64,000 bases of DNA from Montifringilla adamsi (taxonomy: Eukaryota > Chordata > Aves > Passeriformes > Passeridae), in assembly GCA_017590115.1 (NCBI GenBank), contig JAGGNK010007115.1:248001-312000 (forward strand). The letters run 5' to 3'. Of this stretch, positions 1 through 64,000 are shown piece after piece. The number at the start of each line of letters is the position of its first letter. Position 1 is the stretch's first letter. Position numbers and translations under genes: made by a program. The notes below the pieces were generated by a model. That model was not told the DNA's origin, made no database searches, and saw only the letters and a list, made by a program, of their open reading frames with translations.

Positions 1-255
1 CTGCCTGTAGGAGGCATCCAAACGCCCTGCGTGGTGCTGGCAGGCTCGCGGCTTTCTGCAGCCTCTGTCGCGAGTGCTTCCAGAGCTGCCAGGGAAAGCC
101 ACCACCCCCAGCCTCTTGCTGCCGTGTGCCGGGAGGGTCCCTGTCCCCGGAGAGCATCCCGGTGGGAGCGGCGCCTGCAGGGAACGCGCGCTCCGGGAGC
201 TGGATGCCAGCCAGGCAGGCAAAGGGAGAAGCTTGTGCAGGGAAAACCCGGGTTA
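1..255. other. CpG-bearing GC-rich patch
   Basis: GC-rich stretch with roughly 17 CpG dinucleotides, including CGCG clusters near 50, 70 and 188. It may be the tail of a CpG island that begins upstream of the window. No TATA box, splice-site pattern or recognisable peptide accompanies it, so a promoter or first exon is possible but unsupported. Confidence 0.35.
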
Positions 256-3200
256 TGAGAGAAGGTCAAAATGTGACCCCACTCTGATCAGATGGAAGGT
301 GCAACTGCCTGGTTTGGGGCTGGGGGCCATGAACAGAGGCTGGCAAAGCCTGCAGTCACCCTGAGGTGTGACACGGACTACCCCCTCTCAGCTTCCACTG
401 TATGCAGAGGAGGTGACCCTCCTTGATCCAGTGCGTGCAGGCGGAGTCCAGTCCCACGGGACGCTCCAGAAATTGTCTGCAAATGTGATTGTCAAATGTG
501 CTCGCTCTGTTAATCCTTCACGTACCTTGGTTATATGGACTTCAGTTACGTCAGGGAAAATACTAGGAATTCTATTACAAAGTTTTTTGCAGGATAAATG
601 CATCTAATAGGATAGGATTTATAAAATGCAGTGATGGAATTTGGTGTGATGGCACCTCTCCAAGAGCACTTTGACTAGTGAAGTAATACCTCCCCAGGGA
701 GCACTGCATGCTCTACTTGTGCTCCAAAGGGATATTTTCTGGGAGTTAATCCTCTGATGGAAAGGCTGTCAATTATTGATACTTCATGTTTAGCTTTCCT
801 ACAAAGCTAGAAGTCTTCTGGAAGCCTTTAGATTAGCAGAATGATTGAATAATTGATATCACACAATTTATAGGATTTTGGAAAACTCACAGTGTGGGTT
901 GTCTGGGGAGGAGCCTAATTAAGGTGCAATTCAGCCAACCCACCTCCCTTCTTGTTCTCCACCCCCTCAATCTGGGAAGCAGCAGGTACAGAGGGAACAC
1001 ACAGCATTTGCATTGCAGAAAGAGTGATCAGAGTGACAACACTTCGTTTGCATTTTTGCTGAGCAGCATAGAGGTAAGGAGAAAAATAAGGTAAACACCC
1101 TGGACAGCCCAGACCACAGCATGAGGTGTTCCCTCCACAGGGTAGGTGTCTCAGAGCCCCAGGAGATGCCATCCTGCTGCAGGTGGTGGGGTGCTGCGCT
1201 CTGGACCAGGCTGTGTGCATGCAGAGAGGTGAGGATGGGATCACCCCTGAACTGCACTGACACTGGACAGGAGCTGTGTCTCTGCACTCACTCTGGAAAG
1301 AGGTCTGTGGTACTGGTGATGGATCTGGCAACACTCTGCATGCTGAGGGAGCCCAGAGGTCAGCTGGCAGCCACTGGGCTGTCCAATACTGGCAGTGCAC
1401 ATCACTCTTCTGCCTTTTCCTACTTCTGAGCCTGGTATTCATTGCTTGATCCTTTAATTCAGCTCAACAAACAAGCTAAGTCTGGTTTCCTCTTCATTAG
1501 TCTTCATGGCATGCACTGTGAGCACCAGTGCTGAAGACAGAACAGTTTAGGGTGGGGGGCACTCACAGAGCACCTGCCAGTCAGCACCACTCCGAGGCAG
1601 GGACTCTTCCAGTTGTTGCCAAGAGCCACAAGTGCCAGAGCAAATCTGCTTTGCAGGACCATACTGGATCCCCCTGAAAGAGCCCTGCAAAAACCTTGTG
1701 GGTGGGCATTGTGGCCCCTTCCAGAGGATTCCTGTTCCCAAGGTATTGGGGCAGACCCTGGCAGTGCTGACAGGAATGTTTCCTCCGTGGTCAGAGAGGC
1801 CAGAGCTGCCTGGTGTCTGCAGAGTCCTTCTGCCAGTTCCTGGACAGGTGCTGCCAAAACAGAACAGATGGGATGCTCCAGGGTGACCCACAGAGCATCC
1901 TGGGACACAGCCCAGGAGGCATCAGCCTTCCCAGCCCCCAGAAACCCCTAGCCCCAGGCACAGCTGCGGTGCCTTTGAAGAGGAGCCCCGGAGCATGTTA
2001 CTATAGTTACTGCAGGCTCAGGGTAACAAGCACAGAGATATTTAAAAATTGATTGTTCTAGCAACAGCTCATCCATGTTTGGCAACATCAGGCACATGAT
2101 GTCAGCTCACTGCACTGGGCTGCAGCCTCTGATATCCCTGTCTGGGAATTGCTGATGTGCAGGGAGTGCCTGCTCCTTGGAGACATGCACAGTGGTCTGT
2201 CAGTGGCTGTGAGCAGGGGAGGCTGGATTTTTGGGAGAGCTGTGCTGCAGCGCTGAGCCTGCTGCAGGGACCGTGACTGCTGCCAGGGTGTGTGTGAGGA
2301 AAAGGCTTTTTATCCTCCCTTAATACATCACCAGTACTGACTACAAATGGATACTCCAGCAACTCTTAGGGCTTTACAAGGCAGCTGCCTCCTGCAGATG
2401 TGGCCTTGTGTCCACCTGCTCACGGAGCCTGCAGCTCTCTCTGCCCACCTGGCTGCCCCACGGCCATGCCCAGGGAGCCAGCAGAGCCCTGTACCTGCCT
2501 GGACTCTGCACTGATGTGCCAGGGCTCTGCTCACTGGGGCTTGCCAGGGCCAGGAGCAGCTGTGGAGGGGACAAACGGCCCCTGGGAATGGCACCTCAGC
2601 ACAGCCTGGCCAGGGCCCTCCACTGAAGTGTCCCTGGGGAGGGGATGCAGTCAGCAATAGTTTAGCAGTACTGTGGTTGCTGAAGAGCACTTCAGAGCTC
2701 TTTCTAGGGCAGGGAAGGACTGGCTGAAAAAACAACCAATACTGCATTTGTTTTGTGTGTAGGAAATGGCTGCCACAGTAATATATAAAGTGTTTTTTCA
2801 TTCCATGTAAAGTGTTTTATATTTCATGTGAATTAGCCCGAGAGCTTGTCCCTCCCAGTGCTTCTTGCAGAGCTGAGGGCTGGTTCCCTCGGCACTGGGC
2901 ACTGTTGCTAGGTGCAGGGAAAAGCTCCAGTATTTGGTGTGTCTTCTTTTCCAGATGCCAGCACTGACTGCTGACAGTGTGGCTGACCTCCAGGCAGGTG
3001 TCACCTGGAGACAAACAGCTCTCACTGGGCAGATCTGATTTGCTTCACATTGTGGCAGCAGTGGCACCAAGTGCGTGGGACATGCCTTTCTTACAGGAGC
3101 AGGGGACCAGTTGTTTATGAAGTCTTGTGGGCTTCAGGGTTTTTTCCTTCTGTTCTTTCTTCCATGAGACAAGAGGAGCACAGAGAGATGGGGTTAGTGC

Positions 3201-4745
3201 TGGTGCTTAGTGCACACTGAGAGGAGATGAGTGCAGGAGGACTATGCTGCTGGAGGCAGGAGAAGCCACAGAAGCTCCCAGTGACAGGGGTGGACCAGCA
3301 CCACTCCTATCTGATGCGTGAGTCACACAGAGCCTGGAGAGCAGACATGTTTCAATCATTTGTATCTTTGTGTGAGGGGGTTAATCGCACTGATGGTAAA
3401 GACTGGCATTGGCATGACAATTTGATTAGAAAGGAACTCTGGTTCTCTCTGAAGCCGCAGTTTTTACCCCAAAGGCTGCATTTCCTGTTGTGAGCCAACT
3501 GGGGAGAGCTTTGGTGTGATTTCATGCACCAGTTGGTCTATCTTATCTAAGTTGCTGCTTGTGCTTATAAATCTCTGGGCAGGGGTGATAAGATCTCAAG
3601 GCGTTCCTGTCTGTGCAGTAAGAAGTTTGAAAAGATACATTAACAAGCTTATTTAATTGCTGTGTATCAATGCCAGGAGCTTGGCTAATACACAAGAAGA
3701 TTTAGAATTGCTGCTTTATGAGAGTCCATTGCAACTATTTGTTGTGTCTGGGACCTGCTGGGAAAGTTAACTGAAAAGTTACATGGGAAAACCTCTAGCC
3801 AAAAAGCTGTTGGAAGGGACTGGGGAAGGTCCATCTCAGCAGGAGTGCTCTTGGGGCAGTGGTGCTGGGTGTCCTGGTGTGTAGGGTATGAGGTGGGGAG
3901 GTGGCTGATGTTTGCTGTGGAAAACAGAATGTGTGATGGAGGAGGATAGCTCCGTGTGAATCTATGGAAAGGGGACAAAAGACCAGGTTTACATAGGATA
4001 TTTTGCTTGGAGTCATGTGCCTGGAGGTCCCATGCTACCAGAGCTAAAATGACCCCATGTTTCTAAACCCACACATGACAAGTACCCAGTTTTGAGTTGC
4101 ATTCAGGAGTTCTGTGCTAGCCCTTGTTTTTCCCGAGGAAAAGCAGCTGTTAATCCTTTGTTAACCTTGTTAACCGTTCTGCACCAAGGACATGGTTCCT
4201 GAACCAGACCTTCCTGGTAGCTTTGAAGGGAGAGCTGGGGGGTGTTAGGACTCAACTTATTTCTTTTGTATGAACACAATAAAATCTAAGTGTCATCCCA
4301 TCTCGGACACAGGACAGAATAGGTTGAAGCTGAAGTTTACCTGTGACTGGTGTGGCTGGAGCAGAGTGCCTGGTCTGCCAACTGTGCTAAGGTGGAAGTT
4401 GATGTCTAAGAGAAGAGTTGGGAAGAGCTATGAGATTATGGAGAATGAATTCATGCTGTGGGGTGGGAGCCTGCAGGAAAGGATCTCTTATTCCTTGTCA
4501 GAGACAGGCTGTGGAAGCAGCTTCCTTCAGCCCTACTTAGGGAACAGAGCTCAAGTAGCAGACACTGTGTCTGGAGGACAAAGGTCTCTCTAACTAGATG
4601 CAGCTGAACACAGACAAGTTTAGATTAGAGAGAAGCTACACAGTGGGAACTGAATGTAATTAAGCACTGGAACAATGGACCTCAGGTCTCTTCCTCATTA
4701 GAAATGCTGTCTGTGAGGATCAAATGTTTTCTTTCTAAAAAAAAC
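256..4745. other. Unique noncoding stretch, no gene seen
   Basis: Mixed-composition sequence with only short open frames (at most 175 codons) and no recognisable domains. AT-richer parts lie at 480-900 and 3500-3800. No known repeat was recognised. It reads as ordinary intergenic or intronic DNA. Confidence 0.6.
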
Positions 4746-4788
4746 GTTGCTCAAACTGGAGTTGCTTCTGGTTGCTCAAACTGGAGTT
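4746..4788. repeat. Short direct duplication, 18 bp at 25-bp spacing
   Basis: The 18-mer GTTGCTCAAACTGGAGTT occurs at 4746-4763 and again at 4771-4788, just upstream of the CR1 fragment. It is a small local duplication, perhaps from replication slippage. Confidence 0.8.
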
Positions 4789-4849
4789 AATCCAGAGTAG
4801 TCTGAAGGCTTGTGCTGGGCACAAGGTCATCCTGGGTGATCATCACCTC

Positions 4850-5381
4850 TCTGTCCTGCTCAGGTGAGACCCCACCTGCAGTGCTGCATCCAGCTCTGGG
4901 ACCCAGCTCAGGAGGGACATGGAGCTGTTGGAGCAAGTCCAGAGGAGGCCAACGAGGCAAGGGATAGAACACCTCTCCTGTAAGGAAAGGCTGAGGGAAT
5001 TGGGGTTGTTCAGCTTGGAAAAGAGAAGGCTTTGGGATGACTTAATTGTGGCCTTCCAGGACCTGGAGGGAGCTGACAAAAAAGATGGAGAGAGGCTTAT
5101 TATAAGAGCATGTAGTAACAGGACCAGAGGGAGTGGCTTCAAACTGTCAGAGAGTAGGTTTAGATTAGATATTAGGAAGAAAGTCTTCCCCATGAGGGAG
5201 GAAAAGCTGCAGCTGTTGCCCAGAGCAGCTGTGGATGTCCCATTCCTCTGTGCTCAAGGTCAGGTTGGATGGGGCTTGGAGCAACCTGGTCTAATAGAAG
5301 ATTTCCTGCCAATGGCCAGGGATTGGAACTAGTTGAGCTTTAAGGTCCCTTCCAGCTCAAGGCATTCTATGTTTCTACGAT
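4850..5381 (+). mobile_element. CR1 LINE, 5'-truncated 3' fragment
   Basis: This closely matches the CR1 3' region as I know it. In order there are the 'gtgagaccccacctgcagtg' segment, the 'ggacatggagctgttggagc' segment, 'ggaaaggctgagggaattgg', 'ggccttccaggacctgga', 'gtttagattagatattagga', 'ggttggatggggcttggagc' and 'aaggtcccttccagctcaa'. It ends in the ATTCTATG-type terminal repeat at about 5363-5381. Only the terminal ~530 bp remains, which is typical because CR1 copies are usually 5'-truncated. The segment is the 3' end and UTR; the reverse transcriptase and endonuclease are absent, so it cannot move by itself. Divergence looks moderate (compare 'catgagggaggaaaagctgc' with the usual form). 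The exact 5' edge is uncertain by about 20 bp. Orientation is plus. Confidence 0.95.
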
Positions 5382-8300
5382 CAGACCCCTCCTGGCCTTA
5401 CTGCCTGCAAATGTATGTGCGTGTAGGATGGTTCTGTCATCAGCCTGGCGAGGCCGGAGTGCAGGGCTCCAGACAGGCAGCTGCAGCAGGGTGAGCACTG
5501 TCAGAAGGAGATGTCTGGAGAAACACAGTGGAGAGCTGCCCTGGTCTCGGTGATGGGCCTGGCAGGGATGGAATGGGCACTAGGGAAGCAGTGAGGGCAG
5601 GTGGCAGGTCAAAGCCAGGTGTGAGGTTCTTTAGGCATTGCAGAGAGCAGCTGGCCTGGGGACTGCACTGTCTGCTTGTGGGGGCTGCACAGGGCAGCAC
5701 CTCGGGCTGTGTGTGCTTCTTGGGCAGCTGCTCTTCCTTGGGAGAAGGGAGAACGTGTCCTCAAAGAACTCCTCTCAAAAGACTCTGAGACTTTGCTTCA
5801 GATGGCATTCTTTGTTGATTTTATTTTTCCTTCAGCAATTCTTTTTTAGGGGGAAAAATCAAAGTGCCAACACTGACTTGCTCAATAAGCCCAAACCCAC
5901 ATGGTGCATTGTGGTTTCATTGACCTGAGTGCCCAGGAGGGCTTTCCCCATCCCTCCAGGACTGCCTGTTGGGGTATTACCCTCAAAGGTTGTTATCTGT
6001 TATCTGTTTGTCGTGATTGTGGCAGGCTTCCTCAGCTGTCAATTTAGGTTACAGCTGCCTAGAATGGATTATATAGAGTCTTATTTGCATGGCAGAAATA
6101 TTTGAATACATCAACATGCCTTGGATGCCTAAGCTTTAAACCATACAGTGTGCAGGTTCAGTGTACAGGAACAAGGAGGGATGAGGCAGCACCTTCCCCT
6201 CATCTCTGCCAGTTGCCAACATCTCTTTTGATAGTCCTTTTGTACATCTTTATCAGTATTTGTACATGCTGCCTTTTCACTCGCCTTGGTTTGTGAAAGC
6301 CTTTCAGGCAAAGACTCAGTACCAGCCTGTGGCACTGCCCTCTGAACCTGTGCCTGCTCCTCTAGCTCTGGCAGGAGTAGAGGCAGGAAGGCTTATGGGA
6401 CCCTTAAACACATTTCTGTTACTCCAGAGCCTTGTTTCGTTTTTTGTGCATTTTCCTTCTCTGTAGGTAAATGCAGACATCTAGGTCAGCAAAGCTATCC
6501 TGATCCAGCCCTTGTACGGCATCTGCTTTCTTGCCACTGGGTAAAAACTTCCTCTCCTTTTCTCTCTTATGTGCAGCTCTTCATCCTGAACAGCTGATGC
6601 ACGTTTTGGTTCTGGCAATGCTTCACACCTGCTCCGTGCTCTCTCTCTGCCCAGGTTTTGTGAGTGTGACTCCCATGATGAGTTAAATGTTTGAACCCTG
6701 AAAGCACAGTTGCTCCAGGGGATGAATCAACTCCGTAGCAAAGTCAAGGAACAGGATGTTTCTCCTCTGACTGACTCTCCTGCTGTGCTAGAACAGTTAA
6801 TTGTGTTGGCCACATCTGGGTGCCATGGTCCTGGCCTTGCTCTGCAGAGTGGGAACACAGCTCAAGCCCCAAGTGCTGATGGAGCACATTCTTTCTCCAC
6901 TTGAGCTGCTGACTTTTAGCACGGGCCTGTGTAGACACAGATCAGCAAGGGTTGCTTTACATTGACAAAGTATGGTGCCCTGTGTAAATGGCTTTTTTCC
7001 AGACCAAATAAGTCCTTTTGTCAGATTTTCCTGCTGTATAATCCCCCCTCTGTTTGACCTGTATTATTCAAGCTCCAATTCAGTTCTACCTTTGTGTAAA
7101 TCAGGTGACCAGACACTCTCCTGTGCTGATTCATGGCTGGCACCACGGCACCCTCTGACAGATGTAAAATGTTTCTCTGTGCAGAAGCCTGGTGCTTGCT
7201 GACCTTCCATGCACCATGTGTGGATCAGGATACAGACCAAGGTGTTGAGTTAGACCTGTACAGTGACTCCTGTGCCATGCTGCCTTTTGCAGTGGCATTT
7301 AAGCAGCTTGTAGTTCAGTTTTTATTCCCTATACCCCCATGTAACACTTCTTATTGCTGATTACTTGTGATACATTCAAAGCTCTTTGCCTTTTCCTGGA
7401 GCTAGACAAGTGGGTCCAGACAGCAGAATTTTCACCTGGAATGGGCAGTAACTGGACCCCTGTGGTGGTACCTCCACTCTGGCTGCTTGACAGCCCTGCA
7501 CAGGTGTCTCCTCCCGACCTGGCCTGGCAGTTCCAGTTCCCTTCTGCTTCCCTGAAAAGGAGCTGTCACTGCCTGCACTGAGCAGGACCCCCCAAATCCT
7601 GAAGATGCTTTGAACTTAAATCAGCTATTTGAAATTATTTTGGGGGAGGGAGGGAGGTGCTGGATGGAGATCTGAGGCACAGAGGGCACAGCCTGTAGCA
7701 GCTTGTGTAGCCTGCTGTCCAGAGAATGCCATAGTGCCAGGCACGTCATAATGCCACAACCTCCTGCACTTGGAGACAGACAAGGACAGCACCCCAGACG
7801 GTGCAACTGGTCTATAACATCTGCTGTGCACTGAGAAAGACACTTGGTGTCAATCCCCCAGCCTGGTGGGAGAAGGACCCTCTAACAGGGAGGTGGGCAG
7901 GAGCCCACTCTGCTGGCACCAGGCTGGCTGCCAACTGTGTGGAGCTCTGTCACTTGTGGGGTGATTGGTGGGCATCAGAGAGGTGTAGCCTGGCAGATAG
8001 GAGGAAAAAGGGTCCCGTGTGCTGTGGGGGAAGGCTGCATTTCCATGGAGACCACTGCCCATTGCCAGAACCCTGTCAGGGCTCTGGATACAGCACAGGC
8101 TTCGTGGGAAGGAGACACCCCTGGGAGTGACATGGGAGCAAACAGCAGAAACGGGATCTGTCACCAGACAGTGGACCACAGGTATTTTGGGCTCCTTGCA
8201 AGGGCGTGAGTCTGATCCTTCAGAAAGGCTTTGTTTCCTCAAGGGCTGGTCTTGGGCAGCTCCCTGCTGCTTAGCTGGGAGCAGGGAAGAGGAGCTCATA

Positions 8301-8539
8301 GAGCACTGGTTTTATTTCTGCAGCCTGTGTGAAGTGATGTTTGGATGGTTTCAGTTTGTGTTGTCATTAGGACTTATATGGAAGGAAAAAACCCCTTGTG
8401 CCTGTAACTGGAATGTGAAAGCTAACAGCTGGTCTCAACTATTATTACACATGCCAGAAGCAGTAATGATTAAAGGGACGGCACTGTGAGGTAAAGGGAT
8501 GCCATCCTGGAGCCAGATGACTGGGTGATACAATTAAGA

Positions 8540-8790
8540 TAAAGAAATCACATGTTGTTGGCAATAGGGAAGCAGGAGTGATGAAATGTGTGATTGGGAA
8601 ATGTGGGAACAAGATGAAATTAAAGAAAAATCACAATATGGAGCAGAAAATGAGCAGGACTAGGAACAAGAGATGCAGTTGTTGAGAAGATAAGAAGAGC
8701 AGAAATAAATTGAGAGCAAACATGCTTGGAGTAGAAGTGAGGACATACAAAAAGAAATCTTTCCAAACTCCATAAAAAATAAGTTGGTGT
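8540..8790. other. Purine-skewed (A/G-rich) segment
   Basis: About 250 bp of plus strand dominated by A and G with few C, made of loose GAAAT/AAGAA/GAGCA words and no clear period. This could be a decayed A-rich repeat tail or an old retroelement. I do not recognise a family. Confidence 0.4.
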
Positions 8791-9539
8791 GCTAAAATGA
8801 GAACAGTGCAGTCTAAAGGAAATGGCAACATTAAACTGTTGGCTTCTACAGTCAGTGCTTGGGGAAGGATAGAGGAAACCCCTCTCAGGCTGAGCTGTGC
8901 TGTGGGAGACTTTCTGCAAAGATAGCTGTGCCACTGCTGCACCTCTCAGGAATGGAGCCTGAGGGATTTGTCAGCAGCAGTAATGCAGTGAGGGAGCCTC
9001 CAGCAGGAGCTCAGTGGCTGAAGGCATTCTGCAGAAGGGCATGCAGAGGTGCTGGTGGGGAGATGGACCAGTGGCACAGGAGTGAGCTGTGCGTAGGTGG
9101 GCACACACGGTCCCATGAGGATGCAGCCCGGGGCTTTGAGGAGGAGCTTTAAACCAGGTGGAATGGGGTGGTCCTGAGCTGTCCTGGAGGGGCTGGTGGA
9201 GCAGTGCCTGGGGTGTGTGGCTGTGGCTGCATGCTGTGTTACAGCCCTGAAAAAGCTGTGGAAGCCTGACCTGTCGCTGCAGCCCAGCGTGTTCCTGCCT
9301 CCAGCTAGAACACGCAAGGGTAAGTGGTGCAGCTATGCAGGTGTGCACCATCAGGAAAGGACCTGCCGTGCCATGGAGTGTCTAAAAGCAGCTGAAAACA
9401 TCAGAGGCAGTGATGGCACCTGGGGTGGCTGGGTGGCAAGTGCCTGTCCCCTCTGGTAGAGCCATTTGCCTGCACAGCTGCTCCCTTCAGTGCTCCCAGG
9501 CACAGTGACCTGAGCTTGGTGGCAGCTCAGCAGGAGCAG

Positions 9540-9855
9540 CAGCAGAGCTGCAGCCAGCGGGACTCTGCTTCACGCAGAGCTGGGAGAGGGCTCAGAGCTG
9601 CCGCGGGCTGGAGCCCCGTGCGAGTAGGGGCAGGGCCTTGCCAGCAGCGTGAGGCGCCACTGCAGCCCGAGCGTGGCTCGTTTTGGGGCGCTGGAGGCAG
9701 CAGTGCCTGGGTGCGGATGGTGCTGTGCTGGGTGTGGCTGCGCGGAGCATCCTCCGCATCTCCCTCCAGCCAGGGTCTTCCTGAGCCCCTGTGGCAGCCG
9801 GGTGGAGCTGTGCTCCCACAGGGAGCGGCTGCGGCTCCGCGCAGCAGGCAGATGA
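9540..9855. other. CpG-bearing GC-rich patch
   Basis: More than 20 CpGs in about 315 bp, grouped at 9598-9690 and 9742-9845. No TATA box or convincing exon is visible. It may be a small CpG island or an unmethylated regulatory patch, or simply GC-biased conversion DNA. Confidence 0.4.
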
Positions 9856-10390
9856 AGCAAGCACATTATTGGAAAATTGTTTTGTTTAATATAGGAAATT
9901 GGGAGGTCTACTAAACCCTAGCTGGGGATGAGGGCAGAGCCTATGTGCTTATAAACCTTGTAACTCTGGCCTGAGTCATGTAGATGAGAGTCTGAACAGT
10001 CCCTGGGGCACAATTAGGATGGGAAAGTAGCCTGCACTGATACAGAAAGTCCACGTTCTGCACAGAAGGGAGAACTAAAAAGCAGGAATACATACTTAAG
10101 TATTTATATATTCTGCTTTTGATATATGAAATATCTGGCAAGGCAACATTTTTGCAGGAAAGGATGTGGGTGTGACGATGCCAAAAAGCAAACCTTTATT
10201 TTAGGACACATTAACATGAGTGGTGCCTGTATGGGCCCAGGTATAAACATTTCCCCAGCATGTAATATCAGGGAATAAAAATATTTTATCTCTTAAAAAT
10301 AATGAAATCTATATTTCTTCTAAGAAAAAATACAGAGAAGCTGGTGAAGTACTGGAAAATTTTGAGAGAGATGCTGAGATCCAAAATATA

Positions 10391-10550
10391 TGACTCATGA
10401 GGAAAGGCTGAAAGAATTGAGTGTTGTTGACCTGAAATGGGAAGATAAGAGGTGGGGAAGTGACAGTCTTCAAACAGAGGAAAGGTTATTGCACAAAGGA
10501 CAGCATTCAGTTGTCTTCTGTCCTTCTTAGGCCTAAATTTCCATGATTTT
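10391..10550 (+). mobile_element. Degraded CR1 LINE fragment
   Basis: The words 'gaggaaaggctgaaagaatt' and 'gtcttcaaacagaggaaagg' and the following 'ttgtcttctgtcc' appear in the same order as in CR1 3' regions, with spacing roughly kept. There is no terminal ATTCTATG repeat and the match fades on both sides. This is an older, internally eroded insertion than the one at 4.85 kb. Edges are approximate. Confidence 0.7.
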
Positions 10551-11129
10551 GAAAACCTGCAGTACTGGTTTTTTGCAAATGAGGTTATAGATGAGGACAA
10601 ACAATAATCAGTTTCTCGGAGTCTGCCATGGGAAATGCCTGCTCTTTCCAAAGGCATTTGTTCCAACATGGGGAAACCCAAATGCAGGGACACTGTGGCT
10701 GAGCCAGCTGTGGCTGCTCAGGGCTGGGGTCCAGAGCTGGACACTGTGCCAAGGATGGCACACACCTGCATGGGGGCCTTGGTAGCCAAAGCTAGAATGA
10801 AGGTCTCCTGGAGAAGTTTTTGCTTCAGATGACTTTAAAGCTCTTTATGCAGTATCCTCATGCTTTTTGTGGGTACAGGTATCATTATTTCATTATGCTT
10901 TCATGTGAAGTGTGAAAACTATCTTTACCAATCCTCTTAAATTAGTTAAATATAATATTCAGGGAGACAGGAGATAGCGAAATGTTAATTGAAACTGGAG
11001 AGGTGTTTATAGGGTGATAGAGTGTGGCCAGCTGTGACTGAAATTAATGTTCAGGGTTCTTGATAGCGATTCATATTCTAGAGTTTATTAAATATTTTCA
11101 ACAGCAGTCAGAGCCACGTGGTGCTACAC
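10551..11129. other. AT-rich unique stretch
   Basis: AT-rich sequence, especially 10850-11100, with several AATAAT/TTAATT words. No gene, repeat family or RNA is recognised. Confidence 0.5.
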
Positions 11130-11460
11130 TTGTGAGAATCCTTGGTGCAGGTCCGTGTCGCTGTCAGGGCGCAGGCCGTGCAGGATTGTTTGTAACTGGG
11201 CTGGTTCCCGCGGGCTGCTGCGGGGATGCTGTGAGTGGCTCCAGGCCTGGGCACCCTGTGTGCCTCGCTGGGCCAGACCATGTCTGTCACATCCCCTCCC
11301 CTCCGTGTGCGGGCTCTCCGTGGGCTCTCTGTGTACAGCTGGAGGCAGAGCTCTTTCCCAGAAACGGTCCGTGCTGCTGGGCATGCTGCACGGGCCAGGG
11401 GCTACTCCCCAGCACAGTGTGCCCCGCTGCCCGTGGCTGGGCATCCCTGAGCTTGCTCAG
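11130..11460. other. CpG-bearing GC-rich patch
   Basis: About 20 CpGs, densest at 11152-11225 and 11300-11420. The segment is open in several frames because it is poor in TAA and TGA, not because of a recognisable protein. A CpG-island promoter is possible, but no transcript evidence can be read from the sequence. Confidence 0.4.
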
Positions 11461-11821
11461 GAGCTGCTGAGCTGGGCAAGTCAAGTCATAGGAATGGGAT
11501 CTGTGACTCATTATCAGCTGCTCATTAGTAAAAACAACCCGAGCCTTCAGCTCTGCTTTCCCATGCAGTAACAGAACAAGGAGCTCTGTCCCTGGCTGCA
11601 GGGCTCATCATTGCTTGGGGACATGTGAGTCTTCATGGGGAGCAGTGTCCTTCTTGGACACTGGCAGGCAGGCTGGGGAGGTCTGTGTGTGGGCAGGCAG
11701 GTCCCCTCACCTAGGAAGCAGTCCAACTCTTGTAGGTAATTGGGAACTGTAATTGAAGTGCATCTTTTACCTTGCACTCGCTCAGCTCTGTTGTTCTGTT
11801 GCTTTCGTCCATCTGAGACTG
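11461..11821. other. Unique noncoding stretch
   Basis: Nothing recognisable between the CpG patch and the 38-bp minisatellite. Confidence 0.5.
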
Positions 11822-12012
11822 TCCTCCTGTTACCAGCAAGCCCTGTTAGCTCAGAGCCATCCCTCCTTTACCAGCAAGCCCTGTTAGCTCAGAGCCATCC
11901 CTCCTTTACCAGCAGGCCCTGTTAGCTCAGAGCCATCCCTCCTTTACCAGCAGGCCCTGTTAGCTCAGAGCCATCCCTCCTTTACCAGCAGGCCCTGTTA
12001 GCTCAGAGCCAT
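11822..12012. repeat. 38-bp minisatellite, five copies
   Basis: The word CCAGCAAGCC or CCAGCAGGCC recurs at 11833, 11871, 11909, 11947 and 11985, an exact 38-bp period. Copies 1-2 carry CAAGCC and copies 3-5 carry CAGGCC, so the variant spread by copying of adjacent units. The first copy has a one-base difference and the last ends in GAGCCAT before unique DNA. Confidence 0.97.
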
Positions 12013-15000
12013 CATCACCAGTTCACTGCTGCAGCCATTTACAGTCATGTGCACTCCCTGGGAAGGGACAGAAAATGCAACTTAGCCAGGATAAGTGATG
12101 GTGACACGTCACAGGTGACAGGCTCAGCACTTTTGCAAACCTTCTGCTTGCCAAAGGCAGCAGAAAACAGTTGAAACTATTGAATACTGCAGCCAATAAG
12201 AAGATGCAGTAATTTATTGATGTTTCTAGCTTGCCTTTATTCCTTTCATCTATCTTTGTTCCTGCCCTAGAAGGCTGAAATAATGAATGTTGCTGTTTTT
12301 TTAATGAAGTTAGGTAAGCTGTTCACCTTTGGCTAGAAGGGCCTGAGCTCTTGTTATAGGGTCCTGACAGTAGCAGAGGTCATGAAAGCACCATCCTTTG
12401 CTCTTCCTGGGTGTGTCCCTCCTGTGGGAGGCAGCGGTGCTGAACACGAGTGGGCTGACCAGCCCTGCAGTGCTCTTGCTGCAGGGTGTTCATCGCTGTG
12501 GTGCTCTCAGTTTCTGTTATGCATGCAGCAGAAATCCCTGCCTGGGCTAGAAAACCCAGCAGCTCCTGGATGCCCACCATCTGCAGGGATTGGACTTTTA
12601 TGCTCTGGAATACTGAAAATGTTCAGGCTCTGCATGTCTTTTCTTATTTATTACAAGGCTTTGGGCTCAGATCTCATTGTCTTTGCAGTTAGAGCTGTGC
12701 AATCTTGTGCTTCCAGCATGTGCCATTTCCCACAGCTCCTGAACCTGACAAAATGATTCTGCATAATCCCATTGGAAGCTCCTTAAGCCATCAGCACATC
12801 CCATCACTATGGAGAGAGCCAGCGTCCACTGGAGGAGAGAGTGCTAGAGGAGAACCCAGTCTCCACAGAGCATCACCCCTGATGATGCTGAGTGAGCTCC
12901 TGCTTTGGAACAGATGCTGCTGTGCCACTTTGCCGTGTGTGGCCCCTCTGGTCTCTGTTAGTACTGTGGTGCTTGTTTCCGAGGCTGTGGGCTGTCCTGC
13001 CTGGGCTATGCCTGGTTCATTTTCTTAAAAACATCAAAATGAATTATCCTTGTCATGCCAGTAAATCAGGAGGTCCTCAGTGAAAGAGGGAGAATGAGCT
13101 TGTTGTGCCAGGGATTCCCATCCTTCCAAATTTCCAGGTAAAGGTTGAGTATCTGCCTCCCCAGGTAATGTCCATAACCCTGGATCTTTGACTGGCAAAG
13201 ATTTTTCTTTCATGAAGCATTTACATTATCAGAATTTCATTTATTTTGCTACTAATATTACAACAGTAAGCACAGACAAAAGGAATCATCAGTGATCCTC
13301 AAATTCCAAGGTACTTGTCACTCACTAGAATATTTGCAGATTAGCTAACAATAGTCCTCAGAAATCAGTAACTATTTTCAGTGTTCCTTGTGAACTCGCA
13401 AATACTAATGCCAACTGCTGCCTGGTCCCAAGAGTGCCAGGAACAACAGGAACGTCCCCACTGCTGTCCTAGACAGAGTGAATGGGGAGTCTCCTCCGAG
13501 TTTATTGTGAAGGCAACTGTCTGCAGATGAGGCAGACTACTGAAAATGTAACTTTTCAAATGTCTGAAAATGAGGTCTACCGATTATTTCATTGCAGAGA
13601 ATGGGAGACATTTAAAATGCTTTTAGGAGAAGTCTTAGTCTGGATCTGAGTGCTGTCTCATGAATCGAGGTCAGCTGGTGTAAGCTGTGCAAATGTTCCA
13701 AGCCTCTTGAGCTTAGGAAGGAATTTAGAAGACTTTGAAGTGCTCTTGATCTTCAGAAGGACATCTGCAGCTAATGGTCTGTGCGAGCACACCAAGAGCT
13801 GCAGAGTTATACCAGCGCTGTCTTGAGCCTGCTCAGTCCCACTAGGCTTCCAGGACCCTTTAATACAAGTTCAGAGACCAGCAAGTTGTAAAAAATGCAC
13901 TCTTGTGCCAACAGCCGATAATCTAGTGCTGGTTAAGTCAGGTGTAAAATGTCATACTGGGGCTTTAACTATGGTGTTTGACTGCCTGCTGAAGTATGGC
14001 ACACAGCGTTACAAGGATTTCAGTAAAAAGGTGACTGGGCAGAAACTCCAAGCTCTTTGCTGTACAACTCAAGGTTTATTTTGTAATTGCATCTAAATAG
14101 AAAAATGTCTGTTTATTAGATATGCAGAGTAGTAGAATAGTAGGCCAAATTGTTTTAATTCCAAACCTAATAAGCAGAAAAGAAAGCTTTGCTGTGAATT
14201 CAGGATTGCTATTGGTTTTTAGGAACAGCTTTTTCATCTGTCTCTCTTCCCTCATTAGCTGATGGTGCCAGGAAGTTCTGTGCTAATGAATGGCTACAAA
14301 GTTCCTGCAAGTCCCTCAGATGAAATACCCACAGGAGCACAGCGGAGGGTGCAGTCACCTCTCAAAGGGTGCTGTGTGCTGCCAGCCAGGACCTGAAGGC
14401 TTTGCTGTGCTGGATTCAGATCAGATACGGAGCTATGATCATCTCCTGGGGATGGGGGAAGGTTTTGCCTTCAGTTCTGGAAGTTGTGGGTCTAGCACCC
14501 GATGGAACCACACCAATGTCCTGGACCCGGTCTCTGGGACACAGATGCATTTACTTGGCACAAACACTTCACAGCATCACTACAGGAGGAGAAGCCTCTG
14601 ATCTGACACAATTCAGCCTCCAAGTGCCTGTCTGCAGTACACATCTGCTGCTGAATCTGGCACTGGAGCTGAGCAGTGTCCCCTGGCCTCCCTCCATCCA
14701 CGCAGCCAGCAGCACCCTGTTCCTGAGGCAGGACTCACTTGCAATCCCCTCTCACTGAAGTCCAGAAGTGAAGCAGAAGGTATGAAAGGGGTCTGTCTCA
14801 CTCTGGACCTTTTGCTCTGCTCAGAGGTGGTGGAAACCATGCCCAGCTCTGTCTGAGGCAAGAGCAGATGCCTTTGTGACAGCCTCAGCAGGTGTTCTGA
14901 GCAGGCTGGCAGGTGTTTTTGTGTGGCAGCCCTATCAAGGCTGTGGCAGTTTTGCTCCTGTCCTGATGGGTTGCTCTGGTGAGGTGCCACAGCACGGTGG

Positions 15001-15875
15001 GACATGCTGGGTGCCAAGGACAGGGATGTGCTGTGACAGAGATGTCTTCTCAATTCCCCCAAATTCAAAAATGGTGCTTTATTAACTAAGGAGAGCAATA
15101 AAAATGCACAGAGTCACTGTGATGAGCATCACATGGTCCATGACAGGAAGACAAACTGGACAACTAATAGGTTATATGAATGGCAAGTTTAGGTGACAAA
15201 CTGACAGTGTGACACAGCAGAGTTGCAGAAACAGATTATGGGTGGCTCCTGACAGGCCACATTGTCAGTGATTCTGACAGTGGGACAATGGCCATTCCCC
15301 CCTGGAAATGTGAATCATGAGGTATTTCACTGGTCAATTCTCCAATCCCTCCTGGAAACTGCAAAGCTTCTTGGTGGCATTTCTGAAGAGCTGCTTCTGA
15401 GCTATGGCAGGTGCCCCTGTGCTGGGAAGGAGGGGGCTGCTTCTTCTTCACCCCAGGCACGGGATTGCCGCCAGAACAAGTGGGCAAACCCAGGCAGCTC
15501 TAGCTTTGCCATGGTTCTCTGGGCCCAGGACAGGAGAAGTCAGTTGGGTGTCCTCTCAGCAAAGATCCCATGGCAGTGGCAGAGCCCAGAGGTGGATCCT
15601 GCTCTGTGCCAGGGAGGCACCCTGGCCTGTCTGACTCAGCACTGCTCAAGAGCCATGGGAATGCTGTGCAGGGCACGAGAGCCAGGTCCTCGCAGAGCCC
15701 CTTTGAACCATCTTTGTTCTCCCACGCAGAGCTCTCTGACGTGCTTGGATGTCACTCACCACACGCTGTGATGAGCACAATCAGAGCCATCAGAATGGAA
15801 GTGCAGTGTGCAGGCTGTGTGACCAAGAGTGATCTGGCTCGGCAGGAGAGCTCAGAGAAATCTCTAGGCTCTTAA
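12013..15875. other. Unique noncoding stretch, no gene seen
   Basis: Mixed composition. AT-rich at 12180-12310, 13200-13400 and 14095-14230. No known repeat, RNA gene or convincing exon; the longest open frames (about 160-170 codons) have low-complexity or meaningless translations. Confidence 0.6.
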
Positions 15876-16165
15876 TTTTTTTGTCAAATGGTCACTGGAG
15901 GGTTAATGTAATTTTGATTTTAATTACATTGCTGGAGGGCACACTTACGCAAGGGAAAAGACATAATTACCAAGACATTTTATTAAGATATTATTTAATT
16001 TTATTGATGTGTCACAAGCAAAGGCACAGAAATGTTCAAATCGATATATACTTACATCAATGTTTAATCTACTTTCAGCATTTTTGCCTGTTCTATTTAT
16101 GCAGTTACCAGTTGATAAATTAAATTCCTGGAAATATGCAGAACATTAATGAATTTTCAGCAAAT
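15876..16165. promoter_or_regulatory. Candidate conserved noncoding block (AT-rich)
   Basis: AT-rich block rich in homeodomain-type cores. It holds an inverted repeat at 15906-15929, with 8-bp arms ATGTAATT and AATTACAT around an 8-bp spacer. Further ATTAAT and AAATTAAATT words follow at 16110-16155. The call rests on composition only, with no alignment behind it. Confidence 0.3.
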
Positions 16166-16991
16166 TCATGTATTGTGTATTTGCTTCAGTGGGAAGCCAG
16201 AACACAAAGAAGCTTTCATCTTCTTTCAGCAAAATTTTATGAACCCTGTGCCTTGCTGCTCACAATTACCAGGTCACACGTGATCCTTTTTTTCCTTGAT
16301 CACCTTTTCCAGAGCAGGATTCAGACTCGAAGGTCAGGATCTCCTGCCTGGAAGGCAGACTCAGGTGAGGCAGGGTGTCACCCCGGAGCAGAGCAGGGTT
16401 ATGCTGTGCAGTGCAGCTGCTCTGGGCCTCCTCCCAGCAGTGCTTTGTAGTAACAGTTCTGGCTTTTCTGTGGAGCACCTGGGGCTGCTCACTGCTAATG
16501 GCAGGGAGTTGTTTACAGGACGCGAGCGTGCAACTGCATTTGTCACTCATTCCAGGAGGCAAAATCAAGGACAGAAATTCCAGGACAGAAAAGCCCCAGC
16601 CAGTCTAGGGGGCTGTCACACAGGACCAGCTCCTGAGCAGCCTGTGGTGTTGTCCCCACAACAAGAGTGACAGCAGCACGAAGCCGGGCAGCCTGGCAGT
16701 GACAGAGGAGCAGGACGGGGTTCAGAGGGAAAGCAGAGCTCCTGGAGAGCTCATGGACCAGGCTCCACAGAATCCTTCTTGCTGTACTCGGATGCTGAGG
16801 CTGACACAGCACAAGGTTACTTTCAGATACAGACAAAACCAGGTTCAAGGTAGATTGCAGAGCAGTGAACCATCTTTTCACCCACATTTATGGCTGGGAG
16901 AAGAGTAAATGTAAACTGAATGGTCAGAGATACATGGTCAGAGAGAAATTGATGCCTTCATCCCCATTACGTTTCTGATCTTTTTCTCTAG
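16166..16991. other. Unique noncoding stretch
   Basis: Nothing recognisable. GC-richer at 16330-16700; open frames up to 124 codons overlap one another on both strands without a family match. Confidence 0.5.
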
Positions 16992-17112
16992 TGTTTTTTT
17001 TTGGGGGGGGGTTGTTTGTTTTTTGGTTGTTTTTGTTTTGGTTTGGTTTGGTTTTTGGTTTTTGGTCTTGTTTTTTTCTTTGTTTGTTTTTTTTTTTTCT
17101 TTTTCTGTTTGG
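16992..17112. repeat. T/G low-complexity tract
   Basis: Nearly only T and G on the plus strand: a T run, then a run of nine G (17003-17011), then TTTG/TTTTG repeats including GGTTTGGTTTGG near 17040-17055, then long T runs to 17099. The strand asymmetry is extreme and the complement is A/C-only. The tract is prone to slippage. Confidence 0.9.
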
Positions 17113-18156
17113 GAAGTCTGCCTTGCCTTCTCCAGGCCTAAGGAGCAAGTTATGGATGGCCAGCCCAAAGATGGGCCTCGCCATGTGCTGGTTTTGCCTT
17201 TCCTCTCCTTGCATGGGCAATTGCCTTTTCATCCTTCCACTTTTCAGGCTCCTGGTTTTCCCAGGGCTGCGCTGCTCCTATGCATTGTACCTTTCACAAT
17301 GCAGCCTTTGCACACCTCCATTTGCATCCACTGCCTGTGGCTGAGGAATCTGTGATGGAATCTCTGATCCAGATGGCTGCTGAACTACCCTGACTTCAGA
17401 CAATTTGTCACCAGTGGAAGGATTGATGTTGGGAAGCACTTTCTGAGATGCCTTTTATCTTCCCACATTCACGGTGCTGCAGCACAGTTCCTCAGATGTC
17501 TTCATCTATCAGCTGTCCCAAGTTCATATATTTTCTACTGGTTCAGCTTCTTCTGAGTCATGCAGGTGCCACTTTCAGTGACTGGTTTTGCCTTCCCCCT
17601 GTACAGGTAGGTGGGTGTGTGCTCCTGGGCTGATTTTCATTAATGCCCTCCAGATGCTGCCTCGACTGGTCAGTTTTGCAGGAATTCTGGCATGGCCCTT
17701 CCCTGTTTCCCTGCAGAATTGAGCCATCTTTTTTTCCCAGGCAGTAGCTGCCATCTGCACCAGAAGGTTAATTTGTTCCTCTCCCCTATAACTGCATTTA
17801 TCACATGGAAGTGGTTGTTGTGGAAAATATTGATCAAACACTGGCTTTTCCCTGGCTGCACTGAAACAGAGCATTTCAACTACTCAGTTGCTCAGGATTT
17901 CATGTTGTGTGCAGCAGCTCTGGAGAGTGTTTGCATGGGTGTGTGTGCACATGTTTTGTGGTGGGGCAGTGCACAGTGGCTGCTGCTGTCTCTGTTTCAC
18001 GCTCCAGCACTTCCAGCAGTGGCTTTTCTGGAGCTGGGTGTGTGTGGCTGGCACCTTGCACAGTGCAGGTTTCCTGCTGCATTCAGCCCCAGCTGAGGAC
18101 TGGTGGCAGCAGTGGTGGACCCCATGCGTGGCCAAGAGGAGGGAGGGAGGCATGGC

Positions 18157-18174
18157 TGGATGGATGGATGGATG
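18157..18174. repeat. (TGGA)n microsatellite
   Basis: Four TGGA units plus a partial unit. Short and unremarkable. Confidence 0.9.
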
Positions 18175-19286
18175 TGTGTGCAGAGGAAGAGCTGTCCCTG
18201 TCTGGGAGCAGAGCACTGGGGTCTGTAACTTGGCACTGCATGCCCGCAGAGTGTGTTTGGATGTGACCTGGTCAGTGGGAATGCTCTGCATTAGTCTGCT
18301 TGGGAGCTCAACTCAGCCCTTGGCACCTGCCTGGTGCCTGTGGCAGCCCTGGGCTGTTTTGCAGACTCTCCCCTCTCCCTCACGCTGCCCCAGCACCGCC
18401 ACAAACGCCTGCCATGGTCTGAGCTCCAGTGCTTGTCTCTCTGTTAGAGAACAATACAATAGCAACAGCTCCTGGCAGCAGCTGCACAAACCTGGGTTGT
18501 TTTGACAGCACTTTATTTCAGCCCTGTGCTCTGGAGTCTTGTGGGAATGTTTCCTGTGCAGCTCGTGGTGGCAGAGCCGTGGCACAGGAGAATGTACGAG
18601 CTGCCCTGTGAATGATCACGACAGGTTTAGAGCCAGGACCTCTCCCTGGTCTCCACTGGGTGCTTTCCAGGCACTTCTTTACCAGGGAAATAAGGGCTGG
18701 GGACCACAGCCCTTGGGCACCTCCAGCAGTGTGGCAGTGGTGCCAGCCCCATGCTGGCATGCACGTCTGTGTGGTGGGCTCTCTCCAGACGGGGATGGCA
18801 ATGGGCTCCCTGTCCCCATCCTGCCACAAGGGATCAAGGGCACTCAGGTAAGGGCTGGGGCCATGGCAGAAGTCACAAGGGGTATCCCAGAGCAGTAAGC
18901 TTGTCTGCTGGGCTCTCCGTCTGTGTCTGGTGTGCAGAGCAGCTGAGCAGACACCAGGAACAGTTTTTTTAGGAAGGCTGAGCCCAGTGTGGAGGTCTGA
19001 CCTGGCATAGTGGGGACAGGCAAGGAACCACCCTGGCCCCGAGAGTCGCAGGTGCAGAGCCCATGTGCTGAGTGTGGGTGCTGCTGGGGCCAAAGTGGGA
19101 GCACGAGGAAAGCAACTGCCCAGAGCCTGGCACATGCCCAGGACACTGCCAGCTTGTGCACGGTGTTCGGCTCTGCCTGCAGCAGGGTCAGCCCTTTCGG
19201 CTGCTATCTGCCCCTTGAAAACGAGCAGAGGAGCCACCAGAGGAGTTCTTCATCTGCTAGAAAGAGAAAGCCTCTTGAGATGCCTG

Positions 19287-19420
19287 TTAGCCGGCAGCGG
19301 AGAGTGGGAGCTGCATCCACGAGCAGCTCCGGGAAGGGATGCCCTGACCGCTGTGCCCGCGGCTCTCCGCACCAGCGGGAGCTGCTGCCCGCAGCCCCAG
19401 GCAACTCGAGCGTGCTCTTT
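19287..19420. other. Small CpG-bearing patch
   Basis: A run of CpGs (GCCGG, CCGCGG, CTCCGC, AGCGGG, CTCGAGCG) in about 130 bp, flanked by ordinary sequence. It is too short for a standard CpG island call. Confidence 0.35.
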
Positions 19421-20913
19421 TTCTGCAAAATCTGGCACACTGTCCAATACAGATTCACTAGAAGAGCTGTACTCTGCCAGTATATGAAAATTTAATTAGG
19501 CAGTAAATGCTTTCTGCTTCCAAGCCCTGAGGCTGAAGAAATCCAGAATGTCTTTGGGTTTCTTGATGGGACAATTGTCCCCTCCAATAGACTGTGAATG
19601 GTGTTAGTGACATTGGGCAAAACCTGCCTTCTGCATTACACTTGGGCACTTGCTGACCCGCCGGCGCATCCCTGCCTCCCCCTGAACGCTCCCGGGGGTG
19701 TGGGAGAGACGGGCTGGGTGAGGCAGAGGGATCCTGCTGAGCCTGACCCCTCTCACGGGTCACTGGGACACTGCTCCCTCACTGCAGGAGGAGCTCACAG
19801 CAGTACCAGGGCTTTTATCCCAGTACCACAGCAGGTCCAGGGGCTTTTATCCCAGCTCCTCTTTGGAGGGTCTGTGAAGGCTCAGAGTCAGGATGAGGAC
19901 AGCAAACCCCTTCTCCCCATGGTGGCACCCCTCCTCGCTGGCACTGTGCCACCCTGCCCTGAGCTCTTGCTGCGAGACCCCTGGATGAATGCTTGCATTA
20001 ATGTTTGCCATTACTTCACTCTCTGCACTGTGCAGGAGCTCACAGCTTCAGCAGACACAGATTTTCTGTCCTGGCCAGTGTGTACTCTCTCCACACTAAA
20101 TTACATATAGTCCCTTCCTCAGAAAGCTCAAACTCTAAAATAAATTATAATGCAAAGTAAGGGGCTCCTGTGCTGTGGAGAACCAAGTTCTGCTGGAGTC
20201 ATGACCTCTGCCAGTGTCACAGCCTGGCTCTGCTGCAGTCAGGGCTCTAGCTGCCCTGTTCCACAGGAGAGAAAGCTTCACCACTGAGCAGCCTCCGAGA
20301 GCCCAGCTCTGCTGTTGAGCCTCCTCACCTGGAGAGCTGTCTGTACATTCTGAGTATTGATTCTGAAAATGCAGCTTGTCCTTGTAATTTAAAGAAAGCA
20401 AGAAATTTTTAAGCACTGAGAAAGCTCCCAGTTCTTTAAAACCTGTTTGGCTTAAAGTATGAAAAAATGAAGTATTTTTTACATGTCTTGATGTCCTTTT
20501 GGGTGAGGAAAAGGGGGAATTGTTGGGCACCTTTCCACAGGAGCCCAAATGATGCATATATTGCAGGAAACTCATTAAAACACATTTCCAATATCAAAGG
20601 ACCATTCCTAATCCCTGGCAACCTGCTGCTTCAAACAGCAGCTTCAGCCTCCCAGCTGGTGTGTTCACTTCTGGGAAGCTGCTGCCCACTTCCACGTTTG
20701 CTCTCCTGCCCCTCCCTGGGGCAGCACATCATCCACATCGTTCACATCTCCATTTGGAATGCAGGAAATACCTCAGGAACAGCAAAAGGTAAATCATGAG
20801 CAACAAGGAAGCTGCTGCCATGAGCTGTGGGGGCACCACGGCCTGCACGTGTGCCATTGGTGCCACGGCACCCCTGACCAGCTGTCACCCGCCTGCATGG
20901 GACACGCCTGCTG

Positions 20914-20937
20914 CTGTCTGTCTGTCTGTCTGTCTGC
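20914..20937. repeat. (CTGT)n microsatellite
   Basis: Nearly six CTGT units in a row after a CTGCTG lead-in. Confidence 0.95.
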
Positions 20938-22099
20938 CCACAGCACTGGCCCAAGACCAGGATGAGAGCTAGCACATGCCACATTGGCAGCTGAAGGATT
21001 GGCACTATTTTTTTCTTTTATTGTAATGCAGAAAATAATTTCACCTTGGGGTCTGTGGCAGCCCAGGAAGTTCCACAGCAAGCAGACCTTGGAGGCAAAC
21101 ACTGCTCTTCACCCTGGCACAGGCAGGAGTGGTGTGAAGCAGCTGCACTCCCTGGACAATGGCATCTGCTCAGAAACCTTCACCTTTCTTCAAATCTGGT
21201 GCCCATGAGGAGCATCGGGAAAAGCCTGTGATTGATCTCCTTGGTTCTGACTAGTCCCAGGCTCTTGAGGCCATGCAAATTGCTGAAGGGATCTCACTCC
21301 TCCCACCTGTTCCCAAAACTTCAAAAAGCCTCTCTAAGCTTTTACTCTCAATGTTTGAGACACTTGTCACTTTATGAAACGTCTTCATTATTTTAAAATG
21401 AGGGGTTTGAGAGAAACTGTTGTTATTTATAGATATCTGTCTGCTACCAAAGCACTTATCACTGTCACACCCCAGAGCCTCCAGGAAATGCCTACTGATG
21501 GCCTCTCTGGGGATGCAGCTGGACAAGGTGGGCTGTCACCTGTGTCCCCGCCACAGGGCTGCAGCCCCCACCAGGGTGGGCACGTGTCACCTTGGTTTGG
21601 AGCTGGGACACAGTGACGCAGCCAGCAGAGCCTCCAACAGGGGCGAATTCTCGCAGACATCCCTGTCACGGGGGGACTGCTGCTGTGGCTGGCCAGGACG
21701 CCCAGCAGAGCTCTGTGGTGGGCACAGTGCAGCTGCCACAGCTGGGGGTGCTGCTGACGGGGGAAGACTGCTGCTCATATGGGGACGCGTGTGCCTGTGT
21801 CCTCACCCAGAGCTGAGCACAGCCACCAGCAGGACGGCAGTGCCACCACGGGGTAACCTGGAGCCGAGCTGCTGCCGGGGGGTGTTGTGCATGGACAAGT
21901 GTTTTTCATTCAGGGAGAATCAATTCTCCTCATGAAACAGCCTGTTAGTCACTCACAGCTCTCTGAAATCCACTGCTGGGAGGGTGGCTCAGAGGGTCTC
22001 CACAGCTGCTGGGCCTCTTTGGAGTAGGAGCCTTTGCCTGCATCTCACAACCACATCTCCCTGGGGAATCCATCTACTCATCTCAGCCCTATAAGAAGT
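20938..22099. other. Unique noncoding stretch
   Basis: GC-richer at 21500-21880, with scattered CpGs. No gene or repeat recognised; open frames up to 171 codons lack domains. Confidence 0.55.
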
Positions 22100-22385
22100 G
22101 TTAACATACAGGGAGCAATAAACATCCTCTGGCTATTATTTTCCACTTGCGTGGTCAGCTCAAACAGACAGCAGCTCACAGCAGGGTTCGATATGCTTAT
22201 ATTGATTTTCTTTATAGATTAGAGTGATTCAAGCAGTTATAAGGTTAATTTCAGATGATTAACTTCACCATATTGTAATATTTGATTTAGATTGGCTTTC
22301 AAACACTTTCCAGCTATTGATTTTCAATATCACACTTCTAGCACTGCAGCCAAATGTCATTTAAATAAAAGGTTGACAGAGTAGA
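22100..22385. promoter_or_regulatory. Candidate conserved noncoding block (AT-rich)
   Basis: AT-rich block with TATTGATTTTC, GGTTAATTTC, GATGATTAAC and repeated TATTGATTTT words (22200 and 22316), bounded by GC-richer DNA on both sides. An enhancer-like role is inferred from composition only. Confidence 0.3.
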
Positions 22386-25300
22386 AAATATCCACATCAG
22401 TCCTGAGAATTCTGCCACATCCAGCCTGGATCAGCCCTGGCGTCCCAGGGAGAGGAGCGTGCTGCAGGGTGGCACACACGTCTCCAAAGCAGGCTTTGGC
22501 CAAATCAGAGCTGGGCTGGCACAGCCCCTGGCTGAGGGTGGCTCTGGCCTGGCAGGGTCTCGCCAGCCGTGTCCCCCCTCGTTGCTGCGGGCCTGCCCAG
22601 CACAGCCACTGCTGTGTCCCTGTCACACGGCCATGGGGACTGTGGTGTCACTGCTGTTGGCAGCGTTGATGCTGTTTTCTTTGTGACATTAAAACTCCCG
22701 TATAAAAATCAACCGTGAAATTGTTGGACATGAGGAGAAGTTTGACCTTCCTCGTGGCTTCAGGTAATCCCCCCATCCTGGGGAGGTGCAAGAGTTGCAA
22801 AATGTGTAACAGGTTTTGTTTACATCAGCTGAAAGTAGCTGGGGATTTGGAGACTATAGGAAAATTACATGTATGCAATTTTATAGGAAGCTTCCTCTTA
22901 AAATATGCAGATGGGACATGAAATCTTTTCTTTTCAAGGGATCCTCACTCCTCAGAATGTGCCAGCCCAAGGGAAGGTCAGTGCTTATGGTTCTGATAAA
23001 GGCACTGGAGATGTGGAATGTGAGCAGGAAGGACTTGTGTCCAGCACCCCCTTTGGTGGAGGACATGCAGGGAGCTTTTTGCTTTTTTAATGGCTCGTGT
23101 CTCCTTCTCTCTCTCACACTTTTATTTTCAGGGGCTATTTTCTTCCTCTCATTTTGGTGATGTGCTGAATACAGATGAGACTTAGAATACACAGAGCTAT
23201 TAGACTGACACACACTCATTTTGTAGGTTTGGGAAAAAAATAACCCCCTGCTCGAGTTAGCTTGGCACAGTTAGAAAATGGTGTGAGCACCTGGCTGGCA
23301 ACAGTCCCCTCCCTGCCCAAACCTCAGGGCCACTCGTGAGTGCCCTGTGCCTGGGCGTGTCCACGCAGGGCTCGGTGTCCCCCCCAGCCTGGGGGTGCTG
23401 GGGTCCAGGGCTGTGCCCTGTGCCTGCCCAGGAACCCTCTGGACCCTGCCTTGCTCCCCTCCCCACCAAGTCCCACGGTTTATGTTCAGGCCATTGCTCT
23501 CTGTGCCTGCGCCTCCTGAGGGGAAGGGATATTGCTTCCCATAAATTTCAGGGATTCTTTACGGAGTGCCTGGCTGGTCACAGTGGTTCAGACAGAGCTG
23601 ATCAAATACTTATTTGTCAGATGAATTGTCCGATTTCTTTTGTAATTTCGAATTATTTATTTATACATCATCTGCAATAACTAATATTTATATTGCTTCA
23701 TGACCAGCAGTGGTTTGCCCTTTCTGATGATAAATCCCCATACACCTGCAGCAGCTGATGCTGATGGCCTAAACTTGGGAACAATAATCCAGGCAAGTAA
23801 GGAGTGCTCTGTAATCCCCTTGCAGGCTGCAGAACATGTGTATTATCTTCAGCTCTTTCCCACAATTCTTCCACATACACTTTTTGACAAAAGGAGACTG
23901 TACAGACCCCACAAAGGTCAAAGCTATTAAAAATCTTTTCAGTGAGCAGTGCTGCATATCTCCAAACACTCACAGCTCTCCAGGGAAAGTCAGAACTTGC
24001 ATTTTTCACCTCTAGCTCTTTTAGTCCTGTCCAGCACCCACTGAAAGAAACCTGTGTGGAAAATCACCTCCTGAAGCCCCTGGATTTGTCAAACCAGGCA
24101 GATCAAGCAGCCATTGGCTTGTCCCTGTTGAACCCAGGGAAATAAATGCATCTGTTCAAGTAATTCATGTGACTGGAAAAATACAAGATGTGAGATTCAA
24201 GGCATTTTAAAATACAAAGGAACATTTGTTCAATAGTTTTTCAGGTATCTGTTTAATCTGTGTTGCTTAAGAAAAACATGTGGCTTAAATAGACCTTGCA
24301 GTCTCTGCTCCAAGACCACATGTCTTGGCAGGATTTTGCTGCTCACTGTTTTTACCTGTTTTCACCTCATTGTGAGATGCCTCAGAAGCTCCCTCCAGGA
24401 ACTTCTGGGTTTGAATGATGCACATAGTTGTGTCATCTGTGTTGGAGGCTGAGTTGTCTGCCTGCCATCCCACTTGTATGTTAAATGAAAGCAGTTCCTC
24501 TAGAGCCCAGGACAGCTCCCTGCTAATCACCTTTGTCCTGCAGACATCCATGATGTGAATCTGCTCCTGCTCCTGCTCCCTGGCCCCAGCTGGGAGACGC
24601 TGTAGGTTTTGCACAATTTGCTGTGTATGGCCAGTGATGTCACCCTCATGTTGGCAAGGTTTCTGAGAGATGATGTGAAGATGACATTGCCTGCAGCCTC
24701 TCAGTCTGCACCAATTAAACAGAGAAATTAAAAAATGTCTGAGTCAATTAAAAAGAGGAATTAAACAATGTGATAAACAGGAGACAATGGAGACAAAGCT
24801 GGCACATCTAAGGAAGGACACCCAGTACAGCAGCCACATGAACAGCTGTCTGTGTCAGTGCAGATGTGCCTCCCCGGGCTGTGGCATGGGACCTGTCTCA
24901 TGGGGGGCTGGCACCTCAGCCTGCTCAGAACCCACTTCTTAAGGGATTCCTCCTCCTGGCACCTTCTCTCCTGTGCCAGCAGCAGAGTCCAGCAAATCCC
25001 TTTCCTCTAGGCACCTGGGCAGATGTTTTCTCTGGAGCTGGGTGCTTGGTGAGGAATGTGGGGACTTCGAAGGACTCAAAGAGCCAGCTCTGGAAGGGCA
25101 GCATCTCTTGAACTCAGCCTAATGCATCATCTCAGCCTGGAGCTCAGAGATGAGACAGACCAGCCCAGCAGTCAGAGCTGCTCTCTGTGGTCACAAACAT
25201 GGCATCCAGGTTAACATGTGCCAGAAATGAAGTCTTAATTCCTCCAGGGAGCTCGTATGTTTGGGTGAGCTAGAGTGTGTCTCGCTGAAAGATAATCTGC

Positions 25301-27049
25301 AGGATTCCTCACTGCTGCCCTCAGTGTGGTGGCAGAGGGAAGAGGCAGTCTACAGGCAGGACAAGTCCCTCCTGGAGGCTAGGAAAGTGCAGCTGGAATG
25401 TGTTTTCCAAATAACTTTACAGAAAATTATAAATCAACACCATAACTAAAGCCATGCTTGGCTCAGTCAGTGTGGAGCAGCTTGCAGAGGTTGCAGGAGA
25501 GAATGGTGCTATGGGTCAGCCCTTGATGCCTTGGGAAGGTCACTGAGACCTTGGGCATTGTCCCCAGAGTCACTTCCACAACCTGCCTGCACAGCTCAGC
25601 CTCACAGTGCTGCGGGCCCCGGAGGGCAGGCGATGGTCACAGGCAGCCACCCCGAGTGTCCTCAGCAGAGAATGTGCCAGCAGCTGGGCTCCTGCTCCTG
25701 GCTCTCCTGGGGTTCCTGCTGGAAGGGCCTTTGGGTCCCAGCTCCAGTCCGTGGGACTCCCAGCTCACTGCAGCACAGCCCAAGGTGTGGATGTAACTCA
25801 CCTGTCGAGTGTAACAGGCACAGAGATCTCCTCTGCCCTTGGAGAGGAGAAGTCAATGGACAGTCCATCAGAGCTCCCCTCTGCCCAGGCTGGGAGCAGT
25901 CCAGCTTTCACGGGGTTTTTCCTACAGTCAGTTGAGTGACTTTTCTTTCCCAGAGCTGTTAAGCAGCTAAGCCAGACTCTGTCTTTTCTGTATCTAATTG
26001 GCACTTTCAGCTGTAAGTAAGGTGATCTACAAATCATTTTGATCTCTGTTCAGTTCTTTGATCTTACTGTTGTTCTCAGGTGCATATAGTGACAGCACAA
26101 TTAATTAATTGCAGGCTGCTAATTGTGCAGTTGCAGCATGCTCTAGTTCATGCCTGGAGTTTTACTAGTTGAGTTGCCAGGGTTTGTCATCAATTCTGGC
26201 AAACAAGAGTGATCTGAAATAGCATTCGTTGACCTTTTCAACATCGGTGAGTCCACAGGCAGAGTGCACACGCTGGGGAGGAGCCCCAGCCTCCTGCATG
26301 GGAGGCACTTAGCACCCGGAGCTGACAGGCGTGAGGTGCCCAGCTGCAGATTGGCAGCTCCTCAGGATGTTGGATTATTTATTAGTGAATGCTCTATGAT
26401 GCTCACTACATCCAGCCTGCAGAGAGAGAGAGAGCTGGACGGCACTTCGGGGAATTAATCCAGAGACCTTTGCTAGTATTAACTCTTCTGTATCCTTCAG
26501 CCTGAAAGGGAATTAATTAAACCTTGTGCTGCAGGGTTTTGATCCATCCCTGCTGCAGGACAAGATGAGTCCCAGCAACAGAGCAGGATGTTCTGTGCTG
26601 GATGTTCTGCTCTGAAATGTCTGGCAGGAAAGTAAAGCAGATGCATCGAATCAAGTGTGATTTGTTTGTGCTGGTCCCTTGGTTTATGCTCTCCACGCCA
26701 AGGAGGTGACAGCACTGTCCTCATCCAGAGGCACAGGGCTGGTGGCCTGGCACTGTGGGCAGGGATCAGTGCAGTACCTGTGGCTGAGGTGGGTCCCCTT
26801 GCAGGAAAAGGCAGGAGAAGCCGTTTGCTGATGCTGGTGACTGCAGGACCCGTGAGGGGAAGCCCCACTCCTCTGGGCTGGGCACACATTTTGGAGCAGC
26901 TTTGCTGCCATCCGGGCTCTGGCAGAACTCATTCAGCTTTTGCCAGGCTTGTGCTCCACAGGCTGTCAAACGTCTGCCAGAAGAGCCAGTGGACAAAAGA
27001 GCCTCATCTCTGTATTCTGCTCCCTTAAAACAAGGCAAATATTTCAGTA
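22386..27049. other. Unique noncoding stretch, no gene seen
   Basis: Alternating GC-rich (22420-22640, 23290-23520, 25540-25780) and AT-rich (23560-23700, 24130-24270, 26090-26130) sequence. A nested AATTAATTAATTG word lies near 26099 and a short GA run near 26420. No exon, RNA or mobile element recognised. Confidence 0.55.
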
Positions 27050-27310
27050 TCTGTTGAAGAATATTTGCATTTTTATGGATAAATTCAAGAAAAAAGGCAC
27101 CACACAATCCCAATTTGCATCCCTTATTTCCATAGAAACTACAGGAGCCTTAATTGCTTTCATGTGCTTTTGATGAAAATTGAGTGGGGTATCTTTATCC
27201 TGCCATAAGGTGGGAAGAAAAATTGGCATTCAAAATAATATCTAATGGTTCAAAGGATACTTTTGCAAAACAGCTTTCTGTGATTTATTAAACAGCTAGG
27301 TGTTTTTCAA
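27050..27310. promoter_or_regulatory. Candidate regulatory block with two POU octamers
   Basis: AT-rich block with two exact ATTTGCAT octamers (the complement of ATGCAAAT) at 27063-27070 and 27113-27120, 50 bp apart in the same orientation. Words such as CCTTAATTGC and TTTATTAAAC follow. The octamer is the known POU-factor site; the function here is inferred. Confidence 0.35.
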
Positions 27311-27554
27311 ATAATTGGAAAAAAAACTTTCTGGAAAACTTGTTGCAAGCCTTCACTAAACTGCTGCAGATTGATATCTGCAGTGTGGAATGAGGGCTGT
27401 GTAGCAGGCTGTGGCTGGTGGAATCGAGGGCATTCAGCACCTAATCAAAGTTCAGACCCTGGCAGGGAGCAATAAAGACTGTGGACATTGTAATGTATGC
27501 AAGCCTTTTCAACTGAAGCGGGGGAAATGTTAATCAGCAGCATGCCAGCAGGAG

Positions 27555-27910
27555 AGACGGGGGATCAGGGCCGGGCCTGCCCTGGGCTCCGGGCACTGCG
27601 TGCGGGACGCGGCCCCGCTGCCTGCCCAGCCGGAGCGGGGCTGGACGGAGCGGGGCTGGGAGGAGCAGGAGGGCAGGAACGGGGCAGGAGCGGGGCTGGG
27701 AGGAGCAGGAGGGCAGGAACGGGGCAGGAGCAGAGCTGGGAGGAGCAGGAGGGCAGGAACGGGGCAGGAGCAGAGCTCGCCGGAGCACGGAGGGCAGGAG
27801 CGGGGCAGGAGCACGGAGGGCAGGAGCAGAGCTGGCCGGAGCACGGAGGGCCGGAGCGGCGCGGGCCGTGCCCCGTCCTGCGGGAGCCAGCTCATCATCG
27901 CGGGGAGGGT
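27555..27910. other. CpG-rich patch containing the 40-bp minisatellite
   Basis: Strongly GC-rich with CpGs throughout. It starts with non-repetitive CpG sequence (27570-27650), continues through the minisatellite, and ends near 27905. With the AT-rich regulatory-looking blocks on both sides it could be a small CpG island. No TSS motif is visible. Confidence 0.45.
27661..27863. repeat. 40-bp G-rich minisatellite with degenerate tail
   Basis: The word AGGAGCAGGA starts at 27661, 27701 and 27741, an exact 40-bp period for three copies. Each unit contains GGGCAGGAACGGGGCAGGAG. From 27781 to 27863 shorter, rearranged pieces (CGGAGCACGGAGGGCAGGAG and variants) continue the array. The plus strand is G-rich with many GGG/GGGG runs. 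The GGGCAGGA word resembles the classical hypervariable-minisatellite core. Confidence 0.95.
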
Positions 27911-28059
27911 GTGCTGTGCCTGCACCGCTCAGCCTGACACGAGGCCATTTATATTTGATGGTGTTTGGATGAATTATGCACATAGCCACTAAGAGAAATT
28001 TAATGATGGGTTTCGTCTTATTTTTTATAGATTCCAGCCTTTGAATTAAGCACCAGTTC

Positions 28060-28460
28060 ACTCAGTGCTACAGGCGATAAAAGGGAATATTCCAGTCCCT
28101 GTGTCCGTCACGGCTGCTCCGCCGAGCAGAGTTAACAAGTAAACAGTAATCGCCCGCAATTATTGCCCATTACGTGCTCTCTTCACCTGAGATCACACCA
28201 CAAAGGCCGAGTGTGCTGTCGCGGGAGGAGTCGGGTGGCAGGGAGCTGTCAGGATGAAATAACAGCAGAGACCTGTCAAACGCTGGCTCCGTGAAAGACC
28301 TAAATCCTCTCTCGATGGCCCCTCCGTGCAGCGTAGAAGAGCTATTGCTGTGTAATTATAAATTGTCTGTAGGGCTTATCTCAGGTTCAGGGTTGACATT
28401 ACAATAATAGGGTGGGTGAGCTTTATTTAAGGGATAATGTCTGGTGTACACACGGCAGAA
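28060..28460. promoter_or_regulatory. Candidate enhancer-like block with clustered factor sites
   Basis: Compact cluster of textbook binding words: forkhead-type GTAAACA (28139-28145) next to GTTAAC, a palindromic homeodomain-type CAATTATTG (28157-28165) followed by CCCATTA, and an E-box CACCTG (28184-28189). More AT-rich sequence (GTAATTATAAATTG) follows near 28354. Unlike the other AT-rich blocks it keeps CpGs (28107-28125, 28150-28175, 28205-28232). Old CpGs within AT-rich sequence suggest constraint or low methylation. No alignment was possible. Confidence 0.4.
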
Positions 28461-30539
28461 CAGGAGTGTGCTGGGTGATTAACACCGGCACGGAGCTGTG
28501 TGGTCCCTGCTGTGGTCAGAGGAAAAGGATCTTGTGCAGCCATGGCTCTGCTGGGAGCTGAGCAGGGTCCCGCCAGGACAGCTGAGAGGGAGGACTCCTG
28601 GTGTCCAGCTCTGGACGTCCCAGTGCCACATCCCCCGGAGTGTTCTGCCTCAACACTTCATCACCAGCAGAGAGGGAAGGGCAGGTTTTTGCTGTTTTAC
28701 CGACCTACTTGAGATGCTTCCTTCAGGGATGAACTGAATTATTCTCAGAATTGTCTCTTCTTTCCTTTCACTATAAAAAAAGCAGAAGGTGATGATCTCA
28801 GATGTGGAGCTGTAAGTCAGGAGGGATAGATCCAGTTGGAAATACCTGCTGGAAATGCCCAGTATTTTCCTAATGTGCTTCTCTGGTTCTACTTTATTTT
28901 AAGGATGCATTTTCTAAGGATGGATCTCCTGCAGTGTTTCCATGCAAATAGATGTTAGAAAGGGAAGAGAGAACAAGCCTTGCACATGTTTGTTGAAGGT
29001 AATGTTTTCGTGAGCCAGGTTTGCCCTGAAGACAGGTGGTCTTGAGCAGTAATTGCCCCTGCCAGCCTTGCCTGGGTGCCTTCTCCTGCCTCTCTGCTCC
29101 CTCCTGCAGTGGTGGGATAGAGGGGTTGCTGAGAGCCCGGCCAGATGTGGGGGATCCATGCAGCTGGATGGTGGAAGGCAACGGCAGCACAGTGGGGCTG
29201 TCTGGCTGCAGCCCTGTGTGCAGAGAAACCCCCCAGAGTGGGTTGGCTTCGGAGTCAGAGCCTGAACCTGGCTTTTTGTACTGGGGTAAAAATAAAGACA
29301 AAATCCCTGTGTGGATCCACAGTCTCTCTTAAGTTCAAATATGCCTAAAGTTTCTGTGGGAGCTCAGCACTCGAGGCAGCCCTGGTCGTTGCTGCAGCTG
29401 ACCATGCTGGGAGGGCTGCTGGTCTCTGGGGCTGGTTTGGGCAGCAGCCCCTTCAATCTCCATGTGAACTGCTGGGCTGCAGTAAATTGCAGAGATCCAT
29501 TGCTATTTATAGAGGAAAGGCAGCGTCTCTGCTCTCAAGTGCCTTGGCCCTGAGGGTGTAGGTAGGTACTGCAGGGTGAGATTCCTGAGGACGAGGGAGC
29601 CTGGGAGCTGCCCCAGAAGCTGGGCCAGTGTATGAAGGCACTGTGCCCATTTCTGCAAGCTCTGACCCCATCTCAGTCAGTGAGACTGGTGGAGCTGGTG
29701 CCACTCAGGGGAGTTAGTAGTGGTATTAACTGGAGGAAATACTACAGAGTAAGTATTAGCCTTGTATTATGTAGAATTTTAAAGCGCTTCATTAATTTAC
29801 AATTCCACTTTTTATTAAATTAATTTGCATTTTAATGAAAAAAAATAAGTGGAGCCAGCTCTCTTCTTGAAGTGGCAATAACATGCCACCTGTGTGTGAA
29901 TGAGCGTGCCCGAGCGAGCTGAGGTGGCGTGGCGAGCCCGCAGCCCTGTGGGGGACTGTCCCCAGGCAACGTCCCTCTGTCCCTGTGTCCTTGAGCAGCC
30001 TGTGTGCTCAGGCTGGCTCTGTGTGTGGGGGAAAAGGCTGCAGGAGGAGGCAGGAGCAGGATGCAATGGTGCCCTCACAGCAGGAAATGCCTCTCGCTGC
30101 CACCGTGCCCTTCTGACAGGGCCACCGTGTGTCCCTGCTGCCAGGCTCCTTCTTCCCCCCGAAACAGGGGCTGTGGCAGCAAGATGCACTGGGACAGAAG
30201 AGCCCCAGCACCCTCTCAGCAGGCAGGGCAAATGGAAGAGTTCAGCTGAAGGTTAATAAAAGTGAAAATTCCCACTGCTGGGCACCGTTTGGGATGTGCA
30301 GCTTGTGTTCCCTGCCAGTGCCAACGGCCCTGAGGGATGCCCGTGGTGCTCAGTGTCTGTTCCTGGTCTGGGATTGCTGCTCTTCAGGGAGATCAACCTC
30401 ACAGCCCTCCTTTGGCTGGCAGGTACCAGTTCTGGAGTGAAGCAGGGCACACTTGTGTCAAGTGAATGGCAGAGGTCATTCTGATGTCACTGGTGTCAAA
30501 CAGCTGTGTTTAAAGTGACAAAGGTGGTATCTTTCTCTG
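28461..30539. other. Unique noncoding stretch, no gene seen
   Basis: Mostly ordinary sequence. A short AT-rich segment at 29755-29850 holds TTTATTAAATTAATTTGCAT words and an octamer (29823-29830), and may be another small regulatory element. No gene or repeat family recognised. Confidence 0.55.
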
Positions 30540-30775
30540 CAAGTTTGTTAGGGTTTGGGTTTTTTGGGGGGTGGTTTGTTTGTGTTTTTGTTGTTGTTAT
30601 TTGGTTTGCTGGGGGTTTTTTTGTAGTTTGGGATCTTTCTGTTACTGTTCTTTGCTTGGAAGTTTTTTTATGTTTTGAGGGGTTTTACATTTCTTTGGGA
30701 GTTTTTGTTTGTTTGTTTCAGGGTTTTTTTTGGATAGGATTTCAGGTGTGATTACAGCTAGACCAAGTAGAAAAA
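30540..30775. repeat. T/G low-complexity tract
   Basis: T- and G-dominated plus strand with GGGTTTTTTGGGGGGTGG, TTGTTGTTG and TTTGTTTGTTT stretches, ending in an A run near 30770. Its composition resembles the tract at 17.0 kb, but the two are not sequence copies. It opens one plus-strand frame by chance. Confidence 0.85.
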
Positions 30776-30896
30776 AAAATTTAAAATCCAGTAGCTTCTT
30801 TGCCTTCTGGCTCTGGGATCAGTAAGTAACATCTCTGATGCCTCAAAAGCCTCCTAAACTCTTTACTGGGAAAGAAGTATTTCTCTTCAGGGTTTC

Positions 30897-30962
30897 ATAA
30901 TATTATTATTTAATAATTGTTGTTGGAATTATTATTACTGTTGTTGTTATTAATAAAATTAC
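30897..30962. repeat. Impure (TTA/TTG) trinucleotide tract
   Basis: Runs of TATTATTATT, TTGTTGTTG and TTATTATTA with interruptions, on an AT-rich background. Confidence 0.85.
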
Positions 30963-31319
30963 CATTTCATTGACTGCAAATGAGATTCTCTCCACCAAAC
31001 CATCCTTACTTCCAACCTCTCTTACCGTCAGCTCTGCTGTTGACTTTGTGGCAGCAGTCCCACACAGTCCTTTGGCTTTTGAGACAGGTTAATTTAATTC
31101 GTATTTTAATTTTAATTATTTTTTCCCAGTAGCAGCAGCTGTCTGCTCAGGGGACTTTGGCTGAGCTCCCTCACAGCTCAGAGTCACAGGGGTGCCAGCA
31201 GCTGTGACCCTCCCGAGTGGATCTCTGTGCAGCCAGAGCTGATGGGAGGTTCTGGCTCTGGGAGCACAGCCCTGGAGCTCCTTGCCCCTTAGAAGAGGAG
31301 CACCAGGGCATTGTGTGCG
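30963..31319. other. Unique noncoding stretch
   Basis: Nothing recognisable; a short AT-rich piece at 31090-31130. Confidence 0.5.
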
Positions 31320-31790
31320 TGTAGGCTTTTTTTAGAAAGGAAAATTAAGCAATAAACATCCACAGAAATGAGACATTTAAACATTCCAAGTAATTGATAC
31401 CAGGAAAAAATATGATAGGATGAAATCTATTCCTGCAATAAACTGTCCATTAGTTGGGCCATCAGCATAAGGCTAATCTAAAGTTATGAGGATCCATTAC
31501 AGATATAATCAAATACAATTTTCTATATTCCATGAATCAAAAGCACCATATGTATTAAGAGCCTAGTTTGTCTTTTTGTTCCTGCCTTCTCCTAGAACAG
31601 TGTATATCTGATTTCTTGTGTTATATTGCTCTGATGTCTGCTAAGGGCACCATGCCCTAGAAATTCACATTAAATAACTGAGAGCGAGTACTAGAAATGA
31701 AAAAAGTGAAATACTATCTAGACAGCTGGAAGTAAAAATATGAAAAGTGTTGCACTTACAGAAGGAAAAAAAGCCTATTTTTATGACTTG
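31320..31790. promoter_or_regulatory. Candidate conserved noncoding block (AT-rich)
   Basis: Long AT-rich block free of simple repeats, with words such as AAGTAATTGATACC, GGCTAATC, GATATAATC and ACATTAAATAA. High AT without low complexity, between GC-richer flanks, is the pattern of many vertebrate conserved noncoding elements. Inference only. Confidence 0.3.
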
Positions 31791-33404
31791 AATAGACAGC
31801 CTGGTATAAAGAGAAATTTCTCACCCAAGATCAGACATGCAGCTGGGTTGCAGCAGGCAGCCTGGGATGCTGGGTGTGGTACAGATATGGCTCCAGAGAG
31901 CGTGGGGATGTGGCTGCAGGTGCCAGGTGTGTCACACTTGCTGGGTGGAGGGTCGTGTTCTGGCTTCATAAGCATTTAAAGGAGACCCTGCAGACAGGGT
32001 GAACCTGTGGCCAGATATATCTGCAGCTGTGAACTCTCCCACTATGAGGGTTGTTCCCTCCATCCTCCGTGGCCTGACTTCCAACTTGTCCTTCTTTCCC
32101 TTTGTTTCATTAATTTTTCCATTTCTCACCACTGAGCAGCACACCCCTCTCCAACAGCCCCTACCCAGGTCCCTGCCTGCTGTGCTTGCTCTGCTCCGCT
32201 GGGATGCCTGAGCAGATCTGCTTCTGTCCAGCTCATGGACACACCCTAGGTCTGACAGATGTCTCTGGGAACCAGTGGCCAGGAGACACTTTATCAGGAG
32301 AGCCTGAAGGCAGCTGCCATGCTTTGCAAGGGTTGCTGCTTCCTGACAAGAGCTGCCCCATGTCTGAACAGTTTTCCAGAAAGGTGTGTGTGACCTGCCT
32401 GTGGCCCAGCACAGGGGCTCTGATGTGCTGGCAGGAGCCTGGAGCTATCTCCTGTCCTTGCTACCTCACCAATTCTCCAGCTGTTCTCTAGTCCCATCTG
32501 GAAAAAACAAATCTCTTCTGTCTCCCCAGACCAGCCCCCTGGTTTGTCTGTGCTCTTTTCCAAGGCTGACCTGCACTGTTTGGCTTTGCAGCATCCTCTT
32601 CTCCAGAAGAGCACTTGGACACTGTGGCACTGCTGGTGCTCTGGATCTGCCGTGTACCTTGGCTCCATCAGCTGGACAGGCTCCAGGGATACCGGCTGGG
32701 GTCTCTTGGTTCTTCCCCTCTGTAATATTTCACCTTGTGCCATGGGTAGCTGTGAACTCCCAAGGGCAAATGTCCCTGCATGGGCTTGCCCTGCTCAGGG
32801 AACCTGTCTGAGCCTGGGGAGAGGGTTTGTTCAGCGAAGCTGAAGCCACGGTGGGTCTTTTGTGCCAGCACAGGGCTCAGCTGTCAGGGCATGTTGCAGG
32901 CTTGCTGCTAAATTCTAGGGCAAGGAGCAAAAGATTGTAAAAGGACAATATTCTGTTGGTAATTTGGACAAAATTAGTGGCTGTGTAATCATCCTAAGTT
33001 AATCAGTGGATGTGAGATGAGAGTCCTGCCACAGGGGCTAGGAAGCACGAGCCTGCTGAGAGCACCAAGTGGGAGAGGGGTGACAGCTGAGTGGGATGCT
33101 GCCACAGCCAAGACGAGTGAAACCTGGTATTGGGTTTCTTTGCTAAGAGCTGCGGATCTGCCAGCTGACGAGGCAGTGAGTTCTGGGGGCAGAGGAAGAG
33201 CCTGGGACGTGGTTAGTGCTCATTAGCAGCCAGAGATGTGAGAGCCCTCAGCACCCTGGTTCTTTGGGCTGGCCACGCCTTTGGCTGTCCCTGCAAGGAG
33301 GGCCAGCACGCTGCTCCTGGTGGCACAGCTCCAGCAGCTGCCGACCTCTCCTCAGCAGAACAGCTGCTCTTGGAGCTGCGGATGCTAAAGGCTTGAGAAA
33401 TTAA
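31791..33404. other. Unique noncoding stretch, no gene seen
   Basis: Pyrimidine-richer and TG/CA-rich sequence, with open frames up to 149 codons on both strands and no recognisable domain. No repeats recognised. Confidence 0.55.
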
Positions 33405-33800
33405 TTTTGCCTGTCAAAAATTCAAATGTGCACGTGTGAACTGTGGTTCAGCGAGGTATGAACCCACCTGGCTGCGCTCCAGCTCCGGGAGCGCCGCTCA
33501 CCGCAGGGGAGAGGAGGCCAGCGAGTACCTGCCAGTGTAAGCTGCTATTGTCTTCCACATAAAACATGCCCTTAATTAATAGCTAGCATGAACCTAAGCC
33601 ACTATCTCTGTTATCAATTTGTGGATGTGGTTGGATTGTCTGTCTCCCAGGACAGTAATATCCCTTCATCTTACTGCAAATTGCTCACAGCATCCTTCTA
33701 TTACACAGGCTTAATGCTTGAAAAATAGAGATTTAATACTCTACCATATCAGACTAAGTGAGGTCAAAGCAATTCATATTCACGATCCCACAAAGCTCCC
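33405..33800. promoter_or_regulatory. Candidate conserved noncoding block with CpG core
   Basis: AT-rich sequence on both sides of a small CpG cluster (33470-33525). Holds CTTAATTAATAGCTAGC near 33570 and TATCAATTTGTGG near 33612. The mix of CpG core and homeobox-type words resembles the block at 28.1 kb. Confidence 0.3.
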
Positions 33801-34779
33801 TGCTGGTGTTCCTGTGAGGAATGTGATGTGGAGGATGCAAACCAGGGAGGTCCTGCGTGGCTCACAGCTGTCCTGCACCAACAGGGACCAGGACAGCCGC
33901 CCGTGGTGGAAGTGTTGGCCCATCCCTGGGAGGAGAGCGGCTGCACTGTGTGCCCGGGCACGGCGGCTGGGCTGGAGGGGTCCCTTCTGGGCTCTGGCAG
34001 CCTCTGGCCCCATGTTGTTGCCACCCATTCTTGCGTTTCCCATTCTGAAGGGTTTTGCTGGAGAAGAATGGCAGCATTTTTTGTGTGATAGGATCAGAAA
34101 CTGCTTCTGGGGTTCCCAGGGTACTGGAGGATCCCTGATGTGTTTTTAATGAGCTGGCTGAGCGTAACTTGTGTGCAAGTTTCCTCTGAACTGCTGGTTG
34201 TCACCTTGGCTCTGGGCAGAAGCATGTCCTGTGTTCACATATTTATTTTTGTCCTGAGAGGTGTATATATATTGAGAAAAAATAGTAGCTGGTGTTTGTG
34301 CATTTCCTCCCCAGCAAGAAAATATATATCTCCAGGGATGATGAGTATATTGCCAGGACACATTCCTCCTGCATTTGCTTTTATGTGTGTGCCAGGACAT
34401 GGATTTCACCTGCAGCTTGTGAGAAAATATCTAAGCATATAAAATGAAGGGGAAGTTTAGTTTCAGAGGGATTTTTGCTGAGAAATTAAACATGGGTTAG
34501 GAGACGTATCCCTTTGCCTTGCACAAAATTGGTATGATGAACATAATTCTCCTGGTGTGAGCTGAATGTCCAGCTGAATTTGCCAGCAAGACACTGAATG
34601 GGGAGCACCGCTGTCCCAGCCCCAGAGCAACACGTGCAGTTGGGCAGCATCAGTGCTGCCATGCTGGGGCAGGCTGCCTTCTGCACCGAGAGCACTGGGC
34701 AGCAGCACTGCCCCCGAAAACAGCGCTTCTCACAAGAAAGGATTGTTCCCGAGGCTGAGGAATCTGGAGAATGAAACTG
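33801..34779. other. Unique noncoding stretch, no gene seen
   Basis: Mixed sequence with open frames up to about 143 codons and no domain. TATATAT words near 34263 and 34322 lie in an AT-rich segment; no promoter is called. Confidence 0.5.
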
Positions 34780-35180
34780 CTGGGCTAAAATTAGGTGGTG
34801 CAGCTGGCAGCGATGGCTGTACAAACGCACTAATTGCAGAGGAGAGGTGGCTCCGGAGCCGCCGCGGTTCCCTGCCGGGACCAGCTCCCGGTGACTGCAG
34901 GGCCACTGGAACCCGGAGAAGGATTTGGGGAAAGGAACTGCCAGGCCCGCTGTCCTCTGAGGCACGGTGACACGCTGATGAGTGCTGACGGGTGGCTAAT
35001 TGCTCAGGGCAGGCTGACATAATGGAGCAGTTCTGAGAGCACCTCAGCTGCGGAGGTCAGCAGTGACGCAGAAGGCTTAATTTTTCATAGCGTGCTCCTT
35101 GTATCCTACAACTCCTCCTGTAATGGACTAGCAAATTACCACACTATTTAAAAGGCACCAATTTATAACATTTTGATAAC
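34780..35180. promoter_or_regulatory. Candidate conserved noncoding block with CpG core
   Basis: CpG cluster (34850-34925, with GCCGCCGCGG) between AT-richer segments carrying CACTAATTGCAG (near 34828), GGCTAATTGC (near 34993) and GGCTTAATTTTTCATAGCG (near 35073). Composition-based inference. Confidence 0.3.
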
Positions 35181-36320
35181 TGCATGCTCCTGAGGGTATG
35201 TTATCCATGCCTGCAGAGAGAATGAGTAGGAATGCTGCTGTCCCTGCAGCGTGGGCATGGGCACGTGGGAGCACGCACACACACACCTCTGCCATCCCCA
35301 CACCTCCCCTCCAGCTCAGCTCAGAGACTCATCAGGCCTCCTGGAAAAGACCTCTGCCTCTCATATCTAGGCTGCCTCTGTCCCATTCCTGCTCATTTCA
35401 ACACGTCTCTGGTTTAGGGACCCTGGTGACGTTCCAGTGCCCGCCCAGTTTCGCTGTTCCCCAGGGTCACTGCCTGGGCCCATGTGTGCACTGCTCTGGG
35501 TGCACCTGGCTGTTTCCATGCTTGCACTGCCTCCTGTCACAGGAGAATGACTTCAATCCCCAAGGGATGTCCAAGTGGTTGCTCCCACAGAGGAACTGCA
35601 ATCATGAGAAGGGGGTAGGGCTCATGGAACCATACTGACCTGATTTACAAAGCCCCATGGTCAGCAAACAATTCTTTTAAAGATCTCTTCTTACCTCCTT
35701 GTGGGAAGGGACCTTAGGGCTCCATCCCAGGTGCAGCTGCCCTCGTGTCTGTGATTTCTCTGCAGACACGCTCAGGCCACCACACACATCTGGGTGTCCC
35801 ATTCACAGTATTTCAGATACATGCTGCCCTGCTGCTGCTGCTGTGTTGCACAAACATCGCTTTTGCTGCATGAGACGAATTCTGCCTTCATTTCTCACTC
35901 AGGATTCTGAAGAATTGGGTGCCCAAAGAATTTGCATGGAAACATACATCCCTCTCAAGTAACTAAACTCTCATCCCTGGGTCATGGCAGCAGGGTAGCT
36001 CTCCCTGCACAAATTGGGCCCTCTGCAATTTCCTCACAGAAGCTGCTGCTTTCCACAGAACCACCAGGTGCCATGTCCTGGGAGGAAGGGAACACAAGAT
36101 CCAAGTGCTGGTGTGAAGCCCAGGGACTGGTGCATCCCCTTGTCACACTGTAGGAGAGAACAGAGCACAGCACAGGAGCAGGGAGCCACAGAGCTGTGTT
36201 TGGGTGGACAGTTTGCAGTGAATGTGCCTGTGGGTTTGGCAGCAGAGTGTTCCTACATTAGCACCACAGCAGCAGGTGTTATTAACTGTCTGCTTTCCCT
36301 CTAGAGTGGTGTAGCTGCTC
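35181..36320. other. Unique noncoding stretch, no gene seen
   Basis: Ordinary sequence with a short CACACACAC run near 35275. No gene or element recognised. Confidence 0.55.
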
Positions 36321-36495
36321 CATGCAGCAGAGATGCATCCAATTAAATGGACGGATAAAAGTGGTTAATGCACCTTGGAGAAGCATAATTTAATTGGAAA
36401 TTATTATTATGTTCTGCTCCTATGTAAAGAGTGTGAGAATCAGGGCTAATGGCTCTGTATGAACATGACTTTTAATTGCTCTGAGGTTCTGTGAT
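36321..36495. promoter_or_regulatory. Candidate conserved noncoding block (AT-rich)
   Basis: Short AT-rich block with CCAATTAAATGG, ATAATTTAATTGG and TTTTAATTGC words, directly 5' of the minisatellite flank. Inference only. Confidence 0.3.
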
Positions 36496-36803
36496 TTAAG
36501 CTTCTTTCTGGTTTTGTTTCTCAGAGGTCTTCGCTGGGATGCAATAACACACTGGGGTCCAATGAGGTACATTGCCATGAGTCAAGGCTGTCACTCCTCT
36601 TTGTCCTGCTTCTAAGGTGGAGCTTGAGTCCATGTTTTGCCTGTGAAACCCACAGGGATGGCTCCTGAGAGCAGCATTCCTGGCTGAATGCTGAACTCCT
36701 GGCTGAACTCCATCCCCCAGCTGCCCCGTGCGGGGAGGCAAAGGCTGTGCCCTGCTGCACGGTGCTGTCCTGCTCAGCACTGCCTTCTGCACCGTGTCTG
36801 TGC

Positions 36804-37913
36804 CACTCCAGAGGGTCTGCAGGGCACTCCTGCCCCCTCCCACTCCAGAGGGTCTGCAGGGCACTCCTGCCCCCTCCCACTCCAGAGGGTCTGCAGGGCA
36901 CTCCTGCCCCCTCCCACTCCAGAGGGTCTGCAGGGCACTCCTGCCCCCTCCCACTCCAGAGGGTCTGCAGGGCACTCCTGCCCCCTCCCACTCCAGAGGG
37001 TCTGCAGGGCACTCCTGCCCCCTCCCACTCCAGAGGGTCTGCAGGGCACTCCTGCCCCCTCCCACTCCAGAGGGTCTGCAGGGCACTCCTGCCCCCTCCC
37101 ACTCCAGAGGGTCTGCAGGGCACTCCTGCCCCCTCCCACTCCAGAGGGTCTGCAGGGCACTCCTGCCCCCTCCCACTCCAGAGGGTCTGCAGGGCACTCC
37201 TGCCCCCTCCCACTCCAGAGGGTCTGCAGGGCACTCCTGCCCCCTCCCACTCCAGAGGGTCTGCAGGGCACTCCTGCCCCCTCCCACTCCAGAGGGTCTG
37301 CAGGGCACTCCTGCCCCCTCCCACTCCAGAGGGTCTGCAGGGCACTCCTGCCCCCTCCCACTCCAGAGGGTCTGCAGGGCACTCCTGCCCCCTCCCACTC
37401 CAGAGGGTCTGCAGGGCACTCCTGCCCCCTCCCACTCCAGAGGGTCTGCAGGGCACTCCTGCCCCCTCCCACTCCAGAGGGTCTGCAGGGCACTCCTGCC
37501 CCCTCCCACTCCAGAGGGTCTGCAGGGCACTCCTGCCCCCTCCCACTCCAGAGGGTCTGCAGGGCACTCCTGCCCCCTCCCACTCCAGAGGGTCTGCAGG
37601 GCACTCCTGCCCCCTCCCACTCCAGAGGGTCTGCAGGGCACTCCTGCCCCCTCCCACTCCAGAGGGTCTGCAGGGCACTCCTGCCCCCTCCCACTCCAGA
37701 GGGTCTGCAGGGCACTCCTGCCCCCTCCCACTCCAGAGGGTCTGCAGGGCACTCCTGCCCCCTCCCACTCCAGAGGGTCTGCAGGGCACTCCTGCCCCCT
37801 CCCACTCCAGAGGGTCTGCAGGGCACTCCTGCCCCCTCCCACTCCAGAGGGTCTGCAGGGCACTCCTGCCCCCTCCCACTCCAGAGGGTCTGCAGGGCAC
37901 TCCTGCCCCCTCC
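36804..37913. repeat. 37-bp minisatellite, 30 perfect copies
   Basis: Head-to-tail array of exactly 30 units of 37 bp (1110 bp). Each unit starts CACTCCAGAGGGTCTGCAGG and ends GCACTCCTGCCCCCTCC. I saw no substitution or indel in any of the 30 units. The unit is 26/37 G+C, has no CpG, and contains one CTGCAG and two CACTCC words. Read on the minus strand it contains GGAGGGGGCAGGAG, close to the classical minisatellite core. Because 37 leaves a remainder of 1 on division by 3 and the three-unit peptide cycle has no stop, all six frames stay open and produce spurious frames of 380-592 codons. It is not a CRISPR array (no spacers) and there is no sign that it is coding. Confidence 0.99.
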
Positions 37914-37938
37914 CATTCCAGCAGGGTCTGCAGGGCAC
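37914..37938. repeat. Degenerate terminal copy of the 37-bp repeat
   Basis: CATTCCAGCAGGGTCTGCAG followed by GGCAC matches the unit start with one substitution and a changed/inserted part (CAGCAGGG for CAGAGGG), then diverges. This is the only variant unit, as expected for an array edge that does not take part in homogenisation. Confidence 0.9.
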
Positions 37939-39059
37939 CGGTGCCCTCACAGCAGCTGTGGTGGCTCCTTGCTGCTCCCTTGCTGCTCCCACAGGGACGT
38001 GGATGCTGTAGGGTTACAGCTGCACATCTGCAGCAGGAGTGGGGCTCCAGTGAGTCTCCCACCACAGGATGCTCACCCATGGAGCTGATCAGCAGTGACT
38101 GTAGGAGAGATGGAAAATGGAGCCTGTGTAGCGTGCAAAGAACAGGCTTGTACAGCAAACCAAGGAAAGGAAACTTTCTCCCCTGCAAAGCTGTGAACCC
38201 TCCCTGGCTCACAGACCACTTGTGGTGTCTTTTACAGCCACTCCAGTTTACCAGAGTGGTGCTTATAGAGGTGGGGAAAATGCAGTTTTGCAATGGCATG
38301 GCAAATGTCTGTGAGGAAACAAGACATCAAGCTGCCATCAGCACAAATATATCTGTGCCTTGTTTTCCTGCTTTCCTGGCTTTGGACAAGTGCCACCACA
38401 ACCAACAATTTTCCTGTTCTTTTTTAGCTTTGCTTTCACAAGTATCTTAAACCAACTCCCTCCATCCCAGCAGAAACAGAATACACTGATGGGTACAGAA
38501 TAAAAAAAGTCAGGATTTTTAATCTGTCAAAGAGAAGCAGGGAGAGCCTTGGGCTCCTTCAGTGGGCTTGTGGCCACAGACCTGGACACCAGTGGCCGGG
38601 CTGTGAGCAGTGGGCCTTGCCCATGCCCCTCTCCAGAGGGGGCAGCTGTGGAGAGTGGTCTGGGCATTGTTCTTCCAGTTGTTTCCCACAGCCAGTCCAG
38701 GTGAGAGAGAGTCTCCTGGCTACAGGTGCATCGAGCCAGCGCCCTGGGGACCACCTGTGAACATGGCAGGAGGCAGGAGGTGGCTGTGGAGCTCTGTCCC
38801 TCCTGTCCCTGCGCTGGCCAGGGCAGCCCTGGGCGCTCAGCGAGGGCAGGGCAGCTGGTACCAGCACATGCCTGAAGCTTCCCATCACAATCTCACCAAC
38901 ACAGAGTCCTTTTAAAACCCTCCACAAGAGCCCAGGCAGTAAAGTGGTAGCCCTGGGCACCGCCAGCCCAAGGAATCTGTGTCACAGCTGGGGTGGCTCA
39001 GACAGTGGTCCAGGGGGTCCCAGTGCACGGGCAGGGCAGCAGTGCTGTGCCTCGGAGTG
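37939..39059. other. Unique noncoding stretch, no gene seen
   Basis: Ordinary sequence. Open frames entering from the minisatellite run on to 38,450 (plus) and begin at 38,299 (minus) only because of the array. Confidence 0.55.
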
Positions 39060-39620
39060 CACTCGTAAGTGGAGCTGATTTTATAAACAGCAGGACTGTT
39101 TTCCCAGGCCACATGCTGAGCTGTATTCAAAATACATTTGTACGAACATCAATTTTTAATGCAATTTATGCCAAATGTTGTTGCAAAAAGCAGCCGTTAA
39201 CATGACATTAATTCAATCACTGGAAATACAGTACGTGCTGCTAAATGAAAACATGTTATTAGTCAATTAGATTAACTGGATGTAACACTTCCAAACACAA
39301 CGTAATATGGTTTCTACATGGTTAATTACGTTGTACAAATTACATGGCAATAAGGCTTAGCACTGGACACACACATGCAATTAATACATAAGCAGAAAAA
39401 CCAGCTTGTGATTCACATTTGAACTATGTAAAAATTATTTAAAATATAAATATCTTGCAAGCTTGAAATAAAGAGGCAGAATTATGCTGATACTATAATG
39501 GGCACGGGGTAATTTCTAAAATAGCCAGGAAGGCCTTTGTGAGGAGATCACAGATGTTCGTGGTTGCTTTCACGAGTTTCAATTTGCTTTGAAAAGACCA
39601 TTTTAATTTTAAACAGGAAC
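39060..39620. promoter_or_regulatory. Candidate conserved noncoding element, strong homeobox-site cluster
   Basis: Sustained AT-rich block without simple repeats and with a high density of ATTA/TAAT cores: ACATTAATTC (39206), GTTATTAG, GTCAATTAG and GATTAAC (39255-39276), a palindromic TAATTA at 39323-39328, CAAATTACATGG, and GCAATTAATAC (39378). A lone GTACGTGC word lies near 39231. Flanks are GC-rich on both sides. Of all the blocks here this one looks most like a developmental enhancer. There is no alignment evidence. Confidence 0.4.
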
Positions 39621-42600
39621 GCTCCTGGCCCTGTTGGAGTCCCTCTATGCGCAGGAATCTGTCGGTGCCCACGCAAGCCTCCTTCTTTGTTTGTGTTTTA
39701 GGAAGAATTTGCACCCACTCGCGGGGCATGGTGCCAGCCTGGCAGCAGGAGCGGGCACGGTGCCTGGCAGCCCGGGCACGCCACAGGCGCCACCAGCGCT
39801 GCCCACAGCGCCCGTCCCACCACACACAGCGCTGGGACCCCCACCGCGGGGTCGGGAATGCCCAACCCCAGGGAGATCTGCAAAGAGGAGGCTGTTTCTG
39901 GAAGGACTCGGCTCTGTGCCAGAGGGCAGCTGTAGCCCAAGACAGACGCCCAAGGCAGCAGCCCCACACTGGTCCCACTGTGCAGGGAAGGAACTGCACA
40001 CCCAGGAGTGGCTGCCTGCAGGCGCCCAGCCCCGAGGGCAGCTCTCTGCTGCTGCTGTGAGGTGGCTGGCACCTTTGGCAGAGCAGAGCTCCAGGCCCTT
40101 GCTCCCAGGGGCTCTGGGAATGGGGCAGTGGCTCCTCGGCAGTGGGGACCCTCGGAGCCCTGTGCTGCAGAAGCACCAGGCAGCTCATCCCTCTGCACAC
40201 GAGGCAGAAACAGGCAGGTCATAGAGCTCTGGAAATGCAGTTTTATACCTATTCCTGCGATAATTATCACAGTTCATGGACATGTGACTTTTCCCCTCCG
40301 TTACTCCATCAGTAATCCTAACAGCATTCCAGCAGGGCTTGGAGGGTGGGGGAGCACATGGAGGACCCACACTGGTGCCTCCATGGCACCAAAACAGTTT
40401 GGAGGGGGCAACCAGGGGCGTGAATGAGGGGGGAAAGAGATGTGCCCGTGGTTGACAGGCTGGGTCCTGTGGCCCCACTGCTGGGGCTGGGGGCTGCACT
40501 GGCGGCTGCAGCCCCAGCTCCCGGGCGCCCAGCCCTGCCCAGGGACAGGTGCTGATGCTGGCAGTCTCACTCAAGCCCCTGCTGGGTTAAGGTTTAATTT
40601 TACATACTCAGGGGCATGGTCCAACAGCCACTGTGCAGTGGAGGATGGCTTATTGGTTTCACAGGGACAGGGGAGCAGTCTGGGCAGCCTCTGTACGGCT
40701 GGCACAGACACACACCAGCGCACTGCTGCAGCCACTGACAAAGCAGTGATAAAGCTCTTGGAGATATTCCTGTCTCATCTGCCTCGAGTAAATCAGAGCA
40801 AACCTGGAAACATCAGAGGACACAAAATGCAAAAGCAATAGAAAACTCCTGACTCCCGTTGAAGGCACAATGTGGTCTGACATGACCACTGGCAGCAGAA
40901 GGATTTCACATGATTGGGGGCTGCTTACATGAGGAATTGTTCATTATTTAGTGGCTGCTTAAGGGGCCAGGGAAACAAAAATCAAAGCTCCTGCTGTTCT
41001 CTGGTGATGAAAGGGCTGCAGCTGCCCCAGTGCAGTCGCGTTTACCTCCAGCCTCACCTGCACTGGGAGCTGGAGAGGTGTCTGGCTGCCTGCTCAGAAA
41101 TGAAAGCGCTGAGAATCAATCATTTGTTTACATTGTAGGTCTTGTTGAAAATCAATTGGCTCCACATGCTGTAGATCTGATTGCATTTTGTTAGCGGTCA
41201 CAGGGAATGGTTTTCCCTTGACAAGTCTGTGTTCGTGGTTCCTCCAATGCATCAGTTGTACCAAGCTTTTAGGATAATTGAGACTGAGCAACAATCCCCT
41301 TTATAAATATTAACTCTGATATGCTTGGGAAACTCTGCCTCTCCTGGATGAATTTTTAACTAGCTTTTTAATCTATTGTTCCTTGTTAGAACAGCAGGAG
41401 CATTCCTTGGTGCCTGCTCCTGCCTCCCCAGCTGCAAGAGAGAGGCATCCCTGCCGAGCCCCCGTCCCAGGGCAGGACCCAAAGCCCCTGGTCCCAGGGC
41501 AGGGCCTGCTGCTGCCCTGCCCACGGGTACAGCCCCACAGAGCAGGGACACAGGGCTGAGAGCAACCATCCAGGGGCTGAGAAGGAGTTTTGTTTCTCCC
41601 AAAGGGACAGGTACACAGGGATGAGTTTCCACGTGGATCTTTGGAAGTTTCCTTAGGTGATGCCTGGGACAAGCAGAGCCCAGCAAGAGGGCAATCTCTT
41701 GGAGCAGATGCCTGTCCCTGTGCCCACTCATGGCAACGAGCCCGAGGGATGCAGCCTCAGCACCCAGGGAACAACAGGGGAGACAGCACTGTCTGAGCCA
41801 TGGGAGCTACAGAGGTGGGGGACCCCCGGCCAGACCCAGACCCCTGTACCTGGGGGGCCCAGGACACACTGATGGAGGGATGTCCCCTGGGAGGACATGC
41901 TGGGCTCCAGGAGCTGGGAAGGCTGTGGAACGGGCTCCTCTCTCTGGCAGGGGCTGCCAGGCCCCTCTGAGCCCCCCTCCCTGCTGCTGTTTGGTTCTGC
42001 AGAACAGCCGGTCACAGTCCAGCAGCTCTGGCCTGGCTCAGCTGAACTGTTTCTTTTCCCCCACAATCAGATGTTGCCCTCTTTAATATTATCTGAACAT
42101 CTGTCAAACTGTGGCTCTTTTTGTGAAACCTCTGTACAGGAAGAGACAAAAGGCAGCAGGGATGCTGTTGAAATGAAAGCCCTACTTTACATTTCAAATG
42201 CTTTAACAGATTTTTCTTTTCTTTTTTTTTTCCTTGGATTTTCAATAAGAGCTATAAACAGACCCTTTTTTAAAGGTGGTTGCTTGCCAAAGGACATGTC
42301 AGTGGGGATGTGAGGAAGCTGTTGCACTCAGAGGTTGCTCAAGTCACTGCCCCAACTAGGCTTGGTGTTCCAGGCTGGTGCGTGCCTGTTCCAGTGGAGT
42401 GGCTGCTGATCTTCCACAGGGGCAGGATGGATGGATTGCCTGGAGAACCCAGGCATGTGCTGCCAGCATTTGCCTAATAGGCACCTCAGAAATGTGTCCT
42501 GGGAGCTGAGCTTGCCTCCCGAGCAGCTGCTGTTTCTCTCCAGTAAGTATGTAAAGCTTAGCACATTCCCAAGTGCAGGAGGTTTCTGCTGGGGACCAGA

Positions 42601-43239
42601 GGCTGCATGCTGCCACTGTGGCTGGAAGACCCCAGGGGGAATTCCAGAGCTCCACGATACAAACAGCATCAGCTGAAATAACGGTTCTTGGGCACTCAGG
42701 CAGTACTTTCAGGTTTCTAAGCAGTCTGTATCATGCTGTGGCTATTATTAAAATGCTCCTGTGGTCAGTAGCACTGCAGCTTGCCCTGAAGAGTGCACAG
42801 AGATTTAAGGCCAAGAAATCCATTTAGTGTTCTTGCAGGCCAGGCTGGGGACAGTAGCATTTGTCCCACGGGGAGCCAGACCCTGGCACAGCTCTGCCCC
42901 AGTCTGTGCTGTCTGCCCCTGAGCACAGGAGATGGCCAAAGGGGCCGGTGCCAAAGGGCACTTGCACCACGTCCCACTGCCTTCTCCTGCCCCCCAGGGC
43001 TGAGCCTTGCCCCGTGGCTGCTCCACAGCCACCCCTGGCACACCGCAGGCTGGAAACAGTTCTGGGGTGCTCCCGGCCCCTCCGCCCCCACTCTGGCTGG
43101 TGGCAATGCAAGGCACCTCCTTTGCAAGGAGGAAAATTAAATTCCTGCTAGCAGGATGACTGCTAGCTGTTGGGAGCCATTCCTCAGCCGACGCTGGCCC
43201 CGCGGCTGGGGGAGCCTCCGGCTGGCTGTCGCGCTGGCC
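39621..43239. other. Mostly unique noncoding stretch, no gene seen
   Basis: GC-rich with CpGs at 39710-39870 and 43180-43240. Smaller AT-richer pieces at 40215-40330 (GCGATAATTATCACAG) and 41095-41380 (CAATCATTTGTTTACATTG) could be further regulatory elements. Open frames up to 235 codons near 39.5-40.2 kb overlap on both strands and lack recognisable domains. Confidence 0.5.
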
Positions 43240-43800
43240 AGCTGTACCCATATTTCAATGCTTGGGGAGGGCGGGTTATTTCCTCACTGCTTGGCATGGT
43301 TGCAAATTTCAGTGGAAAAGCTAAACCAAACAGACTGTGGAGTGTCACACTGCGTTAGTTCTGTGCGGAGAAGCGTTGTCAAACCCGCAAACAAGAGACG
43401 GGAGAAGCCTGGAATTGATGCTGGGCTGGTGTGGCCGCTGAGGCAGGGGCTGGGACACTTTCCTCGCTGCCAAACTCCGTGTCAGAGTCTGGAGCTTGAA
43501 CCGAGCCTGATGGGAGTGGATTTATTTAAATTGCCAGGATAAATTAACTTTTAAAGTCACAGTGAAAAAGTCTGTGCTGCGAATAAGAGCCATGAATATT
43601 CAGGCACATGCACTCATTGAATTAGTTTGTTGCAAACATATTTGGAGGCAGCTGTTCATTTAATAATCAGGGATAATCACAGAAATAGGCGACCGGTTAC
43701 TCCATCTAAATTGCATGGTTAAAATTATAATTTTATAACTCTATCTCAGCAATTAGATTTAATAGCTATGGAAATCCAGCAAAACCCAGTTGAGGGAAAG
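43240..43800. promoter_or_regulatory. Candidate conserved noncoding element
   Basis: AT-rich, non-repetitive block. It has a perfect palindrome TGAATATTCA at 43593-43602, a perfect palindrome AAAATTATAATTTT at 43721-43734, and further homeobox-type words (GAATTAGTTTG, TTTAATAATC). It keeps isolated CpGs (GCGAATAAG, GGCGACCGG, GAAGCGTTG). Enhancer-like by composition only. Confidence 0.35.
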
Positions 43801-44707
43801 CTGTTCCTCCTTTAGTGCAGAAAAGCCAAGGTCAGGCTAGGGTTCCCCTCTGCCCACACCGCAGGGACACTGGGGCTGGGGCTGTTTCCAATACTGCCCA
43901 AGCACAGAGCCAGGACTTCTGGGCTGAACACTCTAATTCCAGCACTGAACCAGGTGGGGGTTAGTTTTCTTGGCATTTCCTGTCTTCATTACAATATTTG
44001 TCCCAAGAACAGATTAATTCCTCTCATTCTTTCTGCCTTTCCAGCCTTTTGTCACAGGAATGCATTTCACAGGACTGTAATGTGTGATACTTGCTCTGAG
44101 TTATGGCTCTGCCATATGCTGTAAAAGTTTGACTCTCTCAGTATTGTACATTTTGATTCTACCCCTGCAGGCTATAAACAACCCAAATTACCTCTTTCTT
44201 TAGCTTCCAAGAGGACTAATCCCCTGTCTAGTGCTTTATCAGTCAGTTGAGAAGGAGTGAGACCAACTTGCCAATCCAAACAGAATATATTGGAAAAACT
44301 GTATCTCCACAACACGCTCCTTGCCATAAGTCACCGACCAGCCCAGCCAGTGGAACCTGGTGCTGCAGTCACCTCTGGCTCTGAAACAGACCAGCAGCAG
44401 ATGCACCACCGAGCCATCGTCCTTCCTGCCCCTTCAGCCTCTCCTGCAGCCCTGCAGGAGCACGAAGGGCTGCAGTGGTGGGGGTGGTAGGCTGCTGCCT
44501 GGGACCCCTTTAGCAGCCTGAACCCTGTGCTGGTGATGAGCTCAGTGCTGCCAGCAGCTCTTGCTGTCCCTCCACCACTGGCTAGGGCTGGGGTGGGCAG
44601 GGGGCTGCACTGGGGACACACCGTTTGTGGGGGGATCTCCTGAGCTGCTCCCTTTGCCGTGTCCTGGGCAGCCTCGCCGGGTGGGTTCTCCTGCACACCA
44701 TCCCCAT
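43801..44707. other. Unique noncoding stretch upstream of the duplication
   Basis: No gene or repeat recognised. It becomes GC-rich approaching the duplicated segment. Confidence 0.5.
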
Positions 44708-44826
44708 GTGAAGGGGAGAGCATGAGGAGGAAAGGGAAGGGTAAGGAGTGAGGGCTCCACCGGGCATCAGGTGGTTAAAGCACTCGAGGGGCGTGAGAAG
44801 CGGGGTCCCCGCAGTGTGACCGGGAC
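44708..44826. repeat. 119-bp dispersed module, copy 1
   Basis: Sequence from GTGAAGGGGAGAGC to GTGTGACCGGGAC, repeated 790 bp downstream almost exactly. It contains a tight inverted repeat GCGGGGTCCCCGC (44800-44812), a CTCGAG and six CpGs. The left breakpoint of the 3.64-kb duplication falls inside it at 44724. Family unknown. Confidence 0.93.
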
Positions 44827-45497
44827 AGTGGTTCATCCTGCACACCTTGATGCCTTCAGCCACTCTTCTCTGCTGGGTGTGGCTGCTAGGGAGAGGCAGG
44901 ACACAGCCTCTGCCTGGGGAGGGGGCTCTCCCCGGAAAAGGGAGCCAGAAGTCACGACAGCCACCGTGGGAAGAGCCCCCAAGGGTGCCCTCCTGCCCAA
45001 ACACGCAGCTCCTTGGCTGAGCTGGAACTCCACTCCTCTCCAGCACCAGGCCAGTGTGGTTGCTCCAAGGTTTAACACTTTATTAGAAAATGAGAGGTTA
45101 GAGCATGTTCCAGAGGAGAAGGAAATTTATTGTTGCCCTGGCCCTGCAGCAAAGCAAAACTCAAATAACCCAGATGCGGGGAGGACAATAAATCCCTGCT
45201 GGCAATCACACTGCTAAAAGGAGGGTGACAGCCACAGCAAAGTTTGGCCAGTTAATATTTCTCATATCTGAGTGAGAAAAATACCTATATTTAAAATTAT
45301 ATCTCTGCTGAATGACACAAGGAGAAAGTTCATGTAGCTGTAAGGCCTTCTAAACACCTTTCTGCAGGAGGTGAGGGTTTGCAGAGGGCTCCTGGGAGCA
45401 GCAGAGGGTCCCAGGGGTGTCTTCCCCACTGTCTTTCTCTGCCCAGCCAGCCCTAGTGCCACATTCTGCCCTGAGCAGGGCAAGGGTGTCTCATTTT

Positions 45498-45616
45498 GTG
45501 AAGGGGAGAGCACGAGGAGGAAAGGGAAGGGTAAGGAGTGAGGGCTCCACCGGGCATCAGGTGGTTAAAGCACTCGAGGGGCGTGAGAAGCGGGGTCCCC
45601 GCAGTGTGACCGGGAC
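45498..45616. repeat. 119-bp dispersed module, copy 2
   Basis: Same module as at 44708, in the same orientation, with the inverted repeat GCGGGGTCCCCGC at 45590-45602. The sequence diverges right after CCGGGAC, which marks the module's 3' edge. Confidence 0.93.
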
Positions 45617-46226
45617 GTGGCTGTGGCCAGGAGGGGTCAGTGAGCCAGCTCAGCAGGGGACAGGCACGGGGTGAGCTGCGTGTCCCTGCCTGTGCTCCTG
45701 CAGCGGGACCACGAGGGCACTCACCACCCCAACAGCTCCAATTCCTTCTCCCACTTAAAGACTTAATTATGAGAAATTGTCTCAATTTTTATTTCCAGGC
45801 GTCACTATTGTGAAGCCAGACTCGTCCACTGGGTAAAGGTACTTGGCTGGGGGTCGTGGGAACAGCAGGGAGCACAAAGCAAAGGAAGCATTTCAGCTCA
45901 ATGTGTGCTATAAATTTTCAATGTGTTTTTGTTTTATGCTCCAGGTAAAGGCTACAGAAGCCATCAATCCTCTTCCTGGCGGATCCTGAGCTGCTGGTGT
46001 GCAGGCTGCATCTGTCTGGGACAGCCCTGATGGGGTGAAGGCGACGAGGTGTCCTGGACCATTTTGGTTTGCATTTAAAATTTTTCAGAAAATGCAGAAA
46101 ATACAAGCCACCGAGGGATATTTGGATCTTCTTGATCTGATGCCTGAGATACCTCGCTGTCAGGCTGCAGAGAGCTCTGGCACAGGAGCCAGTGTGATGC
46201 CAGCACAGCTGCCCTCTCCTACCCCT

Positions 46227-46490
46227 GCCATGTGATTCATGAGCTTTCACGTCTCTGCCATTAGCCTGTTAATCCAGCACCTTGCTCCAGCCACACCACG
46301 GGGGAGGATTTATGGTTCTTACATATCAATTTCGTTGTCCCAGGAGGAAAATCAGCATCTTGTTATGGGTAAAATGACAATAAATGAAACGACCATTAAT
46401 TTACGATCTTGCCACACAGTGGCACTCAAACAGATTCCCATTAATGGCTTGTTATTATCACCTCCCATACTGAGCTAATAACAGGTCCTG
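46227..46490. promoter_or_regulatory. Candidate conserved noncoding block, duplicated (copy A)
   Basis: AT-rich, non-repetitive block with GTTAATCCAG, TATCAATTTCG, CATTAATTTACG, CCATTAATGGC-like and CTAATAACAGG words. It is identical, as far as I can read, to 49869-50132 in copy B. Enhancer-like by composition only. Confidence 0.3.
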
Positions 46491-47094
46491 GGAAAAGCCA
46501 TACTGAGCACTGGGAAGGGGCTGCTGCTGGATGTCCCACAGTGGCAGGGCAGCCCCCAGCCCTGCTGCCAGGCCAGGGAGGGAGGCAGCAGCCAGCCCTG
46601 CCATTCTGGAGGGAGATGCTGCTGCTGCCCCTCCATGGGAGCTGGGATTAAGAGCCTTTTGCAAAGGCACAAAGAAAAGCAAGGCTGGGCTGGCTGCATC
46701 CTCTGGGGACACAGGACCAGGGGTACATCTCTACAGGGACGTGCTGGCACTGGGGACCCTCATCCCATGCTCCTCTCCATCCCCTTGCACCGAGGATGAT
46801 CCCAGATCACTCGCTGACAATGCAGCTCCACCAGGCAGCAGCTTAATTTTGGATGCAGGTTGATCCCACTGGTGGCAAGTGAATTTGTGGAGTGTTGCAG
46901 ACCAAGGCCAGTGTGATCCTTGCCTGGCTGGAGGCTGCAGGGTCCCCACCAGCCCCGGGCCATGGCCCTGTGTCAGGCAGCAAGAGCAAGCTGCAGTGCA
47001 GCTGTGCTGGGGGAGATAAGGATGGATGGAGGCAGAGAGGGGAGGAGGAGCTGCCAGGTGGGAGAGAGCTTCCTGGGCAAGGAAAACCTGATTT

Positions 47095-47420
47095 ACTTCC
47101 TGGGAAGTAAAACCTGATTTTTCTATTTGCTTGCAGCTCAAAAAGCCCAGAAACATTAGCTTGACATTAAATGACTTCTCAAAACTTCTACAAAGCACAG
47201 AGTACCATAAAACACAGAACAAAGGGCAGCCTTTTTGTATGTGGAAGTGCTTAATTTGGTCCAAAATGAAGAACTTAACATCCTTACTGAATTTGTTCTT
47301 TTTAAGAACATTAAAGGCATCAGGTGGACAAGCACCAAAACTCCTTAAAAAGCTGTCTTTTTGAAAGCCAAATAAATTGACATACCAAACTCACTGCCAA
47401 CAAATTTCCTTCTTTTCCAC
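47095..47420. promoter_or_regulatory. Second AT-rich block inside the duplication (copy A)
   Basis: AT-rich block with GACATTAAATGAC, GCTTAATTTGG and AACATTAAAGG words. Repeated without visible change at 50737-51062. Inference from composition. Confidence 0.25.
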
Positions 47421-48365
47421 AAAATGTTTCATTTTAGTACCCGCTCCTGGCAGCTGTTCCATGCCTGTGTGTGCCTGCCCTGAGCCTGGAGGCAGCGTGT
47501 GCTGGCTGGGCAGGGTGAGCACCCCGAGTGCCCCAGCCCCTGGGGCACAGCAGCTCAGTGCCAGCCTGGGCAGTGCCCAGCACGGAGCTGCCACATCTGC
47601 TGGGCACCAGCTGTGTCAGGTGCATTTTGCTCAACACGTTTTTTGCATGACAAGTAAACATGTGAGGAGCTGATCTCCATGAACACAGTTTTACAGTAAT
47701 ACAACAGTACAAATAAATACTCCAGCGTATCTCCCAGTGTCACTTTTATTTACAGTTAAGTGACCTGTTATTACTGACCCTTCTGCCACAAAGGCCTAAT
47801 TGAGAGGAGGCCACAGAGCAAGCAGGGCTGGTGTGAGAGTGCATCATGCTAAATAATTCATAACCAGCACTGTAGTTCTTGCAGTGATATATGTAAATAG
47901 GAGCTCTGCAGTTTGTAGCTTTCAGTCTGGGTTGTTTTATGAATTTTAAAAGGAGAGAGTGTTCATTCTCTGGTGCAGAACTGAGAGGAGTTTCTGTTCC
48001 CTGAAGTCCCGTCCCCAGAAGCCAGCTTCACAGGGCTGGCTGAGGCAGGAGGAGTCTGCTCCTGGCCTCGTCCTGCAGGAGCACTTCTTCAGTCTGTCTG
48101 CTCCAGAGTTTTACCTGTGGCTCCGTGAGAGTCCCTGCAGGACCAGCTGCAGGTCCAGAGGATGGAGGCTGACACCCCAGGGTGGAAATGCAGCACTGGC
48201 AGAGTGTCCTTCCCACACTGCAGGGAGCTCAGTCCGAAAACCCCAACTCTGAGTTTCTCATCAGCTCAGGGAGATGCCTCAGCTGCAGGAGGGAGCCAGT
48301 TTGCCACCTGGACCAAAGCCACCAGCAGATCCCAGGCTTTCTCTGCATCCCAGAGCTGCAGCCTG

Positions 48366-48468
48366 GAGGAGGAAAGGGAAGGGTAAGGAGTGAGGGCTCC
48401 ACCGGGCATCAGGTGGTTAAAGCACTCGAGGGGCGTGAGAAGCGGGGTCCCCGCAGTGTGACCGGGAC
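48366..48468. repeat. 119-bp dispersed module, copy 3 (5'-truncated)
   Basis: Only the last 103 bp of the module are present because the tandem-duplication junction cuts it. This shows that the module was in place before the duplication. Confidence 0.93.
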
Positions 48469-49139
48469 AGTGGTTCATCCTGCACACCTCGATGCCTTCA
48501 GCCGCTCTTCTCTGGTGGGTGTGGCTGCTAGGGAGAGGCAGGACACAGCCTCTGCCTGGGGAGGGGGCTCTCCCCGGAAAAGGGAGCCAGAAGTCACGAC
48601 AGCCACCGTGGGAAGAGCCCCCAAGGGTGCCCTCCTGCCCAAACACGCAGCTCCTTGGCTGAGCTGGAACTCCACTCCTCTCCAGCACCAGGCCAGTGTG
48701 GTTGCTCCAAGGTTTAACACTTTATTAGAAAATGAGAGGTTAGAGCATGTTCCAGAGGAGAAGGAAATTTATTGTTGCCCTGGCCCTGCAGCAAAGCAAA
48801 ACTCAAATAACCCAGATGCGGGGAGGACAATAAATCCCTGCTGGCAATCACACTGCTAAAAGGAGGGTGACAGCCACAGCAAAGTTTGGCCAGTTAATAT
48901 TTCTCATATCTGAGTGAGAAAAATACCTATATTTAAAATTATATCTCTGCTGAATGACACAAGGAGAAAGTCCATGTAGCTGTAAGGCCTTCTAAACACC
49001 TTTCTGCAGGAGGTGAGGGTTTGCAGAGGGCTCCTGGGAGCAGCAGAGGGTCCCAGGGGTGTCTTCCCCACTGTCTTTCTCTGCCCAGCCAGCCCTGGTG
49101 CCACATTCTGCCCTGAGCAGGGCAAGGGTGTCTCATTTT

Positions 49140-49258
49140 GTGAAGGGGAGAGCACGAGGAGGAAAGGGAAGGGTAAGGAGTGAGGGCTCCACCGGGCATC
49201 AGGTGGTTAAAGCACTCGAGGGGCGCGAGAAGCGGGGTCCCCGCAGTGTGACCGGGAC
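49140..49258. repeat. 119-bp dispersed module, copy 4
   Basis: Full module, the copy-B equivalent of 45498-45616, with one change that creates an extra CpG (GGGCGCGAG for GGGCGTGAG) at 49226. Confidence 0.93.
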
Positions 49259-49868
49259 GTGGCTGTGGCCAGGAGGGGTCAGTGAGCCAGCTCAGCAGGG
49301 GACAGGCACGGGGTGAGCTGCGTGTCCCTGCCTGTGCTCCTGCAGCGGGACCACGAGGGCACTCACCACCCCAACAGCTCCAATTCCTTCTCCCACTTAA
49401 AGACTTAATTATGAGAAATTGTCTCAATTTTTATTTCCAGGCGTCACTATTGTGAAGCCAGACTCGTCCACTGGGTAAAGGTACTTGGCTGGGGGTCGTG
49501 GGAACAGCAGGGAGCACAAAGCAAAGGAAGCATTTCAGCTCAATGTGTGCTATAAATTTTCAATGTGTTTTTGTTTTATGCTCCAGGTAAAGGCTACAGA
49601 AGCCATCAATCCTCTTCCTGGCGGATCCTGAGCTGCTGGTGTGCAGGCAGTATCTGTCTGGGACAGCCCTGATGGGGTGAAGGCGACGAGGTGTCCTGGA
49701 CCATTTTGGTTTGCATTTAAAATTTTTCAGAAAATACAGAAAATACAAGCCACCGAGGGATATTTGGATCTTCTTGATCTGATGCCTGAGATACCTCGCT
49801 GTCAGGCTGCAGAGAGCTCTGGCACAGGAGCCAGTGTGATGCCAGCACAGCTGCCCTCTCCTACCCCT

Positions 49869-50132
49869 GCCATGTGATTCATGAGCTTTCACGTCTCTGC
49901 CATTAGCCTGTTAATCCAGCACCTTGCTCCAGCCACACCACGGGGGAGGATTTATGGTTCTTACATATCAATTTCGTTGTCCCAGGAGGAAAATCAGCAT
50001 CTTGTTATGGGTAAAATGACAATAAATGAAACGACCATTAATTTACGATCTTGCCACACAGTGGCACTCAAACAGATTCCCATTAATGGCTTGTTATTAT
50101 CACCTCCCATACTGAGCTAATAACAGGTCCTG
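49869..50132. promoter_or_regulatory. Candidate conserved noncoding block, duplicated (copy B)
   Basis: Copy-B counterpart of 46227-46490, with no differences seen. Confidence 0.3.
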
Positions 50133-50736
50133 GGAAAAGCCATACTGAGCACTGGGAAGGGGCTGCTGCTGGATGTCCCACAGTGGCAGGGCAGCCCCCA
50201 GCCCTGCTGCCAGGCCAGGGAGGGAGGCAGCAGCCAGCCCTGCCATTCTGGAGGGAGATGCTGCTGCTGCCCCTCCATGGGAGCTGGGATTAAGAGCCTT
50301 TTGCAAAGGCACAAAGAAAAGCAAGGCTGGGCTGGCTGCATCCTCTGGGGACACAGGACCAGGGGTACATCTCTACAGGGACGTGCTGGCACTGGGGACC
50401 CTCATCCCATGCTCCTCTCCATCCCCTTGCACCGAGGATGATCCCAGATCACTCGCTGACAATGCAGCTCCACCAGGCAGCAGCTTAATTTTGGATGCAG
50501 GTTGATCCCACTGGTGGCAAGTGAATTTGTGGAGTGTTGCAGACCAAGGCCAGTGTGATCCTTGCCTGGCTGGAGGCTGCAGGGTCCCCACCAGCCCCGG
50601 GCCATGGCCCTGTGTCAGGCAGCAGGAGCAAGCTGCAGTGCAGCTGTGCTGGGGGAGATAAGGATGGATGGAGGCAGAGAGGGGAGGAGGAGCTGCCAGG
50701 TGGGAGAGAGCTTCCTGGGCAAGGAAAACCTGATTT

Positions 50737-51062
50737 ACTTCCTGGGAAGTAAAACCTGATTTTTCTATTTGCTTGCAGCTCAAAAAGCCCAGAAACATTA
50801 GCTTGACATTAAATGACTTCTCAAAACTTCTACAAAGCACAGAGTACCATAAAACACAGAACAAAGGGCAGCCTTTTTGTATGTGGAAGTGCTTAATTTG
50901 GTCCAAAATGAAGAACTTAACATCCTTACTGAATTTGTTCTTTTTAAGAACATTAAAGGCATCAGGTGGACAAGCACCAAAACTCCTTAAAAAGCTGTCT
51001 TTTTGAAAGCCAAATAAATTGACATACCAAACTCACTGCCAACAAATTTCCTTCTTTTCCAC
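50737..51062. promoter_or_regulatory. Second AT-rich block inside the duplication (copy B)
   Basis: Copy-B counterpart of 47095-47420, with no differences seen. Confidence 0.25.
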
Positions 51063-52003
51063 AAAATGTTTCATTTTAGTACCCGCTCCTGGCAGCTGTT
51101 CCATGCCTGTGTGTGCCTGCCCTGAGCCTGGAGGCAGCGTGTGCTGGCTGGGCAGGGTGAGCACCCCGAGTGCCCCAGCCCCTGGGGCACAGCAGCTCAG
51201 TGCCAGCCTGGGCAGTGCCCAGCACGGAGCTGCCACATCTGCTGGGCACCAGCTGTGTCAGGTGCATTTTGCTCAACACGTTTTTTGCATGACAAGTAAA
51301 CATGTGAGGAGCTGATCTCCATGAACACAGTTTTACAGTAATACAACAGTACAAATAAATACTCCAGCGTATCTCCCAGTGTCACTTTTATTTACAGTTA
51401 AGTGACCTGTTATTACTGACCCTTCTGCCACAAAGGCCTAATTGAGAGGAGGCCACAGAGCAAGCAGGGCTGGTGTGAGAGTGCATCATGCTAAATAATT
51501 CATAACCAGCACTGTAGTTCTTGCAGTGATATATGTAAATAGGAGCTCTGCAGTTTGTAGCTTTCAGTCTGGGTTGTTTTGTGAATTTTAAAAGGAGTGT
51601 TCATTCTCTGGTGCAGAACTGAGAGGAGTTTCTGTTCCCTGAAGTCCCGTCCCCAGAAGCCAGCTTCACAGGGCTGGCTGAGGCAGGAGGAGTCTGCTCC
51701 TGGCCTCGTCCTGCAGGAGCACTTCTTCAGTCTGTCTGCTCCAGAGTTTTACCTGTGGCTCCGTGAGAGTCCCTGCAGGACCAGCTGCAGGTCCAGAGGA
51801 TGGAGGCTGACACCCCAGGGTGGAAATGCAGCACTGGCAGAGTGTCCTTCCCACACTGCAGGGAGCTCAGCCCGAAAACCCCAACTCTGAGTTTCTCATC
51901 AGCTCAGGGAGATGCCTCAGCTGCAGGAGGGAGCCAGTTTGCCACCTGGACCAAAGCCACCAGCAGATCCCAGGCTTTCTCTGCATCCCAGAGCTGCAGC
52001 CTG

Positions 52004-52721
52004 TGAGGCAGAGCTGAGCTCCCTGGGAGAGTCTGGGACCATGCTCTTGTTACAGCTCACATGAGGAAAGTGTTTACCTTTTATTCCACCTTTTAATTCA
52101 ACATCATATTTCCTCTGTTTTATGAGAGTGGGATAAGAGGAGCTCCCAGACTGTCTCTTGAAGACCATTTATTATTTATTCATTCTGTTTCTATCTTGTT
52201 TTTCTGTCTCTCCTTACTTAAGAATTGTTCTAGTCCTTGATATTACTCCTGTCCCTCTCTAGTTCTTACCTATTCCTACAATACCCTCCAGAGATAGGGT
52301 AATCACTCCAAGAAAATTGACTTACATTCAATGGCAAAAAGCTTCATTAAAACCCAGGTAAGGCTCCCAAAGGTACCTTCTGTTCCTCAGAAATATTCAT
52401 CCTTCCAACAACACGTGCTGAGGGCTTGCAGTGCTGCCCAGGCAGGGCTGTGTGGGCTCCTCCGTGCCCTCGTGAGGGTGAGGGCAAGCTCTGCCTGGGG
52501 AGCTCTCCCCCCCTCGCACGGGTGTTGCTTCCCCAGAGCTCAGGGAGCTGCCTGCACGCCTGGCACCTCTCCTCTGGGCACCCCCTGGGAACCTGGGACC
52601 CTCCAGCTGCTCTCCAGCCCATCCAGAGGGGCAGTCCCACCTTCTCCCAGAAAAGCCTTGCTGAGACACACCTTGTCACCTGCTGGGGGCTGAGGGGGAC
52701 CGTGAGGTGCTGCGAGGGGCT
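52004..52721. other. Unique noncoding stretch after the duplication
   Basis: AT-rich at 52070-52340, then GC-rich. No gene recognised. An open frame of about 242 codons on the minus strand (52.3-53.1 kb) is carried by the CTG/CAG tract. Confidence 0.5.
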
Positions 52722-52775
52722 GAAGGGCTGTGGGGGGCTGAGGGGCTGCGGGGGGCTGAAGGGCTGTGGGGGGCT
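52722..52775. repeat. 18-bp G-rich minisatellite, three copies
   Basis: Units GAAGGGCTGTGGGGGGCT, GAGGGGCTGCGGGGGGCT and GAAGGGCTGTGGGGGGCT run head to tail, with partial units on both sides (from about 52713). The plus strand has G runs of up to six. Confidence 0.95.
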
Positions 52776-52890
52776 GCTGGGCTCGGCTGGTAAAGGGGAC
52801 ACAAAGGGGGCCCTCTTCACGTGCTGCTGGGCTGCTCCTGACAGTGCTGGGCACCCCGACCTGGCAGGGCTGCTGTGTGTGCTCAGAGGG

Positions 52891-53022
52891 CTGCTGCTGC
52901 TGCTGTGCTGCTGCTGCTGTGCTGCTGCTGTGCTGCTGCTGTGCTGCTGCTGCTGTGCTGCTGCTGTGCTGCTGCTGTGCTGCTGCTGCTGCTGTGCTGC
53001 TGCTGCTGTGCTGCTGCTGCTG
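52891..53022. repeat. CTG trinucleotide tract with regular TG interruptions
   Basis: 132 bp made only of CTG and TG: CTG blocks of 5,4,3,3,4,3,3,5,4,4 units separated by nine single TG dinucleotides. Each TG shifts the frame by two, so no frame codes for a pure homopolymer. This argues against a polyglutamine or polyalanine exon. The regular spacing points to growth by copying of larger CTG-TG units. Confidence 0.98.
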
Positions 53023-53159
53023 GCACGAAACCAAACAAAGCTGCTGGTGTGGGCTTTGCACCTGAGGCATGCCACACCTTGACATCCCTTGAAGGGAATC
53101 CTTCAGGAAGAGTAAATGATGCCTGTGTAGTATTGTCTGGGAACGGTGAGACTGGTAAA

Positions 53160-53580
53160 CTTGCCTAAAAATAACTTAGAAAGTCAATCTCTCCTCCTCC
53201 TGCAGCAAAGGAGTAATTACTGCTTTGTAAAGCTTTTAATTTTTTTTAGCATTGCATATAAATACTGCTGCTTCAGAGTTCAGAGGCAGGGATTTTAAAT
53301 CTAATCCACATTTAACAAGGCTATTAAAGAAAATGTTTAAGCTGCCAGAATTTAACTGATTAAAATATTTAATAAATCTTACCCAAAAAAAGGGTGGGGG
53401 GAAAGGGAAAAAAAGGCAGTAAGGAGCCAAGATCACATGGCTTTATATGTGCACTACTGAGAGTGCTTTAATGGGAAATGGAAACCCAAAAGATTGCAAT
53501 AATCCTGCCAAAAAGACCCAAATGTATTATAGAAATGTTTAAAGCTCCATTTGAGTTTTTCTAATTAACTTGGTAACGAC
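53160..53580. promoter_or_regulatory. Candidate conserved noncoding block (AT-rich)
   Basis: AT-rich block with GAGTAATTACTGC, CTTTTAATTTT, AACTGATTAAAATATTTAAT and CTAATTAACTTGG words, interrupted by a short A/G run near 53385-53420. GC-rich flanks. Inference from composition. Confidence 0.3.
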
Positions 53581-56500
53581 ACTGGCATTCTCACTCGATC
53601 AGACTCCTGGAAGATCAGATGCCTCTCGACTGCTGGAGCAACCTGAGAGAGGTGGGGAGAACAAGGGGCTTCTCTCCTCCCCAGGGAACCAGGGCATTGC
53701 TGTTGAGGCTCCCCTGCCTGATGGGACTCGGGGTCTGTCTTGGCTCTCCTCTCCCCCTGGGTGGTGAAAGGTGCCAGTTTTCTGGCACAGGGGAGCATCC
53801 CGTGGGATGCAGTTTGCTTCCCAGCTGACAGTGCCCTGGAGCTTTGTGCCAGCCCTCCCGAGCCCAGTCCCTGCACAGGACTGTGGGCTCCTCTGCCTCC
53901 TGCTCTGCAGCACACCGCATCAGGGATTGTTTTAGTTTTGAGATAAATATCTCTTAAATCCTCTGGAAGAAGTTGGGCAAATAAAAGTGTTTGGATCCTT
54001 GTAGGTGGTGCCTGTTTCTGCCGGCACAGTGGGAGGAAGAGACACATATTTAGCTGGAGGGGTACTGGTGTGAACTGGGAGCAAGTGCAGTTGAGCTTTG
54101 GGATCAGCCTCCACTGGAGCCATCTGGGGACACGTGTATGGTCAGCATGATGTCTGCAGCATCCCTGTGGCCTGAGGTGCTGAGGGCAGGAGAGGCCAGC
54201 TCCTGGCCTTGTGCTGAGGCTGCTCTGGAAGCTGGGGAGGCATCCTGGTGAATTAGCAGAGATCCACATTTTTGAGGCTGTATTTTTTGTTGGCTGATTC
54301 AGAGAAATGTCCCCAAGCTGCAGAGTGTATTCTGCAGGAGATGGTCACTGTGGAAATCTAAGGTCAAGTAGAGCCATATAATTTCATGGTTGAAGGCTCT
54401 GGCAGACACCTGGTGATGAGGTGTTGATGGGGAAATGACACGGGAGTGTGGAATGCATTTGAGCAGAGGCTCAGCCCCAAGCACCAGGTGTGTGTCCTGA
54501 GCTCTGGTCGTGGCGGAGCTGGACCTGCTGCCCCTGCAGGCATCCCGTCTGGAGAGATGCTCAGGTGGCTTGCAGCTCTCTGGGTCCTGGCTGGCACACG
54601 TGGGCTGCCCGCCTCTCCTGACCCTGACACCCCTGGGCTCTGCTCTTGCTCCCAGCCTGGGCACTAAAGAGCAGACCTGAAGCAGCACTGAGTCTCCACG
54701 TGTCCACCAGAACTGACCCGAGATCATGGTTCTGTCTGCTGCTGAGAGCCCCTGGCTCAGCACAGCTCTTGCTTCCCTCCCATCTGCACAGGCACCTGCA
54801 TTTCCAGTTGCTTGCTCTGCTTTGCCTGGAGACAGCAGCAATCTTGCATCCAAAGTTGTGTTTTTCTTGCTTGCCAGCAGTCAGAGCATAGCTGGGGCAG
54901 GGCTGTGGAGGGGCAGGAATGCACACGGGGCACGGAGACCAGGTGTCCTCGCTGTGCAGGTGGCAGCAGCACATCCCTTGGGTGCACAGTGATTTCCATG
55001 TGGAAGGTGATGGATGCACCTGTAACAGATGCAGGGCATGCCCAGTGTGTGGCCACAGCTCCCTGTACAAGTCTGCAGTGACAAGTGTTCAGACACATTC
55101 TTGTGCTGTACAAATTGTCTAACACTTGAAGCTGTCAGACATGAATCCTTTAGCCAGGTATATTTTGAAGATATAATCTCCACAACCCAGCAGTGCTGCC
55201 TGCAGTCTGACAGTGGTGACAGCAGCTCCTTGGGACTCCCTTGTGCCATCACCCTGTGCCTGCTGCCCCTCCTGGGGCTCCCTGCAGCCGCAGCCCCCCA
55301 GCCCCGTGCTGTGCCTAGTGATGGGGTTTGATTTCTCTATGTTCTCCTCCAGCCCAGAGAAATTATTTTTTTTTAGCCACATCTCTTGGCAGTGTTAATC
55401 TGCATTATTAAAAATGAGATTTACTACTACTTAAAGTTTTCATTCAGGAGCTTTTTCTCAGGCTGTAGATCTGTTTCCTTGCCATGTTTCAGCATTTCAA
55501 CTCTACAGCATAGTGTTCCTGGCTCAGGTCTGCTGGCAGCACACTCTGCAGGGCCATGCACTGACATCTGAGGCAGATTTGGCCCTAATCCAACTCTCCT
55601 TGCTGGGCTCTTGCTCCCCTGAGGAGCAGCAGTGTGGTGCTGGCTCAGCTGCAGCAGTCAGGGGCTGGGCACGGGGTGTCACATCAGGACATGTGCCTGT
55701 GTTTGGAGGATGCTCTGGAAGAGAGTCCAGGAGAGGGCTCTGGGCCCGCAGGACGTGCTGCTGTGGTCTCTGGGGCAGATGTGCAGGGCTGGCACTAAGC
55801 TGTGGAGGATGTGCAGCCTGCTGAGGAGCAGCTGAGCTGTCCCTGGCCTGGACAGGCAGAGCAGCTCTGACAGCGAGGGGCTGAACAATCCCCAGGTGTC
55901 TGCCGAATGCAGCAGCTCCTCAGCTCCGGGGGAATTCGTAAAATCTGCCTCAGCACATGCTCTGAGTGGTTGTAGCAGGAAGGTGAACCCCCTTGGAGAC
56001 CAGGAGCACAGCCCTTCCTCTCCCTCACTGTAATAATTGTGCTCCAGAGCATCTCTGCTGCTGCTGGGGCCCGGCTGGGCTGGGGAGATGTGGAGGGCTG
56101 GGGGCACAGGCAGGAGGGCTGGGACCATCCTGCACTCCCACCGTGCCCCAGCACCCCCGGGATCAGCTGGGCACTGCAGGACAGGCCCAGGGGTTTGCTG
56201 GGGGCCAGCATATGCTGGTGTTCCCTTCCCAGGGATGTGCTGTCACTGGCCCTGCTGCCACTGCTGGGGGACAAACACCCGGCAGAAGAACCGTGTGGCT
56301 GCCAGACAAGGATTTGACTTGTGCTGAAATGCAAGAAAAGCCCAAAGGAGGAAGGCTTAGTGGGCAGACTGGGCAAAGAGGGATGCGGGTGATTTTGCGT
56401 TTTAAAACACAAACTCTTTGAAACTGAATTCTGACACCTGTCTATGGAAACGGCTGTGGAGGAGGCCAAGGAGCTGTTTCCTTGGTCTGAATTTTGCCTT

Positions 56501-56627
56501 GAAAAACATCCAACAAATAGTGCAAGAAGACTGAAAAAAATATTTTCTAAAAAGCAGCATTTCCAGCCGTGCTGTCCCCTGCAGTGCTGCCTCCTGACCC
56601 AGGGCTGGCAGGAGCTCTGCTCCCCGG
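53581..56627. other. Unique noncoding stretch, no gene seen
   Basis: GC-rich, CA/TG-rich sequence. Open frames up to 234 codons (53.6-54.3 kb minus) and 224 codons (55.8-56.5 kb minus) lack recognisable domains and overlap frames on the other strand. A short AT-rich part lies at 55360-55450. Confidence 0.5.
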
Positions 56628-56666
56628 GCTCAGGTGCCAGGCTCAGGTGCCAGGCTCAGGTGCCAG
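56628..56666. repeat. 13-bp tandem repeat, three copies
   Basis: Three exact copies of GCTCAGGTGCCAG in a row. Each carries CAGGTG, so this is a triple E-box-type word, probably by chance expansion. Confidence 0.97.
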
Positions 56667-56819
56667 GCTGTGCTCAGCCCCGGGGCTGGCAGGGAGCTGC
56701 TGCCACCTGCACCTCATCCGTGGCGTGCCCCGCCTCGGCATCGCCTCCCTCGGGCTTCACACCTCCCTTGCGTGAGTTAAAGAGGTTTCACTATCAAACA
56801 GGTGTAGATCCTCTGAAAA

Positions 56820-57115
56820 ACAAGATACTGATGCAAGTGTTGAGCCACTTTATTGGCTCGTTCATGTATTAGCAGCTGTGGCTCCCTTCCTGCTGCTTGT
56901 ACTCTGAATAGATTTTTATTGCTTAATTCTCTGTAAGTGAAGTGCTAGCAAATTGTAAAATCCTATTGCTTAACATGTAGCATTAAGTATTGAACTAGCA
57001 AAAGAATCAATTACAGGTTTGGTCACTGATTAGCTTGACTTTTTATGGAATTTAACGTCAAGTCTCATTATAATTCTGCTCTTTAATTCAGGAAATAAAG
57101 CACATGTGGGGAGCT
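56820..57115. promoter_or_regulatory. Candidate conserved noncoding block (AT-rich)
   Basis: AT-rich, non-repetitive block with TTGCTTAATTCTC, GCATTAAGTATTG, CAATTACAGG, CTGATTAGC and TCTTTAATTCAGG words. Inference from composition. Confidence 0.3.
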
Positions 57116-59239
57116 AATAGCTGAGAGCAGCTCTGCTGCAGCTCTCCTGCTGGGGGATGCTCAGTGCTGTGCTGCAGGAGGTTCCATCTGCTCCCACCTC
57201 TCCGTCAGGGCAGAGCCAGGCCCGAGGCTCCATGGGGCCCCCAAATCCTGCAGGAGATGCGGCTGAGCGGGGTCTGTTCTCTGCCCTCCTTTCCTCACTG
57301 TGGAAGCTCCAGGGGCTGGCTGTGGGCAGGGGCAGGTGGCCCTGAGGCATTTTTGTGTGTGTCCTTTCAGTGGCTCCGCTTGCGATTCCCGCAGGCCGGT
57401 GAGCTGCTGAGCCAGCACTGTCCTGGGTCAGGGGCTCACCGCCCCCTCCCCAGCGTGGGCAGCACCCCAGCACAGCAGGGAGCAGCTGGCTTTGCAGTCA
57501 GCCTCGGCCTCTGTCCTCTCTGCCGAGCCCTGCGTGCAAAGCCAGGGACATTTGGTGTCTGAAATCCCGACTGGCTCCCTGAGCCTGCAGCCGGGGCAGG
57601 ATGGGGAGCCGGGGGCTGCAGGAGCCCTTAGCCAAGGCCACACACCTCATTTGGGTCACTGGGTCCACCCGGCAGCTTAAAATCTGTCTGGCTTCTGGTA
57701 AAATATCAGTGCAATGACCTCGGGCAAGCAAAATGTGAGGAGGAATCTGAGCCCAAGTTAAACTCTAGCATAAGATGTTAAATCAGTTGTAAGCGATGTC
57801 TGGTCTCTCCCGAGCACCTGCAAGGGAGGGAGGTGCAGGGGAAGCCGTGCTGGCCCGGGATGGGAGGGATGAGCCGTGCTGGGGGTGCTGTTCCCTTGCT
57901 CCATCTCCCGGGACGGAGGCTGAGGCTGGGGAGAGCTCGGAGCCTCCCTCCTGCTTCTCCCCACTCACAGCAGCGTGTCCTGTGGGGCTGCAGGGCTGGC
58001 TGCAAGCCTGGGAAGGGCAGTGGGCTGTGGCAGGTGATGGAGGCTTTGCAATGTCCCGGGGCTCCCCGGGTCCTGTGGGGCTAAACCCTCCCGGCTCTGG
58101 TCCTCCACAGCCTCCTGCCCCCTCACCAGCGGCTGCCTTTGCTGATGGACAACTGCAATTGGATTTCCAAATTACACCGTCTCAGATTAGATTCAATATC
58201 CCTTTTCTCAGACCAGACAGCCCCTTAATTCCTTTTCTTTCGATTGCGTGGGGACCCTCTGTGCAGCTCAGACCCTTCAGCAGAAAATCTTTGCTGCACC
58301 AAGGCTGTCGTGTGCTATTGCAATAAACTGGAGACACAGAGCTCCAGCACAAACAGCAGGAGAGCAGCGAGTTTTCCCTTCCAGCACTGAGATTTCTGGA
58401 GGCTCCTTCTTGTCTGGCTGAGCTTATCCTCCTTCCAGCAGCAGCTCTGCTGGCATACTAATTTATAGTGTGCTTGAGCAGTCCCCCTGCATCCTGAGCG
58501 AGGAGGGTTTGGGAAATTAAAGTTTGTAGAAAATGCATCAAAAATCTGATGTCCTCAAGCAAGACAGCTGTTTTTCCAGACACCAAAAGGGAGGCTGTGC
58601 CTTACTGCAGCATCTGGAGGCCGGTGTGGGGGAGAGGCCAGGCTGGGGCAAGGGGCAGGCACTGGTGTCCTGGAGGAGCAGGGGGCTGGGGGTGTCTGTG
58701 GGCACTGGGAGCACAGTGCTGCCCAGCAGCCGTGTTCCATCCGGCCTGGGCTGGGCTGGGCACGTTCCTGGTGCTGGCAAATAATAAATAACAATAATGA
58801 TTATGGAAGCGCTATGCATGTGCCCCATGGGCTCTGCAAAAAAACCTTCTGCATCAAAATCCAACTGCAACGTTTTCCCCCTTGTCTAATTCACAATAAA
58901 TGCCCATAAAAACAATAATTTATTTGTACATGGGCAATTCCCGAGGTATTTAGTGAAGATTGGTAGCTGCTGACTGTATCCTATCCTAGCAGAGTAGACC
59001 CAGTGGGATTTCTGGGACTTTGTGCAAGTGCAGAAGTGTCTTGGGGGTGTATATTAAAAAGTTATTAAATGACATTATATTGTCGACTTGGGATTAAGCT
59101 CTGGGCTAGGTCTGATCCCACCCCCAGTCATGTCTCCTAACTTGCTGTCAGTGTCCCTGGGCTCTGAGCCTGGCTCATCTCCTGTTGTTCAGGACAGGCA
59201 CTGAAAGCAAATGCTGCTCCCCATTTCCAGTTTTGACTT
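57116..59239. other. Unique noncoding stretch, no gene seen
   Basis: GC-rich to about 58,130. An AT-richer piece at 58140-58260 (GCAATTGGATTTCC, CAGATTAGATTC) and another at 58785-59100 may be regulatory. No supported exon. Confidence 0.5.
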
Positions 59240-59530
59240 TCATATCATGGCTCTTCAATGTACTGAAATCTGTGTGGTGTTTAAAATTCAGCTATGTTTG
59301 TCAGAATTCAATTACCCCTGAAGATTACACAAAGATTATCAAAGTTGTAAACAGCAGAATATGCTCAGAGATCAATGAAGCGCAACAAAGACCATATTTA
59401 ACAGGAGAAATAAAAGTAGGAGCATGCTGGCAAACCCTGGCAGTAGAGCATAATGTCGCATCATCACACTGAAGGTTGGGAAGTAATTGAAATCTATGTT
59501 AAAGCACAATATATCCCTGTGCAGATTTGC
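59240..59530. promoter_or_regulatory. Candidate conserved block with a short open frame
   Basis: AT-rich block that is also open for 95 codons (59185-59472, plus), with an unusually protein-like composition in its second half (acidic, basic and aromatic residues mixed). No splice-acceptor tract or domain is recognised. It may be a conserved noncoding element or, less likely, part of an exon. Confidence 0.25.
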
Positions 59531-59835
59531 AGGCACAGAACCCAGTTCCACTTCTAATATCTGAGCAATTCATTTGGTTTAAGCAGACCCAGGCTCGGGG
59601 GGTGCTCAGTAGCTGCCAGCGCAGAGCACGCTGCAGGGTCTGCACTGCTGCCCCTGTGCCCCCGCCTGGCAGCCTGCAGGCAGCAGAAGCCCTGCAGGGG
59701 ACGGGAGGATCAGGGGTCAGGACGATTGTCCTTGACACAAGTGAAGCACCTTGTTCGTTGTTGTTTGGGTGGGCTTGGTACGAAGCTGTTTTCAGCTCGG
59801 TAGCTGTGGCCCTGGGCAGCACTGGGCAGGCCTGC

Positions 59836-59877
59836 GGTCAGTGGTCAGTGGTCAGGGGTCAGGGGTCAGGGGTCAGT
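59836..59877. repeat. 7-bp tandem repeat, six copies
   Basis: Six units of GGTCAGT or GGTCAGG in the order T,T,G,G,G,T at the seventh base. The variant order suggests slippage of whole units. Confidence 0.97.
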
Positions 59878-59939
59878 GATTGCCCCGTTTGTGGGCTTGG
59901 CTGATCCTGGTGCCAATGCAGTGCCCTGCTCCGAGTAGT

Positions 59940-60225
59940 GCCCTGTCCTGGGGGTGATGCCCTGCCCTGGGGGTGATGCCCTGCCCTGGGGATGATGCCC
60001 TGCCTGGGAGGGTGCCCTGCCCTGGGGGTGATGCCCTGCCTGGGAGGGTGCCCTGCCCGGGGATGATGCCCTGCCTGGGAGGGTGCCCTGCCCTGGCAGA
60101 CCCTGTCCTGGGGGTGATGCCCTGCCCTGGGGGTGATGCCCTGCCCTGGGGATGATGCCCTGCCTGGGAGGGTGCCCTGCCCTGGGGGTGATGCCCTGCC
60201 TGGGAGGGTGCCCTGCCCTGGCAGA
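59940..60225. repeat. 17-19-bp minisatellite with higher-order duplication
   Basis: Sixteen units of two main types: GCCCTGCCCTGGGGGTGAT (19 bp, with GGGGATGAT variants) and GCCCTGCCTGGGAGGGT (17 bp), ending in a GCCCTGCCCTGGCAGA terminator unit. They form two blocks in the same unit order, 59940-60100 and 60101-60225. Block 2 lacks one 18+17 bp pair, which explains the 35-bp length difference (160 against 125 bp). Open frames here encode simple G/P/Q-rich repeats and are not taken as genes. Confidence 0.97.
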
Positions 60226-60959
60226 GGAGCTGTTGTGTTGCCTGCAGAGCCTGGGATGGCTGAGGAGCAGCAGGAGTGGGGTGCTGGGTGCCTGCCTGCT
60301 CTGGAGCGTGGCCATCCCTGCTGCTCAGGGGGAGTCTGTTTGTCCCGTGGGGCACTCTGCCCACGGGACTGGGAGGGACTTCTTCCCCATAAGCACCCTT
60401 CCTGTGCCCCAGTGCCCGCAGAGCCCTGGCAGATCCCCTCCGGGCAGCTGCAGCTCCAGCGTGTTTGTGGTTTCCATTGTCATTCTGGAGGCAGCAGCCA
60501 GCTGATTTTTCTTCTCTGTAATATATTGCCACTATAATACCAAGTCTAGCAGAACAATGAACTCTAGAGGATGGAGGTACCTTCCTCCTGTTTTGCAAAC
60601 TAAACATAATTTTTATTTGTGCTCAGGTTTCTGGATGGTGCAGGGAGAGTGAGGAGGGGGAGACAGTGCTGGGTGGGAGGAACTCCCCCCCCCAGCCCTG
60701 CCCTGGCTCTCAGTGCTCCCACCCTGCCTGTGGCCCCCGCAGCACTGGGATGCAAGGAAGGAAATCTCCTTTTGTCAAGTACTGTGAGGTTTCAGAAGAA
60801 ACCCTAAAACCCAGATTAATCACTGCTATCCGGTCCCACCGGGGCTGGTCCACCTGCTGCAGCCAAAATGGGCTGAAATTCTCATTCCCTTTTTGCCTCC
60901 TTTCTCTCTCTGTCTCTCTTTTTTTTTTCCTATTTACTTCTGGTTTAATCTGCATATTA
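60226..60959. other. Unique stretch with a polypyrimidine run
   Basis: No gene seen. A CTCTCTCTGTCTCTCTTTTTT-type pyrimidine run lies at about 60900-60931. It is not followed closely by a convincing AG-exon. Confidence 0.5.
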
Positions 60960-61580
60960 TCATCAGTGCAAAGACCTCTGAAATAACATCTGACAAATGA
61001 CGCCTATTAAAAAAACCCTCTGCACTGTCCTCTTTCACCGCCTTCCAATTTGGACTAGCACTATAACTATGCATCAATAGACAAGCAATATTATGTTAAG
61101 AACATGATAAAATACCAGCAGCTTCATAATGGCAGCAGCCAAATGGTAATTTCTGCTTCAGAAATTGGTCATTTATTTTGCTGGTCTGTTCTTACGTTCA
61201 AATTAGATGAAGTTTAATATACTGTAAAATTGAATGTATTCTATCCTTTTCAACAAATATGGCATGTATGAAATGATTTATGGGTCTTACAAACCTTAAA
61301 ATGTTAAATAATCTCCTTTTTCCTGTGCCTTAACTCAGTGATGCCAAATAGTTTAAGTACAGAGAAGCAAAACTTTATTAGCTCCTATCCTGATCATCAC
61401 TTTATTTCACAGCATTTACAGAGATAGGAACAGTATTTAACATATTAGACCAAGTTTAGAAGCAGCCATATTAATTGGTACATTAATTTTACCCTATTAA
61501 CTGTAATTGGTAGGAAAGCGATTCTTCCCAATAAATGTTGTACTTTGTGTTTTAAATGTTTAATAAAGCCGTGGTGCCTA
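60960..61580. promoter_or_regulatory. Candidate conserved noncoding element (long AT-rich block)
   Basis: About 600 bp of AT-rich, non-repetitive sequence with words such as CAGATTAATC, CAAATTAGATG, GGTACATTAATTTTACC and ACTGTAATTGG, then an abrupt change to GC-rich, CpG-bearing DNA at 61,580. Enhancer-like by composition only. Confidence 0.35.
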
Positions 61581-61666
61581 AATGAGGCTGCTCCTCCCGG
61601 CTCGAGCCTCCAGCCCCGCTGGGCTCCCGCTGCCCCTGTGGGGCTGCCCCACAGCACCCAGGAGTG

Positions 61667-61767
61667 CCAGCCCAGCCGTGCCCTGGCAGCTCCCTGCCTG
61701 CCCTGGTGCCAGCCCGGCCGTGCCCTGGCAGCTCCCTGCCTGCCCTGGTGCCAGCCCGGCCGTGCCC
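61667..61767. repeat. 42-bp minisatellite, 2.4 copies
   Basis: CCAGCCC starts at 61667, 61709 and 61751, a 42-bp period: two full copies and a 17-bp third. The first differs by one base (CAGCC for CGGCC). The period is a multiple of 3, so one frame reads as 14-residue repeats; no coding role is implied. The array sits in a CpG-bearing GC-rich patch (61590-61870). Confidence 0.95.
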
Positions 61768-63715
61768 GCTGCACTCGCGTCCCCTCCGGGCTTCCCCCGG
61801 GGCCGGGGCAGCGAGGAGCTCTCAGGTGTGCATCCCTGCTCCGCTGCTCCCGGGCTGCCCGAGGTGCACCCCTGGCACGGTGAGGGTGCAGGCAAAGCCA
61901 GCTGCAGGGCCGGTGTCTGTTCTGTCTCTGCTCCGTGTTGGAGCTGGCAGCACAGCGTCCCCATCCCCAGGGCCAAAGCACCCCGGGCTGTGACCCTGAC
62001 ACAGGGTGAGCTGCTCTTCCTGGGACATGCAGGGTCAGGATCAGCATTCTGAGTGGTTTTGCTGAAGATGATTACTGGCAATGTGCAAGCCCCACCTCGA
62101 TTTGAAAATAGGTATTTTAACCTGTACAATTCAAGGGGTTTGTGTGTCTGGTAGCAGTGGCTTGGGGCATATTCAGGTCCCCACAGGGCTGGTGCTAGCA
62201 GCTCCTCTAAGCAGGGGGAGGTGGGGTCGATGGGGGCTGCCCTCCCTTCCCCAGCTGATCACACATTATCCCCTCTCCGAAGGTCTGGCCCCAGATCCTG
62301 GGAAATCCCTGGGGAGATGCCTTGGCTGTGGGCGAGGTGATGGTGACAGAGAATCAGCCCAGAAGCGGAACGGGGTGACTTCCTCCTGGCTTGCAGTTTT
62401 TTAAAACAAATTGACTCCTTGCCCTTCGCCTTTCCTCTGTCTCCCGATCAGCAGCTTGTCCCTGAGGATAAGCCTCAGAGCAGCACAATCTCCTGCAGTC
62501 CCCTGGAGCTGCAGCCCTCTGCACCAGGATAAGTGAGAAGCCTTTTATTCTGTTTATTTGCTCTATATAATTTTTTCTGCTCCTGCTGACCCTTCTGGGA
62601 AGCGTTCCACCCTTCAGGCTCTCTGCTGGGTGCCAGAATTACTGAGCTTAGGCTATATTTGCATTTCATATCCTAGTTAAACCAACATCATCAAGGTCAG
62701 GACACTCTGCTGAGTTGGAGGAGTCTACGAGACAGCAGCCCCTGCTCAGCAGAGGGGCAGTGTGAAACCCAGCTCCCTCCTGGCCAAGGGAAGGGGCTTC
62801 TGCTGCAGCTCTGCCCTGCTTCCCTGGGGAGATTATTCTGTGTCTGTGTCCTCACGGTGAGAAATTTTCCTCTTGTGTCCAGACAGACTCACCCTGGGAG
62901 GGACTGGAACCTATTTCCCCTTGGCTTTTCCTTGTGACTCCGTGTACAGAGGTGTCATTTTGGTTATGCCCCTGTGAGGGGCACAGCCTTGCTCCCCCCA
63001 GTGCAGGATACTGACGTGCATCTCCATGTATGCCTGTGTTCTACAAACAGGCTGTAACAGGCAGCAGCTGCAGAGAGCACATAGCTGTGCTATAATGATT
63101 TTTACATCCGTGAACACTGTCTGGTTTTCCTTTCATTAAGGAACATTCCTTATGAAAAAGAAGCTGGATTTCTGATGTGAAAAAACAATTCTGCTCAAGA
63201 CTGAGAGCTGTTTAGAATAAATGCCAGACACTGTGTGATGGAGACGTTGCATGGAGACTTAATGCTGGTCACATCCCTTCTCTGCCAGTAAGTCAAGGAT
63301 GTGTCTTTGCTATTGTATTTGGTGACTCATCTTTCAAATAATCATCTCTGGAAGAATTCTGTGCCAAGATGAAAAAATGCCTGGGTCCCAGAAGCATGTG
63401 TGTGTCTTTCTGTGAGCACAGCCCGGCAGGGAGCTGTGGGGCAGCTCTGCTCATCCTCCCCTGGGGCCCAGGGCAGTGGGACACGGGCTGGCGTGGTCCC
63501 CTTGATGGGGCAGCACACGCCCTGGGCAGAGGACAGGAGGTGAAGGCGAGAGTTTTGGCAGGAGGCAGCACTGCCTCGTGCAGGTCCCATTTGCTGAGGT
63601 TTGGCTGGAGACCACGGTCAGTCAGAGCCCCTGGGCCACTGTCAGAGCCACAGCACTCTGCCCCACGCCTGCCCATGCCCACCTGCCTCGGGGCCCGGGC
63701 CCCAGGCACCTGAGC
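61768..63715. other. Unique noncoding stretch, no gene seen
   Basis: Ordinary mixed sequence, GC-rich to about 62,030 and at 63,420-63,710. No supported exon, RNA or mobile element. Confidence 0.5.
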
Positions 63716-63950
63716 TAATTACCAGCACCTGGAGGTTTTCCTCACCCTTGGAGAAAAATATGTAAATTAGGTGAGTAAGTGAAGTGCTGTATGCTAATGA
63801 ATTCAACAGAGCCACTGTTCCATAACATCCAACCTACACACAGAGGATGTGCTGGAAGTGGCTTCCCTGGAAAACATTTCCTCGCTGCTTAACAAAAAGT
63901 TACATGAACTCATTACACATAAAACAAGATGGTGAGTAGCAGAGAGACTG
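63716..63950. promoter_or_regulatory. Candidate conserved noncoding block at window end
   Basis: AT-richer block with TATGCTAATGAATTC (octamer-like ATGCTAAT near 63791), GAGCTAATTACC (63712-63723) and GTAAATTAGG words. It may continue beyond the window. Composition-based inference. Confidence 0.3.
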
Positions 63951-64000
63951 TAGGTGCTGTGTGGACTGAGTCCCAGCAGCTGTGCCCACGCAGAGTGCCA

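Follow-up and report, generated by a model that had tools for sequence, protein, structure and literature searches.

The closest described systems to the array reported here are the GC-rich, single-locus minisatellites and VNTRs of the Jeffreys type found in vertebrates, a 10-mer core of which, GGGCAGGANG, is printed in PMC2408603. Minisatellite units are put at 9-100 bp in one account (PMC2599865) and at 11-60 bp in another (PMC4992247), whose own table further demands 50 units, more than our array has. As excerpted, PMC2599865 reports highly interspersed variants at many human autosomal loci, and an excerpt of PMC3356730 tabulates twenty variations of the unit of human D1S80, a subtelomeric VNTR with a 16-bp unit and many unit types. 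In birds, the "sequence stuttering" summarized in PMC12954441 consists of motifs tens of bases long that have expanded locally in tandem within GC-rich DNA, as imperfect repeats that lie mainly in introns of dot-chromosome genes. The array described below is a new locus of a well-known kind, an ordinary minisatellite.

We analysed a 64-kb window (C148:248001-312000) on a contig of 11,421,808 bases (C148); the window contains no N bases, and coordinates are those of the window unless a contig or locus is named. A 37-bp unit, CCACTCCAGAGGGTCTGCAGGGCACTCCTGCCCCCTC, is repeated head-to-tail at 36803-37912, and 30 of 30 consecutive copies are identical. An earlier, sequence-only reading had reported thirty perfectly identical units at 36804-37913, which is the same array with its phase shifted by one base, and had placed a degenerate unit at one edge only; both observations hold. 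The features of the locus are as follows.

36743..36802, no strand assigned: left flank of the array, with a sharp boundary and no degenerate unit
36803..37912, no strand assigned: minisatellite core of 30 identical 37-bp units, the exact period running on to 37915
36822..36835, no strand assigned: inverted repeat GGGCA-CTCC-TGCCC, one per unit (position in the first unit, by arithmetic)
36828..36835, minus strand: GGGCAGGA, which reads TCCTGCCC on the plus strand, one per unit (position in the first unit, by arithmetic)
37913..37948, no strand assigned: degenerate edge unit of 36 bp, whose alignment with the array unit shows substitutions, one inserted base and a gap of two bases

The exact period-37 run extends over 1113 bp (36803-37915), three bases past the last perfect unit, and TRF reports 30.7 copies at 36803-37938 with 99% matches and 0% indels. 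The first 22 bases of the unit matched 30 times at up to 3 mismatches, whereas 100 dinucleotide shuffles averaged 0.00 matches; hence, the array is not a product of chance. Its GC content is 0.70, compared with 0.52 for the window, and it has no CpG. With a period of 37 and 30 perfect units, it falls within the usual size range of minisatellites (units of about 10-60 bp, up to 100 bp). To the left, three successive 37-bp steps show 28, 30, and 26 mismatches to the unit over 37 places, and the single degenerate unit (n = 1) stands at the right edge only. The edge unit (37913-37949) has a fold z-score of -2.00. By eye, it also holds a perfect 14-base palindrome, GGGCACCGGTGCCC, at 37933-37946, where the array units have the looser GGGCACTCCTGCCC; the palindrome is possibly the ancestral state.

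The array resembles Jeffreys-type loci in its GC-rich 37-bp unit, its length of about 1.1 kb, its uniform core, its degenerate edge, and an exact match on one strand to the first eight bases of the printed core. These eight bases are GGGCAGGA on the minus strand, and the extended GGGCAGGAGT on that strand agrees with the core at 9 of 10 positions, the last base being off. When the minus strand was aligned with the longer, 16-base form of the Jeffreys core, 14 positions matched with one deletion, a score that 10 of 3000 shuffled units equal or beat, as do 17 of 3000 GC-rich genomic 37-mers. We regard this likeness as suggestive of kinship, not as proof. A second short inverted repeat in the unit reads CAGA-GGG-TCTG. 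Elsewhere in the window, a GC-rich array of 40-bp and 30-bp units (27647-27868) also contains GGGCAGGA as a recurring element.

Other comparisons are looser. Like D1S80, the array has tens of tandem units at one locus, but it has a single unit type and no variants inside, unlike D1S80 and the many human autosomal loci with interspersed variants. It shares with avian sequence stuttering the local tandem expansion of a motif of tens of bases in GC-rich DNA and an expected variation in length, whereas its units are perfect, no gene was identified near it, and its contig measures 11.4 Mb; we therefore do not place it in that class. In the titles and abstract openings of the best-ranked literature matches such a 37-bp array goes unnamed, an absence that carries little weight.

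We also considered coding and structural explanations. Two long open reading frames cross the array, at 36688-38088 on the plus strand and 36521-38299 on the minus strand, and no Pfam family matched either at E<=0.1. The remaining frames through the array were covered by six-frame scans of 30001-45002 (15 kb around it), which gave no family at E<=0.01. Ten stretches, nine open reading frames and one exon candidate, gave no Pfam match at the curated cut-off; weak matches at E values of 0.016 and 0.019 both lie in reading frames elsewhere in the window. A crude exon scan, run with a human codon table, produced 17 candidates in the window, none recognised and none between 28,846 and 44,283, and the best-scoring candidate found nothing in PDB at E<=1. 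A coding tandem repeat was rejected, as 37 is not a multiple of 3 and the frames through the array lack a Pfam match. The array is apparently non-coding and could sit in an intron. We likewise rejected an RNA or structured element: across the window no Rfam family reached its gathering score and no tRNA was found, and one or three units folded no better than shuffles (z from -0.44 to -1.31).

The minus strand of the array carries 29 non-overlapping two-tier (G2) G-quadruplex-type matches, and neither strand has a three-tier (G3) match. G4Hunter shows a mild excess: the absolute score reaches 1.2 in 16% of the 25-nt windows of the array, against 2.9% in the rest of the 64-kb window, and 1.5 in 2.7% against 0.85%. 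In view of the missing G3-type match, we rejected a G-quadruplex array; the G2-type matches and the mild excess remain. The human PRDM9 hotspot 13-mer matched neither strand of the array. We also considered that the array may be constrained, for example as a repeated protein-binding or structural element, and held uniform by selection. The short inverted repeats of the unit, the G2-type matches and the G4Hunter excess are in its favour; the lack of a G3 match, of folding better than shuffles, of an Rfam family in the window and of a Pfam domain nearby speaks against it, and selection rarely holds every base of 30 units. We consider such a functional array extremely improbable.

The genome comprises 1,028,896,467 bases in 846 contigs and is probably that of a bird, to judge from its size and composition. 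A search of it with a two-unit probe gave at least 15 matches, all inside the array; very common words were skipped and only the best candidates scored, so that such counts are lower bounds. Within the limits of that search, the array is a single locus as opposed to a member of a dispersed satellite family. An exact 28-base pattern from the unit had no match in prokaryotic genome contigs or viral contigs, as expected for a vertebrate sequence. A subtelomeric position is not supported: the array lies 285 kb from the contig start, but a two-unit TTAGGG had no match on either strand in the 5 kb at each contig end.

The surroundings of the array contain further repeats. A direct tandem duplication of about 3.64 kb (44724-48369 and 48366-52008) lies 7-14 kb from it, with 99.5% identity: 12 mismatches in 3647 columns (0.33% divergence) plus two gaps, of 4 bases and of 1 base. 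Four copies of a stretch of about 108-125 bp lie at 44707-44831, 45497-45620, 48366-48473, and 49139-49262, and a pair of them may mark the points between which the duplication arose. The duplication bears on the suggestion of the sequence-only reading that the perfect array might be an assembler's guess at the true copy number. In an assembly or polishing artefact, a true array with variant units or another copy number would have been polished or collapsed into 30 identical units. One assembly gives the copy number of one haplotype at best, and reads shorter than an array can collapse it to fewer copies, as an excerpt of PMC7757076 has it. Against an artefact, ordinary long reads exceed 1.1 kb, the contig spans 11.4 Mb, the assembly keeps the two 3.64-kb copies apart at 12 positions and two gaps, and variant units are preserved in other arrays of the window, such as those of 38 and 40 bp. 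We judge the artefact possible but quite unlikely.

To place the array among its neighbours, we drew from a TRF survey every array with a period of 20-100, no fewer than 5 copies, and a match rate of 98% or above. Besides the 64-kb window, the survey took in the adjoining sequence as four 10-kb stretches and another 124,720 bases elsewhere, 228,720 bases in all; this small sample left out eight loci (L001-L008), which repeat the array. Three arrays qualified in the 104 kb around the locus, against none in the 124,720 bases elsewhere: the 30-unit array itself, a 38-bp array of 5.0 copies (11823-12013), and a 37-bp array of 9.2 copies in one adjoining stretch (L012, 6365-6703). This contrast may be an effect of composition, as GC in the other stretches was mostly lower (0.34-0.57 against 0.49-0.53 around the locus). 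The 38-bp array has 98% matches, and its variants sit in the left units.

The 9.2-copy array (C148:328365-328703) lies 42 kb from the 30-unit array. Eight of its nine units are the same, and a single substitution sets apart the remaining one, at the edge. The combination of a uniform core and a variant edge thus recurs locally; 30 copies nonetheless stand out. The sequence-only reading had called the homogeneity extreme, which is overstated locally, with 3 such arrays in 104 kb. The two 37-bp arrays are alike in period, in their edge variant, and in a 12-mer, CTCCCACTCCAG, on the same strand, whereas the remainder of the unit differs. Equally high scores were found for 44 of 2000 and 76 of 2000 GC-rich genomic 37-mers and for 14 of 2000 shuffled-unit pairs; the 12-mer is compatible with chance, and we rejected kinship on this basis. 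By eye, the unit of the smaller array resembles an imperfect dimer of 16 and 21 bases.

We also considered whether C148:228-332 kb might be a region, outside dot chromosomes, that is prone to duplication and that forms tandem arrays and keeps them uniform unusually fast. The 30-unit array, the 9.2-copy array, the 38-bp array and the 3.64-kb duplication would then share a single local cause, for example a stable recombination hotspot. We hold this to be rather unlikely. In another region, the arrays of L017 2045-2681 (contig C40) are AT-rich and much degenerated, with periods of 28-126 bp and 67-80% matches, unlike the uniform, GC-rich ones close to the window.

We next asked what ages and rates would fit the perfect array. 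We took 4.6e-9 per site per generation as an avian point-mutation rate. Under a star model at this rate, zero substitutions in 1110 bp set a 95% limit of less than 586,708 generations on the age of a single burst; across rates from 1.2e-8 to 2e-9 the limit runs from 224,905 to 1,349,429 generations, a weak constraint. An array as old as the 3.64-kb duplication would be expected to carry 1.8 substitutions, and the probability of seeing none is 0.16, so the array need not be younger than the duplication.

These limits suit a single recent burst, in which one event or a few multiplied one or a few units, through replication slippage, break-induced replication or rolling-circle-like reinsertion; the array would since have been largely stable and would be too young for point mutations. 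The absence of substitutions fits an age up to 586,708 generations (at 4.6e-9), the 99.5% identity of the 3.64-kb copies points to recent local duplication, and the left edge is sharp. Moreover, one survey saw no variation at most of the human minisatellites it covered: an excerpt of PMC8096271 gives nearly 20% only of some 184,000 genotyped loci as variable. On the other side, slippage and exchange readily affect long uniform arrays, which makes growth without later turnover less expected, and the second uniform 37-bp array nearby would require a second burst. We regard a single burst as possible, if doubtful.

To estimate how much turnover would keep an array perfect, we simulated arrays of 30 units at the start, with 10-60 allowed and events at random positions, under six settings of block size and mutation rate. 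The fraction of time spent in full homogeneity was 0.00 at 1e-5 events per array per generation, 0.00-0.03 at 3e-5, 0.02-0.28 at 1e-4, 0.11-0.61 at 3e-4, 0.38-0.84 at 1e-3, and 0.64-0.96 at 3e-3. It exceeded 10% in all six settings from 3e-4 up, and in 2 of 6 at 1e-4 (a mutation rate of 2e-9 with blocks of 1-3 or 1-10 units). A separate one-setting run agrees with this result. In this model, for ongoing turnover to keep an array perfect, its copy number would have to change at a rate of about 3e-4 per array per generation or above.

Such a rate lies within the printed minisatellite range, which is given in an excerpt of PMC2636768 as 0.15 down to 1e-4 or less. Swallow fingerprint bands mutate at 10/5271 = 0.0019 per band per generation in the same excerpt, and one bird study, as cited in part from PMC2693433, gives 16/1537.5 = 0.0104; both rates are above the threshold of about 3e-4, and, being counted on bands scored on such gels, they may not apply to a 1.1-kb array. 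Human D1S80, at only about 7.8e-5 in the excerpt of PMC3356730, is below it, and the small variable share in the human survey likewise counts against turnover.

On this evidence, we favour, at a probability of about 0.62, a single-locus GC-rich (70%) minisatellite of a vertebrate, probably avian, genome, apparently non-coding, that is kept uniform by ongoing turnover of blocks of units. Two points tip the balance towards turnover: the pattern is seen again nearby, and long uniform arrays readily undergo it. The analysis covered one assembly, and a single burst within 0.22-1.35 million generations would give the same pattern. We suggest that one 37-bp unit was duplicated beside a relic unit, now the right-edge unit, to judge from its position and divergence. 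The array would then have grown, and repeated gains and losses of unit blocks would keep it uniform, by candidate mechanisms that include unequal sister-chromatid exchange, gene conversion and synthesis-dependent strand annealing within the array. Variants would be lost as fast as point mutation supplies them, and the edge unit would escape turnover. An array of this kind should be polymorphic in copy number and has no evident coding role.

The sequence-only reading had offered very recent expansion or continuing homogenisation. These are the right two candidates, and "very recent" is not forced by a limit of 0.22-1.35 million generations; the interpretation is thus supported in part. Its forecast of strong length polymorphism between individuals is a reasonable prediction, to be set beside the share of nearly 20% variable loci in the human survey. 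The perfection of the array allows either a burst less than about 0.6 million generations ago or turnover at about 3e-4 or more, so the genotyping of individuals that it proposed is a real test. The test is a clean one between burst and turnover: with no internal variants, individuals whose arrays differ in length must differ by a copy-number event, and the model supplies the rate that turnover requires (about 3e-4 or more per generation). The array may also serve as a highly variable length marker. It has no internal HaeIII, HinfI, AluI, or MboI site, and the flanking HinfI sites closest to it lie at 36626 and 38052.
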